Source: Allotamlana fucoidanivorans
GTDB taxonomy: Bacteria > Bacteroidota > Bacteroidia > Flavobacteriales > Flavobacteriaceae
Direction: 5' to 3'
NCBI RefSeq assembly: GCF_006265225.1
Contig: NZ_VDCS01000006.1
Coordinates: 186,001 to 250,000 of the forward strand
DNA: 64,000 bases
The first letter of the stretch is position 1; the number at the start of each line of letters is the position of its first letter. A program made the translations under genes and the position numbers. This document shows positions 1 through 64,000 of this stretch, piece after piece. The notes below the pieces were generated by a model that did no database searches, was not told the origin of the DNA, and worked only from the letters and a program-made list of their open reading frames with translations.

Positions 1-2054
1 AGTAAGACATCTCGGATGGATTTATTCCAAACAAAGGTTCCTTTGCCCATTTTATGTTCACCTTTTTCGAGATTACCCCAAATACGTTTGGTCAAATTTT
101 GATACTCGGTAACATTATCTACATTACTCAACATCGAGGTTTCTATTTTACCCACAACTGTTGCGCCTTGTTCTGCAAGTTTTACTATTTTTTTTAGTGC
201 TTTTAGTGATACAGGCGTTTTTTCGTCAATAACCAAAACCTTATAACTCATACCATCTGACAATACCAATTCGTTATTTTTGAATTCTAGTCTGCTTAAC
301 AAAACCTCTTCGTTACACTTATCATAATCGTAACCTTTACCTAAACTTTCGGGTGGATTTTTCATACCGTCCTCCCATTCAAATGCATCAGCTCCTGAGC
401 GTAAACCGTGCCCGTTATAAAACAGTACATCAGCAACAAACAAACCTTGTTGTAGCATATAAGAGCAACGTGAAAGATAATCAACAAAGGGTCTTGACTG
501 GTTCCACCACGTGTTGGTTCTATCAAAATGAGTACCTGCACTGTGTGTCAAACCAGGTACATCAGTAACCGAAGGACGATGCGAAAACGTGTGAAAGCAA
601 ATCCAATTGAGACCATCACAAAACGCCTGATCTGCAGCTGCTTTCATTTGAAAAGGAGAGACTTCCCAATTCGGCCCAACGGAAGTAAACGATTCAGCAA
701 ATACTTTTTTAATACCATAGGTATGTGCTGCTGTTGCCGCTTCACGCACCAAGAAACGCCCACTTGGTTTTTCTCTGTGCGGCGATGGCATCCAAAATTC
801 TCCCATAGCTACATCACACTTGCTCACACATTTTTTTAAATCGGCTTGGTATTGGTGCGGTCCTGCGGCTTCGGCATAAGATTCTAGTTTGTGTTCGTGT
901 GCAACTTCTTGTTGTCTTCCATAATGATTTTCTGAAATTAAATCACTAATCGTCAATCGAAAATCGTTTAAAAAATGTTCAGTTGTTTTATCAGATTCAA
1001 TATTTACTCCGATTAATGCAGGCATGTATTTCACAATATCATAACCTCGACGAGTTTCAAATTCTTCTGGGAAATGTTTTGTCCAGTTTGGGTCGCCAGC
1101 TTCCCAGCTATCACATTCTACGTATTTAAAAGCTTGTCTTTCCTCAGGACTCATCTCCTCTAGTAAGGTTCCCACGGTTTTTTGCCAATGCAAATCGAAA
1201 GCTTCTTTACTTAAATGGTCGATGTAAAAAACACCACCTAAATTACGTCCGGTTGGACGGTAACCAAAACGAATAATACGCCAATTTCCTTTAGGAGCAT
1301 TCCAGTTTAAATGGCCGTTTTCATCAAGCTTGTCGGTTATATTTATTATGTCGTTTATCGAAGGTGTTTTCTCCTCAAGAAAAGCCAAAATAGCAATGTC
1401 ATTGTAGAAGGCATTTTGTGCGTCTTTTACGGTTTGATTTTCTCGTTGTCTTTTTGTTTGAACAGGAAGTTTAGGTTTTGGAAATTTTTGGTTGATTCTA
1501 TTTCCTCCTTCAACCGATAGTTCACTCCAAACTAACTCTTGTTGCCCATAATTGGGAGTTACCCATGGCGCAGCACATCCTGCTGGACCAATAAACACAC
1601 CAAAGTCTAGCCCTAGTCTTCCAGCTTCAAGCGAGGCAAAACGTACCATATCCCGCCATGGCTTCGACCAGGTTTCTAGTTTTTCATTAGGCTGACTCAG
1701 ACTTCCGCCTTTGTATTCATCTGTAACTTCGTATCTGATTTTCGTAGTGTCAATGATGGTTTTCTTTTTCCATTTGTGGGGGCCAAAAGGACCTACACCA
1801 CCGTCTAACACCATACATCCGGATAAGCCTTTGGCTTTCATTTCTTCCAAATCACGCGTAATAGCTTCTTTGTTGGTGGGTGTTTGCAACCACCACCACC
1901 AAGCTTGAGGTCGTACTTCGTGCGGTGGGTTTTTGAAGTTTTCTTCAAGAGCTTGATTTTCTGAACCACTGAACTTCAATACTGTTTGGCATGGAAACAG
2001 GCATTGTATTAAACCAATACTTATTACAAAAAAAATAAAAGATTTATTTTTCAT
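1..2054 (-). CDS. GH106-type alpha-L-rhamnosidase, C-terminus cut by window edge
   Basis: An open reading frame begins with ATG at 2054 and stays open for 684 codons to the window edge. After a hydrophobic export signal comes a segment rich in proline and tryptophan (NPPHEVRP, then WWWW). It is followed by DLEEMKAKGLSGCMVLDGG, and later by FKYVECDSWEAGDPNW and AEAAG. This layout matches the GH106 rhamnosidase-like proteins at 10537, 13465 and 28611. Family knowledge suggests hydrolysis of terminal alpha-L-rhamnosyl residues in the periplasm. It would be the third gene of an operon with the sulfatase (34 bp upstream) and the GH78 enzyme. The signal peptide has cysteines at 18 and 22 but no clean lipobox, so lipidation is unclear. 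Substrate is inferred from context. Confidence 0.8.
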   Translation of the reverse strand, partial: MKNKSFIFFVISIGLIQCLFPCQTVLKFSGSENQALEENFKNPPHEVRPQAWWWWLQTPTNKEAITRDLEEMKAKGLSGCMVLDGGVGPFGPHKWKKKTIIDTTKIRYEVTDEYKGGSLSQPNEKLETWSKPWRDMVRFASLEAGRLGLDFGVFIGPAGCAAPWVTPNYGQQELVWSELSVEGGNRINQKFPKPKLPVQTKRQRENQTVKDAQNAFYNDIAILAFLEEKTPSINDIINITDKLDENGHLNWNAPKGNWRIIRFGYRPTGRNLGGVFYIDHLSKEAFDLHWQKTVGTLLEEMSPEERQAFKYVECDSWEAGDPNWTKHFPEEFETRRGYDIVKYMPALIGVNIESDKTTEHFLNDFRLTISDLISENHYGRQQEVAHEHKLESYAEAAGPHQYQADLKKCVSKCDVAMGEFWMPSPHREKPSGRFLVREAATAAHTYGIKKVFAESFTSVGPNWEVSPFQMKAAADQAFCDGLNWICFHTFSHRPSVTDVPGLTHSAGTHFDRTNTWWNQSRPFVDYLSRCSYMLQQGLFVADVLFYNGHGLRSGADAFEWEDGMKNPPESLGKGYDYDKCNEEVLLSRLEFKNNELVLSDGMSYKVLVIDEKTPVSLKALKKIVKLAEQGATVVGKIETSMLSNVDNVTEYQNLTKRIWGNLEKGEHKMGKGTFVWNKSIRDVL

Positions 2055-2088
2055 GAAAACTCAAAAATTAAGTAAATAATTATTTTTT

Positions 2089-3531
2089 TTAGTGTCTTTT
2101 TACCAATGGAAATTCCGCATGTTCAGTTCGCGAAGTATTCATCAGTTTTAGTAAGACTTCGGCTTTTTTAGGATGCTGTTCAGCAATGTTATTCATCTCA
2201 CTTACATCTTCATTTAAATTATAGAGTTCAATGGGCTTATCATGATATTTTACCGCTTTCCAATGATTTTGTCTTACGGCTTGAATAGGCCCTTTGCTTT
2301 CATTAAATTCCCAATACAGGTAATGATGTTGTGTTTGATTTTCAACATCTCCCAATAAGGTAGGCGCATAGGAAACGCCATCTATTTGATCATCTGAAGG
2401 TTCTAATCCAACCAATTCGCAGGCTGTGGGTAAAAAATCCCAAAAGGCAGAAATGTGATTGCTTGTGCTGCCCGCTTTAATGGTATTTGGCCAATACGCA
2501 ACAAATGGGGTATGAATGCCGCCTTCGTATAGATCGCGCTTACGTCCTTGAAAATCGCCATTGCTATTAAAAAATTCGTCTTTTACATTATCGTATTCAT
2601 GGCCGTTATCACTGGTAAACACAATTAGGGTATTCTTAGCAATACCAAGATCTTTTAATTGTTGCACTAAATCGCCAATATGTCTATCTAAAGTTGATAC
2701 CATAGCAGCATAGGTAACGTGCCCATCCTCATCATGACGGTAATGACCTGGATTCATTTGTCGTTTTGGCCAACCTAAGTTTTTGTATTGTTCCTTTTCC
2801 TCTTCAGGAATGGTTAATTCAAAATGCGGAATAGTATAAGCCAAATACAAAAAGAAAGGGTTTTGATGATTCTTATTTATGAATTCGGTAGCCTTTTCTG
2901 TGAACAAATACTGAATATGTTGCCCTTCTTTGGTTTGATGATTATTACCCTCTAAGGTTAATTTTTTATCATTTTCATAAATATATTCCGGATAATAATG
3001 ATGCGCCGGAGAATGTTGATTGAATCCATAGAAATAATCAAACCCTTGTTTATTTGGTAGGCCTTTATCTAAATTTTCAGCCAAACCCCATTTTCCAATA
3101 ATTCCTGTGGTATAACCTGCCCGCTTCAGTTCTTCGGCCACCGTTACATCTTCGTTATTTATGTCAACAGGTTTGCCACTTGCTGTCCATCTTGGGTTTC
3201 CTCTCACTGTGGCGTGCCCAGTATGTTTACCTGTCATCAATACCGCACGAGACGGCCCGCACACGGAAGACCCGGTATAATGATTGGTAAATACCATGCC
3301 ATTTTCGGCTAGTTTATCAATGTTTGGGGTTTTAATTTTGTCTTGACCGTTAAAACCTAAATCTCCATAACCCAAATCATCTGCTAGGATAAAAATAATG
3401 TTTGGTTTTTGAGCTACATTTTGATTTTCAACAAACGCTGTTTGATTTTTCACTTGCTTAGTCTTGCAACCCAATATGCTTATGGCAAGTGCCACAAAAA
3501 GGATTTTACAAGTTATTTTTAGTGGTTTCAT
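2089..3531 (-). CDS. S1-type sulfatase, lipoprotein
   Basis: This 480-residue protein has a lipoprotein signal (SILGC, Cys22). The family-S1 metal-site start PNIIFILADDLGYGD follows, then the formylglycine motif CGPSR at Cys91 with the RAVLMTG continuation. FTSDNGHE supplies the second Asp-Asn metal pair. S1 sulfatases remove sulfate esters after the Cys is converted to formylglycine by an anaerobic or FGE-type maturase, which is not in this window. The protein should sit in the periplasm on a membrane anchor. It lies between a GH78 and a GH106 gene (41-bp and 34-bp gaps), so desulfation before rhamnose removal is a reasonable inference. The sulfate position attacked cannot be read from the sequence. 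Confidence 0.93.
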   Translation of the reverse strand: MKPLKITCKILFVALAISILGCKTKQVKNQTAFVENQNVAQKPNIIFILADDLGYGDLGFNGQDKIKTPNIDKLAENGMVFTNHYTGSSVCGPSRAVLMTGKHTGHATVRGNPRWTASGKPVDINNEDVTVAEELKRAGYTTGIIGKWGLAENLDKGLPNKQGFDYFYGFNQHSPAHHYYPEYIYENDKKLTLEGNNHQTKEGQHIQYLFTEKATEFINKNHQNPFFLYLAYTIPHFELTIPEEEKEQYKNLGWPKRQMNPGHYRHDEDGHVTYAAMVSTLDRHIGDLVQQLKDLGIAKNTLIVFTSDNGHEYDNVKDEFFNSNGDFQGRKRDLYEGGIHTPFVAYWPNTIKAGSTSNHISAFWDFLPTACELVGLEPSDDQIDGVSYAPTLLGDVENQTQHHYLYWEFNESKGPIQAVRQNHWKAVKYHDKPIELYNLNEDVSEMNNIAEQHPKKAEVLLKLMNTSRTEHAEFPLVKRH

Positions 3532-3572
3532 TGTGAGTTATTTTTCCTACTTCAGAATTAAAACAAAAAGAT

Positions 3573-5954
3573 TTATTGGTACTCAGCTTTCAAATTCCAA
3601 GCACCTGATGACACCTTAAATTTCAGAAATTGCGCATCATTATCAATAAATTCTAATCCTGAAAATTTCTTTTTTGATGTTCCATTTTTCCAAACAATTT
3701 TACCATTTATTTCAACAGTACTTATTTGTTTTTCAGCTTTTGGAATGCCAATAATAGCCGAAGTTTGTTCCGGAGATTCTAAATCTAATTGATAGGAATG
3801 ATTTGTTTTATGCATTTGAATAACAATATCTCCTTTTACTGTTGGAATTGTTTTTTCTATTGATTTAAAATGTACTAATGTTGGCAAAATTTGAAATTCG
3901 CTCCAAGCCTCCTTAGTTGTCTCAACACCGGCTACATATTTTGACAATATGGTATTAGACCCATTCCAGGCGTGGTTATAACTTCCTTTGTTTCCAAATT
4001 TTTCGTAAAGTGTGGTCATACCTTCTTGGTCTACCTGACTTTGATACATCTCTTTCATGCGTTGTAAGGAAGCTTTTGGGCGTCCTGCAATAAACATGGC
4101 CTCTTCAGCCATCCATTCAAAATGCGGACTAGAAAAACGGTTCGGAATTAACACATTATCTACAATTTGATTGTAATATTCTGGGTTTGAAATTCCCGAG
4201 ATAATGGCAATAGCATTCGCCCTATCATCCTTAAATTTTTCTGGATTGCTACTATAGAAACCATTTTTCCAAAACTTTTTTTCGTAAGCGCCTTTCATGG
4301 AAATCATGCGTTTTTTATACCATTTTACATGTGCATCTTCTCCTAAAACTTCTGCCATTTTTTTGGCTTCTCTTAAAGCTAAATAATAGAATGCCATTTG
4401 AATAGGTTGCTCATCAATAGTACCTTTTACGCCCCAATCCAGCCAATTCCAAGAATCTGGACTTTTACTTTTTCTATATTCTGGAAGTCCGTTTTCCTTC
4501 ATAGGAAATAAATCTAAATACCTGAATAAATAAGGATATACAATCTCAAGGGTTTCTTTATCACCTGTATTCAAGTAATATGGCCAAACCACTTGAGCAA
4601 TAAACTGTAAACTTTGACATACCAACTCACGCACACGTAATGGCCCTAAAGCACCAATTACATCATTCTCATTAAAGTAAACCGTTTGTAAAATAGCTTT
4701 TTTTAAGAGTTGACGACCGGCATTGTCCATAGCGTAAAACAAATATCCTGTTTGGTCTGCCACATCGCCAATCCACAACGCACGCTCACGGTCTGGGCAA
4801 TCCATAAAATTATCACGAGCACAAACAAAAAGTGTATTGTTCCCCATATCCCACAAACGGTTGTAAAAAGGATCGTCTACTTTAAAACTACCTGCCATTT
4901 CACCTACGCTCATCCAGCGGTATTTCAAAGCTTTTACTTTTACACCTGCAGGAATTGTATATTGCACTTCATGCCCATTAAACCAAGAAAAACTCTCAAA
5001 AGCTTGAGTACCTCCTTTAGTTATATAAGTGGCATGTATTTTATTAAGTCTATTATCTGTAGTAATAAAAATAGTATCTCCAGCTTTGGCTTCAATTTCC
5101 AAAAAAGCCGTTACCTGTTTATTAAAAGGCAACTTACATTTTATGGTTTGTCCTTCACTTGTGAATGGCAACTTTAGCTCAGCATGATTTGCATAATTTA
5201 CTAAACCATGATTCACCAAATGCGGTACAATATTTTTTTCTATGTTATACCAAGGTGCAACACCTACTTTTCCCTTTTCTGAAGCAGTCGTCCAATCAGT
5301 ATCATTAAAACTTGGTGTATACCAAGCTTTATCTGACCAATCGTTTAAAGCTATAGAAGCATTAAACTTTACGGCGTATTGCACTAAAGATTTACTAGCT
5401 GGTTCTATAGTATTATCATAGCCTGGATGTTGTAAAACTTTCCAACTAGCGTCTGAAACTAAATGCTGATTCCCTATTTCTGAAGAAAATAATAAACCAC
5501 CTTTTCCACTATCAATGTGGGTACCTTTGTGCGTTTCTCTTCCCCAAAACCATACTAAAACAGCAATGGTATTTTTTCCTTTTTTTAAATACGGTTGAAT
5601 ATTTACGGTTTCGTACCATGAATTTGCTGGCGTTATTTTTTCTTTTCGGTTCCATTCGCCAGCTTGACTTGGTCCTCTTGATAATCCGCCCTCAAAAATT
5701 ACCATTTCTCCATTTACCCAAAGCCAAAATTTGCTATCTACAGAAATATGAGCTTCAACTTTTTCTGGAATTTCATCGATAGAAATAGTCTTTCTAAAAC
5801 TCATCCAAGTATTTGAAGGACTATCTTCTTGTTGCCAAATCCATTGGGCATTATCCCAGTTAGGATTCGTAGCAAAAGTTGTTGTACTGATGATTAAAAT
5901 AAGGAGTTTAAAAATGTTTGATAACCATTGATTTTGTTGAAGTTTAATCGACAT
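3573..5954 (-). CDS. GH78 alpha-L-rhamnosidase
   Basis: This 793-residue protein has a type I signal peptide (cleavage near residue 28). An N-terminal beta-sandwich region follows (NAQWIW, FRKTISI, VDSKFWLWVNG), typical of the accessory domain of GH78 enzymes. The (alpha/alpha)6 catalytic region carries DCPDRERALWIGD at 385-397, the family signature that contains the catalytic acidic residues. GSYNHAWNGSN lies near the end, before a C-terminal beta domain. It should hydrolyse alpha-L-rhamnosides in the periplasm. It is the first gene of an operon with the sulfatase and GH106 downstream. An operator (6031-6045) lies about 76 bp before its ATG. The DCPDRERALW variant differs from DCPHRER in the GH78 at 16703, which suggests a different subgroup. 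Confidence 0.9.
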   Translation of the reverse strand: MSIKLQQNQWLSNIFKLLILIISTTTFATNPNWDNAQWIWQQEDSPSNTWMSFRKTISIDEIPEKVEAHISVDSKFWLWVNGEMVIFEGGLSRGPSQAGEWNRKEKITPANSWYETVNIQPYLKKGKNTIAVLVWFWGRETHKGTHIDSGKGGLLFSSEIGNQHLVSDASWKVLQHPGYDNTIEPASKSLVQYAVKFNASIALNDWSDKAWYTPSFNDTDWTTASEKGKVGVAPWYNIEKNIVPHLVNHGLVNYANHAELKLPFTSEGQTIKCKLPFNKQVTAFLEIEAKAGDTIFITTDNRLNKIHATYITKGGTQAFESFSWFNGHEVQYTIPAGVKVKALKYRWMSVGEMAGSFKVDDPFYNRLWDMGNNTLFVCARDNFMDCPDRERALWIGDVADQTGYLFYAMDNAGRQLLKKAILQTVYFNENDVIGALGPLRVRELVCQSLQFIAQVVWPYYLNTGDKETLEIVYPYLFRYLDLFPMKENGLPEYRKSKSPDSWNWLDWGVKGTIDEQPIQMAFYYLALREAKKMAEVLGEDAHVKWYKKRMISMKGAYEKKFWKNGFYSSNPEKFKDDRANAIAIISGISNPEYYNQIVDNVLIPNRFSSPHFEWMAEEAMFIAGRPKASLQRMKEMYQSQVDQEGMTTLYEKFGNKGSYNHAWNGSNTILSKYVAGVETTKEAWSEFQILPTLVHFKSIEKTIPTVKGDIVIQMHKTNHSYQLDLESPEQTSAIIGIPKAEKQISTVEINGKIVWKNGTSKKKFSGLEFIDNDAQFLKFKVSSGAWNLKAEYQ

Positions 5955-6030
5955 TATTTAGAGGTTTGTTGTTAATTAATTTATGTTTTTAAAGGAAACG
6001 GAAAAATACGTATCCCTTCCATGATACTTA

Positions 6031-6045
6031 TCCTGTGTTGTCATG
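6031..6045 (-). promoter_or_regulatory. Operator site 1 (direct repeat) before the GH78 operon
   Basis: On the plus strand this reads TCCTG-TGTTG-TCATG, with half-sites 10 bp apart. It is one of ten sites with an invariant first TCCTG. It lies about 76 bp before the ATG at 5954. A -7-like TATTTTTC lies between it and the gene. Confidence 0.65.
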
Positions 6046-6187
6046 GAATAGTGTAAAAATTTACTATTTATTATAGGAATTTAGCCTTCCAATAGCTCTG
6101 TTCTTTTTAGATGTAATGCCACAATAATCCTACTTTAAACTGCACATAAATCTAAACTTAAGACTGATATAAAACTATACCAAAGCT

Positions 6188-6233
6188 TCTCAGTTTTAGT
6201 TAAAACAGGTAATTATTCAACCTAAAACTGAGA
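6188..6233 (-). terminator. Inverted repeat after the isomerase gene
   Basis: A 12-bp perfect inverted repeat (6188-6199 and 6222-6233) surrounds a 22-nt loop, 14 bp after the stop of the isomerase gene. No T-run follows directly, so it may be an mRNA 3'-end structure and not a classic terminator. Confidence 0.45.
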
Positions 6234-6246
6234 CTGTTTATTAACC

Positions 6247-7659
6247 CTAGCAAATCCTAACTACTCTTAAGTTAAGTAAACTCCCCAATTTCTCAATTTT
6301 ATTAGCAATATGCCCCACACCGATAGCACAATGATGGGATGGTCCTTGTTTGGACCATTCGTTCATAAAAGCTCTAGCCCCAATTGAAAAGCGGTAACGA
6401 CTATTAGTATTTCCAATATGTAGAACAGGCCCTTCAACAGATTCGCCTTCAGCTACTAGTAAGAACACATCGTCTTTTCCTTCTACAACTGATAATAAGG
6501 TTACAGGGCCATGCTTCACAGTCATTTGAATGGATAAGCCTTTTCCGGGTTTACCGTGATACACCGGTAATGGTACTAACTGTACATTGCCTTCGGCAAT
6601 AGCAAAATGTGCAGGGCCATCATGACCAAGCATAACAATATCATCATTAAAATCCATGGCATAAAATTCAGAGAACGAACCACCAACACCAAAAGCATCC
6701 ATGATTTTCATGGCTTGGGCATTTTTTACTTCATACTCACCAGCAACAGGCACATTTTTTCCGGTAAGCAACGTATTTCCTGCGATGACAGATGTTACTA
6801 TATTTTCATATTCGTTAGCCGTTTCGCCTTCATAATAATAAGCCATAGAGCCCAAATTATGGTTTTCAACCAATTTGTCTAGAGCTATTGATGTTTTTGC
6901 TGCTCGAACTAATTCGGATTGTTCACAAGCATCTATAACCTGGAAGGTGCTTTGGAATTCCTTTATTTTCTCTTCCACGTCAGCATCGGTCACAGCATCA
7001 CGATATTTCTTTACCTCACACATTTCTAAAATTTCGATATGTGTGCCAAAAGCAGCTGATTGCTTTGTTAAATCTGAATATACATCTAACATACCACAGT
7101 AATAATGTCCTAAAACCCCTAGCCTATTATTTGCCATTACCTTAGCAACATTTGCTGCATCAATCCAATCTTGAATATCATCCCAAACAGCTGATTCATC
7201 TAAATACCCAGTAACAAATTCATAATCTATTCCTGAACGGTTGAACACGTTGGCCAACTCTGGCACTGAACAGGCTTGACAATGGGCTAGCCATTCTCCG
7301 GTCATCACTCCTCTATCTCCCAGTTTGTTGAAACTCTCGTAGTCAATAGCGGCAACCGGCTGAATATTTAAAATAATGGTCGGACATTTTAATTTTTGAA
7401 CTACAGGTAACACCGTTGATGATAAGGCATAGGTAGACACATACAAAAACAATATGTCGATATCTTCTTTTTTTAGAATTTCCGCTTTATCCCTTGCTAC
7501 TTGAGGTGCATCTACCAAACCTACATTAATTACTTCGGCACCAAAACCTTCCATCTTATCTGCTATTTGTTGCTGATAGCCCTCCAATCGTTCTAATAAA
7601 CCTTCAAACTGTGGCCAATAGGTGTCTAAACCAATACCAAATAATCCTACTTTTATCAT
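6247..7659 (-). CDS. L-arabinose/L-fucose isomerase-family protein
   Basis: This 470-residue protein has no signal peptide, so it should be cytosolic. It begins MIKVGLFGIGLDTYWPQFEG. Further motifs are IDILFLYVSTYALSS, GVMTGEWLAHCQACSVPEL, RLGVLGHYYCGMLDVYSD and EMCEVKKYRD. This pattern is that of the COG2160-like aldose/ketose isomerases related to L-arabinose and L-fucose isomerase. Such enzymes interconvert an aldose and its ketose using a divalent metal. Here the likely substrate is a monomer released from the glycan, but rhamnose, xylose and a uronate cannot be told apart by inspection. No operator lies directly upstream. It is 109 bp from the next gene in the same direction, so it may be transcribed with the operon starting at 19993. 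Confidence 0.7.
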   Translation of the reverse strand: MIKVGLFGIGLDTYWPQFEGLLERLEGYQQQIADKMEGFGAEVINVGLVDAPQVARDKAEILKKEDIDILFLYVSTYALSSTVLPVVQKLKCPTIILNIQPVAAIDYESFNKLGDRGVMTGEWLAHCQACSVPELANVFNRSGIDYEFVTGYLDESAVWDDIQDWIDAANVAKVMANNRLGVLGHYYCGMLDVYSDLTKQSAAFGTHIEILEMCEVKKYRDAVTDADVEEKIKEFQSTFQVIDACEQSELVRAAKTSIALDKLVENHNLGSMAYYYEGETANEYENIVTSVIAGNTLLTGKNVPVAGEYEVKNAQAMKIMDAFGVGGSFSEFYAMDFNDDIVMLGHDGPAHFAIAEGNVQLVPLPVYHGKPGKGLSIQMTVKHGPVTLLSVVEGKDDVFLLVAEGESVEGPVLHIGNTNSRYRFSIGARAFMNEWSKQGPSHHCAIGVGHIANKIEKLGSLLNLRVVRIC

Positions 7660-7768
7660 TTATTTATTATTTAAAACTTTATCTACATTTTTTTTATCTA
7701 AATGTAATTAACCTACTCCTAAGTGTTATATCAGTATTATATACTAATAATACAGCTAATAGAATAAT

Positions 7769-9232
7769 CTATTTTTTATTAGATGCGTCTAACTTAGAAT
7801 GTAACTCATTCTTTAACTCATTGACTAACTCTATATGTTCCTCAGCTACATTTTTGGTTTCTTTTTCTGCTGTTGTATGATCATATAACTCTACAAATCC
7901 ATCTTTATGGAGCGTCATTCTATGCGTTAATGTTCTAATCGTTGAAGCATTATTATTGTAAGCTATAACGTCGTGCCCAAGAGTATTCGGTGATTCTAAT
8001 ATATTTTTTAGCGACACACCGTGACAATACCCCGGAATTTCAATTCCAGCTAGATCACATAAAGTTGGGAAGATGTCTACTGTTTCCACAATAGCATTTG
8101 TATTTGCACCTTTATTTATCATTGTTGGATAATGAATTACTAAAGGAGCATGTAACGATTCCTCAAACAAACTGTGTTTTCCCCAAATGGCATGTTCGCC
8201 TAAGTGCCAGCCATGATCTCCCCAAAGGACAACTATAGTGTTTTTATCAGCTCCCGTTCTTTTCAATTCTGCAAGAATTTTTCCTACTTGAGCATCTGCA
8301 TAACTTACACATGCAGCATAATGACGACGTACTTCATTGGCAAAATTGGCATCTCTGTTTGGATTTTTTCCCCAACTATTGTACTTCATAAATTCACCCG
8401 AACCATGCCAGGTGGTTTTTCCTTTTGGTTTTTGAGGATGCTTTATATCTGGAAAATCCACGCCATCATATTGATCATAGTACTTTTTTGGTGCACCAAA
8501 AGGCAAGTGTGGTTTTATAATTCCAACAGCTAGAAAAAATGGCCCCTTCCTACTATTGGCAAGTGTTTTTAATTGATGGATAGTTTCATCTGTAATGGCT
8601 CCGTCTGGATAAATATTATCATCTCCTTCTATGGTCTCAAACACATCCATATCTCCCGATTTCACTCTAATTTGTCCATTAGCCAAGCCATGCATCATAC
8701 CACGTGGATGTTTCCATTCTGCAACTGGTATCAAATGTTTATCCCAGGCATTGGGCATTTCAATTTTAGTGCTATCATTCCAATTCTTACCACCTCTTCC
8801 TCCTGGATGATGAGATACTTTCCCTACAGAAACAGTTGTATAGCCATGCGATTTGAACCACTCTGGCATACTTCTATCTAATTCCTGTATACCTTCGTTT
8901 ATTTTTTTTGCTCTTTGAAAAAGTGCATTATTTCCTGCTGGCCCATATTGTCCTGTTAACAAAGTGTATCTAGATGGTCCACAACTTGGAGAGTTCACGA
9001 AATGCTTTTGGAATCTAATGCCTTTTTCCGCTAAAGCATCGATATTAGGAGAACTAATATACTTTGCTCCAAAACTCTTTAACTCTGGGCGAAGGTCATC
9101 TACACAAATGAGTAGTATATTAGGTTTTTGATCAATTTTTTCTTGTTGACAATTCGTCAAGAAGAAAAAAAATAACATTACAAAAAAAATAGGTGCTATT
9201 TTTTTTTCTATCACTATTCTATTTTTTATCAT
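7769..9232 (-). CDS. S1-type sulfatase, iduronate-2-sulfatase-like lipoprotein
   Basis: This 487-residue protein has a lipoprotein signal (FLTNC, Cys28). [19 protein letters not shown] follows, the opening typical of iduronate-2-sulfatase-like S1 enzymes. The formylglycine motif is CGPSR at Cys84 with [23 protein letters not shown] carries the Asp-His metal and sulfate-binding residues. A similar iduronate-type enzyme fits ulvan, which contains iduronate and rhamnose-3-sulfate, but S1 subfamily membership alone does not fix the substrate. The gap to the enolase-superfamily gene upstream is 32 bp, consistent with one transcript. Confidence 0.92.
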
Positions 9233-9264
9233 TTTAAACAGTCTACTAAAAATTTATATTTACA

Positions 9265-10491
9265 CTAAACTTCAACATATAATTCACTTACTTTTTTTAA
9301 ACGATCCGTATCTAATTCTACGCCAAAACCTGCCTTTGGCTTAAATGAATAATAACCATGCGATTCTTTTTTAGTGGGTTTATGTATCAAACAATCTAAA
9401 TACTTTTTTGAGTCTTCCTTTTTCTCAATGGCTTCTACCCAAGTAGCTCCAGCACCAACAGCTATTTGTTGCCATGCTGAACAAGCTGGTCCTACCAAAC
9501 TATCATCGCCTATCATAACTTTTGCATTCATTTCTTGTACTTTATGAACCAATTGAACCGTGTGTTTAAAGCTTCCCATGGTAGAAGGATGCAAATTGTA
9601 AATTCTTCCCATGCCTGATTTAATTACTTGTAGGCCTTTCCAAGCTGGACGTAATGGTGCATCAGGAATTAAATCTAAGTTTCCAGATAGTTTTTGTAAT
9701 TCTATCCATTGATTAACATTTAAATGTGCAGGGTCTTCAATAGCATTTAACCCATTATTTCTAAAGGTATTTAAAATAGCTCCAAGTTGCTTTAAGGTTT
9801 TATTTTTGTAACCTTTATTAACATCCGAAATCACAGTAGCTTCTTCACCTAAAACATCTCTAACACTATTTAGTAATTTTAAATCGACCTCTTGATTGCC
9901 ATACATTTTAAATTTCATGTGATGCCCTAGGTGTTGTTCGATACTTTTTTCTGCTTCTTCTCTAACTTTTTTTTCGTCTTTATCTAGTATACAATACAGA
10001 CCTGGAACAGGACTTCGTCCTGATAAGCCTAATAATTCTGTAGCAGATTTATTTTGAAGTCTTCCTGATAGATCTAAAAGCCCCATATCTAAAGACTCTA
10101 ACATTTTTAAAGATCGTTTTGAACCCAATACTTGCTCTGATGCTAATAATTTTTGGGCTTCTCTTAGCGTTAATCCTTTAAATTGTTTTAAATATTTAAC
10201 CCAATCCGTTGGTGTAAAATCAGGGTTGTTTTTTGAAGCTGGAGTTTCTGTCCAACCATAAAAATCTCCTGAAGAAATCTTGATAAAGAAATGCTGACGG
10301 TTATGCCATGTGCCCCATGAAAAATACCGAGGTATATTGATATCGTATCGAAAGATTTCGATTTTTGTTATTTTTTCATTTAAATACTCATTTCTAGTTT
10401 TCCCTACATAAGATGACAACCATGGATATGTAGCTCCTGCGATACCTAGAGCCGATATACTTTTTATAAACTTGCGTCTATTTGTTTTCAT
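9265..10491 (-). CDS. Tat-exported enolase-superfamily (mandelate racemase/muconate lactonizing type) enzyme
   Basis: ATG at 10491 gives MKTNRRKFIKSISALG, a twin-arginine signal. An upstream in-frame TTG at 10509 would add six residues but is less likely. The 408-residue protein shows enolase-superfamily order. There is a Lys-x-Lys (HMKFKMYG), then metal-ligand candidates in VISDVNKGY, NAIEDPA and LIPDAPL, and then NLHPSTMGS and IGDDSLVGP. Relatives are mostly cytosolic sugar-acid dehydratases or racemases that abstract a proton next to a carboxylate. Tat export would place this one in the periplasm, where it could act on uronic acids of ulvan oligosaccharides (inference). Its neighbours are a sulfatase and a GH106 enzyme. 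Confidence 0.75.
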   Translation of the reverse strand: MKTNRRKFIKSISALGIAGATYPWLSSYVGKTRNEYLNEKITKIEIFRYDINIPRYFSWGTWHNRQHFFIKISSGDFYGWTETPASKNNPDFTPTDWVKYLKQFKGLTLREAQKLLASEQVLGSKRSLKMLESLDMGLLDLSGRLQNKSATELLGLSGRSPVPGLYCILDKDEKKVREEAEKSIEQHLGHHMKFKMYGNQEVDLKLLNSVRDVLGEEATVISDVNKGYKNKTLKQLGAILNTFRNNGLNAIEDPAHLNVNQWIELQKLSGNLDLIPDAPLRPAWKGLQVIKSGMGRIYNLHPSTMGSFKHTVQLVHKVQEMNAKVMIGDDSLVGPACSAWQQIAVGAGATWVEAIEKKEDSKKYLDCLIHKPTKKESHGYYSFKPKAGFGVELDTDRLKKVSELYVEV

Positions 10492-10536
10492 AACTTTTGT
10501 TTTTATCAAGCAACGTTCATGGCCGTTAATAATGCC

Positions 10537-13404
10537 CTATTTCTTAACTAATGTAATTGGGCCTTCAATACCTGTTGGCACTAAATCTTTATAGCGCCTT
10601 GTCCAAGTTTTTGCCATTTCATTATTTTTAAGTGATTTGGCATAATTTGCTAAAACAGTTGTATAATGAATTTCAATCTCATTCTCTCCCTTCTTGAGGT
10701 AATCTGAAATTGAATAGACTGCTTTTCCGTACCAGCGCTTTCCAATGTTTTCCCCATTTATATATAATTCAGTTACACCTTCGTTTACATTTCCTAAATC
10801 TAAATGCGTAAAACCTTCTGCGTTATTAATAGTTGTTTTGTAAACAATCTCACCTCCAAACGTATTTTGAGTACTATCTGTTGATTTACTAAAATCAGTA
10901 AGCGTGGGCATATCCCAAATAAATACTTTCTCATCTTTTCGTTTACCAATGACTTTCCAATGAACATCAAGTACTTTTGATTCTTTTATTTTAGTCACAA
11001 CTTCAATGGCTTTTTCTAAAGGCCTTTTATCTTCAAAAACCAACAGAAGAGATTCCAAAGGATTCAAAATGACACCTAACTCATTTGAATTTGACACAAA
11101 ATAATAGGGTGTTTTCTCTCCTGTTTCAGGATTCCAAACATATGGATATTTGCCATTTACAGGAAATTTAGCGTCAAATGATGTTGTACTATAACGGTGT
11201 ACATTGGTAAAGAAATAAATATCTTTATCATTGGTATATTGATGTATTTGATACACATTTTCAGAAGGGTGACTTATTTCCACATCAGCTGCTAATTGAG
11301 TTGTTTTCAGAATAGCTTTCGTCCAGTTAAATAATACTTCAATAGAGTCCGGTTGTTTCACCTGGATGAGTGATTCAGGATAATTTCTCAATAAACCTGT
11401 CATGGTATTATTAACTAAATTGTCATTCTTTTCATATTCTGAAAAATGTAAAGACTTCAATGGCAATTGATCTATGACAATAATTTTACCACCGAATTCT
11501 ACAAATAGCTTGATATTCTCTGCTGCCTTCGGACTTAATGATTTTAAACTAGCAAGCACTAATAATTTGTAAATCATACTACCATAGGTAATTCCCTTTT
11601 CATTTATAGTAGCCCTTTCAAGAACACCTTGATTTATATATTCAGCAGAATATCCTAATTGACTTATGGGTTGCCATAATCTATACAAGTACTCAGGTTC
11701 CATATGGAAAGGCATTCTTGCTAAACCTTTATCTCCCCAAAGATCTGCAGTTGGCCCTAAAATAGCAATAGATTTATCAGCTTGAGAATTTTGAAATATG
11801 TAGGATAATCTGGAATTATAATCTATCCAATTAGGCAAGTGTTTCCACCAAGTGTTTTGCTCACTAAAATAAGTACCATAACGTATCCAACCAGGAAAAG
11901 GCACTTCTGGCGGTGAATAATTATAACCATGTAATACGGAATGGTTAATTCCGGTTATGAAATTCATATCATCATGCTGCTTTATTTCTTCAAGTGTCGC
12001 TTTAAATACACCTCCCAGATTGGTCATGGTTTCACAACTTGTAATCTTTTTATCTGTTAGATGCGCTCCCGCTGAAGCATACATATTCCAAATCATATAG
12101 CCGTGTGATTGTTTCCAATCCCAAATAGAATCTTTCATCTCAACAGTATATATCCAATTGTTGCTCTCGGGTATATCTGGTATCATGTAACCATCTAACA
12201 TGCCCATTAAAAAAGGCGTACCATAAGCCTGATAGCGGCATAGAATGTTATTTTCTTTACAAAAATCTTTATAGGTTTGGGTGAAATTTTTTAAGAATAC
12301 TTCAACCAATAATTTATTATAATCATGGCGCACGCGCTTTAACTTATCTTTAAACTCAGGAGTGAAATTTTTAGAATACGTCCCTTGTGCGTAGTTGCCA
12401 TTAGCCTGATAAAAAACAAAGGGCAACCAATTATCTAATTTATAGCCATAGGCCTCAAAAAACAGATGTTCAAAACCATTGGTCCAGTTTGCTCCAGATA
12501 CTTCAATACTATCACAAAGTATGGCTCGAATTAAACCACTAAGCGGAATACCTGAACGTTCAGATATTTTCTTCATGCGATTTAAATACGCCAAGGTCAT
12601 TTCCTTTTTATAATGGTCCATTACAGGACCAGCTCCACCCAGAGCACCCAAAGTAACATCTCGAAAGTTTTGCTGAATTAAACCATAAGACAAAACATAA
12701 TTACCTTTTTGTTTTATCTCATAAAAGATTTTTCCGTTGGCATCTATGTGGTTTTTTAAATCGATTATTTGATTTATATCTTTACAATTTTCAGGCACTA
12801 ATTTTATATAAGACAATCTGTATGTTGTTCTTTTACTAATGTGCTTTTGAGCTCTCGTATTTTTATACTTTTCTTTATATAATTGTATCAACCCAGCTTC
12901 ATCAACATCTATAGTTTCTCCATATTTATATGAGATATAATCTGAAACCATACGTTGAGACGTTTCATCATCTTTCAGAAATTCACCTCCAAAAGGCCAA
13001 CCTGTTCCAGCAATGATGTCGACGATCATTCCTAAATCTTTGGTTTTTTTACAAGCATGAACTACCATATCAATCCATTCATCACTCATCCAAACTAAGG
13101 ATTCATCACCGTTATCAGGACCTACAGGCATTGCTATAGGATTAATTTCTACACCACCAAAACCAACACTATGCAAAGACTTTAATTCTCTATCTAGTTC
13201 ACTTGCCTTAACTTTATTTCCGTTCCACCACCAACGCACAAAAGGACGTGCTTCTGCAGGTGGATTTTGAAAACCACTGTATAGATCCTGGATAAACTTT
13301 CCATCATTTTGAGCCCTACAAGAACTTAAAATCAACAAAAAGAATAATAGATATATTAAATTTCTTGTGTTTTCTTTTTTCACTAAAATCTTTTTATACC
13401 CCAT
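10537..13404 (-). CDS. GH106-type alpha-L-rhamnosidase, lipoprotein
   Basis: This 955-residue protein has a lipoprotein signal (LILSSC, Cys29). The GH106 opening follows: FQNPPAEARPFVRWWWNGN and ELDRELKSLHSVGFGGVEI. Then come DIIAGTGWPFGG, CDSIEVSGANWTNGFE and ETMTNLGGVF. The C-terminal segment (LYINGENIGKRWYGKAVYSI) is a galactose-binding-like beta-sandwich common in these proteins. Expected role is removal of rhamnose from periplasmic oligosaccharides. It lies 60 bp downstream of another GH106 gene in what looks like a six-gene operon. The two paralogues differ strongly in length (955 and 1085) and are not a recent duplication. Confidence 0.82.
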   Translation of the reverse strand: MGYKKILVKKENTRNLIYLLFFLLILSSCRAQNDGKFIQDLYSGFQNPPAEARPFVRWWWNGNKVKASELDRELKSLHSVGFGGVEINPIAMPVGPDNGDESLVWMSDEWIDMVVHACKKTKDLGMIVDIIAGTGWPFGGEFLKDDETSQRMVSDYISYKYGETIDVDEAGLIQLYKEKYKNTRAQKHISKRTTYRLSYIKLVPENCKDINQIIDLKNHIDANGKIFYEIKQKGNYVLSYGLIQQNFRDVTLGALGGAGPVMDHYKKEMTLAYLNRMKKISERSGIPLSGLIRAILCDSIEVSGANWTNGFEHLFFEAYGYKLDNWLPFVFYQANGNYAQGTYSKNFTPEFKDKLKRVRHDYNKLLVEVFLKNFTQTYKDFCKENNILCRYQAYGTPFLMGMLDGYMIPDIPESNNWIYTVEMKDSIWDWKQSHGYMIWNMYASAGAHLTDKKITSCETMTNLGGVFKATLEEIKQHDDMNFITGINHSVLHGYNYSPPEVPFPGWIRYGTYFSEQNTWWKHLPNWIDYNSRLSYIFQNSQADKSIAILGPTADLWGDKGLARMPFHMEPEYLYRLWQPISQLGYSAEYINQGVLERATINEKGITYGSMIYKLLVLASLKSLSPKAAENIKLFVEFGGKIIVIDQLPLKSLHFSEYEKNDNLVNNTMTGLLRNYPESLIQVKQPDSIEVLFNWTKAILKTTQLAADVEISHPSENVYQIHQYTNDKDIYFFTNVHRYSTTSFDAKFPVNGKYPYVWNPETGEKTPYYFVSNSNELGVILNPLESLLLVFEDKRPLEKAIEVVTKIKESKVLDVHWKVIGKRKDEKVFIWDMPTLTDFSKSTDSTQNTFGGEIVYKTTINNAEGFTHLDLGNVNEGVTELYINGENIGKRWYGKAVYSISDYLKKGENEIEIHYTTVLANYAKSLKNNEMAKTWTRRYKDLVPTGIEGPITLVKK

Positions 13405-13464
13405 TTTTACCTAATTAAAGTATTTTATTATTCACATACTGGTTTTACGTTTTGAAAACTAAAA

Positions 13465-16400
13465 TCAATACGCTACAAACTCGATACTTACTGGCCCCAA
13501 TAAGCCTGAAGACTGTAATTTTGATTTTGGTTTAATATCATCAGTAACTAACCAAGTATATTTTTCATTTTCTGGTCGTTGTTTGTCTTTTATCAATTGG
13601 TTTCGCCATAAATTAACAACTTCTATCTCCAATTGATTTTCGCCGTTTTTTAGTGTTTCTGATATATTTAAACGATAAGGAGCTACCCAAAGACCTCCAA
13701 GGTCTTTTCCATTTAATTTTACCTTAGCCATTACAGAAAGCTTTCCTAAATTGATAAATACCTCCTGATTTTTAGGAAGTTTACCCACACTGAAACTAGT
13801 CGTATAGGTCGCTGTACCTGAATAGTATTTAATTTGCTCGTTTTCTGATTTAGCCCAATCTTCAAGAGTACTAAAAACAACAGGTTCTTTAGGACCGATT
13901 TCTTTATTTGAGAAATCCACTTTAAAAGGATTTTTTAAATTACATAATTTTTCAAATGCAGGAAAATTTTCAGTATGAGCGGGTTCGGCCAACAACTTAT
14001 TGTCTTTAGCAAACACAATAAACCAGCTTTGAGAAGCTTCTAATTTTAAAGGTAATTTTAGTCCCGTTTTCATCATTTCAAAATCAGGTAATCTTCTAAT
14101 TTTACCAGAAACTGCATCCCAAAGTTGTGGTTTCAAATCTTTATTTACTCTAAAAACTGGAGACAATTCTATTGCTACATCACTTTGGTTTGTGATAAAA
14201 TAAATATCCATTTCTGGCGTAGCTCTGTGTGTCCATAATACAGGTGCATCCTCAGGAACTTCAACGTCTTTCGCCAAATTTAAATCTGCAAACACTTCTG
14301 ATAATTCGTAACCATCAAACACTTTACCCTGCCCATAGGGTTTGAACATTTTTTGATTTTTGTAATTTCCATTCCACATCTTACTGGCAATGGTTTTAAC
14401 GATTTTGTCACTTTCTGGATAATTTTGTAAACTTGGCGATTTCTCTGGTTTTGGTCCTAAAATTACGCCACCCTGCTGGACCAACTCTTCTATCTTTTTT
14501 AGCAACTCTGGACGCATTGTTATGAATGGTGGTAAAACCATTACGTTATAAGACATACCATCTGGCAACACAAAGCGTCCATCTTTTACAGACAATCTGT
14601 TTAGAATTACTTCGGCATTGATATAATCATACGAATATCCTTTTGGAATTTCAGGAACACGCCCACCCGTCATTATTGGTGCATCTTCTCCAATAAAATA
14701 ACACACATCTGCTACATATTTACCTTGTTGTAATAAATGTTGACAACGACGTAAATAATCAAAATAAGTGTCTGCTTGACTAAACCAAGTGTTGTGACGG
14801 TTAAATTCTGTACCAAACCAAGCATTCATTCCTGGTTTACGATTATCGTCTGGCTGTTGAATGTAAAGATGCAATACAAAATGATTGATGCCTTCTGTTA
14901 AAGCCCAATCGCCTCGTTTTTTTAATAGGGCTGGATGCCTAAGATATGTTTTTCGAGAAGCTGTAAATGCTTCTGCAGAAGTTATCGGTTTTCCGTAGGT
15001 GTGAGATGTTGATGAAGAGGCTTTACATTCTATATTACCTAACGTTCCTTCGTTCCAAAACTCACCAGAGATCAAATCCGATTGGCCACCATACATCATA
15101 AATTCACTAGTAAAACCCCAATGACCATAATTCTCTAACCAGGTTTTTAAATTATGCTTATTACTTGCTTCTTTAAGGCCTCCTACATATTGGTACGCCA
15201 CATCATCTGCAATAGAACGACGTAAATCCCACAGAAAACGTTCGGATAATTCCACGCTTCCAACAATTCTACCAGACAGCACCGGTAAAAATGGCATAGG
15301 GTCGTATCCGTATTTTTCTTTGAACTTCACTTCATAACCATCTGTCCAGTTTTGAGAGCCTTGTTCGTAGCTATCTGCCACAACATATTTAAAAGCAGAT
15401 TTGCTTTCTTCGGGAATACGTTTTAAAAATTCACCTACAAAATTATCAAAATGATATTGTGCCAAACCACTATTCATTTTATCGATTTCATAACCTACAC
15501 CCTGCGGTGCAGCTGGCGCATTTTTTGTACCTGTTGGTGTCATTCCCATGCGCATAATTGTCCAATTCCCCTCAGGTGCATCCCAATTGAGAACACCAGC
15601 TTCATCTAATTTATCACTCAAATCTATAACCTCATCTGGGTTAACGGTAAAACTCTTGTTTTTCAATCCTTCTTGTCTTCCAAAAATGTAGGTATCCCAA
15701 TCAGGCTTTGGTGTAGAATGCATTTTACCCAATTGCTTTTCAATGTATTTATCCAATACAGGAGCTTCCGAAATGTTTATTTCTGCAAATCCATAACCCT
15801 TACCTTTGGTTCTAAAACTGGTGCATTTAAGTATAAATTTACTGGCTTTAGTTTCTGGCAAAACAGTAGCGAAATCACCTGTTTCAATAGATGCCACATT
15901 TGGCGTAATTCGAAAACGGTCGAACTGAAACTCTTTTACAAGTTCTTCTTTACCATTTACAACTGCAAATAAACTCATATTACATTTGAACGCTCTACTT
16001 GGAATAATAGTTATAGAACGTGCTGTAATAGGTTCAGCAAGATCAAAACTAATTTCTAAAGTTTCTCCTTTTTTTGGTTCAAAGCTGGTATCTGCTTCCT
16101 TAATGCCATCAGACAAAACGCTTACATCAACATCGTTCAAATTGGAAGTGATTTTTGTGGGAATAAGTTGTGTACTTCGTTTTTCAAAATCTGAAGATTT
16201 GAACGCAAAGGTATGTGTGTCTTGAAACCTTTCTTTTGGTTTTTCTAATCGTAACGTCAATGTTTTACCACCTGAAACCTTGGTTTCACCGTAAGTCAAA
16301 TAACGCATAGCCTTGGTATAATCTACCCAAGGACCACCACTTTGACTCCAACCAGGACAATTGAAAATACCAATATCTACACCAATACGTTTGCCTTCTT

Positions 16401-16722
16401 CTACTGCATGCACCATATGACTCCACCAATCTTCACTCAACATGGGTACTTTTCCATCTTTATGAGCCGGGTTTATATTGCCAATGAGCGCACCACCAAT
16501 ACCTGCTTTTTTCATGGCCAATAAATCTTTGGTAATACCATCTTTCGAGATATCATCATTAATCCAATACCAATAGCACCATAGATTATTTTCCTCTTTA
16601 AGATTTATAAAATCAGATTGAACGCGTTCATAGTTTTGAGAATCATTGCACCCAATAAGAAGATATGTAATACACACTAAAATTAGTCTTAGACTATTCT
16701 TGCTATTTCTGATTTTCATCAT
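13465..16722 (-). CDS. GH106-type alpha-L-rhamnosidase, lipoprotein
   Basis: This 1085-residue protein has a lipoprotein signal (LLIGC, Cys25). Near the start is EENNLWCYWYWINDD and GITKDLLAMKKAGIGGALIG. GIFNCPGWSQSGGPW and YVVADSYEQGSQNWTDGYE follow, and SAEAFTASRKT is later. The end carries a beta-sandwich with VKLNGKDLGGLWVAPYRLN. These are GH106-like features, and the FNCPGWSQSGGPW block is shared with the paralogue at 28611. Its start overlaps the end of the upstream GH78 gene by 20 bp, so translation is probably coupled. A second Met codon follows directly after the first, and either could be the start. Confidence 0.83.
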   Translation of the reverse strand: MMKIRNSKNSLRLILVCITYLLIGCNDSQNYERVQSDFINLKEENNLWCYWYWINDDISKDGITKDLLAMKKAGIGGALIGNINPAHKDGKVPMLSEDWWSHMVHAVEEGKRIGVDIGIFNCPGWSQSGGPWVDYTKAMRYLTYGETKVSGGKTLTLRLEKPKERFQDTHTFAFKSSDFEKRSTQLIPTKITSNLNDVDVSVLSDGIKEADTSFEPKKGETLEISFDLAEPITARSITIIPSRAFKCNMSLFAVVNGKEELVKEFQFDRFRITPNVASIETGDFATVLPETKASKFILKCTSFRTKGKGYGFAEINISEAPVLDKYIEKQLGKMHSTPKPDWDTYIFGRQEGLKNKSFTVNPDEVIDLSDKLDEAGVLNWDAPEGNWTIMRMGMTPTGTKNAPAAPQGVGYEIDKMNSGLAQYHFDNFVGEFLKRIPEESKSAFKYVVADSYEQGSQNWTDGYEVKFKEKYGYDPMPFLPVLSGRIVGSVELSERFLWDLRRSIADDVAYQYVGGLKEASNKHNLKTWLENYGHWGFTSEFMMYGGQSDLISGEFWNEGTLGNIECKASSSTSHTYGKPITSAEAFTASRKTYLRHPALLKKRGDWALTEGINHFVLHLYIQQPDDNRKPGMNAWFGTEFNRHNTWFSQADTYFDYLRRCQHLLQQGKYVADVCYFIGEDAPIMTGGRVPEIPKGYSYDYINAEVILNRLSVKDGRFVLPDGMSYNVMVLPPFITMRPELLKKIEELVQQGGVILGPKPEKSPSLQNYPESDKIVKTIASKMWNGNYKNQKMFKPYGQGKVFDGYELSEVFADLNLAKDVEVPEDAPVLWTHRATPEMDIYFITNQSDVAIELSPVFRVNKDLKPQLWDAVSGKIRRLPDFEMMKTGLKLPLKLEASQSWFIVFAKDNKLLAEPAHTENFPAFEKLCNLKNPFKVDFSNKEIGPKEPVVFSTLEDWAKSENEQIKYYSGTATYTTSFSVGKLPKNQEVFINLGKLSVMAKVKLNGKDLGGLWVAPYRLNISETLKNGENQLEIEVVNLWRNQLIKDKQRPENEKYTWLVTDDIKPKSKLQSSGLLGPVSIEFVAY

Positions 16723-19700
16723 TAAAAATTTTTAATTCTTTTATTGATGGCGCTTGTTTGGCATCCACTATAAATAATCTGCATTTTGTAGATTGTACCA
16801 CATCAAATTGATGTGTTTTATTTACACCACAATAGGTTCCATTTACAAGATCCTTCCATCGGCCATTATCCCAATACTGCAATTTGTAAGAAGTTATATT
16901 GTTCTCAAATTCATCAATAATAATTTGATTGAATATTTGTGGTTTTACCCACTCTACTTCTAAATATTGATTTTTAAATTCTCCAGCCAACCAACGTGTT
17001 TCATTATTTTCATCATTGGCTTTAAAAGCTTCAAAGCCTGGCAGCTTTTCAGTTTCTATAAACATTGAAGAGGCATTCATTCGGCCCAAAGTGGCTAGAT
17101 TCTGAGATTCCTTTATCGGATTGGGAAAGGATACTTTTGGTAAGGCTTCCACATGGAAATCATAAACACCCGACATGACATTATAAATGACATAATTCCC
17201 TACCGCATCGTTTTTTTCAGTTCCTATATAGGTTATTCCTTCTGAGCTATCCGCTAGATCACTGCCTTCTTTTACTACTTCTTTACTCATAGCTGGCAGA
17301 TATACTTTAGCTGTTGTATTGGCTGGGATTTGAATATGAAAGGTTGCACTGTTATTGTCTTTTTTTGCCCAATTCACAACCACATTACCATACATGGATT
17401 TGTAGGTTGTATTAGCAAAAGTCAAGTCACCAACAACAGCAGGTTTAATCAACATGTATTGCATTCCAGGACTTTCAGGGTCGGGACGAATACCCCCAAA
17501 ACCTTTAATAAAATAACCACCTATACCTGTATAACAAGTATGGATCTGACTAACCCCAACTGCCGACCAACGCTCTGGCCATACGGTTTTACCCTGTTCA
17601 ATAAAATAGCCATAACTGGGATGATGCTTGTCTTGCAGTAATTCATAAATTAAATCCATACGCTCCCCTGAATCCGTAAAATAACGCGTATAAAGGGCTT
17701 GCCCAGAACTTCCTGTATCATAATACGGAAATTTATACAAAACATTATCTACCAAATTATCATACACTTTTTGGCGTTCAGATTCGGGTGTTACACCCGT
17801 TAACAGCGCAAAGGCTTGGTCTACTTGTTGTCCGTTCACATATTTTCCAGTTTCTTTATTATAGGATAATTTATGTGTTGCTTTTCGTTGAATGTTTAAC
17901 CTATCGGAATATAATTTCACATCGTCGGTTTTTCCGAGAGCTGAAGCCATCTTAACTGCATTATCTAACATATAAGCATATATACAATTATTGAAATGAA
18001 TGGCTTCAGGTGAATTACTACTTGTCCAAAAATTACCTCGAGGCGTACACCAATCACCTAAACCAGGGAATTCTCTTGCCCCGCGCTCGCCAGTTTTAAG
18101 TGCTCCACCTGTTTCATAATTTGAATGTTCATACATCCATGCCATCCATTTTTGCATAGACGTATAATTATCTTGAAGCACTTTTTTGTCGCCTAACATA
18201 TTATAGGTTTCCCAAACCGTTAAAGGATTATTTGCCTTCCACATTAAAAATGGTCGGTCATTTTCATTAACGATACCACGAATTTGACCATCAGGCAATT
18301 GGGCATCACGAGTATATTGAAGATATTGATCCATATAAGCCCCACTCTCAAAATTTGGAAGCGCATCGCCATACATAGCTGCAACCGTCACTTCTCCCCA
18401 ACCACGACGCTCCCTATGGGGACAATCTACTAGAATACCATCCATAGTATTGGCAATGTACGTGTCTAAGTTGATTTGATAAATTTTGTTTAATTGCTCA
18501 CTTGACGAATCAAACTTGCTAATAATTTTTCGGTCATTAGTAACTACATAGCCTTTTATATCTTCAAGTTTTGGCTTATAATTTAACCCATAAACGGTAA
18601 CCCATCTTCCTCCTGAAACATTAAACCTGTTAGTAAATTTGCCTTTACCAGATTTACCATAAATGTATTTACTCTTCTGATTCCAATTCATTATTTTTTC
18701 TGTTTGATCACTAATTTCAAACAGAATAGAATCGCCTTCAACACCTCTATATAAATTCATTTCAAAAAAACCAGTGTAGTTCTCGCCCATATCAATGCGG
18801 TAAGTACCATCTTGATTATCCTTAATTCCAATAGGGGTTACTTCCTTATATTTAACTTGTGGCTCAACCCTTTGCGCACTTAACTGTGCTGTAATTCTAC
18901 TATATTTTCTGTTTTTAAATTTATTTTTTCCAATTAACTCATCTTCTTTTACTTCAACGTTTTCATTGATTCTATCCAGTTGAGCATTAAGTTCTTGTGG
19001 ATTATAAACACTAGCATTCATCCAAAGGCTATCATCATAGTCTGCCGTATTCCAGTCATTTTCCTGCCTTCTATCATCAATGGTTTCACCTCCAAAATCA
19101 AGAATATCCCAATCACCATAATAAGAACTGTGGCTTTTTTTGCATTTCCAAGTTTCGTCCGTACCAAAAGACATACGATTTGAATGGGTTTGAATTTCAG
19201 CCTGTGCCTTAAACACAAAGGGCGGATTTCGATATTCTGTAATGCGGTCCCACCGAGCCCAGCCAGCAGCATGCCAAATGGCTATCACATTGTTCCCAAT
19301 TTTAAGAAAATCAGTGATATCATAGGTCAAATAGGGAATCCTTTTTTTCATATAAGATGATACCGGATTCATCACATTATCAGTTACTTTTTTTCCGTTC
19401 ACATACAATTCATGATACCCAAAGGATCCTACATAAACAAAGGCCGACGATACTTCTTCTGTTAAACTAAAGGTTTTTCTATACCAATTATGGTCGGTTT
19501 TCTTCTGATCAATTTTATGAATCCATTCGCCTTTCCAATCGGCATTACCCAATAGTCCCGTAGAGAATTTCCCATACTCACTCCAGTTAGATTCACCGCC
19601 TGAAACATCCCAAACTTTGACCTTCCAGAAGTATTGTTTAGTAGATTCTAGTGTTTGACCTTGGTAGGTATTATTAACGGATTGATTGGAGTTTACTTTT

Positions 19701-19993
19701 CCCGAATCCCAAACATCTCCAATATTTTTGTTCAAAACATTCAAACTACTGGCAACTAATATTTGATAAGCTGTTTGTTTCTGACCTCTTGTTGAATTAA
19801 CCTCAACTAGCTTCCAACTTAATCTTGGAGCCGTATTATCAATACCTAAAGGATTCGTACGATATTCACATTTTAATTCTGAAACAAATACTTCTGAAAA
19901 ATCGCTACAGCTGGCAAATAAAACTAACACAGCTAGGAGTTGAATTGAAAAAAATAACTTTCTTGAAAATGTGATACTTAATTGCGTTCTCAT
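16703..19993 (-). CDS. GH78 alpha-L-rhamnosidase with C-terminal F5/8C-like domain, lipoprotein
   Basis: This 1096-residue protein has a lipoprotein signal (LFASC, Cys29). The N-terminal FNIII-like domain shows RLSWKL and YQILVASS, followed by the beta-sandwich with YVGSFGYHELYVNGKKVTD. The (alpha/alpha)6 barrel has DCPHRERRGWGE at 523, the classic GH78 signature. From about residue 955 a discoidin (F5/8 type C)-like domain follows (TRWLAGEFKNQYLEVEW, YKLQYWDNGRWKDL), which probably binds glycan. It is the first gene of the long operon running to 6247. Operator site 2 lies 46 bp before the ATG, shared with the divergent AraC gene intergenic region. Confidence 0.92.
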   Translation of the reverse strand: MRTQLSITFSRKLFFSIQLLAVLVLFASCSDFSEVFVSELKCEYRTNPLGIDNTAPRLSWKLVEVNSTRGQKQTAYQILVASSLNVLNKNIGDVWDSGKVNSNQSVNNTYQGQTLESTKQYFWKVKVWDVSGGESNWSEYGKFSTGLLGNADWKGEWIHKIDQKKTDHNWYRKTFSLTEEVSSAFVYVGSFGYHELYVNGKKVTDNVMNPVSSYMKKRIPYLTYDITDFLKIGNNVIAIWHAAGWARWDRITEYRNPPFVFKAQAEIQTHSNRMSFGTDETWKCKKSHSSYYGDWDILDFGGETIDDRRQENDWNTADYDDSLWMNASVYNPQELNAQLDRINENVEVKEDELIGKNKFKNRKYSRITAQLSAQRVEPQVKYKEVTPIGIKDNQDGTYRIDMGENYTGFFEMNLYRGVEGDSILFEISDQTEKIMNWNQKSKYIYGKSGKGKFTNRFNVSGGRWVTVYGLNYKPKLEDIKGYVVTNDRKIISKFDSSSEQLNKIYQINLDTYIANTMDGILVDCPHRERRGWGEVTVAAMYGDALPNFESGAYMDQYLQYTRDAQLPDGQIRGIVNENDRPFLMWKANNPLTVWETYNMLGDKKVLQDNYTSMQKWMAWMYEHSNYETGGALKTGERGAREFPGLGDWCTPRGNFWTSSNSPEAIHFNNCIYAYMLDNAVKMASALGKTDDVKLYSDRLNIQRKATHKLSYNKETGKYVNGQQVDQAFALLTGVTPESERQKVYDNLVDNVLYKFPYYDTGSSGQALYTRYFTDSGERMDLIYELLQDKHHPSYGYFIEQGKTVWPERWSAVGVSQIHTCYTGIGGYFIKGFGGIRPDPESPGMQYMLIKPAVVGDLTFANTTYKSMYGNVVVNWAKKDNNSATFHIQIPANTTAKVYLPAMSKEVVKEGSDLADSSEGITYIGTEKNDAVGNYVIYNVMSGVYDFHVEALPKVSFPNPIKESQNLATLGRMNASSMFIETEKLPGFEAFKANDENNETRWLAGEFKNQYLEVEWVKPQIFNQIIIDEFENNITSYKLQYWDNGRWKDLVNGTYCGVNKTHQFDVVQSTKCRLFIVDAKQAPSIKELKIFNDENQK

Positions 19994-20039
19994 GTTGATG
20001 ATTTAACTATAAATATATTTTTTAACATCTGTATTGCCA

Positions 20040-20054
20040 TCCTGTATTATCATG
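20040..20054 (-). promoter_or_regulatory. Operator site 2 before the GH78/GH106 operon
   Basis: On the plus strand this reads TCCTG-TATTA-TCATG, 46 bp before the GH78 start. Its second half (TCATGG) is the same as in site 1, which also controls a GH78-led operon. It also lies about 100 bp upstream of the divergent AraC gene. Confidence 0.65.
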
Positions 20055-20155
20055 GTCTATTTTAAGCTCATATGCAATGACAATATGTTGTAAAATTCCA
20101 TATAAAATATTGTATTTTCAATTGACAAATTGATATATTAGTTGCACAATATGAT

Positions 20156-21049
20156 ATGAAAAACTCTTATAGAAAATACCTAATAATTAGTAATAAAGAT
20201 AAATCATGGGGATTTTATATAAATAATTTAGGACGAAATGTTATTGAAAAATATACGGAATACCCGTCTAAAGACCACCCCGACCAATATGTTTTCACTT
20301 GGGAAAAAGGACGTGTTTTAAATGAATTTCATGTGGTACTTATTACCAAAGGTGAAGGTGTTTTTGAAAGTAAAACTACGGGGAAAATAAAAGTTTCAGA
20401 TGGCGACATATTTTTACTTTTCCCTGGTATGTGGCACCGTTATAAACCTTTACAAAAAACAGGCTGGACCGAACGATGGGTAGGCTTTTCTGGCAAAATT
20501 GCACATCAGTTTTTATCCAACGGATTTTTCAACGAGAAACACCCAATTATTCCTAAATGCAATCAAACTTCAATAGTCAATCATTTCAATACGCTTTTTG
20601 AATTATTTGATAAAGAATCTTTCGGTTTTCAAAAGCTAGCATCTGGTGTGTGTCTTCAACTAATGGCCGATATTCATAATATTAAAACGGGTGGTAATAA
20701 TATTGAACATCTTAATTCTATGGTTTCAAAAGCCAAAGGTATGATGTACGCACAAATTGATAACGCCATAAATTTGAAACACATGGCTTACGATTTAGGC
20801 GTTGGTTATTCTAAATTTAGATTAGATTTTAAAAAGCAAACAGGTATTTCTCCTTTACAATATTACCTATTATTGAAAATTGAAAAATCAAAAGAGCTTT
20901 TATTAAATACCCATAAAACTCAGAAAGAAATTGCTTTTCAACTGGGTTTTGATTCTGATGTGTATTTTAATAGACTTTTCAAACGAAAAACAGGGATGTC
21001 TCCAGGTAAATTTAGAAACATTGGTGTTAATAATTTAAGTTCTTCATAA
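20156..21049 (+). CDS. AraC-family transcriptional regulator
   Basis: This 297-residue protein has no signal peptide. The N-terminal half is a cupin-like ligand-binding domain (VVLITKGEGVFESK, VSDGDIFLLFPGMWHRYKP, WVGFSGK). The C-terminal half (about 190-290) has two helix-turn-helix motifs: LKHMAYDLGVGYSKFRLDFKKQ and KEIAFQLGFDSDVYFNRLFKRKTGMSP. This is the layout of one-component AraC sugar regulators. It is transcribed away from the rhamnosidase operon, so that operon, or the wider set of operator sites, is its likely target. Its 3' end overlaps the convergent lyase gene by 6 bp. It and the HTCS are the only regulators in the window. Confidence 0.92.
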   Translation: MKNSYRKYLIISNKDKSWGFYINNLGRNVIEKYTEYPSKDHPDQYVFTWEKGRVLNEFHVVLITKGEGVFESKTTGKIKVSDGDIFLLFPGMWHRYKPLQKTGWTERWVGFSGKIAHQFLSNGFFNEKHPIIPKCNQTSIVNHFNTLFELFDKESFGFQKLASGVCLQLMADIHNIKTGGNNIEHLNSMVSKAKGMMYAQIDNAINLKHMAYDLGVGYSKFRLDFKKQTGISPLQYYLLLKIEKSKELLLNTHKTQKEIAFQLGFDSDVYFNRLFKRKTGMSPGKFRNIGVNNLSSS

Positions 21050-21086
21050 TGAACTTACAGTTAGGGAAACTATAAGTTCATTATGA
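21044..21086. terminator. Strong hairpin within overlapping convergent gene ends
   Basis: A 14-bp perfect inverted repeat (21044-21057 and 21073-21086) is extended after one mismatch by four pairs (59-62 with 68-71), leaving a 5-nt loop. It contains the stop codons of both convergent genes and the last codons of the lyase. It could end or shield both transcripts. Confidence 0.6.
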
Positions 21087-22966
21087 CCTTCTTCAAAAAA
21101 CACCTCAACAGGAAAAGCTTCAACTCCAGGAACCATATTAAAGGTTCTCTCACCTTCTATTGTCTTGGTCTTTATTGGGGTATTAGCCTCAATAGTTACA
21201 AGCCCTTCAGGTTTTTGAATCGTGATTTTCTTTTCACTAACCACTGCAACAACTTCACTAGATGGCGAAACAATTGGCAACACAAAAGCCGTTTGCTCTA
21301 TAATATCTTGTTTTGAACTTACATTAATTTCTGTTTTATCAACTGTACAATTATAAGCAATATTAAATGCAGAGGCAGTTTCTGTAACCTCTTCTCTATC
21401 TACATTTTTTAGTCTTACATCTGCTAATAACTCAATAGTCCCGTTTTCATCTTTTGAAGTAACTGTGGCAGGTAAATCGTATAAATTAGTGTACCAAACA
21501 TCGTCTTTAAAGACTTCAATTCGAGGGGTTAAGCAAATATCTTTTCCCGGTTGTTCTTGTTGGTTATTCTTCTCAACCATTTCATATTTTGCCATACTTG
21601 CGGCACATAATAACCCTACTTTATTATGATACAAGACCCCTAAAGCACCCCCTGAAGCCTGACGAAAATCTTCTTTATAATGGTACTCTGCATCGTAAGC
21701 ACTTACCGTTCCTCGCCAATCGCCTCTGGCAAAAAGATATACATCTAAATCCCTAAAATGTTTAACGCCATCTGCAGTAACCCTTGGCAATTCGGTTTTG
21801 GCATTAATTTCAGGCAGGTGCTCCCAATGATCTAATAATGCCGCTAATGGTTTAGCATGTGTAAAGGTATGATGCACGCAAGGTGGTATTCCTGCCGATA
21901 TAAAATGAGGACCTCCATGAATTAATCCGTTGGCCGTACATGATTTCAACAATTCGGTGTTTTTTATCGCAGCTGTTCCAAAGGCAGGGTTGATATGTGC
22001 CATCATTCCAAATGCTGGTTGACTGCCATCACAGGTTCTGCTTCCCCAATACGTCCATTTGTACATGCGGTTACCCCAACTATTATCCCAACCCCCATCT
22101 GGCAACATAAACTCTAAATGGCTATTTAGGGATTTTGTTAAGATCTGCAAGAGCTCTTCATCTTTTTCCTTAAGGGCATACATTACCAAGCTATTTAAGG
22201 TTTCCTCTACATTATATCCTAAATCTACGCCGTGCAACCCTTTTTCACTTAATTTACTGGAACTTTTTTTGCACTCTCCAAATAACAAGCCTTCGTTTGG
22301 TGTAAAATAGGCTTTTACCTCTGAAGCTAATGTTTTACTTTTTGCTTTAAAATCCTCCCTTTTTAGAACGTTTCCAATTAAATTTAATCCATATACCGCG
22401 GTTCCAGGGTAATTGATATTTGTAAAATCGATAGTAAATGTGTCATGAATATACTGTCCTGCTCTTTCAAGACGTTTTGTCCAGGCCTCTCGAGTTTCAT
22501 CATCCAAAACATGACCATGATAGTGCAGTGCTTCTGCTAAAGCGATGGCTCCAAACACGGTAATGCCTTTCCATGATTTTGGGTTTTTGATAACCGTCCA
22601 TGAACCATCTTCTTGTGAGACATTATTTTCTGCCCAAATCATTACCAATTTTGCACCTTCTATATATTTTCCATCGCCAGTTTTATCGGCCATATACAAA
22701 AATGGATACACGGCATCCATACAGCGCCCGTGAATATGTGAACATGAAGGGCAACCTAAAGCACCATGTTCCTCTATATTTGACGGATTGTTAATTTGCA
22801 CTTTTAACATGCCATCACTCCAATCTTTTAACAAACTTGCAATTAAGTTTTTAAATTCTAAAGAGTGCTCTGGGTGACTCTCACAAGCCTTTAGCAATCC
22901 TGCTATTGGCAATGATAAACCAACACCGGCAAGCGTAGATAATTGTATAAAGTTTCGTCGTTTCAT
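21044..22966 (-). CDS. Tat-exported alpha-toroid plus beta-sandwich protein, polysaccharide lyase candidate
   Basis: This 640-residue protein starts MKRRNFIQLST, a twin-arginine signal. It has a possible lipobox (LLKAC, Cys28), so it may be a Tat-lipoprotein. Residues about 35-380 look like an (alpha/alpha) toroid: RCMDAVYPFLYMADKTGDGKY, YNVEETLNSLVMYALKE, PDGGWDNSWGNRMYKW, HHTFTHAKPLAALLDH. From about 400 the sequence turns to beta-rich segments (RGDWRGTVSAYDAEYHYKED), as in heparinase II/III-like lyases. Asn, His and Tyr residues in these blocks could be catalytic. I do not recognise the exact family. It has its own operator (site 3) and sits beside two other lyase candidates, which supports a role in polymer or oligosaccharide cleavage. 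Confidence 0.6.
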   Translation of the reverse strand: MKRRNFIQLSTLAGVGLSLPIAGLLKACESHPEHSLEFKNLIASLLKDWSDGMLKVQINNPSNIEEHGALGCPSCSHIHGRCMDAVYPFLYMADKTGDGKYIEGAKLVMIWAENNVSQEDGSWTVIKNPKSWKGITVFGAIALAEALHYHGHVLDDETREAWTKRLERAGQYIHDTFTIDFTNINYPGTAVYGLNLIGNVLKREDFKAKSKTLASEVKAYFTPNEGLLFGECKKSSSKLSEKGLHGVDLGYNVEETLNSLVMYALKEKDEELLQILTKSLNSHLEFMLPDGGWDNSWGNRMYKWTYWGSRTCDGSQPAFGMMAHINPAFGTAAIKNTELLKSCTANGLIHGGPHFISAGIPPCVHHTFTHAKPLAALLDHWEHLPEINAKTELPRVTADGVKHFRDLDVYLFARGDWRGTVSAYDAEYHYKEDFRQASGGALGVLYHNKVGLLCAASMAKYEMVEKNNQQEQPGKDICLTPRIEVFKDDVWYTNLYDLPATVTSKDENGTIELLADVRLKNVDREEVTETASAFNIAYNCTVDKTEINVSSKQDIIEQTAFVLPIVSPSSEVVAVVSEKKITIQKPEGLVTIEANTPIKTKTIEGERTFNMVPGVEAFPVEVFFEEGHNELIVSLTVSSL

Positions 22967-23017
22967 TTAGTATATTTTTATGCTTTTTAAATTTAAAAAG
23001 ATACCCTTTGTAAACCA

Positions 23018-23032
23018 TCCTGTTTTGTCCTG
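23018..23032 (-). promoter_or_regulatory. Operator site 3 before the alpha-toroid lyase candidate
   Basis: Perfect direct repeat TCCTG-TTTTG-TCCTG on the plus strand, 51 bp before the ATG. A -7-like TATCTTTT (minus strand, 22996-23003) begins 14 nt downstream, which would place the operator near the -33 region. Confidence 0.7.
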
Positions 23033-23039
23033 TTTACTA

Positions 23040-23076
23040 AAAAAAACCAGAAGATAAATTATCTTCTGGCTTTTTA
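23040..23076 (-). terminator. Hairpin terminator after the jelly-roll lyase gene
   Basis: Nine to eleven base pairs (from CCAGAAGAT to ATCTTCTGG, 23047-23069) are flanked by an A-run on the left and a T-run on the right. It would work in both directions. It lies 24 bp after the stop of the gene ending at 23101. Confidence 0.85.
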
Positions 23077-23100
23077 ATCATTTGTGTAATTCTTACAACC

Positions 23101-25089
23101 TTACTTTACCACCAACTTAGAATGATAAATTCGGTTATCTGCCGCCTTTGCTTTTACCAAATAAATACCTGAAGGCATATTATTGGTTTTAGTGATAGTT
23201 ATGTTACTACTATTCGTTGCGTTTTTATAAACCCGTTTTCCAAGCACACTATAAATCTCGACATCTTTAACTCCATTAATATTGTTAAATGTTATAGTAA
23301 ATTTGTCTTGCGCTGGATTTGGATATACTTTTATTGAAGATGTTTTTAATTCTGGATTAGAACTACTTAAAGTAGTAGATTCTAAAATCCATTTACTTCT
23401 GTCATCTGTATCCGGTGCTGAAATATGGATTACGGTTCCATCTACTTCTTGATACAAATAACTCCCATTGGTACCTCTTTCAAATCTATAAGTATCTTCC
23501 AATGCGTTGTATTCTATTGCCCATATTTTATCTCCACTTGAAGTGGCTGTGCTGCTACTTGTACATAATATCTCAAAAGGATGTGTATTTGGCGCACGAA
23601 GTATTCCGTATGTTCCATTATTTATGTTATGAAATCCTGCAGCTCCACTATTAAGAAAAGTCCAATGCGTGTCTTGAGCTTCACCAGAACTAGTCATTGT
23701 AACTGCTGCCCCACCACCAGCTACAGCCTTTAAATATTCTCCAGTAGCAACATTTTTGAACCTATAAACACCTTCTGGCGCACCTCCTGAGTCTACAACC
23801 TCCACTTTCTCGTACGTGGTATCTGCCCATCTAATTTGTGCTCTACCACCTCTAACTCTATATGCGCCGTATCTAATACCAGATTCTAATCCTCTTTCTG
23901 GATCTGGAATATTAAATTCAAAAAGGTCACCTCCAATTACTGCATCACAATAATGTATTTTTTTTGTAGGATCGCTTGGATCTTCTCTAAAACCTACCTC
24001 AAGCTCAAAGCTAACTACTTCATCTTTATCTACCTGCTTTAAAAATACAACTTCTCTACCGGTACCTACTCCTTCTCCACCGCGTTCTGTGATACGTTCG
24101 GCATAAATATCAAACGCCACTTGCTTACCTGCATTTATTCCTGTGCCATAAACAGGATGTGCTCTATATAAACAAATAGCTGGATCCGCAGAACCTCCAC
24201 CCCCTGTATGTTTCCCTTTGGCTTGTGCGATGTAAGTCCCATCTGCATTAAAATTACCATCATCGCCTACCTCTAATATCCTAAATGTTCCCGTAAACCT
24301 TGCATAACTCCCAACACCAGTTTCCTGTGATCTAGGCAAAAAACGTTCTATTCTAGGTTGCAAAGTCTCGGGCAAAGGATTTGAACCCTCAGTAATATTA
24401 TAAACGCCCCAAGTTTTACCATAAAGATCAAATTTTGTGTAATCTGCATAACAACTTCGGTCATCGATGCTACCAACATTTTGAGGATCCGGTATATCGT
24501 CGAATTGTCCGCCTTGCCCCTCCGGAGTACATACAACAATAGGTCTTGTATCTTCATCTGGTGGCACTACTACAGGAGTTTGTACATAGGGAACGAGTTC
24601 CCAATTAAATCTATCGTCCATTGCATCAAGCGGAACATTGGTTACTGTTCCATTGGCATCATGATACATATATCTGTTAAGAGTACTATATTGAAATCTA
24701 TAAGTGTCATCCGTTGCATTATGATGTACAGTCCAAATTTTATCGGTATCGCTTGCTGGCGGATCTGTATTTGTGCTAACTACTACAAAAGGGCCTGCTG
24801 GACCACCAGCACCTGGTGCACGCAATATCCCAGCATTGTCATCTTTATTATCTATATTATAAAATGCCCCACTTTCTACAAACGTCCAATGGGTAGTTAT
24901 ATCGTCTTCATCTAAATTTGTCATGGTAACAGCTTGTGCACTCGCACCTGCATCGGTTAAAAATAGCCCTGTTGCTACATTTCTCAATCTGAAAATGTCA
25001 CTAGAAGGGAGTACGCCTTGCGCTGTTATACTCATTGAGCATAACGCTAAAACGAAAAATAAGATGGATTTAAGAGTAATTTTTTTCAT
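23101..25089 (-). CDS. Secreted jelly-roll polysaccharide lyase candidate with two lectin-like domains and T9SS sorting domain
   Basis: This 662-residue protein has a type I signal (SITAQ). A ricin-like beta-trefoil domain follows (about 30-168: [23 protein letters not shown]). A jelly-roll region (about 185-430) contains [41 protein letters not shown], and [16 protein letters not shown] second ricin-like domain (about 440-570) and a T9SS type A sorting domain ([14 protein letters not shown] to the end) follow. The three blocks in the jelly roll loosely recall the RSE, QIH and YFKxG blocks of PL7-like lyases, but the family is not certain. It is probably secreted and cell-surface bound, cutting polymer outside the cell. 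It is monocistronic, with operator site 4 and a terminator. Confidence 0.7.
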
Positions 25090-25164
25090 AGCAGTATTAA
25101 TATTTAGTTTGTTGATATTAAAACAAATAGCTTCTATATGTATTAAATATAGCGCAATAGACTA

Positions 25165-25179
25165 TCCTGAACTATGCTG
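25165..25179 (-). promoter_or_regulatory. Operator site 4 before the jelly-roll lyase gene
   Basis: TCCTG-AACTA-TGCTG on the plus strand, 75 bp before the ATG. A -7-like TATATTTA (minus strand, 25144-25151) lies 13 nt downstream, similar to site 3. Confidence 0.65.
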
Positions 25180-25240
25180 AACCACACACTATTTCATGAA
25201 AAATATCATGCCACGAACCGCCTTAAACAAATGTAACCAC

Positions 25241-28200
25241 TTATTTTACAATTAACTTAGCATGAAACACTCGGTTATCTCCAGAAAAGGCTTTCACTAA
25301 GTAAATACCTGATTCAAAATTTTCCTTAACTTCAAGCTTACCATAGTTGTTAGTCAGTTTTTCATATACCGCCTTACCCAAAATATTATAAATAGTAACT
25401 TTTACAACATTTATGTTTTTAAATGCTATTGTAAATTTATCTTGTGAGGGATTAGGATATACTTTTAAAGAAGGAGTTTTTAATTCGTTATTTTCCACAC
25501 TTAGCAATGGCCCGCCGGAACCCACCACTTGCCACTGGCTTCTCTCATCTGTTTCATCAACAATATAGTTATAACAATTACCATCGGGGTGATGATATAA
25601 AAATCTACCCGTGCTTCTAGCTTCAAATCTGTATGTATCTTCAAATTCATCGTAATGAATGGTCCATATTTTATCTGTATCTCCTGCTGGAGGTGCTTTA
25701 CCCGTACTAACAACTAAGTATGCCCCAGGTGAAAAATTAGCTCCTGTTGCTCTCAGTATTCCATTGAGCCTACTATCAATGTTATAATACTCCTGACCAT
25801 CTACACTTGTTTTAATAAACTCCCACTTTCTATCCTGACCATCACCTGAGTCATTCATAGACACAGGTTGACCAGCAGTAGGATTAGCAATTAAAAATTG
25901 ACCCGTAGCAACATTTACTAATTGATAAACACCTTCATCATCACCTCCAGAACCTCCACCTGAGGTCGCAGAAATCTTCATTTTATCGTAGTTAAAACCT
26001 CCTACTTCACCTACCACTTTTATATTTTGTACGCCTTTTTGGAGTGAAATAGTCGCTTTAGTCCCTTTAAAGTTGGTCAAACTAGGTGTTGTAGTAAGGG
26101 CTATTGAAGCTAGCGTGGTAGTACCACTCACAATTTTAAGTTTTTTAGTACTGCCAGGTGATGCAGCAAAGACCTCAACCTCGTAATCACCATCTTCAGG
26201 TGCATTTATAGTGTATTCTGCAAAATCACCGGTATTCCAAGAATTAAGATAAAAAACTGTATTACTCCATCGAGTTACGCTCACACCACTTTTTGAGGTA
26301 TAATATTCAGCCTCAATGGTAGAAGGAATTTGATGTATCTTAGGATTAACAGTCAGCGTCTTAGAAGCTTGTGCAGCTGTAAAATAGTCATTCCCTGTAT
26401 CTGAAACCGTTATTGTAGCAGTACCTGCTCCTAAAATTTGTCTTACTTGGTCATCCCATACCACAGCTACTTGATTGTTTGGACAAAGAAACCTTAAATT
26501 AGCATCTGGATTATTGCTTGTCGCTTGAAGTGTAAAAGCCGGGTCTCCTGAGGTTACTTCTGGAATAGCTGAAAAATCAATCACCTGTTGACGTATTGGC
26601 ACTGAATATTCATGCCCCACAATAGGCGCCGCATTATAGGTAGCATCACCAGGCTGTAAAGCGTTTATGGTTGTTGTTCCTGCCCGTTTAACTTGTATTT
26701 TTCCATTTACAATACTAGCTACATCGGTATTTGTACTTTCATATTGAACTGCTAAACCAGAACTTGCTGTGGCATTTAAAACTTGATCTGGACTCCCCCA
26801 AGTATATGTATTTGGAGACAAACTAAACGTAATGGTTTGATTTGATTTTGATGCATCAGCACTAACCACTAAGGTTTGAGACACCTCAGAAGCTTCATTA
26901 TAAGTACCATCACCTTTTTGACTTGCCATAATATCGCAAGAGCCTACACCCATAATTTGCACCTCGTTGCCGTTTATGATGCGTGCTATATTTGTATTTG
27001 AAGATGTGTAAGACACAGGTAAGCCTGAACTTGCTGTGGCATTTAATGTAAAACTCGGATCTCCTTCTGTTTTTTGAGCTAAAGCACCAAAATTGATGGT
27101 TTGTGCTATATATTCTTCCTTTTGCAATTGAAATACAAAACAATGAATTGGCACCGTAGCACTATTTACAGCTTCACTAAATACCACTGCAATTATTCCG
27201 TTATCCATTACAGTAATACTTTTTCTATCATTTATTCCTATACTAGTTCTAAAATCTTCGCGCCACGTATAAGTCCCTGCCAACGCACTTGTTACTACAA
27301 AATCACCACCTGCTAAATTAAACTTATACATACGGTTACCATAAAACACTCCTAAAGAGCCTTTGTTTCTATCCTCAGAAAACTCAGTTTCGTTTTGTTT
27401 TCTGAGGTAATTATATGGGTTTGTTCCCTTAGGTTTAATATAGGTATACATATCATTTTTAGGAGAAATAGCCAATTGTGGTCCTCCGGCCCAACCTGCA
27501 TCATCAGGAACGCTTCTGGGGTCTGCAATTAAAAAAGGTGTGTGATCAACAATAGGTAAATCATAACTTTTTCCATTTACGGTTGTTGCTTGGCTATCCA
27601 TACGCGAACCCAGTTCCATGACATAAACACCCTCATTTAGTCTGGTAGGAGATTCTGCCCAACGTGGCGAATAAGCATAGTAAAATTTACCATTTATAAA
27701 ATATGCACTGCCATAACTAAAGCCTCTTTCTCCTTGTGTAACTTCGCTTCCTCTACCTTTAATAATTGTAACCTCTTGAGACCAGGTGTCCCCGTTATAA
27801 TAGGTCATAATAATATCACCACCAACAGCAGAGCCCAACCTTCTTTCAAAGTACATTTCACCTAAATCGTTATTAAATAAATCGGGATAAGTTACACTTG
27901 TTATTTTTTTTCCTGGTATTAGGTAATCCTGCTGCGGCAAGAAGTTATCTGCGGTAAAATCACTATCAGGACCAAAAGCTATATTTTTCTTAGATCTTAT
28001 ATAGTTCAAATCTTCGTTATGATGATCAAACATGAGATGAATAGTACCATCAATAGGACAAATACCAATATTTGTTGTTAAATGCGTATCGCCTTTACCT
28101 CCAACCAAACTCAATTTAGCTGGCAGCCCCACATGCACCCAATTACCTTCTCCTATTTTTTTTCGAGACACCATTAAAGTGCGGTCTGCCCATCCTCCTC

Positions 28201-28450
28201 TATACCAAGTATAGAACATATAACCATTTGATACTTTCAAGCAATTACCATGTGGGTTTATACTCGCACCATAATGATACGGCTTAGGATCATCGACTTT
28301 CCAAAAATAAAATGCTTCATTGGTAATCACTGTATTTTCGAGAAAAGTAACCTGCGCAGCTATGTTATTAGAACATACATTTAGTATAAACAGAAAAATT
28401 AAAATTAGTTGAAAATTTATTTCATTCTTTTTTTGAAAAAGTAGTTTCAT
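25241..28450 (-). CDS. PL24/PL25-like beta-propeller ulvan lyase, multimodular, T9SS-secreted
   Basis: This 1069-residue protein has a signal peptide ending near NNIAAQ (33). Residues about 35-440 form a BNR-type beta-propeller (TWYRGGWADRTLMVSRKK, GTIHLMFDHHNEDLNY, DLGEMYFERRLG, GERGFSYGSAYF). This fold is known for ulvan lyases PL24 and PL25, which use His, Tyr and Arg. Candidate residues here are His123, His143, Tyr188, Arg204 and Tyr246. Then come three Ig-like repeats (about 450-715), a CBM6-like domain (about 722-855; IEAEYYTSKSGVSV), a ricin-like domain (about 865-985) and a T9SS sorting domain (VYPNPSQDKFTIAF). It would cleave ulvan next to uronic acid on the cell surface. It is monocistronic, with operator site 5. 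Confidence 0.8.
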   Translation of the reverse strand: MKLLFQKKNEINFQLILIFLFILNVCSNNIAAQVTFLENTVITNEAFYFWKVDDPKPYHYGASINPHGNCLKVSNGYMFYTWYRGGWADRTLMVSRKKIGEGNWVHVGLPAKLSLVGGKGDTHLTTNIGICPIDGTIHLMFDHHNEDLNYIRSKKNIAFGPDSDFTADNFLPQQDYLIPGKKITSVTYPDLFNNDLGEMYFERRLGSAVGGDIIMTYYNGDTWSQEVTIIKGRGSEVTQGERGFSYGSAYFINGKFYYAYSPRWAESPTRLNEGVYVMELGSRMDSQATTVNGKSYDLPIVDHTPFLIADPRSVPDDAGWAGGPQLAISPKNDMYTYIKPKGTNPYNYLRKQNETEFSEDRNKGSLGVFYGNRMYKFNLAGGDFVVTSALAGTYTWREDFRTSIGINDRKSITVMDNGIIAVVFSEAVNSATVPIHCFVFQLQKEEYIAQTINFGALAQKTEGDPSFTLNATASSGLPVSYTSSNTNIARIINGNEVQIMGVGSCDIMASQKGDGTYNEASEVSQTLVVSADASKSNQTITFSLSPNTYTWGSPDQVLNATASSGLAVQYESTNTDVASIVNGKIQVKRAGTTTINALQPGDATYNAAPIVGHEYSVPIRQQVIDFSAIPEVTSGDPAFTLQATSNNPDANLRFLCPNNQVAVVWDDQVRQILGAGTATITVSDTGNDYFTAAQASKTLTVNPKIHQIPSTIEAEYYTSKSGVSVTRWSNTVFYLNSWNTGDFAEYTINAPEDGDYEVEVFAASPGSTKKLKIVSGTTTLASIALTTTPSLTNFKGTKATISLQKGVQNIKVVGEVGGFNYDKMKISATSGGGSGGDDEGVYQLVNVATGQFLIANPTAGQPVSMNDSGDGQDRKWEFIKTSVDGQEYYNIDSRLNGILRATGANFSPGAYLVVSTGKAPPAGDTDKIWTIHYDEFEDTYRFEARSTGRFLYHHPDGNCYNYIVDETDERSQWQVVGSGGPLLSVENNELKTPSLKVYPNPSQDKFTIAFKNINVVKVTIYNILGKAVYEKLTNNYGKLEVKENFESGIYLVKAFSGDNRVFHAKLIVK

Positions 28451-28514
28451 AGAATTTGATACGTATTTAGTTTATTAGCGTACCTAAAAATCCTATAACA
28501 TTAACAAAAATCTA

Positions 28515-28529
28515 TCCTGACCTATCCTG
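28515..28529 (-). promoter_or_regulatory. Operator site 5 before the PL24/25-like gene
   Basis: Perfect repeat TCCTG-ACCTA-TCCTG on the plus strand, about 64 bp before the ATG at 28450. No clean -7 box was found below it. Confidence 0.7.
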
Positions 28530-28610
28530 ATTTTGAACTAAAAAAAACAATTATTGTTAAAACATAAGAATCTAACCAAAACTGACTATTATATAATGCG
28601 TATTTAGCTT

Positions 28611-31600
28611 TTATATGGTGGACTTCAAAACCACAGGGCCGATTAAACCAGTATTCTCCAATTGGGTTTCATTCTTTTTAGGCGGATTTGTGGTCCATGT
28701 TTTCTTTTGGCCTTTTGGTCTTGAGTTATCGTAAATGAGCTGATTCCTCCAAGTATTGGTGACTTTAATCTCAAAGGTGTTTTTACCTATTTTCACATAT
28801 TTACTAATATTGAAATCAAAAGGTGGCGCCCACTTTACACCTACCTTTTTACCATTGCACCACAGTTCTGCAATATTGGCTACTTCTCCCAATTCTAAAA
28901 TGGTTTGTGTCCCAATTTCATTAAAATTTATAGTCTTGGTATAGGTGGTAGTTCCTGAATAGTGCTGTACGGCATCGTTTTCAAATTCTGACAAGGATTT
29001 TAATACTGTGGCTTCTATAATTTTTGGAGTACCCCAACCGTCTTCAAAGGTCAAATTCCAATTATTTTGAAGCCGTATTTCACTAATGGCAACCTTTTGT
29101 TTTGTCATTGCTTTTTCATCTTTATGAAAAATATAATCTCCAGAACTAGAAGCTACCAATGTATCATCAACCCAAAACACCTTTGGAAAACGCTTTGTTT
29201 TATGCATGTTAAACCAACCTGTTTTCGTGTTTAAAATAATTGAATCATTTAAAGTAATTTTTGAAGCAAGTGCTTTTTTACTGTTTTTAGAAAACACAAC
29301 AATTGCACTTCCACTTGCCGGCAAAGACAAAGCCACATTGGTTCTAGCGTCTTCATTTTTCCAAATTTTGGCATCATGCCGATTCCCTGTAAAAGCATCC
29401 CAAATTTCAGGTCTTTTACCATCAACCCTAAAACTTAAAGCAACATCAATAGGATATGGCTCCCTTGACGCTACAAAATAAATATCGGCGTCCTCAGTTT
29501 CACGATGAATCCAATTGATATTAAGACCTTCTGAAACAATCACATCTTTTGCAATTTCTTCTTCATGCAAAACTTCTTCTAATGTTTTACCCCAATACAC
29601 TTTTCCTTTACCAACTTGCTTTACGCCACTTTTAGAGCTTGCCCATAATTTATTAGAAATAGATTTAAGTGTTTTTAAATCATTTTCATCATCCATTAAA
29701 CTTGGAGAATCTATGGGTTTGTTACCTAAGACCACTGCTCCTGCTTCAACCAATGCTTCTAATTTCTTTAAGGTAGAAAGCAGCATTTTTTCGGAATCCC
29801 TGAGCATAATTATGCGATAATCGCCAGCATCTTCAACATGTATCTTGTTATTTTTCATGGTTAATTTATCGTGTAAAATTTCCGCATTCAAATAATCAAA
29901 ACGATAGCCTTCTGGGAATTCATCCAAATCAAATGGAGGACGTTCGTAATGGTCTCCATAATACCAAAGCACATCGGCTACGTACTCGCCCTGTTGCAAC
30001 ACATATTGGTTACGAGCTAGGTAATCCGTCCAATCTTTCATATAGGGCCACCAAGTTTGTTCCCTTAACAAAGGAAATCCAATATGCCCTCCAAAACTAG
30101 ACCCAGGATATACATTGGTTTGCGGTGTATGAGAAAAGGTATGAAACACTAAATGATTTACGCCTTTTGTAAAATTGTAATCTATTAAATATTTAACCAA
30201 AAACGGATGTTCATTCCATTTTACCCCAACCTGTGTGCAAGCCTCAGCAGCTAAAACAGGTTTATTGTACAAGTGCGTTGCAGAGGCCGCATTATAAATC
30301 GGTTTCGCATACTCGTTTTGAGCAGAAGGAGCACTAGGATACCAAAATTCGGTCATGGGAATGTCACTAACACCGTAATAACGCATAGGATCTATAGGAA
30401 GTACTTCGCCTCCTGCTCCTTCGGTATACACTTCAGCGCCCATATCGTGCGCAACGGTTGCAAAATGGGTGAAGAAATTATCTATAAATACCTCATCCAT
30501 AGTATGACGTAAATCTCTTAAAAATTTAGTAGTAATTTCAGGACTTTCAATAATGTACCCTATGGTTGCAGGTAGGTAATTTTTCATACTGTAACCACGC
30601 CTGGTTTCAAATTCCTTAAACATATCCTCAGAGTTCATGGTCCATGTAGGCACATGACTTTCCCAACTATCAATTAACAAACCATGCAATTTCCCATTGC
30701 CTATGGGCCCGCCATCTTTTATTAAGTTGCCTATCATACCATTTCGCAAATGGTTCTCAATAGCCACTTTATCCAACTTACTCGATTCCCAACCTGTAGC
30801 TTCTGGCACAGCCGGTTTATTGGTTAAGCGCATATTAATATGTCCAAAACGAACTACTGTCCAATCACCTTGAGGCACCTCCCAAGTTAACTGCCCTTCA
30901 TCTGTCATTTTATCTGTGAGATTTACAATAGCCTTTGATTTAATTATCACACTTTCTGAATAATTAATATCCACATCTTTTTCTAATCGGCGCAGTACTT
31001 TTGCTGCCTTGGCCTCATGGTTATGGAATTTTGGTTTAGAACTCAACCTGATAAACTCCGGAGCAATTGCATGATCTCCTTCAAAAGTAAATACAAATTG
31101 ATTAGAGATAGTTTCAGGAATACTCAGAGTAAGATGTTTACGCCTATCATTCCAATTTGCATCAGGTATTTTAACCGTAGTTATGGTTTTTAACACGCCA
31201 TTAATCAAGGCTTCAATTTTAATATTTACCTTTATTTGTGGGTACTCTGTTCCCATTACCATATGCCTTGTTTGCGGAAATGTAAGAGTACGCAAAGTAA
31301 CAGGTGCATCAAACGCCACTTTAACCCAAGTATCACTGTTATTTACTTTGGAAATACCATTGGCCCTATAGGCCTCTAATGGTTTATTTAATTGAGTTGT
31401 AGTTCGTGTGACCGTAAGTTTAGAGTTGGGATTAAAAATGTCTTCCCAAGGCACTACCGTATTATTTGTTTCAATCTTTGAAGGATATATGGGTAAAAAA
31501 TCATCACCTTCAGGTGTTGGAAATGCCAGAACTTGGATGTCTTTATAATCATAATCTGAAGTGTGGTATAGGGAATCTATTTCCAAAACCTCATTAAATA

Positions 31601-32072
31601 TTTTTTTTCCTGACACATGATAAACCGTTTCTACAACTTCACGTTGCGCCTCCTCTACTGGCACCCATGGCCCACCTGTCATGGACCAACCAGGACAGTT
31701 TTGCATGGTAAATTTTAAGCCTAAACGCTTACATTCATCCGCTGCATGCCGAATCATATCTTCCCACTCTGGAGATAATATTTTTATTGGATCAACATTT
31801 GGGTAAGGTCTACCCGCTTTATTAAATAAGTGAATCCCCTGTAAACCAGCTTCTTTTATAGCTTCTAAATCTAAAGTCAAGCCTTCTTTACTGATATTAT
31901 TGCCATTAAGGTGAAACCAAGTTTCAGGGTAATACTTTTTAGAAGGCGCTTTAAAGCTTTCACTCAACTCTTCAAAACTTACTTCTGAGGATACACTTAA
32001 AGGTTTTTCATTTTTACTTTGACATCCTAAAATTGACATCATTGTTAGTAACAATAGAATTCTGTAATTCAT
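28611..32072 (-). CDS. GH106-type alpha-L-rhamnosidase, lipoprotein
   Basis: ATG at 32072 is preferred over an in-frame TTG two codons upstream. It gives MNYRILLLLTMMSILGC, a lipoprotein signal (Cys17), and 1153 residues. Motifs are YYPETWFHLNGNNIS, LDLEAIKEAGLQGIHLF, FTMQNCPGWSMTGGPW, LLIDSWESHVPTW and AAEACTQVGVKW. The end has a beta-sandwich with LWCNGKKVGVKWAPPFDFN. These match the GH106-like proteins at 10537 and 13465. It follows the GH39-like gene by 50 bp, with a shared upstream promoter region. A rhamnosidase paired with a possible xylosidase fits trimming of mixed oligosaccharides. Confidence 0.83.
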   Translation of the reverse strand: MNYRILLLLTMMSILGCQSKNEKPLSVSSEVSFEELSESFKAPSKKYYPETWFHLNGNNISKEGLTLDLEAIKEAGLQGIHLFNKAGRPYPNVDPIKILSPEWEDMIRHAADECKRLGLKFTMQNCPGWSMTGGPWVPVEEAQREVVETVYHVSGKKIFNEVLEIDSLYHTSDYDYKDIQVLAFPTPEGDDFLPIYPSKIETNNTVVPWEDIFNPNSKLTVTRTTTQLNKPLEAYRANGISKVNNSDTWVKVAFDAPVTLRTLTFPQTRHMVMGTEYPQIKVNIKIEALINGVLKTITTVKIPDANWNDRRKHLTLSIPETISNQFVFTFEGDHAIAPEFIRLSSKPKFHNHEAKAAKVLRRLEKDVDINYSESVIIKSKAIVNLTDKMTDEGQLTWEVPQGDWTVVRFGHINMRLTNKPAVPEATGWESSKLDKVAIENHLRNGMIGNLIKDGGPIGNGKLHGLLIDSWESHVPTWTMNSEDMFKEFETRRGYSMKNYLPATIGYIIESPEITTKFLRDLRHTMDEVFIDNFFTHFATVAHDMGAEVYTEGAGGEVLPIDPMRYYGVSDIPMTEFWYPSAPSAQNEYAKPIYNAASATHLYNKPVLAAEACTQVGVKWNEHPFLVKYLIDYNFTKGVNHLVFHTFSHTPQTNVYPGSSFGGHIGFPLLREQTWWPYMKDWTDYLARNQYVLQQGEYVADVLWYYGDHYERPPFDLDEFPEGYRFDYLNAEILHDKLTMKNNKIHVEDAGDYRIIMLRDSEKMLLSTLKKLEALVEAGAVVLGNKPIDSPSLMDDENDLKTLKSISNKLWASSKSGVKQVGKGKVYWGKTLEEVLHEEEIAKDVIVSEGLNINWIHRETEDADIYFVASREPYPIDVALSFRVDGKRPEIWDAFTGNRHDAKIWKNEDARTNVALSLPASGSAIVVFSKNSKKALASKITLNDSIILNTKTGWFNMHKTKRFPKVFWVDDTLVASSSGDYIFHKDEKAMTKQKVAISEIRLQNNWNLTFEDGWGTPKIIEATVLKSLSEFENDAVQHYSGTTTYTKTINFNEIGTQTILELGEVANIAELWCNGKKVGVKWAPPFDFNISKYVKIGKNTFEIKVTNTWRNQLIYDNSRPKGQKKTWTTNPPKKNETQLENTGLIGPVVLKSTI

Positions 32073-32122
32073 ATTCAAATGCTTTTAATTGGTAATAGTA
32101 GTTTTGCTTGTATTTAATGGTT

Positions 32123-33583
32123 TTATGGTAACTTTATTTCATATTTCAGAAAAGAATATACTGGTAACTGTGTATCAAAAGACATCATAGATTTAGAACT
32201 TTCGTTTCCTTTAGTCATGACTTCATGCCATTCATACCAAGTAAAAGCATCCTCTTTTGAAATATAAACTGCCGACCGCACCATGATCTTAGTCCATGGA
32301 GGTACATTCAGTTTTGCTGTTATTCTTAAACTTTCAGTGTCTTTAGATTCTAGATTTGCACTATAATTATAAGCAACAATATGATAGCTATCCTGTTTGC
32401 TGTCTCTTGAAAAAATGGCATCCACATAATTTTTTTCAGAGCGCTGTACACCACTTTTGTTTGAATTATAGTATGTGTTACCCTCTAAGGTTAAAAGCAT
32501 GTTTCTTGCGCCTTCATACTTTTTACCATCACCCCACTGAAAAACATTGTACATGTTATTTTGGTAAAACATTTTCATCAGGCCTATTATAAATGAATTT
32601 TGATGTGCCACTGGTGCGTTTTCAAAAGCATTTCCCGCTTTACTTAAGCTTTTTATTAAAGCAAATTCATGCATTTCTAGCTTTGCATTTTCATTCCATT
32701 CAGGTATATCTTTAATTACAGCAAAATCTTTAAGATACACTTGGTTAAAATTGGTTCTGTTTTCCATGTGGTAAAATGGATAAAATGAAACCCCCACAAA
32801 ATCATAATGCACCTTATTGGTTTTACACCATTTTACAAAATTGGTTCCCCATGCTTTTTGGGACGAACCCCAAAGAAAATGTGTGCCTACCTTAGCTTTG
32901 GGAAGTTCTTGCTTTATAGCTTTAACAGATACCTTATAAAATTCAAAAAACTGTTCTTTTGTACCAGACCAATGGGTTGGAGTACCTATTTCTCTACCTA
33001 TATCAAATTGTATTTTTAATACCTCGTCTTTACCATAGGTGTCAACAAGAAAACTCATGACATCTTTTAAATAATTGGCCCAGACATTATAGTCTTTTGG
33101 AGGCTCTGCGTTCCCGTAGGTTGAAACTCTTAAAGAATCACCAAGAAGTGCTCCTTTTGCATTGCGTTGAAATGCCCATGAAGGATTATCTAGCACAATT
33201 TGATGAATTTCTAATCCCTCATCATAGACTCCATCAATTTGTCTCTTTAACTGCGTAAAATCAGTATAAAATGTTTTAGAAACAGCATCCCATTTATAAG
33301 AATCCATGGTTAAATCGGCTTTTCCTTTTTTTGCAATACCGCCTAATGGCCTAACAATACAAAGTTTTGTTTTACTAGTAGCGTTAGTAACATTTACTCC
33401 ATTTATTGGTGTAATTCTATTGAAAACATTTAAATGATACACAATTATTTGTTTTGCATTGGCGGAATCGGTAAAGTCGGTTTGCAAAACAATTTGAGCG
33501 TGAACTGTTGTTGCTATACAATGGCAAACAAAAAACACAAAAATATATTTCACCGAAAACCAACATGTTATTTCTTTCCTCAT
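32123..33583 (-). CDS. GH39-like glycoside hydrolase
   Basis: This 486-residue protein has a signal peptide ending VHAQ (about 30). The TIM-barrel region shows VYDEGLEIHQIVLDNPSWAF, LKIQFDIGREIGTPTHWSG (candidate acid/base Glu), FVGVSFYPFY and LEMHEFALIKS (candidate nucleophile Glu). A short beta domain ends the protein. The arrangement resembles GH39-type enzymes, several of which are beta-xylosidases. Xylose is present in ulvan, so a xylosidase role is plausible but inferred. It is the first gene of a two-gene operon with the GH106 enzyme. Operator site 6 lies 217 bp upstream, farther than at the other genes. Confidence 0.65.
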   Translation of the reverse strand: MRKEITCWFSVKYIFVFFVCHCIATTVHAQIVLQTDFTDSANAKQIIVYHLNVFNRITPINGVNVTNATSKTKLCIVRPLGGIAKKGKADLTMDSYKWDAVSKTFYTDFTQLKRQIDGVYDEGLEIHQIVLDNPSWAFQRNAKGALLGDSLRVSTYGNAEPPKDYNVWANYLKDVMSFLVDTYGKDEVLKIQFDIGREIGTPTHWSGTKEQFFEFYKVSVKAIKQELPKAKVGTHFLWGSSQKAWGTNFVKWCKTNKVHYDFVGVSFYPFYHMENRTNFNQVYLKDFAVIKDIPEWNENAKLEMHEFALIKSLSKAGNAFENAPVAHQNSFIIGLMKMFYQNNMYNVFQWGDGKKYEGARNMLLTLEGNTYYNSNKSGVQRSEKNYVDAIFSRDSKQDSYHIVAYNYSANLESKDTESLRITAKLNVPPWTKIMVRSAVYISKEDAFTWYEWHEVMTKGNESSKSMMSFDTQLPVYSFLKYEIKLP

Positions 33584-34087
33584 GAAATATTCTGTTTTGA
33601 AAATGAGTTTTTGATAGTTACTAAATATGCCTGTGTATTTTGTTAAAACGTATTACGTCCAGCTACCATTGTACTATGAATGTGCAGACAACTTAACACT
33701 ACCAAGTCTAAAATCAATACCGCAGTATGGAGATGCAAAACTTCACTCAAAAGCAATTTTTATAAAACTGTTAAATTAAAACTACACTTCTTTAAAACTG
33801 TCCTGTTTTATCCTGCTTTCTAATAAAAAACATAAAACAGCATAAACAAAATGGACTATACATATTATCAAATTGTTAATAAACCCAATTTTTAATATTT
33901 TGTCTTACTGAATTTACTAACTTGGTAAAGCTATTAATGAAATTCGTTGAATAAAAAAATCGATTAGCCTCATCACAACCTGCATTACCTGCTCCATCAT
34001 TATTAAAAAAAATGATTTTGAATCATTGATTTTTGAGAATCGGAAGATCAATTGTTACGTTCAAAACTTTACAAACAATCAATTTAT
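33584..34087. other. Intergenic region between divergent operons
   Basis: This 504-bp A/T-rich stretch separates the minus-strand GH39-like operon from the plus-strand porin remnant. It contains operator site 6 and a small 7-bp inverted repeat with a 3-nt loop near 34009-34025. No further coding region is convincing. Confidence 0.6.
33801..33815 (-). promoter_or_regulatory. Operator site 6 before the GH39-like/GH106 operon
   Basis: Perfect repeat TCCTG-TTTTA-TCCTG on the plus strand. Its distance of 217 bp to the GH39-like ATG implies a longer 5' leader. It keeps the same orientation as the other nine sites relative to the minus-strand gene. Confidence 0.65.
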
Positions 34088-35369
34088 ATGAAAAAACTTT
34101 TACTATTCTGTTTATTTCTAAGTCATTTTCAGCTTTTTGCTCAAGAGGCTGCCGAACAGGCAGTATCTACAGACACCATTCCTGCTGGAGTACAAGGTTC
34201 TATCAATCCTTTAACAGATAACAGGCCTGTGCACACTGGTGATAATCTTTTAGACGATTCTTTTCCAAGTTCATGGCCGCTTTTTGGCTCGGATGTTAGG
34301 CTACGTAAAAGCAGATTTTATTAGAGATTTTGACTACATAGGAGATAGATATGAATTTGAATTAGGGAGTATTGCTGTTGAAGGTTCTCCTGAAAGGGAA
34401 TTGGGAGGCATCACTACTTTTCATGCCAAACAAACTCGCATTAATTTTGATTTTCGTTCAAAAGCGAAATGGGGTAAAACAGGAAAAGAATTTCCTCTAC
34501 AGGTCTTTTTGGAGTTGGACTGGTTTTTTGATGGAGAATCAAATCGTTTAAACACCCGTTTACGACATGCCTATGGCGTTATTGGTAGATTATTGGTTGG
34601 TAGAACTTGGACCACTTCAGGTGATTTATCTACATTACCAGGGACAATTGATTTTGCAAATGGTGATGCACTTTATGGCGGAAGAACCACCCAAATTAGG
34701 TGGCAGGATAACATAAACAAAAGGTTCTCATATGCTATTGCATTGGAAGATTTTGCACCACAAATTGACAACCCTTTAAATTTTGAAGGCGCCTCTAGAC
34801 CGCTTTGGCCTAATATTGCGGGAATGATAAAAGCTAAAGCGTTAAATGGATCTAGCATTCAACTAGGACTTGATGTTTTCCCTGTGAGTTGGGTTGGACC
34901 GTCTACCGCACCAAACGTAAATAAAACGGGGTATGCCATAACAGTTGGAAGTAGAGTTGTACTCAAAGTAACCGAATATCAAGATGCCTTAGTTTGGGGA
35001 GCTGGCTATGGCGAAGGGCAGGCTCATAAAATTATATCACTTTCATAGGATGGCAAAGCTTCAGGAGCTCTTGGCCCAAATGATTTAACCACATCTCCTG
35101 CTTGGTTTGCTTATGCTGGTTATAATCACTATTGGTCTAAAAAGTTAAACTCAAATATTTCAGCCGCTTGGAGCGGTACTAGCCTAGCAGATTTTCAAGC
35201 AGACGAAACTATTAAAAAAGCAGGATCTGTTCATGCCAACCTTATTTATTTCCCATATAAGATGGTATCTACAGGTATTGAGTATATGTGGGGCGTTAGA
35301 GAAAACAAAAATGGCGTAGAAGGTACAGCATCTCGAGTTCAATTTATGGTAAAGTTTAAATTCAATTAA
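34088..35369 (+). pseudogene. DcaP/OprP-like outer-membrane porin, broken by a frameshift and a stop codon
   Basis: ATG at 34088 starts MKKLLLFCLFLSHFQLFAQ, a signal peptide. The frame runs through FPSSWPLFGSDVR, then shifts near 34292-34300 into the frame coding MLGYVKADFIRDFDY. Adding one more copy of the 8-bp unit GATGTTAG would restore an unbroken reading (GSDVRMLGYVKADF), so one unit of an ancestral tandem pair was probably lost. The second frame then meets an in-frame TAG at 35046-35048. Past it, DGKASGALGPNDLTTSPAWF to VQFMVKFKFN continues in the same frame to TAA at 35369. Restored length would be 429 codons. The beta-barrel pattern fits DcaP-like porins. The amidohydrolase gene starts 5 bp later. 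Confidence 0.85.
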
Positions 35370-35374
35370 TAATT

Positions 35375-36982
35375 ATGAAAAATCTAATTTTTATCTGCAC
35401 TTTTTTAGCAATTAATTTGGTGTTTATTACGAGCTGTAAGGAATCAGCAAATGAATTACCAACAGATAAAATACCCTTATCTACAGCATTTGATGTGGTC
35501 ATTTTAAACGGGCGCGTCATGGATCCAGAAACAAATCTAGACGCCGTGAGAAATGTGGGTATTAAAGATGGTAAAATTGGTATAATAACAGAAGAAAAGA
35601 TTTCTGGAAAAGAGACAATAGATGCAACAGGACACGTGGTTTCTCCCGGTTTTATTGATTACCACTCGCATGCTTCAAATACAGCATTCGGTCAAAGGTT
35701 ACATTTAAGAGATGGTGTTACCACTCCTTTAGAGTTGGAAGTGGGCGCTTACCCTGTTGATACTTATTACAATAGTCTAGAAGGTAAGTCATATACCAAT
35801 TATGGAGCTACCGTAGGCACAGGGGGTATTCGAGAGAAAATTGTACACCCTTCTTATGATTCCAAATCTGGGTCTTTAGTTAAAGATCTTTTTGATAAAC
35901 ATGAAGATGCTTTTGCAACCATGGATGTTGCTGCTTTTGCCCCTAACAAAGAACAAGTAGAACAAATTAATACCTTAGTAGAAGAGAGTATTAATTTAGG
36001 TGCCCTTGGTATTGCAGTTCCTGTAGGTTATATGTCAACTGGAACAAAATCAGCAGAACTTAGAACATGGCAAGAGCTGGCCGGAAAGTACGGCCTAGCC
36101 ACATTTCTTCATGGCAGATTTTCCAGTCAGCAACCACCTACTTCAGGTATTTTGGGCTTTCAAGAAATGATTGCAAGTGTTGGCATCTATGGAGGTGGTT
36201 TATACATTCACCATATCCATCAACAATCTCTTGGTGAGACACCAGAAGCATTAGAAATGATAGCTTCGGCTCAAGAAAAGGGACTTAAAATAATTCCTGA
36301 AGTTTACCCGTATTATCAAGGCGCTACTATTGTTGGTGCAGATTATTTGGTACCTTCAAACTATGGTCCCAATATGGGGCGTAGCTATGAAGATATTATA
36401 GAAGTAGCCACCATGAAGCCTCTTACAAAAGAGCGTTATGAAGAACTTGTTAAAACAGATCCTGCTGCTTCTGTAATTTTCGGAGGTATTTCCGAAGAAG
36501 GCTTATTGAGTGCCATTGCCGACCCAAAAGTTGTAATAGGTAGCGATATGATGCCTTTAACCATTTCTTCAACGGGAGAAATGGCCGTAGATTTCAATGT
36601 TCCTTTTGATAGCGTACAAGGCCACCCTCGTGGAGCTGGCACACATGCTAAAGTACTACGTTTAACACGAGAAAAAAATCTCATGCCATTAATGCTTGCT
36701 ATTTCAAAAATGTCTTATATGCCTGCTCAATTTCTTGAAAACAATGGTGTTTCTCAAATGAAGAACAAAGGACGCATACAAGAAGGAGCAGATGCCGATA
36801 TTACCATTTTTAACGCAGAAACGGTAAAAGACAACTCTACCATGGTTAAAGCAGGATTACCATCAACAGGTATACCATACGTTTTAGTTAATGGAACCAT
36901 TGTAGTAAAAGATTCAAAAGTACTAGAGGGCGTTTATGCCGGACAACCAATACGAAATCCAATTATTAAAAAAGAATATTAA
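35375..36982 (+). CDS. Amidohydrolase, N-acyl-D-amino-acid deacylase-like lipoprotein
   Basis: This 535-residue protein has a lipoprotein signal (FITSC, Cys21). The amidohydrolase start VVILNGRVMDPETNLDAVRNV precedes the metal-binding HxH in SPGFIDYHSHAS. Further metal candidates are the Glu in LELEVGAYP, the His in FLHGRF and YIHHIH, and the Asp in VIGSDMMP. The end (RIQEGADADITIFNAETV) is typical of D-aminoacylase and dihydroorotase-like enzymes. These cleave N-acyl-D-amino acids or cyclic amides. It follows a broken porin by 5 bp on the plus strand and has no operator site. It is therefore probably not part of the ulvan regulon. Function within the locus is unknown. Confidence 0.82.
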   Translation: MKNLIFICTFLAINLVFITSCKESANELPTDKIPLSTAFDVVILNGRVMDPETNLDAVRNVGIKDGKIGIITEEKISGKETIDATGHVVSPGFIDYHSHASNTAFGQRLHLRDGVTTPLELEVGAYPVDTYYNSLEGKSYTNYGATVGTGGIREKIVHPSYDSKSGSLVKDLFDKHEDAFATMDVAAFAPNKEQVEQINTLVEESINLGALGIAVPVGYMSTGTKSAELRTWQELAGKYGLATFLHGRFSSQQPPTSGILGFQEMIASVGIYGGGLYIHHIHQQSLGETPEALEMIASAQEKGLKIIPEVYPYYQGATIVGADYLVPSNYGPNMGRSYEDIIEVATMKPLTKERYEELVKTDPAASVIFGGISEEGLLSAIADPKVVIGSDMMPLTISSTGEMAVDFNVPFDSVQGHPRGAGTHAKVLRLTREKNLMPLMLAISKMSYMPAQFLENNGVSQMKNKGRIQEGADADITIFNAETVKDNSTMVKAGLPSTGIPYVLVNGTIVVKDSKVLEGVYAGQPIRNPIIKKEY

Positions 36983-37826
36983 AAAAAGCACTAAAACTCT
37001 TTATCTATGGATACGTTAAACAATTGAATAAACTACTGTGCTTCCAATTTAATTATCAGTCAGCACCAGTAGCGGTTATAATATTTAATAATCGAACACA
37101 GTTTTCTTTGTTTGCAACCCGTTTGTATATTTTAGGTAGCATAAATTAATCATTTGGCGCTATAATGTCATTTACTAAAAAAAGCACCTATGAAAATTGG
37201 GTGAGCATGAGACTCAATAAAGTCAGGTATTAACGTTTTGCCTTTCAAGGCTAACTTTTCTAAATTAGGCTAAAAATATTTTTACTAGGTTGGTTTCCGT
37301 TCAAACTCAAACAAACTATTTAAAAGCAATTAAAGGCATTATTCATTCAAGAGCTAACAAAATAGAAACAGTAATTATAAGGGATATCATAAGACATGGC
37401 ATAGTATTTTAACTTTAGAGGACTTAAATAAGGCCGCTGGAAATGTCCCAAATTTATTTGACAACGCTCTGTACATGAGCTCCATATAGGTCAGCATGCC
37501 CAAGAAGGTATAATATAACCAAAATGTAGCCGTTTAAATATTGTAATTAATTGTCCACTTTTATATTGCAAGTCCACCAAAAGGCATTACTAAAAATTAG
37601 TATACCTACTATATAATAGAATAAATGTTTTATATGATGCTAGCATATACTAATTCAACACTTTTTTTTAAAAAAATCCAAAAACAACAAAACAATAAAG
37701 GTTCCAAACAACTCCTTCTTCTCAATATATCTAACCTGTTCCTCAGACATACTACTAGTAAATAAGTTAAACATAAAGGTTAAAAATATCGTTGTTGTAC
37801 TTTCTGCTAGTTTGGTATTCTCTAAT
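36983..37826. other. Intergenic region with decayed coding-like traces
   Basis: These 844 bp hold no intact gene. Plus-strand segments near 37317-37431 and 37427-37490 read like protein (for instance LEDLNKAAGNVPNLFDNAL) but are broken by stops. No insertion-sequence ends or repeats were recognised. A 67-residue minus frame at 37655-37858 has low-complexity composition and overlaps the sulfatase end, so it was not called. Confidence 0.4.
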
Positions 37827-39578
37827 TTAATGAAGTTCAACAACTTCACTAGGCTCATAACCTATTCGATGGGCTTGAACCATTAATTTAGATCCTTCGG
37901 GCAACTGAATTGACCCCTGATACACCTCCCACGATTGTGGCGTGTTGCCATCCTGATCCATAATTTTAAAGCCAATAGAAGCGCCTTTGGTTTCACAAGT
38001 TATTTGCACTAAGTCATCTTTAGCAGTAATAGTGGGTTGCAATGTCACTGGTTTAGCGTCTTTACCTGACCATAGTTTTTTTATAAGTTCAGATTCGGGC
38101 AAATCTGGATTGTCATCAATGGTTTCTAACCATCGATCCATTTCAGCACTTAATTCTTTAAGTTTTTCTTGATTTTCTGGGTTTGCTGCAAGATTATTGA
38201 GTTCATACGGATCTGTTTGGCAATCAAACAATTCTTCTTTCGGTTTTTGTTCTCTAAACCATTGCATTTGAATATCGTTTAATTCCCCTTCTGCTTTCAA
38301 TTTTAACAACTCCTGCATGGTTGGAATGCGTTCTCGATATGCTACAGGTAAATAATAGCCTTGTTCTGGTCTGTAATTACGAATATATTTAAATCTACCA
38401 TCCCTTACGGCTCGTATGGCATCGGTAAATCCATCAAACCTGTCGGCTGCCGCATGAATATATGTTCGTTCTTCTGCCTTGTACTTGCCTAAAAAAGCTT
38501 GACCTTGCATATAGGGTTTTGGTGCTTCACCAGTTAAAGACAATAATGTTGGTGCAAAATCAACAAAACTGATAAGTTGGTCGTCTTTCGTACCTGCTTT
38601 TAATTTATTTGGAAAACGAATAATCATGGGGGTGTTTAAACCCGAGTCGTAAATCAATCGTTTTTCCCTGGGTAATGGCCCGCCGTGATCGCCATAGAAA
38701 AAGATTATGGTGTTTTCTAACAACCCATCGTCTTCTAGTTGTTTTAAAACCGCACCTACTTGACTATCCATTTCGCCAATATTGTTGTACAACTTCCACA
38801 TATCTCTACGTGTTACATTGTTATCTGGTAAATATGGTGGAATATCAAATTTTGTATCCTTTGGTAAGTGTTCAGGTGTCTCGGCCTCTGTCATCCTGTT
38901 TTTTGCATGAGACTGGCCTTTGTTTTTCCAATTGTAATTTCTGTCTCCAGCTTGATATAGTCTTGTTTCAATTTCTCTTAAACCATAGGGTTCAAACAAA
39001 CCGGACTCATGCGTATCTGTAAAATTAAAGACTGCAAAAAAAGGCTGATTATCCTTTCTATTCCGCCAATGCGCATAGGGACTACTTTCATCCCAGGCGG
39101 TTACCGGTTCTTTAAATTGATAGTCTGTTTTATAATTATTAGTGCAATAGTACCCTTGCATGCGCAGCCATTCACTTATCATTTTTACTTCGGAAGGCGG
39201 AACAGCTTCATAAGGAGGTAATCCCGTTACATCGGTATATGAATTCACTCGCATATGGTTAGCCCCAATCCCAGATGGATACATCCCCGTGGCAATGGCC
39301 GCACGACTAGGTGCACAAACCCCTGAGGTAGAATATAGATTTGGATAAATAACGCCTTCATTGGCCAATTTACTCAGGTTGGGCGTCACTACCGTAGAGT
39401 CACCAAACGGTGAAATATAAGCCCCCATATCTTCGGTAACCAACCATAGTATATTTGGGCGCTCGGGAAGATTTAAAATAGGTTTGCTAGCCTCAAAACT
39501 AGTATCCTTTTTTGATGTATTACCACAACTTAATAGCAGCATACCTAAAAAAACAAGAGTCAATTTAACAGTATTCAT
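37827..39578 (-). CDS. S1-type sulfatase, sulfamidase-like lipoprotein
   Basis: ATG at 39578 is preferred over a GTG one codon upstream. The 583-residue protein has a lipoprotein signal (LLLSC, Cys18). RPNILWLVTEDMGAYISPFGD and the formylglycine motif CAPSR at Cys88 follow, with AAIATGMYPSG. IIFFYGDHGGPLPREKR carries the Asp-His and Arg/Lys sulfate-binding set. The opening WLVTED and the CAPSR motif resemble heparan N-sulfatase-like S1 members. In this locus it probably acts on O-sulfated rhamnose or uronate. A C-terminal extension after about 500 (ITAKDDLVQITCETKGASIGF) looks like a small beta domain. It is monocistronic, with operator site 7. Confidence 0.92.
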   Translation of the reverse strand: MNTVKLTLVFLGMLLLSCGNTSKKDTSFEASKPILNLPERPNILWLVTEDMGAYISPFGDSTVVTPNLSKLANEGVIYPNLYSTSGVCAPSRAAIATGMYPSGIGANHMRVNSYTDVTGLPPYEAVPPSEVKMISEWLRMQGYYCTNNYKTDYQFKEPVTAWDESSPYAHWRNRKDNQPFFAVFNFTDTHESGLFEPYGLREIETRLYQAGDRNYNWKNKGQSHAKNRMTEAETPEHLPKDTKFDIPPYLPDNNVTRRDMWKLYNNIGEMDSQVGAVLKQLEDDGLLENTIIFFYGDHGGPLPREKRLIYDSGLNTPMIIRFPNKLKAGTKDDQLISFVDFAPTLLSLTGEAPKPYMQGQAFLGKYKAEERTYIHAAADRFDGFTDAIRAVRDGRFKYIRNYRPEQGYYLPVAYRERIPTMQELLKLKAEGELNDIQMQWFREQKPKEELFDCQTDPYELNNLAANPENQEKLKELSAEMDRWLETIDDNPDLPESELIKKLWSGKDAKPVTLQPTITAKDDLVQITCETKGASIGFKIMDQDGNTPQSWEVYQGSIQLPEGSKLMVQAHRIGYEPSEVVELH

Positions 39579-39626
39579 CACATTTTTTTAATTTTTTAAA
39601 ATTAGCTCTATTGCCTCAAACCACTG

Positions 39627-39641
39627 TCCTGCATTGTCCTG
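39627..39641 (-). promoter_or_regulatory. Operator site 7 before the sulfatase gene
   Basis: Perfect repeat TCCTG-CATTG-TCCTG on the plus strand, 48 bp before the ATG. A -7-like TAATTTTA lies on the minus strand at 39597-39604. Confidence 0.7.
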
Positions 39642-39665
39642 ATTAGTTTACTAAAATATAAGAAC

Positions 39666-39687
39666 GTCTGACTATCATAAATCAGAC
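39666..39687 (-). terminator. Weak hairpin after the jelly-roll lyase gene
   Basis: Six-bp inverted repeat GTCTGA and TCAGAC with a 10-nt loop. The T-run is on the plus-strand side, so termination of the minus-strand gene ending at 39755 is uncertain. Confidence 0.4.
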
Positions 39688-39754
39688 TTTTTCACCATCT
39701 ATTATTCCAAGTGGCTTAATTACTTGAACAGACTACTCCCAGTACATTTATATT

Positions 39755-41332
39755 TTATCTCTTTACAATTTTCTTTGTTGAAAAAGTTTTATCTCCATAA
39801 AATTTCACTAAATACATTCCACTTGATAATGAAGTAGCGTCTAGATTTAGAGATGATAAACCTTTTGTTTCTCTAACAATAAGCGATTTGCCAATCAAGT
39901 TAAATACTTCAACTCTGCTAATATTTGATGATAACCCCTTAATTTCAATTGTATTGTTAATTGGATTAGATACAAAAATTGAACTTTTATCAAACTCCAA
40001 ACTACTAAGGGAGTTAACACTTTCTAAAAGCCATTTTGTGTTAGTTCCAAATGAAGTTATATACCTAACATCACCAGAATCATCAAAGGAAATTCTTGGA
40101 GTGGTTGTCTGAGGAGTATGGATATCATAGATTCCAGAACCATTAGAAATAAATTCAAAAATTCTTGTATTATCTGTTACAGTAGTTGGTGTTGAAGTTG
40201 TAGTAGGATACACATTTTGACCTTCAAATCTTACAGCATCCCAATTTGTATCTAAACATGAAATGTTGTAGTAACCATCAGTTCCAACAGATTTTATCTC
40301 AAAAATCTGTTTATTACTATCTGGTAAAATCTCATCTGCCGTGATTATATTTTGATTTGGAGATAACTCTGGAGCTACAGTCCAATACTTACCAGTTATG
40401 CTATGCTTTATCTTATAAAACCCCTCTAGGCCAGAAGAGTTTCCATCATTTGAATCACTAGGAAGTGCATCGGAATATGTTAAAGCAACACGCATATCAT
40501 CAAAATCCGTTATCACCTCAAAATTACATGCGTTTTCATTATAAGAACCCCACTTTGGGTAAACTTCAACACCATCAAATGTTTTATGATAGGCTCTTTT
40601 ATCAGAATCTGCCAAAACCACTTGATATTCATTAAAATTAAGATTTGAAAGTGTTTGCTGTACTCCATTAAACCAGAACTCCAAATACCCTACATATCTA
40701 TTATTAACCATGTCAAAATTATCATCAACCTTAACCTTTATAACAAAAGTTACCCATTCATCCTCGGGAATTGAACGTTGCCATAATGTTGTTCTTCGTT
40801 GGGTTATAGACCCTGGCCTGTTCCAATTGGGCTCAGCTGGACCGAAAGCGTTTAAATTTAAAGTTGTACCATCATAAGACATCGTATAAGGGTAATTTTG
40901 CTTATTCGTATCTATATCTCCACCATCAGCAGTTTTCCATTGAAAAACTGCAATACCAGCATTCAAATCTGGTTCAGAATTAAATCTCCAGCGCCAACCG
41001 TAATAATAAGTTCCACCCTTTTGAGGGGTAAATGTATTTACGTCACCCGTAGTTCTGGCAAATTCAGCTCGTTTCCTAGACACGGGTTTAGTAATACGCC
41101 AAAATTTACCAAAGTCAATATCTGTAGGTGTGGTAACAAAAGGCGGGCTATTAGGATCGTCAACACAATCATCACCACTTGGGTTACTATTACCATTTGG
41201 ATCGAGGCGTCTAAAATTATCATTAACCGATAAGTTGGGGTCACCATACCATAACACTTGTGCATCTAGTTTATGTAATCCAATACATGAAACTAAAAAC
41301 ACCATAACGAATTTTAAATTTTCAATTTTCAT
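39755..41332 (-). CDS. Secreted jelly-roll polysaccharide lyase, PL28-like or PL20-like, with T9SS sorting domain
   Basis: This 525-residue protein has a signal peptide ending LDAQ (25). The catalytic region (about 26-290) begins VLWYGDPNLSVNDNFRRLD. It holds KRAEFARTTGD, GTYYYGWRWRFNSEPDLNAG, IAVFQWKTADGG and the later LEFWFNGVQQTL. This is a concanavalin-like jelly roll as in heparin-lyase-I-type families. In a ulvan locus PL28 is the most likely family, but this needs a search. A ricin-like domain (about 300-445) and a T9SS sorting domain (about 450-525) follow. It should cut polymer at the cell surface. It has no TCCTG operator, unlike the two other secreted lyases, and is flanked by hairpins. 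Confidence 0.72.
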   Translation of the reverse strand: MKIENLKFVMVFLVSCIGLHKLDAQVLWYGDPNLSVNDNFRRLDPNGNSNPSGDDCVDDPNSPPFVTTPTDIDFGKFWRITKPVSRKRAEFARTTGDVNTFTPQKGGTYYYGWRWRFNSEPDLNAGIAVFQWKTADGGDIDTNKQNYPYTMSYDGTTLNLNAFGPAEPNWNRPGSITQRRTTLWQRSIPEDEWVTFVIKVKVDDNFDMVNNRYVGYLEFWFNGVQQTLSNLNFNEYQVVLADSDKRAYHKTFDGVEVYPKWGSYNENACNFEVITDFDDMRVALTYSDALPSDSNDGNSSGLEGFYKIKHSITGKYWTVAPELSPNQNIITADEILPDSNKQIFEIKSVGTDGYYNISCLDTNWDAVRFEGQNVYPTTTSTPTTVTDNTRIFEFISNGSGIYDIHTPQTTTPRISFDDSGDVRYITSFGTNTKWLLESVNSLSSLEFDKSSIFVSNPINNTIEIKGLSSNISRVEVFNLIGKSLIVRETKGLSSLNLDATSLSSGMYLVKFYGDKTFSTKKIVKR

Positions 41333-41427
41333 AGCTTATTATTTCATTAATCAACCTCTATTTTTTTAACATTTTTATTAAATCTCGTGGCACTTTAAAA
41401 TAGTGCATGAATTACTATTAAAGAAAG

Positions 41428-41458
41428 AAAAAGCCTGATCCCAAAGAATCAGACTTTT
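41428..41458 (-). terminator. Hairpin terminator after the secreted lectin-like gene
   Basis: An 11-bp stem with one mismatch (41428-41438 and 41448-41458) has A-runs and T-runs at its ends. It lies 65 bp after the stop at 41523 and separates this gene from the lyase gene at 41332. Confidence 0.7.
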
Positions 41459-41522
41459 CATCATTATTAATCCGAGTTGACCTAGTTAGTTAAAAAAAGA
41501 CTACACTCAGTACCTTTATATT

Positions 41523-42266
41523 TTATCTTTTTACAATTTTCCTTGTTGCAAATGTATTTGCCCCAATAAATTTAAGAATGTAAATACCGCTTGATAAGGA
41601 TGTAGCATCTAAATTTAATACTGACAAACCTTTAGTTTCTGCACTAATTAAAGATTTACCAACTATATTAAACACCTCAACTTTATTAATATTTGAAGAT
41701 AACCCTTTAATATTAATGGAATTGTTAATTGGATTTGACACAAAAATTGAACTTTGATCAAACTCCTCATTACTCAATGGATTGGTAGATGTAATAATCC
41801 ATTGGGTCCTAGTAAAATTACTTCCAGAGTAACCAATTGCATCAGTGTTATTGTTATAAACTAAATACCTTGGGGTACTGGTTTTTGGTGTTATTATGTT
41901 ATAAGTTGGATCTGACTCTGTTCCAGGCACCAACTGAACATCCCATACATTAGGGTTTGATGTGGATGGTGATCCCGGGGTATAACTTACAACGGGTATT
42001 TCAGAAGTACTATTTGCTCTCAAAATACCATCGTTAGTATGTACCACAATGTTGTATTCATTAGTATTTCCTGTTGATACAAATGTAAATTTTGTGGCAT
42101 CGGCAGAATTGCTTGTTGCTCTGACAGCCTTGTCGCCATCGTGCGATAAATAAACAACACCGTTAGTGGTGAAATTGTTTAATAAATAATATTCACCTGC
42201 TCCGGTAAACTGTGCATACGTAAATGTTGCACTTAATAGAAATAGAATAAAAGTAATTTTTTTCAT
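41523..42266 (-). CDS. Secreted single-domain lectin-like protein with T9SS sorting domain
   Basis: This 247-residue protein has a signal peptide ending TYAQ (19). One ricin-like domain (about 22-160: GEYYLLNNFTTNGVVYLS, DGILRANS, NVWDVQLV, RTQWIITS) is followed by a T9SS sorting domain (from about 168: SSIFVSNPINNSINIKGL). No catalytic domain is present. The sorting domain is almost the same as that of the lyase at 39755, with identical runs such as LNLDATSLSSG. The ricin-like modules of the other secreted lyases in this locus suggest binding of the same glycan. It may be a cell-surface binding protein. Regulation differs: a strong -7 box (42304-42311) and a 21-bp direct repeat, and no TCCTG operator. 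Confidence 0.72.
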   Translation of the reverse strand: MKKITFILFLLSATFTYAQFTGAGEYYLLNNFTTNGVVYLSHDGDKAVRATSNSADATKFTFVSTGNTNEYNIVVHTNDGILRANSTSEIPVVSYTPGSPSTSNPNVWDVQLVPGTESDPTYNIITPKTSTPRYLVYNNNTDAIGYSGSNFTRTQWIITSTNPLSNEEFDQSSIFVSNPINNSINIKGLSSNINKVEVFNIVGKSLISAETKGLSVLNLDATSLSSGIYILKFIGANTFATRKIVKR

Positions 42267-42303
42267 AAATACGTGTTTTTAGCTTTTCATTAAATTGATA
42301 CCT

Positions 42304-42311
42304 CAAATATA
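42304..42311 (-). promoter_or_regulatory. -7 promoter box of the lectin-like gene
   Basis: On the minus strand this reads TATATTTG, an exact match to the Bacteroidota -7 consensus TAnnTTTG, 37 bp before the ATG. A -33 TTG is not evident. Confidence 0.6.
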
Positions 42312-42320
42312 ATAGCGATT

Positions 42321-42358
42321 CAGGGTGTAGAATTCCTAAAAAGGTGCAGAGAATTCCT
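42321..42358 (-). promoter_or_regulatory. Two imperfect direct repeats upstream of the -7 box
   Basis: AGGGTGTAGAATTCCT and AGGTGCAGAGAATTCCT lie in tandem, with GAATTCCT at 42330-42337 and 42351-42358, 21 bp (two helix turns) apart. They sit just upstream of the -7 box, where an activator would bind. They differ from the TCCTG operator. Confidence 0.45.
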
Positions 42359-42590
42359 TTTTCATTATAAAAAATCACATAAAAATGTTTTTTCAAGTCA
42401 ACCAGCCTAAAGTACGCTAACCGTGTATACTTACAGTTATATTTTGACTGTGAATCTAGGCTCTAAATTCTGTTATTTAGATTCTATTGTTCTATTGAAT
42501 GCCAACTTGGATAAAAGTGCATATCCTTTTTTATTGTAATTCTTTTCACCTTCACTTGTTATCGGCTCAAATATGAAAAATTACAACGCA

Positions 42591-45500
42591 TTATGCCATA
42601 AAAGATTGCGCATATTCTCGAGGCGATTTACCAAACTTAGCTTTAAAACTTTTACTAAAGTATTTTTGGTCTTTAAAACCTACTTTGGCACTAACTTGAT
42701 TAATATTGGCTTTTCCTTTTTCTAAAAGTTGAGCCGCACGAATTAGTCTTAAATGCTGAATAAATTGTTTAGGTGTAAAATCTGTCCAAGCTTTTACCTT
42801 TGTAAATAATACCGATTTACTAACACCCAATGCTTCACAAAAGAAAGGAATATCGAAATCATAATTACTTATATTTTGCTCAATAATATCTAATGCTTTT
42901 TTATATAAAGTTTCATCCAGAGAAGACATTTTTATATCTTCTACACTAAAAACTTCGTGCTTGTTTAGTTTAGATTTTAATTGCTGTAACGTTTTTAAGT
43001 TATTACTAATGCGTAACTTTAACTCTTTAATATTGAAAGGCTTACTAATATAATCGTCGGCACCACTTTCCAGCCCTTCTATTTTTTGTGTCATATCTGA
43101 TTTTGCTGTTAATAGAATAATAGGGATATGACTGGTTCTAATATCCTCTTTTATTAATTTACATAACTCGATACCTGTTGCTATGGGCATTACTACATCG
43201 CTCACAATCAAATCTATTGGTTCTTGTATAGCCTTTTTAAATCCTGTTTTTCCATTTTCAGCCTCAAATACGTTATAATCATCTAATAAAATATTGCGCA
43301 TAAACGTTCTAAGCTCTTCATTGTCCTCTACCAATAGAAGCGACTTTTTTTTATCGGAAGAGATTTTTGAAGAGAAATTTTCTTCAAATTTAATCTTAGT
43401 GTTTTCGGGCTGATTTAAATAATGATTTACATCATTTAAAATGAGATTATCATCTACAAAATCCTGAGCATTGAAATGCAACTTCCCTTTTAATAATTCT
43501 ACCTTAAAAATTGAACCTTTACCTCCATCATTAGGGTTAACACTAATTTTTCCTGTGTGCAACTCTATTATATTTTTTACAATTGCTAAACCAATTCCAG
43601 TCCCTTTTTTTATATCCTTACTCATGTTATCCGTAGGAGTTATTTCGAAAAAACGATCAAATACTCTGTCTCTATATACTTCGGGAATTCCTATTCCATC
43701 ATCTTTAACCAGAATAATCACGGTGTCATCTTCTTCCTTTATTTGTATTGTTATTTTTCCAGGACTAGGGGTGTACTTAAAGGCATTGGAAATCAAATTA
43801 AAGAAGACCTGTTCTAACTTTTTTTCATCAAAATATAGCGATATTTCAGGTGATGATGATTCAAAACCATATTGATATCCTTGGTTTTCTGAATAATCTG
43901 AAAAAGACTGATAAACGTCCTTTATGGTACTTACAATATTATATTTGGCTACCTGCAAACGCATTTGATTGCTTTCATATTTCCTAAAATCCATTAATCG
44001 ATTAATAAGTTGAAGCAAGTGATTACCATTAATTTCAATAAGTTTAAGCTTTTTAAACATACTACTACTCCCCTTATAATTATTTATAATTTGCTGCAGT
44101 GGTCCCAGTATTAAGGTTAGAGGAGTTCTAAACTCATGAGATATATTGGTAAAAAAATCAAGTTTGGCTTGATTTACCTTTTTAATTTGTTCTGCTTCTA
44201 AATGCTCTAATTCTAAAGCATGTTTTAATTGGGTTTTAGATTTCGAAACCTTAAACAAATAGTAAATTATTGAAATAATTATTAAAAAATAAAAAGTATA
44301 TGCCCACCAAGTCAACCAAGGCGCAGGCTTTACTTTAATATTTAAGACAGTTGGTATTTCATTAGTAACTCCATCGCTATTTATACCTTTAACTTCAAAA
44401 ACATAGTCTCCGGGCTTTTGAATGGTGTAAGCTGCAATATTATTTGAAGATTCAACCCAATTTGTTTCTAAACCTTTAAGACGGTATTTATAACTATTAC
44501 TTTTCGAATTTATAAAATTTGGAATGGAAAAAGACAAATTAAAGTTTCCCTGATTGTGCCGTAATTCAATTTCTTTGGTAAAACTCATTGTCGTTTGAAG
44601 CACCTTATCGGTATCATTAACCAAAACTGAATGATTATTAATTTTGAAGTCGGTTAGTATAACTTGTGGGGCATAATGGTTTTTAACAATTTTATCTTCG
44701 TTAAATATTGTTACTCCAGAAGGTCCTCCAAAATAGTAATCATCACCTAACCGCAAACCTGCATCTCTATTAAACTCGTTGCTTGACAAACCATCTTTTT
44801 TAGTAAAATATTCTTCAATTGTTTTTTCTATATAGTTATACTTCAAAATCCCTTGTGTAAAAGTACTTACCCAAAAGCTTTTATCATCCCCCTCTAAAAT
44901 ACACCGAATACCATCTATGGGTTTATTACCAACATTTAGTGGAACATATTCCAATACACCGTTAGTCAATTTAAAAAGACCATCTTCAAAAGTACCTATC
45001 CATAAATTTTTTTGAGCATCTTCATAAATGGTATTTATTTCAAACTTAAAATTAGAGGAATTACTATATACAAACGTCTTGACTTCATTTTCAGTTGTAA
45101 TAGAATTTAAGCCACGTAATGTACCCAACCAAATATTTTTAGAAGTATCAACCCATATGGTTTTTATATTACTATTAGTTAGACCAACAGGTTGAGATTT
45201 GGCGTTGTATATGAAGAAGACTTTCTTTAAAAAATTGTATTTAATTAGTCCTTTACCATTAGTTCCTATTAAAATAGTATCATCAGAATATTGTACAATT
45301 TTTAAAATCCCGGCATCACTAATAAAGTCTTTTAAATTATCTGGAAAAGCATTATTAATGAATTGTTTTGTTTTTAAGTTATACACAAAAACACCTTTAT
45401 CAAAAGTTCCAATCCACAACTTACCATCCTTAGTTACACATAGCGATTTAATATTATCACTTTTTAAATCTTTATAATCGTTGGAAGTTATATGTTGAAT

Positions 45501-46649
45501 TATATTCGTATCCTGATTTAATACCGAAACACCTCCTCCCTCTGTGCCAAACAACAGTAAGTTTTTATAGTTAACTATTGAGCTTACAACTTTAAAATTT
45601 AAACCTCTTTGATAAGAATTCTGGGTAATATTTTTAAAATTATTATTGAAGTTATGATGTAAATTTAATCCTCCATAATAAGTCCCCACCCAAATAGTAC
45701 CAACATTATCTTTAAAGAGGGTTTTTATAAAATCATCATTTAACGATTTTGGATTGTTATCATTACTATATAAGGCCTTAATGGATCTTTGTTTATTAAC
45801 AAGATGAATGCCGTGGTACGTAGCCACCCATAAGAGGCCTTTATCATCATAAACTAATTTTCTCGCATTTCTACTTTTTCCAATTAATTCAGTTTCTGAG
45901 AAAAAAGGAAGAATTGCCTTTGTTTGCATACTATATTCAACAATACTATTGGTTTTTGTAGCCAAAAGTATATTTCCATTTTCAGACTCCACAAGGTCAT
46001 TAATATCTAAACCCTCTGTTTGATGTATTAACTTAAATTCAAATAATTTATTTTCAATAGGCTTACATTGATACAAGCCGTTAGAACTACCTATAAAAAT
46101 GTCTCCATTTTTGGTTTCTAATATTGATGACGGTATGTGTATGTTCCCTACCTTTTTAAATACATCATTAACAGCATCATAAAATGAAACACCCCCAAAA
46201 TGGCTTACCAAAACATCTTGATTAGCAAGTACTTTGATCCCCTTAATCATATTATTCCCCAAACCGGATTGGTTAGTATTTAAAAAATATGATTTAAAAC
46301 TATTGGTTTTAGGATTAAATTTATTCAATCCAAAAGAAGTTCCTACCCAGATAAAACCAGAACTATCCTGCTCTATACACTCAATGCCATTATTGCTGAT
46401 AGTGTCAGGGTTATCTTTTTCATGACGATACACTGTAAATTCTGTGCCATCATATTTATTCAGTCCATCTTTCGTACCAATCCAAATCTGACCAAGTTTA
46501 TCTTGATGTATAGCCATAACGGAGTTTTGAGACAATCCATTTGCATCAGTTATATGGTTAAAGTTATAATCTATATATTGGGCATGCCCATAATAGACTG
46601 AACATAAAACAAACAAAAAAACAATATTTTTAAGTTTAAATAGTTTCAA
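42591..46649 (-). CDS. Hybrid two-component system sensor-regulator (HTCS)
   Basis: This 1352-residue protein starts at TTG. No ATG lies between it and an upstream in-frame stop, and the signal peptide (SVYYGHAQ) supports this start. Residues about 30-690 form two-component propeller repeats (GQIWIGTKDGLNKYDG and many IWVGT/LWIGT variants), followed by a Y_Y_Y domain (about 700-775) and one membrane helix (about 785-805). The kinase has NISHEFRTPLT with His838 and NLISNAFKYTP, DDGIGIP and GTGIGLAI. A receiver (from 1102, Asp1151) and an AraC-type helix-turn-helix (about 1250-1352) follow. Such proteins sense a released oligosaccharide in the periplasm and activate PUL promoters. A terminator lies 14 nt before its start codon. 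Confidence 0.96.
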   Translation of the reverse strand: MKLFKLKNIVFLFVLCSVYYGHAQYIDYNFNHITDANGLSQNSVMAIHQDKLGQIWIGTKDGLNKYDGTEFTVYRHEKDNPDTISNNGIECIEQDSSGFIWVGTSFGLNKFNPKTNSFKSYFLNTNQSGLGNNMIKGIKVLANQDVLVSHFGGVSFYDAVNDVFKKVGNIHIPSSILETKNGDIFIGSSNGLYQCKPIENKLFEFKLIHQTEGLDINDLVESENGNILLATKTNSIVEYSMQTKAILPFFSETELIGKSRNARKLVYDDKGLLWVATYHGIHLVNKQRSIKALYSNDNNPKSLNDDFIKTLFKDNVGTIWVGTYYGGLNLHHNFNNNFKNITQNSYQRGLNFKVVSSIVNYKNLLLFGTEGGGVSVLNQDTNIIQHITSNDYKDLKSDNIKSLCVTKDGKLWIGTFDKGVFVYNLKTKQFINNAFPDNLKDFISDAGILKIVQYSDDTILIGTNGKGLIKYNFLKKVFFIYNAKSQPVGLTNSNIKTIWVDTSKNIWLGTLRGLNSITTENEVKTFVYSNSSNFKFEINTIYEDAQKNLWIGTFEDGLFKLTNGVLEYVPLNVGNKPIDGIRCILEGDDKSFWVSTFTQGILKYNYIEKTIEEYFTKKDGLSSNEFNRDAGLRLGDDYYFGGPSGVTIFNEDKIVKNHYAPQVILTDFKINNHSVLVNDTDKVLQTTMSFTKEIELRHNQGNFNLSFSIPNFINSKSNSYKYRLKGLETNWVESSNNIAAYTIQKPGDYVFEVKGINSDGVTNEIPTVLNIKVKPAPWLTWWAYTFYFLIIISIIYYLFKVSKSKTQLKHALELEHLEAEQIKKVNQAKLDFFTNISHEFRTPLTLILGPLQQIINNYKGSSSMFKKLKLIEINGNHLLQLINRLMDFRKYESNQMRLQVAKYNIVSTIKDVYQSFSDYSENQGYQYGFESSSPEISLYFDEKKLEQVFFNLISNAFKYTPSPGKITIQIKEEDDTVIILVKDDGIGIPEVYRDRVFDRFFEITPTDNMSKDIKKGTGIGLAIVKNIIELHTGKISVNPNDGGKGSIFKVELLKGKLHFNAQDFVDDNLILNDVNHYLNQPENTKIKFEENFSSKISSDKKKSLLLVEDNEELRTFMRNILLDDYNVFEAENGKTGFKKAIQEPIDLIVSDVVMPIATGIELCKLIKEDIRTSHIPIILLTAKSDMTQKIEGLESGADDYISKPFNIKELKLRISNNLKTLQQLKSKLNKHEVFSVEDIKMSSLDETLYKKALDIIEQNISNYDFDIPFFCEALGVSKSVLFTKVKAWTDFTPKQFIQHLRLIRAAQLLEKGKANINQVSAKVGFKDQKYFSKSFKAKFGKSPREYAQSFMA

Positions 46650-46663
46650 AACTGTGTACAGTC

Positions 46664-46688
46664 AAAAAACGGGAACATAATGTCCCCG
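46664..46688 (-). terminator. Intrinsic terminator between GH105 and the HTCS
   Basis: On the minus strand an 8-bp stem (CGGGGACA with TGTTCCCG, one G-U pair) has a TTA loop and is followed by TTTTTT. It ends the GH105 transcript but lies only 14 nt before the TTG start of the HTCS, so it may limit HTCS expression. Confidence 0.8.
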
Positions 46689-46711
46689 CCTTAAATTTTA
46701 AAATTATTAAA

Positions 46712-47839
46712 TTATTCTAAATTTAAAATCTCACTACCTGCTAATAAAAAAGCGCCAGTACCAAAGTTTTGCCAGCTATCTGCCGATGCTGGCTCTGGAA
46801 AAGCTCCTATATCTTGTACCCAACCCACACGACCATCGTCATGCTGACAAGCTTTTATAGCATTCCAAGCTTTAAGAACAGCAGGAGTATGTTTTTTATC
46901 AATCAATCCATTATTTATTCCCCAAGCCAACGCAAATGTGTGGAAACCACTACCACTTACTTCACCATGATCATAAGATTCTGGACATAATAAACTTGTA
47001 CGCCATAGCCCATCTTCAGGTTGTATTTTCAACATGGTTTCAGATAATTCTTTAAATAATTGCTCATAGAAAGGACGGTGCTCATAATCAGCTGGCATAT
47101 CATCAAGTATTAATGCTAAGCCAGCAATTACCCAACCGTTACCTCTGGACCAAAATACTTTTTTACCGTTTGGCTCTTTAGTAGGATTATCATTGCCTTC
47201 CCAAACAAAACGCATATCTCTAGCGAATAGTTGCTCTTCTTTATCATACAATTGATTATAGGTTTGCATATAAAACTTATGCATCTCATCTAAATACTTA
47301 GGTTGCTTGGTATGCTTTGCATATAAGTTTAACACTGGAGGCGCCATAAATAATGCATCACACCACCACCATAAAATGGTTTGCCCCATATCATTCTTTT
47401 TATTCCCTGCTTTCCATACATCATCTTCATACAAATGTGCATCTAAGAAGTTTTTAGTGGGTTCTAAATCAACAAAATTCTTTCTACCACCATTCATATC
47501 AATATATAAATAGCTGTATGAAATGGCAACATCATCGGCATGATGTAAACGTTTATACGTTTGCCAATTATTCCAATAACCTTGATTTTTAAGAGCTGCC
47601 ATGTATATCATATCCTTTGTAGTTTTGTGGGCACGTGCCACACCTGTATAATAAGCACCTTCTGTCCAATCTGTAGGAGAAATAGCAAAAATTGGATGCG
47701 CTTCTTGCCACTCTAAAGCCTTAATCATAGAGGCCTTTACTTCCTCTTTATTTATAGCCTGTACTTCTGCTACTTTTTGTGCAGTGGAACAGTTGAACAA
47801 TAGCATAACCGTTATTAGTGTTACAATGGATTTACTCAT
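46712..47839 (-). CDS. GH105-type unsaturated uronyl hydrolase, lipoprotein
   Basis: This 375-residue protein has a lipoprotein signal (LLFNC, Cys17). The (alpha/alpha)6 barrel shows [28 protein letters not shown] (Asp102/103), [12 protein letters not shown] (Asp161) and [17 protein letters not shown]. These are hallmarks of the GH88/GH105 group, where two Asp residues hydrate the double bond of a 4,5-unsaturated uronic acid. Such residues are the direct products of ulvan lyases, so this enzyme links lyase action to oligosaccharide breakdown. It is the last gene of an operon: 7 bp after GH3 and followed by a terminator. Confidence 0.92.
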
Positions 47840-47846
47840 GATGTTT

Positions 47847-50117
47847 TTATTTTACAAGTTTAAATTTAGTTTCTAAATAGTCCTTTGAAGAAGTACCAAG
47901 CATAACGGTGTAATCTCCAGCTTCTAGTCCTTTTTGCATATCCAGACGGGTGAACTCGAGCATTTGAGGTGTAATTTTAAATGAAACCGTTTTACTTTCT
48001 CCTGCATCAAATTCTATCTTTTGGAATCCTTTGAGCTCTTTATCTGGTCTAGTAACAGACCCTATTTCGTCTTTAATATACATTTGAACCACTTCTTTGG
48101 CTTTCATACTACCGTTATTAGTAACCTTCACACTTACCTCCAGTTCTGTATCTGGTGTAATTTCTCCCTTAGAAATTGAAATGTCTGAATATTCAAAATC
48201 GCCATAGTTCAAACCATGACCAAATGGAAATAATGGTCCCTTTCCTAAGAATAAATATTCCTTCTTATAATTGATTTCCTTCATACTATAATGAAATGGA
48301 ATTTGCCCAATAGACCTTGGAATTGTTACAGGTGATTTCCCCGATGGCGACACCTCACCAAAAATAATTCTTGCGGTAGATTCGTCTCCAAACTCACTTA
48401 AATCCCAAGTATCTAGAATAGCATCAGCATGTTCCGCAATGGCATTAATAGAAAGCGTTCTTCTATGCTTTAATACCACAATAACTGGCCTACCTAAAGC
48501 TTTTATACGCTCAATCAATTCGTCTTGTGGCCCTACAGGATCTATGGTTGCTCTATCACCTAAGGCATGGGTAAAGAAAGCCTCTTTTGATGTAAACTCA
48601 TCACCTCCCATAAATAAAACTACAACATTAGAGCTTCTAGCAATGGATACCAATTTATCTAAGGCTCTTCCATCTCTTGGCAACAATTTTGGTTCACCAC
48701 CTGTTTCATCTGTTAAATGAAACCCTTTTTCTGCTACAAATTTAATATTGTCGCCTGCTACAGATTCAAACATAGCTTTAGTATTCTCTGTTACAAGAGG
48801 ACCTAAAAGTGCAATTTTAGTGGTTTTTTTAGCATCAAGTGGCAACGTGTTAGCTTCGTTTTTTAGAAGAATAATAGACTCTAAATCTGATTCTTTCGCT
48901 AATTCTAAAGACGATTCTGCTCTGTTTCCTTTCTCTACATCTTCTATATTAATATAAGGATTATCAAAAAGTCCTAAAATAAATTTTGTTCTTAAAACAC
49001 GTCTTACGGATCTATCAATTAGTTTTTCAAGTTCTGGATTTTTCTTTACCATTTCCGGAAGATAGGCATAAGAATCCTCCGCATATAAATCGATATCTAT
49101 TCCTGCCTCCAATCCCATTTGTGCGGCATCCTCAGGAGTTTCGGCTACATTCATAAAATAATGCAAACGGGCAATATCGTTAGAATCAGAAACCACATAT
49201 CCTTCAAACCCCCATTGGTCTCTTAAAACACCGGTGAGCAACTCTGGATTACCATGTGATGCCACGCCATTTATATCACCATGCGATGCCATTATACCTA
49301 AAGTTTTAGCTTCCTTAACCGCGGCTTCAAAAGGTGGGTATATTTCATCTATTAATGTTCTTGGAGAAATTTCGATAGCTGCAAAGTTAGAGCCACCTAA
49401 CACTTGTCCGTAAGCTGCAAAATGTTTTGTCACTGCACCAATATGCGTACCATTACCTAACCCTTCGTAATTACCTTGCACACCAATAACAGCATTTTTA
49501 ACCATTTGTGTGGTTAAATAGGTGTCTTCACCAAAGGCCTCGCTCATACGTCCAAAACGCGGGTCCCGCACTAAATCAGCTTCCGGTGAATGGCACATAT
49601 GCATACCGCGTAAGCGTGCTTCACGGCCAACAACATCCCATTGTCTTTGCACCAATTCTGGGTTAAATGATGCTGCCGAGGTCATAGGGCGACCAAATTT
49701 TGTACAACCTGTTGCGTCAACACCATTGTACGACTCTGTGACAAATAACGCAGGAATACCCCAACGGTTATGTTCAATAATATATTTTTGAAGTTCATTG
49801 TTCAATTTTGCAGCCGTAATCGCATCAACGTGCTCTCCTGGATTTTTTATACCCGCAATGCCCAATTTTAACTTTTTAATAACCTTTTCGGAAAGTTTTA
49901 ATTTTCCGTTTTCATCGTGTTTTACTCCAATATTGGCGTGGAAAATTCGCATTTGCGCCACTTTTTCTTCTAACGAAAGTAATGGCAATAAAGCCTCTAC
50001 GCGTTCTTCAATGGATAACGAGGCGTCTTTATAATCTTTTAACGAAGCCTCTTTGCTGCCACATGCATTAAAAAGTAACCCGACTACCACAAGGGCTAAA
50101 AAACATAATTTCTTCAT
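47847..50117 (-). CDS. GH3 beta-glycosidase, xylosidase or glucosidase, lipoprotein
   Basis: This 756-residue protein has a lipoprotein signal (LFNAC, Cys19). The N-terminal TIM-barrel shows [37 protein letters not shown] and VTKHFAAYG. The nucleophile Asp311 is in GYVVSDSND. The alpha/beta sandwich ([27 protein letters not shown]) and a FnIII-like C-terminal domain follow ([19 protein letters not shown]). GH3 enzymes release terminal beta-linked sugars. Xylose is the likely leaving group here because a GH43 gene sits next to it, but glucose or other sugars are possible. It is in an operon: 16 bp after GH43 and 7 bp before GH105. Confidence 0.9.
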
Positions 50118-50133
50118 TTGATGTCTTTTGAAT

Positions 50134-51498
50134 TTAGTTTAAAAATGAAAAACTATCAATTAACAGCTGATTTTCACTGAATTCCTCTAACAATATATAG
50201 AGATTTTCTGTACTATTAATAGATGATAGATTTATTGTTATGGTTTGTATCTGTTTTGTTGGCTTTAACGAAACCTTCTGAGTTCCAATTTGATTTCCGT
50301 TCAAGCTATCTTTTTTTATATCAAAAGAAAATGCTCCGCCTTGAGGCGCATAAACTTGAAACTCTATTTTAGATTTCCCATTTAATCCTTTAACATTGGG
50401 AAAATTTAAATAGCTCTTTTTTGCAGTTGTTTTAATCACAAACCCCGATATATATTCTTGCTTAGTTATTCCCTCTGCTCTAAAGTAATTTTCTGCTTCT
50501 ATTTTACCTTGTTTTGCTTGATAATTACCAACACCAATGCCATCAACTTTTAGGGTTGCCATTTCTCCGTTTTCCTTATAATGCACATAGCTTATAAAAC
50601 TATCTCTAAAATACCTGTTACCTGTTTGACTAATATCACAGTAGATGTAATACCACTGGTTATGCCATTCAAAAAATGAACCATGTCGTCCTTGCATAAA
50701 GCCTGTTGGCCAAGTTGGAGCATCGAAACCTTCGGCAAAACTCTCTGCTTTTATCACAGAATCTTTGTAATCATATGGCCCATAAAGGTTGTTAGAAATG
50801 GCATAAAAACACCCCCAAGACAGGTAATACTTCCCCTTATATTTGTGCACAAAAGGCTTATCATCTGTTGGTTTTTCTTTGTTTTCGCCATCTAAGTTAT
50901 ATGGCCCGTGCGGGTTATTGATGATGATTTTTTTGGGTTTTTCAGCCAAACTTACCATATCATAATTTAGTTTGGCAATGTAGTAATCCCAAACACCAAA
51001 AATAATGTAATGTTCTCCATTATCTTCAAAAACGGCCATGTCATATTCATGGGTTGGTGTTAAATCAGCACTTAATAGCGGTTGGTTTAACACATTTGTC
51101 CAGGGACCAACAGGTGTATCACCAGCTACAACTCCTGCTTGTTCATTACCTTCAGAAAAGTACCAATAGTATTTACCATTTCTATAGGCCGCATCGGTAG
51201 CCCAACATCTTGAAAATTCTTTACCGATATAGGTGTCTTTAGGATTTAAGACAGAACGCTTAGTCCAATTCACCAAATCTGGCGACGACCACACCCACCA
51301 ATCTTCCATAATAAACTTGCCATTATTGATAGATTTATCATGCGAAGCATAAACGTAAGCGGTATCATTAAAAATGTGAATGTGCGGATCATTTAACCCT
51401 ACATTTGAAACAATAGGATTTTGAGCAAAAGAATAAGATATATTCAGTAATGTCATGCAGAATACAATACTTCTTAATATTATAAAATTATTCTTCAT
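50134..51498 (-). CDS. GH43-type glycosidase with CBM6-like C-terminus
   Basis: ATG at 51498 is preferred to an in-frame GTG at 51516, because it starts a regular signal peptide (ISYSFAQ, cleaved near 26) and leaves 4 bp after the upstream stop. The 454-residue protein shows a five-bladed propeller: GLNDPHIHIFNDTAYVYASHD (Asp37, base), HEYDMAVFEDNGEHYIIFG (Asp) and AESFAEGFDAPTWP (Glu candidate acid). From about 325 a CBM6-like beta domain begins (GKIEAENYFRAEGITKQEY). GH43 enzymes in ulvan loci are often xylosidases. That substrate is inferred. It is in the operon with the oxidoreductase, GH3 and GH105. Confidence 0.85.
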   Translation of the reverse strand: MKNNFIILRSIVFCMTLLNISYSFAQNPIVSNVGLNDPHIHIFNDTAYVYASHDKSINNGKFIMEDWWVWSSPDLVNWTKRSVLNPKDTYIGKEFSRCWATDAAYRNGKYYWYFSEGNEQAGVVAGDTPVGPWTNVLNQPLLSADLTPTHEYDMAVFEDNGEHYIIFGVWDYYIAKLNYDMVSLAEKPKKIIINNPHGPYNLDGENKEKPTDDKPFVHKYKGKYYLSWGCFYAISNNLYGPYDYKDSVIKAESFAEGFDAPTWPTGFMQGRHGSFFEWHNQWYYIYCDISQTGNRYFRDSFISYVHYKENGEMATLKVDGIGVGNYQAKQGKIEAENYFRAEGITKQEYISGFVIKTTAKKSYLNFPNVKGLNGKSKIEFQVYAPQGGAFSFDIKKDSLNGNQIGTQKVSLKPTKQIQTITINLSSINSTENLYILLEEFSENQLLIDSFSFLN

Positions 51499-51502
51499 AG
51501 GT

Positions 51503-52468
51503 TTAGTTTGTTCCACAAAAGATATCCATAATTTTAGTTACCACTGTGGCCTCTTCAACAGAACATGGGTTTTGATTTTTTCCCAAAAAATACCCCACCA
51601 CTTCCTCTATCATAGGCTGCTGTACATGCCTTGGATTTTCAAACTTAAAAAATTCACTTTTCGCTGTAGTTTCAACCCTTATCTCTTCATTGTAAAATGA
51701 AAACGTAATGGTACCTTTTTCTCCTTTAATGATACATTTGTCATTATCTTCTGGAGCATTAAAATTCCAACTTCCTTTAAAGTCAACACCATTTTTAAAT
51801 TCCAATTCACCCTTAACCAAATCTTTTGAAGCTGCGTTACCTAACATGTTTCCTTTTTTAACTTTGGCAACTTCACCAAAATAATAACACATTAAATCTA
51901 TTTGGTGCGGTGCAATATCATGAAAGTACCCTCCTCCTGAAACTTCAGGATTTAATCTCCAATTTTCATCTGTTTTGGCAATTATATTGGCGTCTTGAGA
52001 TTGTGCAATATCAATTTCTGCTGAAAATACTTTACCGATTACATTAGCATCTAACAACTCTTTGACCTTAATGAATAAAGGTAAATTTCTACGATAATGA
52101 GCCACGGTAACTTTTACATTACTACGGTTCAATGCATCTAAAAGGTCGTCAGCTTCCTTACTATTAAGCACCATGGGTTTTTCTAAATATATGTTCTTTC
52201 CAGCTTTAATAGCCTGTTTCGCATAATTTAAATGTGAAGAAGGTGGTGTTGCAATATAAACGGCATTCACCTTTTTATCATTAATTAATTCAGAAGCACT
52301 TGTAGTATAATTTGGTACTTTATGCCGTTTGGCAAAATCTTTTACTTTTTCTTCATTTCGTCTCATTACGGCGGTCAAAGCAGAATTTTCTACTTTTTGA
52401 AATGCCGGACCACTTTTTACTTCGGCAACATCACCACAGCCAATAATACCCCAATTAATTAGTTTCAT
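51503..52468 (-). CDS. Cytosolic Gfo/Idh/MocA-family oxidoreductase
   Basis: This 321-residue protein has no signal peptide. The Rossmann opening NWGIIGCGDVAEVKSGPAF is followed by AVYIATPPSSHLNYA and IYLEKPMVLNSKEAD with the usual EKP. The C-terminal half includes GGYFHDIAPHQIDL, where His is the likely catalytic residue. These NAD(P)-dependent enzymes oxidise or reduce hydroxyls on sugars and related polyols. It is the first gene of the four-gene operon leading to GH105, with operator site 9 upstream. It could process a monomer taken up from the periplasm. It is not Tat-exported, unlike the two at 56536 and 57724. Confidence 0.88.
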   Translation of the reverse strand: MKLINWGIIGCGDVAEVKSGPAFQKVENSALTAVMRRNEEKVKDFAKRHKVPNYTTSASELINDKKVNAVYIATPPSSHLNYAKQAIKAGKNIYLEKPMVLNSKEADDLLDALNRSNVKVTVAHYRRNLPLFIKVKELLDANVIGKVFSAEIDIAQSQDANIIAKTDENWRLNPEVSGGGYFHDIAPHQIDLMCYYFGEVAKVKKGNMLGNAASKDLVKGELEFKNGVDFKGSWNFNAPEDNDKCIIKGEKGTITFSFYNEEIRVETTAKSEFFKFENPRHVQQPMIEEVVGYFLGKNQNPCSVEEATVVTKIMDIFCGTN

Positions 52469-52525
52469 GCTTTATTCAATAGCGTTAAAAACTCTTCTAT
52501 GAATTGCTAAAGATACATTAAGAAG

Positions 52526-52552
52526 TCCTGATACCTGTCCTGCACTGTGCGG
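52526..52552 (-). promoter_or_regulatory. Operator site 9 before the oxidoreductase/GH43/GH3/GH105 operon
   Basis: TCCTG at 52538 followed by TGCGG at 52548 forms the standard 10-bp repeat, and a further TCCTG is at 52526. It lies about 57-69 bp before the ATG. A -7-like TATCTTTA is on the minus strand at 52508-52515. Confidence 0.6.
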
Positions 52553-52690
52553 TAACTAAGCACTGTTTTTTATGCCTCTGTTTGTTTTTGGTTGAATATA
52601 TTGAATAGGCACATTCACTCTAAAACAGAAAAGCCTTTTAAACGTGGGCTATAACTTTAGAGATTTATATTCTTACCATCTAATATAAAA

Positions 52691-52734
52691 GAAAAAAGCC
52701 ATATTAATAATAGTCATTAACATGGCTTTTTTTT
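52691..52734 (-). terminator. Terminator after the sulfatase/GH78 fusion gene
   Basis: AAAAAAGCCAT and ATGGCTTTTTT form a long stem with an additional TTAAT/ATTAA pairing inside. It begins 4 bp after the stop codon at 52738. Confidence 0.85.
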
Positions 52735-52737
52735 AGT

Positions 52738-55700
52738 CTAAAAAGAATTAATCTTCAACTGTATGATATGTTTTCCTGGAGCGAGTCTTATAGATTCAAA
52801 TGCAGACGGCACCTTTTCTCCATTATGAATAAGGTCTTTACCATCTAAGCCATTCAAGCTAAACTCTGCCATCATGTTTCCTGGTATTTCAATTTGATAG
52901 GTTTGAAGCCTAGGACCATTATGTTGATATGAAGCTTTAATTGGACCTCTTACGGTAGGCACTTCAATTTCACTCGATTTTAACTTACTCATTTGAGGCT
53001 TTATAGTAGCAATACCAAATCCGGGAGTTTTAGGTTTAATTCCCCATAGTCCTCTTGGTATTGCATTTGCTGGCACAGCTCCCCAAGCGTGATTCCAATC
53101 TAAATTTACTTTATAATCGTAATCCCAAGCCTCTAAAGTAATTGTTGACCCTACTCTAATCATATTATACCAACTTCTTTTTGCTTTGCTCGCTAATAAC
53201 TCTAAAGCATAGTCAGCCTCTCCTGCATTATAAAGACCGTCTATTAAAAACTGGGCGCCATAAACACTACAGGCCATTCCTCTTGATTTCACATAATCTA
53301 CAACAGATTGATAATGCTCTTGAGGCACTAATCCAAAGGCTAATGGCATCATATTGGCATGTAAAGATGCATGATCTGTACCTATACCATCTACATAAAC
53401 ACCTCTTTCTTTATCAAACATTTGTTCATTAACTGCCTTTTTTGCTTTAATAGCTCTATATTCAAAATCTAATGCTTCTTCCGTCTTTCCTAAAATTTTT
53501 GCAAACTCTGCCATAATTTTCATATTCTCGTAAAAGAAGGCATTAATTACGGTACTGTATGGCTTAAAGACGAATCCGTCACGTTCTCCTTTGGTTTTAC
53601 TACCTGCAAAATTTGCACCTGGCCAATCCACAATATCTGTTAATGGTTTTTTATAGCCTTCAGGAAAACCAAGTTTTTTCATAAATGCAGCGTCTACTTT
53701 TGTAGAGGTAATCAAACCGTCTTCATTTGATAATTCATATAGCGATTTATGCTTTAATGACTCATAATAACGCTCTACCAATTCAGTGTTACCAGTATAC
53801 ATGTAATCTGCATAAATTAACAAAGGCACATGCTGTTGCCACTCTGTTGGCCACGTAGGGTTTTTCATGAAGTATTCAATGGTGCGTCTGGCCATAGCAT
53901 ACTCTCTATCAGCGGTATAATGACTCAATTGATTTAAATAAGCGTCTGCCTCATAAGGAATACGCTCTCTGTCACCATCAACGTACAATCCGTTAAACGT
54001 TGTCGCTTTTATTGAGTATTTGGATAAATCCCAAACTTGGTTCAAAATATCATTGTTACTTTTAAAACTACTTGCATTTTCATCCCAATAGGTATGGAAA
54101 GCCAATTGTGTAAAATCATCAGCAGCAAGTGTTTCTTGAGCGCCCTCCAACTCAGCATATCTGAAAGGAACAAGCGGAGGAAAACCTTTTGGCAATGGCA
54201 CAGCTTTGTTAGCTCTTGTATTTCGCTCGTCTTCATGAACTTTAATCTGATATGTTGTTTGGCCTGGTTTTACATCAACCTTAATTTCTTGATACCGAAT
54301 ATTGCTTTTTGCCGGAGGTGTTCTATTCACATTGCCCTGATCATCAATCATTTCACCAACTCTTACAGTAAGCGTATGTGGTGTTTTCGCGTTATAAGTA
54401 AACTCCATGGTAGCAAAGGCTGCCTTACCAAAATCCATGAAATACACGGCATCGCGTTTCTCAAATTTTTGAGGTTTTATTTTAGATGTTTCAAATTTAT
54501 TCTCAGTAGAAATAATATATGAATCACTCTTTCCTGTTGTGAATTGTTGTGCTTCAGCATAATCAACAAGTCTGTTTTCTTCTTCCCAAATTCGAACCTT
54601 CCAAAAATATGTTTTTCCAATTTCTAATGGAGCGCCTTCATACTCTACATTTGTAGATTGTGTTGAGGCCACTCTTCCGCTATCCCAAATATCACCATTA
54701 TTATTATCGATGCTCTTTTTGTTTGAAGCGACTAAAATTTGATAAGCACCTTGATATTTAGAGCCTAATGGCACCGTCCAACCAAATTCAGGCTTTAAAT
54801 CAAAAATCTCAACATCTTCACCTGGTTCTCTTATAAGTTCAACCGTTAAATCGGTTGGTGCCGCTCTAAATTCGTTACTATTTTTCTTTATTAATTCTTC
54901 AAGTTTAGCACGAAGATTATCAGCTATAACTTTGTACTTTTTCTTTCCTATTAAATTCTTAACCTCTAACGGATCTTTCTTAAGGTTGTAAAGCTCTTCG
55001 ATGGTTTTATCATTCACATACCTAAAATACTTCCATTCTTCTGTACGCACCCCTTCACTTGGCGGAATATTTTTAAAATCCCAAAGGTGTTCTATCAAAA
55101 TAGTATCTCTATCTATAGAATTGGTTTCTTGCTTTGTAATTGGCAGTAAACTTTTACCCTGCCAAGACTGTGGAGCTTTTACGCCTGCTATATCAGCAAT
55201 AGTATAAGGTACATCAATATTAAGTACCATATCTGTAAAATCTTGATGCTTGTTTACTCTTGGATCAAAAACAATTAATGGTACACGAATAGAGTTGTCA
55301 TACATTAACCATTTGCCAGCCATTTGACGCTCTCCTAAAAAATACCCATTATCACCCATAAGAATAATAACTGTATTTTTATCTAATCCTTTTTCTTTTA
55401 ATTTCTCACGTATTTTTGTGATTTCTTTATCAACACCAGCAATCATTCTGAAATAGCCCTTTAAACTATGTTGGTATTTCTCAGGTGTATCATAACGCCA
55501 TGTCCAGCGTAATCTATTAAACCCATCTCGTACTGCCTTTGGTTGCGCCAAAAAGTATTTTTCGTCGGCCAATTTAGGTTCAGGAATGGTTTCATCCTCA
55601 AGCATGCTATTCATTTCTTCTTGCCAGAAGTATTGCTCAACGGCACTATCGTGGGCATGCGGTGCACTAAAGCTAAGCGACAAACAAAAAGGTTTATCAT

Positions 55701-56265
55701 TGGTTGCATTTTTATCAATAAAATCAAGTGCTTTTTGTCCTGTATAACGTGTTAAATGAACTGTATCATTATCAATTGTTTTGTAATAATATCCTCTTCT
55801 GTCTTTGTATCGGTTGTTTCTATCGTAATCTTCGTATTCATCAAATTGCTTATCTAAACCGTCATATCTTACACCGTATTTTCCAAAAAAACCTGTATAG
55901 TATCCGTTGTTTTTAAGTAAGGTTGGATAAGATTGTGCCATATATTCCTCGCGAACATTACCCGTTTGAAAATTAAAATTATGAGCGCGTTCATGTAAAC
56001 CTGTCCACAATGAGGCTCTACTTGCCGCACAAATTGGCGTTGTTACAATAGCATTATGGAAATAGGTTCCTGCATTGGCCAAATTATCCATCTCTGGAGT
56101 TTGTACAAATTTATTTCCCGCATAACCTATGGCATCAAACCGTTGATCATCAGTTAAAATAAAAATGATATTGGGTTTTTCTGAATTACTTCCTTGCTGC
56201 GCCTGAATAACATTCAAACTGTATACAGCAGTTAATAGCACTAATAAAAAACTGTTTTTAAGCAT
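52738..56265 (-). CDS. Bifunctional S1 sulfatase fused to GH78 alpha-L-rhamnosidase
   Basis: This 1175-residue protein has a signal peptide ending IQAQ (23). Residues about 30-465 are an S1 sulfatase: [25 protein letters not shown] at Cys79 with the Ala form of the C-x-P/A-x-R motif, and [19 protein letters not shown]. From about 475 a GH78 enzyme follows: FNIII-like domain ([13 protein letters not shown]), beta-sandwich, [12 protein letters not shown] at 763, and [18 protein letters not shown]. Sulfatase and rhamnosidase fusions of this kind are known from ulvan loci. One chain could remove sulfate from rhamnose and then the sugar. It is monocistronic, with operator site 10 and a terminator. 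Confidence 0.93.
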
Positions 56266-56355
56266 TTTAGTTTTTGATTTTATATTTTTTAGTTAAGAAA
56301 ATATTTGTCACACCTCCATAGTGGTTAAAAATAAAATTTAATACTCTAAATTGTA

Positions 56356-56370
56356 TCCTGCTCTGTCCCG
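56356..56370 (-). promoter_or_regulatory. Operator site 10 before the sulfatase/GH78 fusion gene
   Basis: TCCTG-CTCTG-TCCCG on the plus strand, about 90 bp before the ATG at 56265. It is less perfect in the second half than the others. Confidence 0.6.
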
Positions 56371-56377
56371 TAACACT

Positions 56378-56408
56378 AAAAAAAGCAGCTAACATAATTA
56401 GCTGCTTT
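56378..56408 (-). terminator. Terminator after the Tat-exported oxidoreductase operon
   Basis: AAAGCAGCTAA and TTAGCTGCTTT surround a 5-nt loop. On the minus strand a T-run follows. It lies 128 bp after the stop at 56536 and ends the operon from 60470. Confidence 0.8.
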
Positions 56409-56535
56409 GGAATATAAATAATCATTATTGACTAGCGATAGTTTTTTGACTAAACAACAACCTGTTAACTGCAATACAACAGAAAGGTTTTAACCAAAAG
56501 AAAAACATGCTATTTTTTAACTATAAAGTACCACA

Positions 56536-57720
56536 TTAAATGGTTTGATTCCATTTTACAATTTCATTATTGACCATGGCGTCAATTCCCATTTGTACGC
56601 AAAAGGCCGCTTTTGCTCCCGATATTACGTTTGACAAGGGTTGTTTGTTATCTACAATGGCCTGTCTGAAATCTAACAAAGCTTGTTTACTTGGATTAAG
56701 ATGCTCAACGTTAATTGGATATCCTTTTTTTGGATTGTATTGCGCAGTAGCTCCACTTACACCATCAACATCACCCATTACCTCACGTTTTTCTCCTTCA
56801 GGAAAAAACCAGGCGTTCTTTGTATCAATAATGATGGTTCCTTTATCTCCAATTACCTTAATTTCATAACCGTCTTTTGCATTACTAGTTAAACAGGTAA
56901 ATTTAGCTGTAACACCACTGGCATAGCGGTAAGTAAGATGTACATTATCAAATGTTTCTCTGCCGTCTTTCCAATAGTCAACTCCGCCAACGCCCATTAC
57001 TTTTTCAGGCACTTCATCAAGTACCCAATTGGTAAAGTCAATTTGATGTGAACATAATTCAGCCGTTAATCCTCCTGAGAACTCCCGATACATTCTCCAA
57101 TTTACGGCACGTTCATATTCAGGTTGAGGCACAGGTCTTCTCCAATTACCATGTCTGTTCCATTGACATTCAAAGGCACTAATCTTACCTACTTTGCCTT
57201 GTTTAATTAACTCAACTACATGTGTATACAATCTTGAGCTGTGGTATTGATGTCCAGTTTGAACTATTTGCGAAGATGCATTTGCCTTATTCAACAAATT
57301 ATTAATCCCATCGTAGCCTTTAGCTAAGGTTTTTTCACAATATACATGTTTCCCAGCATCTAATGCATCAATGGCTATTTTGGAGTGGGTACTAAATGGC
57401 GTAGCTATTATAACAGCGTCAATATCCTTATTATCTAATAACTTTCTGTAATCATTGTAACCAACTGGAGTTGTTTTGGCTTTTGCCAACCCCTGCTCCA
57501 ACCGAAAAGGCAAAATATCACAAGAGGCAATAACATTAATATTGTCAATTGAATTAATTATGGACGTTAATCCTCCTCCTCTATCACCGGTACCAATAAC
57601 ACCAATATTTAAGGTGTTACTACTATTGAATTTAGATAATACATTTCCGTATAGCAATGATGAACTTGCTAACGCCGCAGAGGCCATTCCTGTTTTTTTA
57701 ATAAATACGCGTCTTTTCAA
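56536..57720 (-). CDS. Tat-exported Gfo/Idh/MocA oxidoreductase
   Basis: TTG at 57720 begins KRRVFIKKTGMASAALASSS, a twin-arginine signal. No ATG precedes it, because an in-frame TAA (the upstream gene's stop) is two codons earlier, giving TAA-AAA-TTG. The 394-residue protein has NIGVIGTGDRGGGL (Rossmann), AVIIATPFSTHSKIA, CEKTLAKGYDG and a conserved TAELCSHQIDFTNW. NAD(P) binding by an exported enzyme suits Tat, which moves folded proteins with cofactor. In 3-keto-glycoside pathways a similar exported dehydrogenase oxidises a sugar hydroxyl. It follows another Gfo-type gene and a double DUF1080 gene, so oxidation of an oligosaccharide is likely (inference). Confidence 0.85.
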   Translation of the reverse strand: MKRRVFIKKTGMASAALASSSLLYGNVLSKFNSSNTLNIGVIGTGDRGGGLTSIINSIDNINVIASCDILPFRLEQGLAKAKTTPVGYNDYRKLLDNKDIDAVIIATPFSTHSKIAIDALDAGKHVYCEKTLAKGYDGINNLLNKANASSQIVQTGHQYHSSRLYTHVVELIKQGKVGKISAFECQWNRHGNWRRPVPQPEYERAVNWRMYREFSGGLTAELCSHQIDFTNWVLDEVPEKVMGVGGVDYWKDGRETFDNVHLTYRYASGVTAKFTCLTSNAKDGYEIKVIGDKGTIIIDTKNAWFFPEGEKREVMGDVDGVSGATAQYNPKKGYPINVEHLNPSKQALLDFRQAIVDNKQPLSNVISGAKAAFCVQMGIDAMVNNEIVKWNQTI

Positions 57721-57723
57721 TTT

Positions 57724-59067
57724 TTATAATTTAGGTTCCCAACCAGGTTCGTATGTTCTTTTCCATAGTGCCATAGCTTCTCTATCAAATATTGTACCTG
57801 AATTCTCATCTACGTCAAATCCTTTATCTATTCTATACGCAATATTTGCATAATGTGTAAGCATTTGTGATTTTGCTCCAATTTCAATTGGAGAAGTCAA
57901 TTCTTCTTTACCTCTAATTCCGTTCAAGAAGTTCACCGTATGACGTGTTGACAAATCACCGCCACCGCCTAAGGCTACACCGCCTTCTGCTTTACCCGAC
58001 TTCATCTCCTCAACAAGTTTTCCTTTTCTATCAAAACGCTCAAAGCCGTCACGATCAATCATTACAGAACCTTCTGTTCCCATTATTAGCGTTCCTCTTC
58101 CTCTTCCATATTTTTTGTAAGCATTTCTGCTTACTCCATCCCATTGAATGATTTTACCATTACCAAATGTATAGGTGGCCAACATGTCGTCATACATTTC
58201 CCAACCATCATCTTTAAAATGATTCTTTCCGGCTAAAACATCTACATATTTAGGATAATTTACATCTAATGCCCAGCGTGCAATATCTAATTCATGTGTA
58301 GCATTATTCCCCATTTCTGCAGTACCAAAATCCCAACCATACCAGTGCCAGTTATAATTCCATGTATCATGAGTATAGTCTTTTCTTGGTGACGGCCCTT
58401 GGAATAAGTCCCAGTTTAAACCTTGCGGTGGGTCAGCCTTCACTGGATTTGGAACCTTTGGCCTGCCATTCGCGTAAAACCCAATGGCTTTATATGCATC
58501 ACCAAGTATACCGTCATGAATATCTTTGATGATTTTAATACTTTGCGGTGAGGAGCGTTGTTGGTTACCCATTTGAACCACTTTATTGTACTTCTTTTGC
58601 GCTGTAACCACCAATTGGTTTTCCCAGGCGTTGTGACTGCATGGTTTTTCTAAATACACATGCTTTCCTGCTTGCATGGCCATAATGGCCCCAGGGGTGT
58701 GCCAGTGATCTGGAGTAGCCATAAAAACAGCATCAACATTCTTATCATCCAGAATCTTTTTGATATCCTCTTCAAGTTTTGGCTTATAGCTTATTTTTTT
58801 TCCAACTTTTTCGGCTGCTTTATGCATTTGACTTTGCATCACATCACACAAATACAACAAACGCGCGTTATTGTCTTTTGCAACTATACCATTGATAAAT
58901 GCACCGTATCGTCGTCCTAAGCCTTGAATAGCTACATTAATTCTATCATTTGCTCCTATGATATTATTATAACTTTGTGCAGACATAGCGTTGATTCCAC
59001 TACTTAAAGTGATTCCTGCAGTAGCCAGCGTAGTTTTCTTTAAAAAATCTCTTCTTTTATTTGCCAT
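57724..59067 (-). CDS. Tat-exported Gfo/Idh/MocA oxidoreductase
   Basis: ATG at 59067 gives MANKRRDFLKKTTLATAG, a twin-arginine signal. The 447-residue protein has the Rossmann motif NVAIQGLGRRYGAF, AVFMATPDHWHTPGAIMA and YLEKPCSHNAWEN. The C-terminal half shows MGNNATHELDIARWAL and RHTVNFLNGIRGKEE. This is the periplasmic Gfo/Idh/MocA type common in Bacteroidota and Planctomycetes. Nearest relatives may include GH109-like or 3-ketoglycoside dehydrogenases, and only structure or assay can tell. It is 2 bp after the DUF1080 gene and 3 bp before the second oxidoreductase, so all three are co-translated. Confidence 0.88.
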   Translation of the reverse strand: MANKRRDFLKKTTLATAGITLSSGINAMSAQSYNNIIGANDRINVAIQGLGRRYGAFINGIVAKDNNARLLYLCDVMQSQMHKAAEKVGKKISYKPKLEEDIKKILDDKNVDAVFMATPDHWHTPGAIMAMQAGKHVYLEKPCSHNAWENQLVVTAQKKYNKVVQMGNQQRSSPQSIKIIKDIHDGILGDAYKAIGFYANGRPKVPNPVKADPPQGLNWDLFQGPSPRKDYTHDTWNYNWHWYGWDFGTAEMGNNATHELDIARWALDVNYPKYVDVLAGKNHFKDDGWEMYDDMLATYTFGNGKIIQWDGVSRNAYKKYGRGRGTLIMGTEGSVMIDRDGFERFDRKGKLVEEMKSGKAEGGVALGGGGDLSTRHTVNFLNGIRGKEELTSPIEIGAKSQMLTHYANIAYRIDKGFDVDENSGTIFDREAMALWKRTYEPGWEPKL

Positions 59068-59069
59068 CT

Positions 59070-60470
59070 TTATTTCTTTTTATTTTTTGGAACACGAATT
59101 TTTATATTTCTGAAAAACACTTGATCACCGTGATCCTGCAATAAAATTTGGCCTTTTTCTAAAACTCCAAATTTAGGCCATTTTGCATACTTACTTTCTG
59201 AAACTAATGTTAAAAATGCTTCACTTCCTCTTTCATATTCTAAAACCTTAACTCCATTTATCCAGTGTTCAACATGATTATTGATAGACTTTATATAAGC
59301 CGTATTCCACTCACCAACAGGATTTACAGGTTTACTTGGATCGGCCTTTATCAAATCATATAGTGAACATACAGTTCTGCTCCCTTCGTGAGATCCTAAT
59401 TTAGCATCTTCATGCAAGTCATCATCCAAAATTTGATACTCTAAGCCAATTGAAGACCCAGGCCCCTTATTAAGTTCTGTGTCTACATAATATTTTATAC
59501 CACTATTTGCTCCTGGTGTTAGCTTAAAATCAACTTGTAGTTCAAAATTACTATATTCTTGCGTTGTTACAATATCTCCGCCAGCTGTTGATTCTGCGCC
59601 ACCAGTTTCTGCTACGATTAGCTCTCCATTTATAATGGACCAACCTTCCTCTGGGAACTTGTCTAATTTAGCACCACGCCACCCACTGGTTGTTTTACCA
59701 TCCCAAAGCATTTGCCAACCCTCCTTTTTTTCTTGAAAAGTTAACTTGTTTTTAGTTACCACAGGTTCTAACGGTGATTTTCTAGAATATTTTGATACAT
59801 TTTCTGTTAAGATTTTAGCCTCTTTCCACATCACTGTTTTACCAAGTCTTTCTTTATTTTTGCCAATGGAATGCACTTGTAAGCCTATAAATCCACTTGC
59901 TGTTTTATCATCAATCAAATAAGCTGCTGGCACATTATTTATCCAAGTTTTAATAGTATCACCAATAGCCTCAACACGATAGTGATTCCATTCATTTTGT
60001 TTAAATGCAGCCTGTGCACTAGTGTTGTTTTCTAAAGGATTTAACCATTTGCGTCTGCCTTCATCATAAATACCACCGCTCCAGGCACGTTTTGAAGGAT
60101 CTATTTCAATTTGATACCCATGCACTCTTCCATTTTGATAATATGGCAAGCTATTACTTCTTATTTGAATACCCGAATTCATCACAGGGTCTACTTTAAA
60201 GGCTATCTCAAGAATAAAATCATCGTAACGTTTATTGGTGGTTAAAAATGTATTAGGAGTATCGGCGGCAGTGGTTCCTGTAATAACACCGTTAACAACT
60301 TCATAAGATGCTTTACCGCCTAAAATGGTCCAACCATCCAGATTGTCTTCATTAATTAAATTCACCCAAGGAACTGGATCATTCTTTTCTTTACAAGAGT
60401 AAATGTTCCCCATATTGAAAACAGTAAGAAAACATAATGCAATAGATTTTAATAGTTTCATTTTTATCAT
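59070..60470 (-). CDS. Double DUF1080 (3-keto-glycoside hydrolase/lyase-like) lipoprotein
   Basis: This protein has 466 residues from ATG at 60470, or 463 from ATG at 60461, the more usual-looking start. A probable lipoprotein signal ends NIYSC. Two jelly-roll DUF1080 domains follow: about 30-215 (NLINEDNLDGWTILGGKASYEVVNG, GIQIRSNSLPYYQNGRVHGYQIEID) and about 240-466 (QMLWDGKTTSGWRGAKLD, GANSGIKYYVD, GSSIGLEYQILDDDLH). DUF1080 (PF06439) members cleave 3-keto-disaccharides by elimination or hydrolysis. Two linked copies may mean that one domain binds while the other cleaves, or that each serves a different linkage. Operator site 11 lies about 151 bp upstream. It is the first gene of the cassette. 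Confidence 0.85.
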   Translation of the reverse strand: MIKMKLLKSIALCFLTVFNMGNIYSCKEKNDPVPWVNLINEDNLDGWTILGGKASYEVVNGVITGTTAADTPNTFLTTNKRYDDFILEIAFKVDPVMNSGIQIRSNSLPYYQNGRVHGYQIEIDPSKRAWSGGIYDEGRRKWLNPLENNTSAQAAFKQNEWNHYRVEAIGDTIKTWINNVPAAYLIDDKTASGFIGLQVHSIGKNKERLGKTVMWKEAKILTENVSKYSRKSPLEPVVTKNKLTFQEKKEGWQMLWDGKTTSGWRGAKLDKFPEEGWSIINGELIVAETGGAESTAGGDIVTTQEYSNFELQVDFKLTPGANSGIKYYVDTELNKGPGSSIGLEYQILDDDLHEDAKLGSHEGSRTVCSLYDLIKADPSKPVNPVGEWNTAYIKSINNHVEHWINGVKVLEYERGSEAFLTLVSESKYAKWPKFGVLEKGQILLQDHGDQVFFRNIKIRVPKNKKK

Positions 60471-60621
60471 AATTTTAATTGTATTTTTTTACTAAAAAAC
60501 TCCCCATCATAATACCTATTAACGTGTGTGATGAAGAGTTTTAACTAACTCAAAAATTTCTAAATAATCTAAACTTTAGTAAATACTTTACGCAAATTAA
60601 AGTTATACAAATCAAAAACCA

Positions 60622-60636
60622 TCCTGTGCCGTACTG
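60622..60636 (-). promoter_or_regulatory. Operator site 11 before the DUF1080/oxidoreductase operon
   Basis: TCCTG-TGCCG-TACTG on the plus strand, 151 bp before the ATG at 60470. A -7-like TAACTTTA is on the minus strand at 60598-60605, 16 nt below it. Confidence 0.6.
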
Positions 60637-60684
60637 CTCAATCTTGATTAATCTGAATAAAAGATGATACGAAAACCTTTTAAC

Positions 60685-60724
60685 AAACAAAAGAAGCGAG
60701 GACATGTCCTCGCTTCTTTTGTTT
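60685..60724 (-). terminator. 40-bp perfect palindrome, terminator after the SusCD operon
   Basis: A 20-bp arm is perfectly mirrored around 60704/60705, flanked by A-rich and T-rich ends. It lies 27 bp after the stop of the lipoprotein gene (60752), and can fold from either strand. It should end the SusC/SusD transcript. Confidence 0.88.
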
Positions 60725-60751
60725 AATCTATAAATTTTTGGAAGTTCTAAA

Positions 60752-61804
60752 CTAAGGAAGTTCCCTTAGCTCCACAGTAAACTGTTCAAATGTAACATCT
60801 CTGTTTCTTATAACTAATGTATCCTTGACAGCATGTGTTTCATTATTAACAGCATCTGTATACGAATAATCTAGATATATTACATCGCGCTTCTCTCCTC
60901 CCCATTCATCACCATTTTCAACAAATCGTCCTGAACCAGAAACATTATAAGCATCGTCTCCAAAACTATTTACAGTACACGTTTCGTCACTATTAAATAC
61001 CAACTCAATATTTACATCTCCTGGGCTTGAAAGCTCACCTCTTCGCACACGGTTTGCATATCTTACATTTGACCTTCCACTGGTCATTAATTCAGTAACC
61101 TCATCGTCTACAACAAATTCTGATCTGTAGGTTGAGGTAGTCACCTCTCCTGAATTGTTTGTCATAACATCTTCCCCTCGGCGTAAGTATTTGCCTTGAT
61201 ACTTGTTCATGAATTTTATACCAAAAAGTGTGTAATCTTTAGGTGCGGGATTCCAATCTTCATCCTTTATTTTTATTGGATTAGACACAATAGGTACTCC
61301 TGTAAGTAATGAATCTAGACCCTCATAATCAACAATTTTTAAAGGAATGACATAATGCGTATTATTCTTGGTAGCATAAGCAAGCGGATCATCAAAGAAA
61401 GCTTCTTCTAACTGAATAGGAATACGACCATTTATTGATCCTGCAGGTATAATAACAGGGCTAGGCTTTTCTATGGTATAATATGACGCTGGCAATATCT
61501 GAACCGTTACCGAGTCTACTCCTAAGGTATTGGCGTCAATTAATTCTGGAGCCAACTCAAAATATACTTTTCGGTCAGAATTATTTTCAAAAACTCCAGA
61601 CATTACAACACCTATTTCAAACTTACCTTGGTTATCATTATCATTAAAACCCAAATCATACTTACCTTGAATTAATGTTCTTGCAGGTCTTTGATATGGA
61701 AAATATACTGAAGTTGAACCAAAATCAGCGACTTCAGTATCTTGATTCTCACAAGCCATTAGACCAAAGGCTAAGGCTATTATTACAACTAATTTTATTT
61801 TCAT
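60752..61804 (-). CDS. Surface lipoprotein with DUF1735/BT_3987-like domain
   Basis: This 350-residue protein has a lipoprotein signal (GLMAC, Cys18). The N-terminal half has the DUF1735-type pattern (VYFPYQRPARTLIQGKYDLG, VYFELAPELIDANTLG, IPAGSINGRIPIQLEE, YVIPLKIVDYEG). The C-terminal half has beta-strands (NKYQGKYLRRGEDVMTN, TCTVNSFGDDAYNVSGSGRF, KDTLVIRNRDVTFEQFTVEL) as in DUF5627-like proteins. Lipoproteins of this kind next to SusD often bind the target glycan at the cell surface. It follows SusD by 40 bp. No enzyme signature is present. Confidence 0.8.
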   Translation of the reverse strand: MKIKLVVIIALAFGLMACENQDTEVADFGSTSVYFPYQRPARTLIQGKYDLGFNDNDNQGKFEIGVVMSGVFENNSDRKVYFELAPELIDANTLGVDSVTVQILPASYYTIEKPSPVIIPAGSINGRIPIQLEEAFFDDPLAYATKNNTHYVIPLKIVDYEGLDSLLTGVPIVSNPIKIKDEDWNPAPKDYTLFGIKFMNKYQGKYLRRGEDVMTNNSGEVTTSTYRSEFVVDDEVTELMTSGRSNVRYANRVRRGELSSPGDVNIELVFNSDETCTVNSFGDDAYNVSGSGRFVENGDEWGGEKRDVIYLDYSYTDAVNNETHAVKDTLVIRNRDVTFEQFTVELRELP

Positions 61805-61844
61805 GTTAAATATTTTTTTTTAATTCTTTATTAGTATCCTAATC

Positions 61845-63563
61845 CTACCAACCTGAATTTTGTTCAAGGGCTGGAAACTTTAATGTTTCATCATTTGGAA
61901 TTGGCATATATGTAGCAAAGTCAGGATATTTTCTTTCTTCAACTTGGTCATAACTATAATTTGTTCCATTAATGTTAACACCTTCAGCTGATTCAATCAA
62001 AGACAAGCCCCATCTTCTTAAGTCCCAGAATCTATGACCTTCAAAACTTAGTTCCAAGCGTCGTTCGTTTCTAATGAGTTCTCGCATATCTTGTTTTGTA
62101 GTAATAGACGCTAAGTAAGCATCTGGTTGAGCAAGTCCCGCTCTTTGTCTTATTGCTCCAATCACTTCACGCGCGGTCATACCATTAATTTGTTGGTCTG
62201 GCCCACCCACTTCATTAGCTGCCTCGGCAAATATTAAAAATAATTCTGTATATCGAAAAAACACATCGTAGTGTCTTTGCGTTGTTTCAGACCCATCATC
62301 ATTTAATCTTACATCTGGACGAAGTAATTTTTTGAGGTAATACCCTGTTGTTGTAGAAAATTCAGGAATAGAATCTCGTCTGTCAATTCCGCCTCCAACT
62401 CCGGTATTAATTGTTCCTCCTCCAAAATTATCACCGTTTAGTACAACAAACTTTGCTAACCTTGGGTCTCTATTTGTATACGGATCTTGCGGATTGTATC
62501 CATTCGCTTCAGTTGCAGGAAATCCACTTTGCATTGGGAAAGCATCTACCAAATTTTGTGTTGGATTAATTTCGCCACTACCATTTACCGAAGGTGGGAA
62601 CACACGTTTTTCAATAGTTGCATTTGGATTTTGCTCTGAGCCTCTCCAAATCATTTCGCCACCAGTATAACCATCACTATCTAAATAAAACTCAAGACCA
62701 TTAGGTACTAAACCTGAAACTCCTCCAATAGTATTTAATACTTCACTTGCATCGGTTGCTGCCATATTATAATACCCTTGATCATTTAAAAATGCCGGAC
62801 TTGCTGCAAAAAGCGCTAAACGGGCTTTTAAAGCACTTACTATTTTACCAGAAATACGTAAATTAATGGCACTACCATTGGCAACTTTATATTTATTAAA
62901 ATCATAATCTTCGTAAATAGGATTTACATCGGATTGATTATCTGAATAAACTGTTGGTAATAAAGTAAGTGCCTCATCAAAATCTGCCATGATAGCTTCA
63001 ACCGTATCTTCAAAAGATAAGCGTGGTAAATTAAAATCGCCATCAGACTCAATGAATCCTTTTATATAAGGCACGCCTAGTAATTGTCCAGAAGTTCCAT
63101 AACCAGCATGCGCCTGTAGTATGTAAAAGTGATGTAATGCTCTCAATGCCAACGCCTCTCCTTTCATACGCATATAAAACATTTCATTAATCTCCTCATC
63201 TGTATTCCATACAATCTCACCAGCGTTAATAATTTGTAAAAATTTGTTTACCCATAAAACGCTTTCATAGTTCCTCCAACGTGATGTAGGGTTAAACTGA
63301 GCACTTAACTCTCCTTTAGCTATACGCTTAAAATCATTATCTAATTGATTATTAACCGCATCATCTGTGGCCGCTTCATCAAACGTAAACTGATCTATTA
63401 AACGTGAATAGCCCTGCAATAACACACCTTCTGCTGCTGCTGGTGTTTCACCAACAAACTCAAAGTCCAATCTATTTTCATCAATAGGATCTAAGAAATC
63501 TTCACAGCTAACAACGCCAGCAAATACTGACATTATAAACATATATTTTATTAAATTTTTCAT
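61845..63563 (-). CDS. susD-like: SusD/RagB-family surface glycan-binding lipoprotein
   Basis: This 572-residue protein has a lipoprotein signal (GVVSC, Cys20) and then EDFLDP, typical of SusD. Helical repeats follow (MRMKGEALALRALHHFYILQAHAGYG with TPR-like pattern). The C-terminus has RNERRLELSFEGHRFWDLRRWG, a SusD hallmark. It forms the lid over the SusC channel and binds the imported oligosaccharide. It is 20 bp after SusC and 40 bp before the next lipoprotein gene. The glycan is inferred from context. Confidence 0.95.
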   Translation of the reverse strand: MKNLIKYMFIMSVFAGVVSCEDFLDPIDENRLDFEFVGETPAAAEGVLLQGYSRLIDQFTFDEAATDDAVNNQLDNDFKRIAKGELSAQFNPTSRWRNYESVLWVNKFLQIINAGEIVWNTDEEINEMFYMRMKGEALALRALHHFYILQAHAGYGTSGQLLGVPYIKGFIESDGDFNLPRLSFEDTVEAIMADFDEALTLLPTVYSDNQSDVNPIYEDYDFNKYKVANGSAINLRISGKIVSALKARLALFAASPAFLNDQGYYNMAATDASEVLNTIGGVSGLVPNGLEFYLDSDGYTGGEMIWRGSEQNPNATIEKRVFPPSVNGSGEINPTQNLVDAFPMQSGFPATEANGYNPQDPYTNRDPRLAKFVVLNGDNFGGGTINTGVGGGIDRRDSIPEFSTTTGYYLKKLLRPDVRLNDDGSETTQRHYDVFFRYTELFLIFAEAANEVGGPDQQINGMTAREVIGAIRQRAGLAQPDAYLASITTKQDMRELIRNERRLELSFEGHRFWDLRRWGLSLIESAEGVNINGTNYSYDQVEERKYPDFATYMPIPNDETLKFPALEQNSGW

Positions 63564-63583
63564 TCTATCTATTTAAATTTTTA

Positions 63584-64000
63584 TTAAAATGATAATCTTA
63601 CCCCTAAGGTATAGGTTCTAGCCTGTGGGTTGGTACCGATATTTAACTGACGAATATCCTTATTTTTAGCTATTTCAAAAAGGTTAGTTCCTTGTAAGTT
63701 TAAGCTAAAGTGTTCCATTCCTAGTCTGTCACATAAGTTGTCTGCAAATTCATAGGTTAGCTGAGCCCTGTTAATTCTAAAGAAACTTGTATCAAACAAC
63801 CAGAATGTAGAGTTTCTAAAATTATTTTGGTTTTGCGCAGCAGATAACCTTGGAAACGTGGCTGTGTCATCTGTTTCTGGAGTCCAACGTCCTAAAACTA
63901 CTTCAGAGTATTTCTGATTCCCATTAGGGCTATAATAATCATTGTAGCGATCACTTAATTTATTTCCTAAGCCTCCAGTTTGTCCCGTACCAAGTATAAA
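63584..64000 (-). CDS. susC-like: SusC-like TonB-dependent transporter, C-terminal end
   Basis: The frame enters from outside the window and is open for 139 codons. It includes GRWTPETDDTATFPRLSA, STFWLFDTSFFRINRAQLTYEF and QGTNLFEIAKNKD. The end, TNPQARTYTLGVRLSF, has the terminal aromatic residue of an outer-membrane barrel. These are the last strands of a SusC-type transporter. It couples with SusD, which starts 20 bp after its stop. Confidence 0.93.
   Translation of the reverse strand, partial: FILGTGQTGGLGNKLSDRYNDYYSPNGNQKYSEVVLGRWTPETDDTATFPRLSAAQNQNNFRNSTFWLFDTSFFRINRAQLTYEFADNLCDRLGMEHFSLNLQGTNLFEIAKNKDIRQLNIGTNPQARTYTLGVRLSF

Follow-up and report, generated by a model that had tools for sequence, protein, structure and literature searches.

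A conserved tandem-DUF1080 and Gfo/Idh/MocA gene cassette in marine bacterial ulvan-use loci, with probable 3-keto-glycoside chemistry

The window analysed here, a 64,000-nucleotide stretch of the Allotamlana fucoidanivorans contig NZ_VDCS01000006.1 (positions 186,001 to 250,000), carries a cassette of three tightly spaced genes, separated by 2 bp (59068-59069) and 3 bp (57721-57723). ORF calls and domain matches bear out the first-pass annotation of these genes as encoding a putative lipoprotein with two DUF1080 domains and two Gfo/Idh/MocA oxidoreductases with Tat-like motifs (Table 1). The locus had been labelled ulvan-type, which is upheld by the PL28, PLH30, GH39, GH88/105, GH78, GH106, GH43, GH3 and sulfatase domains of the window, where a BNR_4 protein is also encoded; the GH78 six-hairpin domain was found in three proteins of the locus and GH106 in three. 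The reported adjacency to SusCD likewise holds, with the SusE-like and SusD genes upstream of the cassette and, beyond the window edge, a TonB-dependent (SusC-like) receptor, then one more SusD and one more TonB-dependent receptor. By position alone, the 640-aa protein beside PL28 is possibly a dehydratase of the P29_PDnc type, and homologues of it lie near the cassette in loci L024, L025, L030, L031 and L032.

Table 1. Coordinates of the cassette and of associated features within the window
Feature	Position	Strand	Basis or remark
Cassette, three genes (tandem-DUF1080 gene first, then Gfo1, Gfo2)	56536-60470	minus	ORF calls
Tandem DUF1080 (PF06439, 3-keto-disaccharide hydrolase family) putative lipoprotein, 466 aa	59070..60470	minus	Domain and PDB matches
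Gfo1, Gfo/Idh/MocA oxidoreductase, Tat-like motif, 447 aa	57724..59067	minus	Probable 3-dehydrogenase
Gfo2, second Gfo/Idh/MocA oxidoreductase, Tat-like motif, 394 aa, TTG start	56536..57720	minus	Possible reductase or second dehydrogenase
Sulfatase-GH78 fusion, probable homologue of Formosa P36 (S1_25-GH78)	52738..56265	minus	Domains; likened to P36 by described architecture, not sequence
SusE-like protein (DUF5627, BT_3987-like N)	60752..61804	minus	Domain search
SusD-like glycan-binding protein	61845..63563	minus	Domain search
PL28 ulvan lyase, locus marker	23101..25089	minus	PF22826, 376 bits
640-aa protein beside PL28	21044..22966	minus	Without Pfam or PDB match
GH88/GH105-type unsaturated uronyl hydrolase	46712..47839	minus	PF07470
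GH3 enzyme, possibly P34_GH3 type	47847..50117	minus	Domain search
Hybrid two-component sensor kinase, candidate regulator of operator sites	42591..46649	minus	Domain search
AraC-family regulator, rival candidate for operator sites	20156..21049	plus	Domain search
Operator-like direct repeat upstream of cassette	60622..60636	plus	1 mismatch
Operator-like direct repeat upstream of sulfatase-GH78 fusion	56356..56370	plus	1 mismatch

The DUF1080 protein matched PF06439 in two stretches totalling 289 bits (cut-off 26.8) and none of the NCBIfam models. Its lipobox, IYSC, is plausible if slightly atypical, and a lipobox-like stretch was found with a loose pattern in 71 of 83 DUF1080 sequences. A full-length relative is 4jqt (535 bits over query residues 35-459). 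Domain 2 (residues about 243-460) also matched 3hbk, 8v31, 8rr2, 8tda and others in the PDB sequence search, with 128-138 bits against 8v31, 8rr2 and 8tda, and one of its solved relatives is named '3-keto-disaccharide hydrolase domain-containing'. Domain 1 is divergent and strongly matched only 4jqt.

Both Gfo proteins carry the GFO_IDH_MocA N- and C-terminal domains and, near their starts, the Tat-like motifs RRDFLKK and RRVFIKK; the loose pattern RR.[FL][IL] occurs within the first 45 residues of 80/83 Gfo1 and 38/45 Gfo2 sequences. The best PDB sequence matches of Gfo1 were 8tdf and 8tdh, the Alistipes glucoside-3-dehydrogenase AL3 (108 and 106 bits, the former over residues 39-275). Its fold list was headed by 8tdh (Z 34.4, rmsd 3.0, 368 aligned) in a near tie with further superfamily rows within about 1 Z, which align less of Gfo1, the second AL3 entry excepted. 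Structurally aligned, Gfo1 and AL3 are 25-26% identical, and the substrate class of AL3 cannot be transferred to Gfo1. The fold matches of Gfo2 were tied across the superfamily with no single standout partner (Z 31.2-35.0 in the 50 listed rows). The entry 8tdi ('P2B11 Glucuronide-3-dehydrogenase') was found among the Gfo2 sequence matches (66 bits) and among the fold matches of both proteins. K141 and H258 of Gfo1 are invariant in a 36-row alignment, as are K130 and H225 of Gfo2 in a 32-row alignment, and Gfo2 has EKT where EKP is usual. Since the 750-bit cut-off of NF058561 (BT_2158 glycoside 3-dehydrogenase) was reached by neither Gfo1 (145) nor Gfo2 (101), the two proteins would resemble BT_2158 in working and are not members of that group. 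Gfo2 does not appear to be indispensable, as it was not found in 5/30 of the closest loci described below, in 32/50 of the others (in two of which the contig stops within Gfo1) or in 6/19 PL28 genomes (E 1e-60).

The 3-keto-glycoside pathway of BT2157-BT2160 reportedly follows a four-enzyme scheme. BT2158 is described as a periplasmic glycoside 3-dehydrogenase of Bacteroides thetaiotaomicron (PMC11300592), and BT2157 as a 3-ketotrehalose hydrolase with DUF1080 (PMC9007349). The earlier statement that DUF1080 and Gfo proteins are partners in such a route is supported at family level, and the cassette shares with BT2157-BT2160 these partners, predicted export and a relation to glycans. It differs in that a single protein carries both DUF1080 domains, and also in its three genes, its PUL setting and its probable uronide substrate. 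The same two-domain architecture is present in 4jqt, solved as a 'putative glycosyl hydrolase', an entry name that gives no specific function. The LacABC lactose 3-dehydrogenase of Caulobacter is not known to be a Gfo protein. As that system is outlined, it resembles the cassette in pairing proposed periplasmic C3 oxidation with a subsequent DUF1080 protein, and differs in that the dehydrogenase is membrane-bound and the substrate is lactose (PMC9007349).

For ulvan itself, the pathway outlined in Formosa agariphila includes P36 (S1_25-GH78), P34_GH3, P29_PDnc and P33_GH105, and the window similarly contains sulfatase-GH78 fusion, PL28, GH39, GH105-type and GH3 genes; breakdown is described there in terms of lyases, hydrolases, sulfatases and one dehydratase (PMC8511951). 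In the main text of that paper, 'oxidoreductase' and 'dehydrogenase' occur zero times and the sole 'duf' match is an author name, a count that concerns the wording of the paper and not the Formosa genome. No description of a 3-keto-glycoside/DUF1080 route for ulvan was found in the open-access literature, in agreement with the first-pass annotation.

A search for the repeat TCCTG-N5-TCCTG with at most two mismatches gave 11 intergenic places, all on the plus strand (7,244 intergenic bases), against 21 inside genes; exact copies numbered four and zero, respectively. The cassette had been assigned operator site 11. An operator-like repeat does lie upstream of it, at 60622, but the eleventh match (60632) overlaps it, and the cassette's own repeat therefore ranks tenth among distinct sites, near the assigned number without reproducing it exactly. 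The repeat was present upstream of the cassette in 16 of the 29 testable loci among the 30 closest, compared with 1/50 of the others and 8/400 random stretches. From these matches, the cassette has a predicted operator site in common with other genes of the ulvan locus and is apparently co-regulated with it.

Conservation was assessed with the best 80 relatives of the DUF1080 protein, split into the 30 closest and the next 50, by scoring matches to any of 18 ulvan-locus proteins of the window within 10 kb of the cassette. Ulvan-locus neighbours were found in 28 of the 30 closest loci (27 at >=60% identity), the remaining two, L014 and L034, coming from genomes without PL28. Among the next 50, no locus matched at 60%, and at 40% the matches of 15 were confined to the fusion's rhamnosidase half. 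The closest DUF1080 proteins group together in the tree (support 100/99). A homologue of the sulfatase-GH78 fusion lies beside the cassette in 20/30 closest loci (tblastn), and a SusE-like homologue upstream of it in 17 loci. Within ulvan loci the cassette takes one of two positions: either SusE and the fusion flank it, or it stands close to PL28 and the gene of the 640-aa protein. Across 397 family genomes, a DUF1080 copy of >=73% identity was present in 12, of which 11 have PL28 (Fisher p 1.1e-15); in 10 of these 11 the distance between the copy and PL28 stays within 36 kb. In G071, a 73% copy stands 1.87 Mb from PL28, and G115 has a 74% copy and no PL28. Furthermore, 12 of the 19 PL28 genomes have a tandem-DUF1080 gene at most 60 kb from PL28 (random placement: mean 1.4, maximum 8), and seven, G071 among them, have none within that distance. 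The presence of the cassette in ulvan loci is no chance insertion; it is a repeatedly conserved part of marine bacterial ulvan-use gene clusters.

The gene neighbours of sister cassettes suggest action on glucuronic-acid-type sugars. In a set of 70 genomes whose copies are mostly non-ulvan, UxuA was found within 11 kb of the cassette in 16, where 0.44 would be expected; RhaA was found in 0/70, so the rhamnose control is uninformative. With one representative scanned per cluster, a glucuronate marker was present in 24/50 non-ulvan loci (UxuA 15, GH115 9, the TRAP transporter protein DctP 5, UxaC 4, MIOX 4). By clustering, a glucuronate marker and GH78 are both absent from 25/50, including all 11 Arenibacter loci, which adjoin a methionine sulfoxide reductase gene. 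Where the first-pass annotation suggested rhamnosyl or xylosyl disaccharides, this context points first to uronic-acid residues; overall, that interpretation is partly supported.

Altogether, the cassette probably works as a 3-keto-glycoside module in ulvan use, whereas for a uronic acid as the residue attacked the chances are about even. The reading slightly favoured on balance is a compact, exported module of the ulvan regulon that cleaves glycosidic bonds, probably in a redox-neutral way and most likely with a uronic-acid target. Gfo1, with NAD(P) brought along in Tat export, would oxidise the sugar at the non-reducing end at its C3 hydroxyl. The glycosidic bond of the resulting 3-keto sugar would be broken through elimination or hydrolysis by domain 2 of the DUF1080 protein, and domain 1 may hydrate the 3-keto-glycal or position the substrate. 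Gfo2 would then reduce the free 3-keto sugar again, a step that Gfo1 would take over in loci lacking Gfo2, and the cofactor would thereby be regenerated so that no periplasmic NAD pool is needed. One candidate target is the uronic acid, GlcA or IdoA, in the GlcA/IdoA-Rha3S that the adjoining fusion would set free, and a GlcA branch in beta-1,2 linkage is another; both C5 epimers could be accepted because the attack would involve C3, C2 and C1. GlcA/IdoA-Rha3S is the P36 product, as described, with two known exit routes (PMC8511951), and the cassette would form an exit route parallel to these GH3 and dehydratase/GH105 routes. It counts against such a route that it would be redundant, since the window already encodes GH105 and GH3 enzymes, and possibly a dehydratase, that could deal with the proposed substrate.

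The same chemistry might act on a neutral residue instead, either desulfated non-reducing-end L-rhamnose or xylose/xylose-2-sulfate. This is a less probable reading but a serious one: the adjoining fusion would, by the activity outlined for its Formosa counterpart, expose the rhamnose C3 hydroxyl (PMC8511951), homologues of its GH78 half stand beside 14-15/50 non-ulvan cassettes, and the closest characterised relative of Gfo1 is a glucoside dehydrogenase. The GH78 and GH106 proteins already in the locus weigh against it, as does the fact that the metabolic partners recurring beside sister cassettes are glucuronate genes. It is also conceivable, if improbable, that the Gfo proteins act alone as NAD-dependent glycoside hydrolases, comparable to GH109 or oxidoreductive sulfoquinovosidases, with the DUF1080 protein mainly a binding lipoprotein. 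In fold, Gfo2 ties with 8qc5 and 8qc2, both NAD-dependent glycoside hydrolases (Z 34.6 and 34.5), the divergence of domain 1 would fit a binding role, pipelines such as dbCAN may tag such proteins GH109, and a Gfo-superfamily 'GH109' of unknown function is on record (PMC11036162). However, the loop GGHGG, named for GH109 in a reference title, occurs in 0/83 Gfo1 and 0/45 Gfo2 sequences, the DUF1080 gene and Gfo1 are adjacent (gap <=20 bp) in 80/80 loci, and the conserved columns (108/218 in domain 2, 79/191 in domain 1) exceed expectation for a passive binding module.

A generic module for other glycosides, carried along with ulvan loci through shared descent and with no ulvan role, appears more improbable still. 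It would account for the second complete cassette of the same genome, which is 65-68% identical per gene and lies in a sulfatase/GH3/GH36-like cluster, for the two-gene version among housekeeping genes, and for the commonness of tandem-DUF1080 genes without PL28 (65 of the 80 genomes with a match at E 1e-190). Against this, the operator-like repeat upstream of the closest cassettes, the two distinct placements inside ulvan loci and the pairing of two Gfo1 lineages with one DUF1080 lineage suggest selected linkage and not passive descent.

Beyond the preferred uronic-acid reading, a broader and tentative proposal is that Flavobacteria split uronic-acid glycosides via a compact, redox-closed periplasmic 3-keto-uronide pathway, with the lyase and the hydratase step combined in the tandem-DUF1080 protein and with no need to solve ulvan's C5-epimer problem. 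The glycosides of such a pathway would be those of GlcA and IdoA in ulvan and perhaps rhamnosyl-glucuronides, as in arabinogalactan, in sister loci. In fast-growing green seaweed, ulvan ranks among the major polysaccharides of the cell wall, and a conserved oxidative module, if real, would represent a further way of breaking its glycosidic bonds. In addition, it would give candidate enzymes for genes of marine PULs annotated as Gfo ('GH109') or DUF1080, and would suggest uronides as a substrate class for tandem-DUF1080 proteins, of which 4jqt is a solved example.

The first-pass annotation had described a cassette encoding a double DUF1080 protein and two Gfo/Idh/MocA oxidoreductases (Gfo1 and Gfo2), and its reading frames, domains and gaps were confirmed, the three genes being spaced by 2 and 3 bp. 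By a loose pattern, an N-terminal Tat-like motif was found in both Gfo proteins as well as in 80 of 83 Gfo1 and 38 of 45 Gfo2 sequences; a lipobox-like stretch, likewise loosely defined, occurs in 71 of 83 DUF1080 proteins. The tandem-DUF1080 protein matches the solved structure 4jqt over residues 35-459. This is the sole strong match of domain 1, and domain 2 also matches solved single-domain proteins, including 3hbk (272 bits), and 8rr2, named a 3-keto-disaccharide hydrolase domain-containing protein (128 bits). Since both domains are well conserved, with 79 of 191 columns in domain 1 and 108 of 218 in domain 2 conserved at 97.5% or more, domain 1 is unlikely to be a relic. The conserved residues include H117, E122 and D124 of domain 1 and D349, D350 and H353 of domain 2.

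Coordinates of the cassette and of associated features in the window
Feature	Position	Strand	Remark
Tandem-DUF1080 gene	59070-60470	-	two PF06439 (DUF1080) domains
Gfo1 gene	57724-59067	-	Gfo/Idh/MocA oxidoreductase
Gfo2 gene	56536-57720	-	Gfo/Idh/MocA oxidoreductase
Operator-like repeat of the cassette	60622-60636		1 mismatch
Sulfatase-GH78 fusion gene	52738-56265	-	
Third Gfo/Idh/MocA gene	51503-52468		overlaps GH43 gene by 14 bp
Hybrid sensor gene	42591-46649		candidate operator binder
Two genes breaking the ulvan cluster	34284-36982	+	DcaP-like match (below cut-off); amidohydrolase
640-aa protein gene	21044-22966		candidate P29_PDnc by position
AraC regulator gene	20156-21049		candidate operator binder
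Another operator-like site	20040-20054		between divergent AraC regulator and GH78 genes

The best sequence matches of Gfo1 are the entries of the Alistipes glucoside-3-dehydrogenase AL3, which also tops the fold list (Z 34.4, rmsd 3.0, 368 aligned); 9m3d, 7xr9, 6z3c, 3q2k and the second AL3 structure come within 1 Z of it, in effect a tie, and these tied rows, the second AL3 structure excepted, align over 326-340 residues at 17-20% identity. Furthermore, the invariant K141 and H258 of Gfo1 line up with the same residues of AL3. Gfo2 keeps K130 and H225, with EKT present in 45 of 45 sequences, and its fold search returned matches tied across the superfamily that single out no function. A GH109 identity was ruled out, as GGHGG is absent from the Gfo1 and Gfo2 sequences. 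The Gfo proteins of the cassette do not reach the curated threshold of the characterised BT2158 family and are therefore not members of it; the cassette proteins may work like that family. According to the excerpted text of PMC11501099, loss of BT2157 or of BT2158 alone left growth on raffinose-family sugars normal, a finding that restricts the extent to which the model pathway is required.

From the families concerned, we infer a 3-keto route, a well-supported assignment rather than a demonstration. Gfo1 would carry out oxidation at C3 and the DUF1080 protein would eliminate the C1 substituent, one DUF1080 domain possibly adding water, and the 3-keto sugar would be re-reduced by Gfo2 or by Gfo1 itself. 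The Gfo2 step is the least secure of these, because among the cassette loci retained from the DUF1080 search of the genome collection (best 80 of 291 relatives) Gfo2 was found in 43, namely 25 of the closest 30 and 18 of the other 50. Tat export of the folded enzyme, presumably carrying NAD(P), would explain function without a periplasmic NAD pool, and glucose-fructose oxidoreductase provides a precedent for Tat export with bound cofactor.

The earlier statement that no use of this route is established for ulvan agrees with the open-access literature, in which, most subscription journals being outside coverage, no description linking ulvan with DUF1080 or a 3-keto-disaccharide hydrolase was found. 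Among the matches listed, no open-access ulvan article mentioning MocA is on such genes by its title, and the excerpt of PMC9549685 contains nothing on them. Ulvan articles matching GH109 include PMC8072126, PMC12269599 and PMC11036162.

The cassette lies in an ulvan-type locus beside SusCD, as had been proposed. Within the 64-kb window, this locus encodes PL28, PLH30 beta-trefoil domains, a BNR_4 protein, GH39, GH88/105, GH78, GH106, GH43, GH3 (at 47847), sulfatases, the sulfatase-GH78 fusion, and SusE-like and SusD proteins, followed beyond the window edge by a TonB-dependent receptor, a second SusD and a second TonB-dependent receptor. The cluster is on the minus strand apart from the AraC regulator and the interruption by two plus-strand genes. 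The 640-aa protein has neither a Pfam nor a PDB match. The third Gfo/Idh/MocA protein is without a visible signal motif, and four other ulvan-type loci have a homologue of it close to the cassette. In addition, a second PL28 gene is located on a different contig of the same genome (G000:C60:17124-17891).

The operator-like direct repeat TCCTG-N5-TCCTG was found at up to 2 mismatches in 11 intergenic places, all in a single orientation, and 21 times inside genes, where genic DNA in the window is about 8 times as extensive as intergenic DNA; exact copies number 4 in intergenic DNA and 0 in genes. Of the 30 closest loci, 29 could be examined for the repeat ahead of the cassette (L032 has no upstream sequence; L014 and L034 are counted in). 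A properly oriented copy with at most 1 mismatch stands within 320 bp upstream of the DUF1080 gene in 16 of these 29, as against a single one of the 50 non-ulvan loci and 8 among 400 random stretches. This distribution supports the regulon suggested in the first-pass annotation, for which the hybrid sensor and the AraC regulator are candidate binders. The operator-like site between the divergent AraC regulator and GH78 genes would allow autoregulation.

Conservation of the cassette was assessed across the 80 loci, in all of which Gfo1 adjoins the DUF1080 gene with a gap of at most 20 bp. Among the 30 closest loci, 28 have within 10 kb a match to at least one of 18 ulvan-locus proteins of the window when 40% identity is required, and 27 when 60% is; among the next 50 loci, none does so at 60% and 15 do at 40%, in every case with the rhamnosidase half of the fusion and nothing else. 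Ulvan labels were assigned from neighbour similarity and then checked with these thresholds, that of L005 being based on a single 72%-identical sulfatase and that of L033 on a 44%-identical PL28 and a 39%-identical sensor. The commonest gene order is SusC-SusD-SusC-SusD-SusE-DUF1080-Gfo1-Gfo2-sulfatase/GH78, the five Sus genes being carried by 17 loci. In L024, L025, L030, L031 and L032, the cassette is elsewhere in the ulvan cluster, where a homologue of the 640-aa protein is adjacent or close by and PL28 is no more than 10 kb away. In the DUF1080 tree, the ulvan-type proteins together with L014 and L034 form one group of 31 rows (support 100/99). In 13 of the closest 30 loci (e.g., L013:13913-15331), though not in the window, a SASA-type carbohydrate esterase stands between cassette and fusion, a hint that ulvan may be acetylated or carry other esters.

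PL28 was found in 19 of 397 sampled genomes of the family, the window's own included. A DUF1080 copy of at least 73% identity is present in 12 of the 397, 11 of them with PL28 (Fisher p 1.1e-15, own genome counted), and lies at most 36 kb from PL28 in 10 of these 11, the distance being 1.87 Mb in G071. Less similar copies showed no PL28 association (4 of 68 versus 15 of 329 genomes; p 0.55). With one short second PL28 fragment of G153 omitted, 12 of the 19 genomes with PL28 have a tandem-DUF1080 gene no more than 60 kb from it, including G145 (56% identical copy) and G175 (67%), compared with 1.4 genomes on average and at most 8 when genes are placed at random; the remaining 7 have none within that distance. 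Chance insertion or passive hitchhiking as the sole explanation was rejected on the PL28 association, the proximity and the upstream operator-like repeat. Many ulvan loci of flavobacteria share the cassette as a conserved and apparently co-regulated element.

The ulvan-labelled DUF1080 proteins form one lineage and the Gfo2 proteins nearly one (24 of 25, L033 apart), whereas across the 29 ulvan-labelled rows (the window plus 28 loci) Gfo1 splits into two lineages of 17 and 12, the smaller comprising L006-L013, L020, L021, L027 and L033; the Gfo1 and Gfo2 trees were quick ones with SH-aLRT only, the former carrying a long-branch warning for C_paralog. Because two Gfo1 lineages accompany one DUF1080 lineage, the dehydrogenase seems to have been swapped within an otherwise stable cassette, which fits selection on function and not on one inherited block. 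Outside this locus, a second full cassette is found in the same genome (L001:7038-10998, contig C107, some 164 kb ahead of the window; 65-68% identity per gene), flanked by two sulfatase genes on one side and phosphomannose-isomerase-like, GH36-like and GH3 genes on the other, and is therefore probably part of another sulfated-glycan cluster. A two-gene version (L002:9208-11938, contig C12), comprising a tandem DUF1080 and a Gfo1-like gene with about 52% and 45% identity to those of the window, has housekeeping surroundings (YidC, CTP synthase, GTP cyclohydrolase). On a contig binned as a Gammaproteobacteria MAG (L014:10001-12739), DUF1080 (~78%) and Gfo1 (~77%) homologues are without ulvan neighbours, in a genome without PL28, reflecting either horizontal transfer or a binning error.

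Sister cassettes provide indications of the substrate. In the 50 non-ulvan loci, glucuronate functions were found beside the cassette, namely UxuA (15), GH115 (9) and DctP of a TRAP transporter (5), together with UxaC, KDPG aldolase and myo-inositol oxygenase (4 each), and clustering placed a GH78 homologue there in 14, each cluster having been named after scanning one representative. By the same clustering, 25 of the 50 loci, including all 11 Arenibacter loci, have no glucuronate marker and no GH78. UxuA lies at most 11 kb from a tandem-DUF1080 gene, mostly of non-ulvan type, in 16 of 70 genomes, against 0.44 expected for a single genome size of 4.2 Mb; the limit was chosen after the positions had been seen (15 of 70 at 10 kb, by eye), and UxuA rows were taken down to 357 bits, weaker or fragmentary rows and the ulvan-type copy of G338 being excluded. 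GH115 occurs in 30 of the 70 genomes, in 6 within 13.1 kb of the DUF1080 gene (by eye). Rhamnose isomerase RhaA was found in none of the 70 and is uninformative as a control for the rhamnose hypothesis. In an arabinogalactan-responsive PUL of Maribacter sp. MAR_2009_72, a 'GH109' Gfo protein of unknown function is expressed with a mannonate dehydratase, as excerpted from PMC11036162.

The neighbour of the cassette in ulvan loci is the sulfatase-GH78 fusion. The excerpted text of PMC8511951 describes a Formosa enzyme of this type as leaving GlcA/IdoA-Rha3S, whose opening then falls to a GH3 or to a dehydratase together with GH105, and also reports beta-1,2-GlcA branches on ulvan. Because of the glucuronate genes at sister loci and of GlcA/IdoA-Rha3S and GlcA branches in ulvan, what ulvan shares with many of the sister loci is a uronic acid, possibly one lying under a rhamnose.
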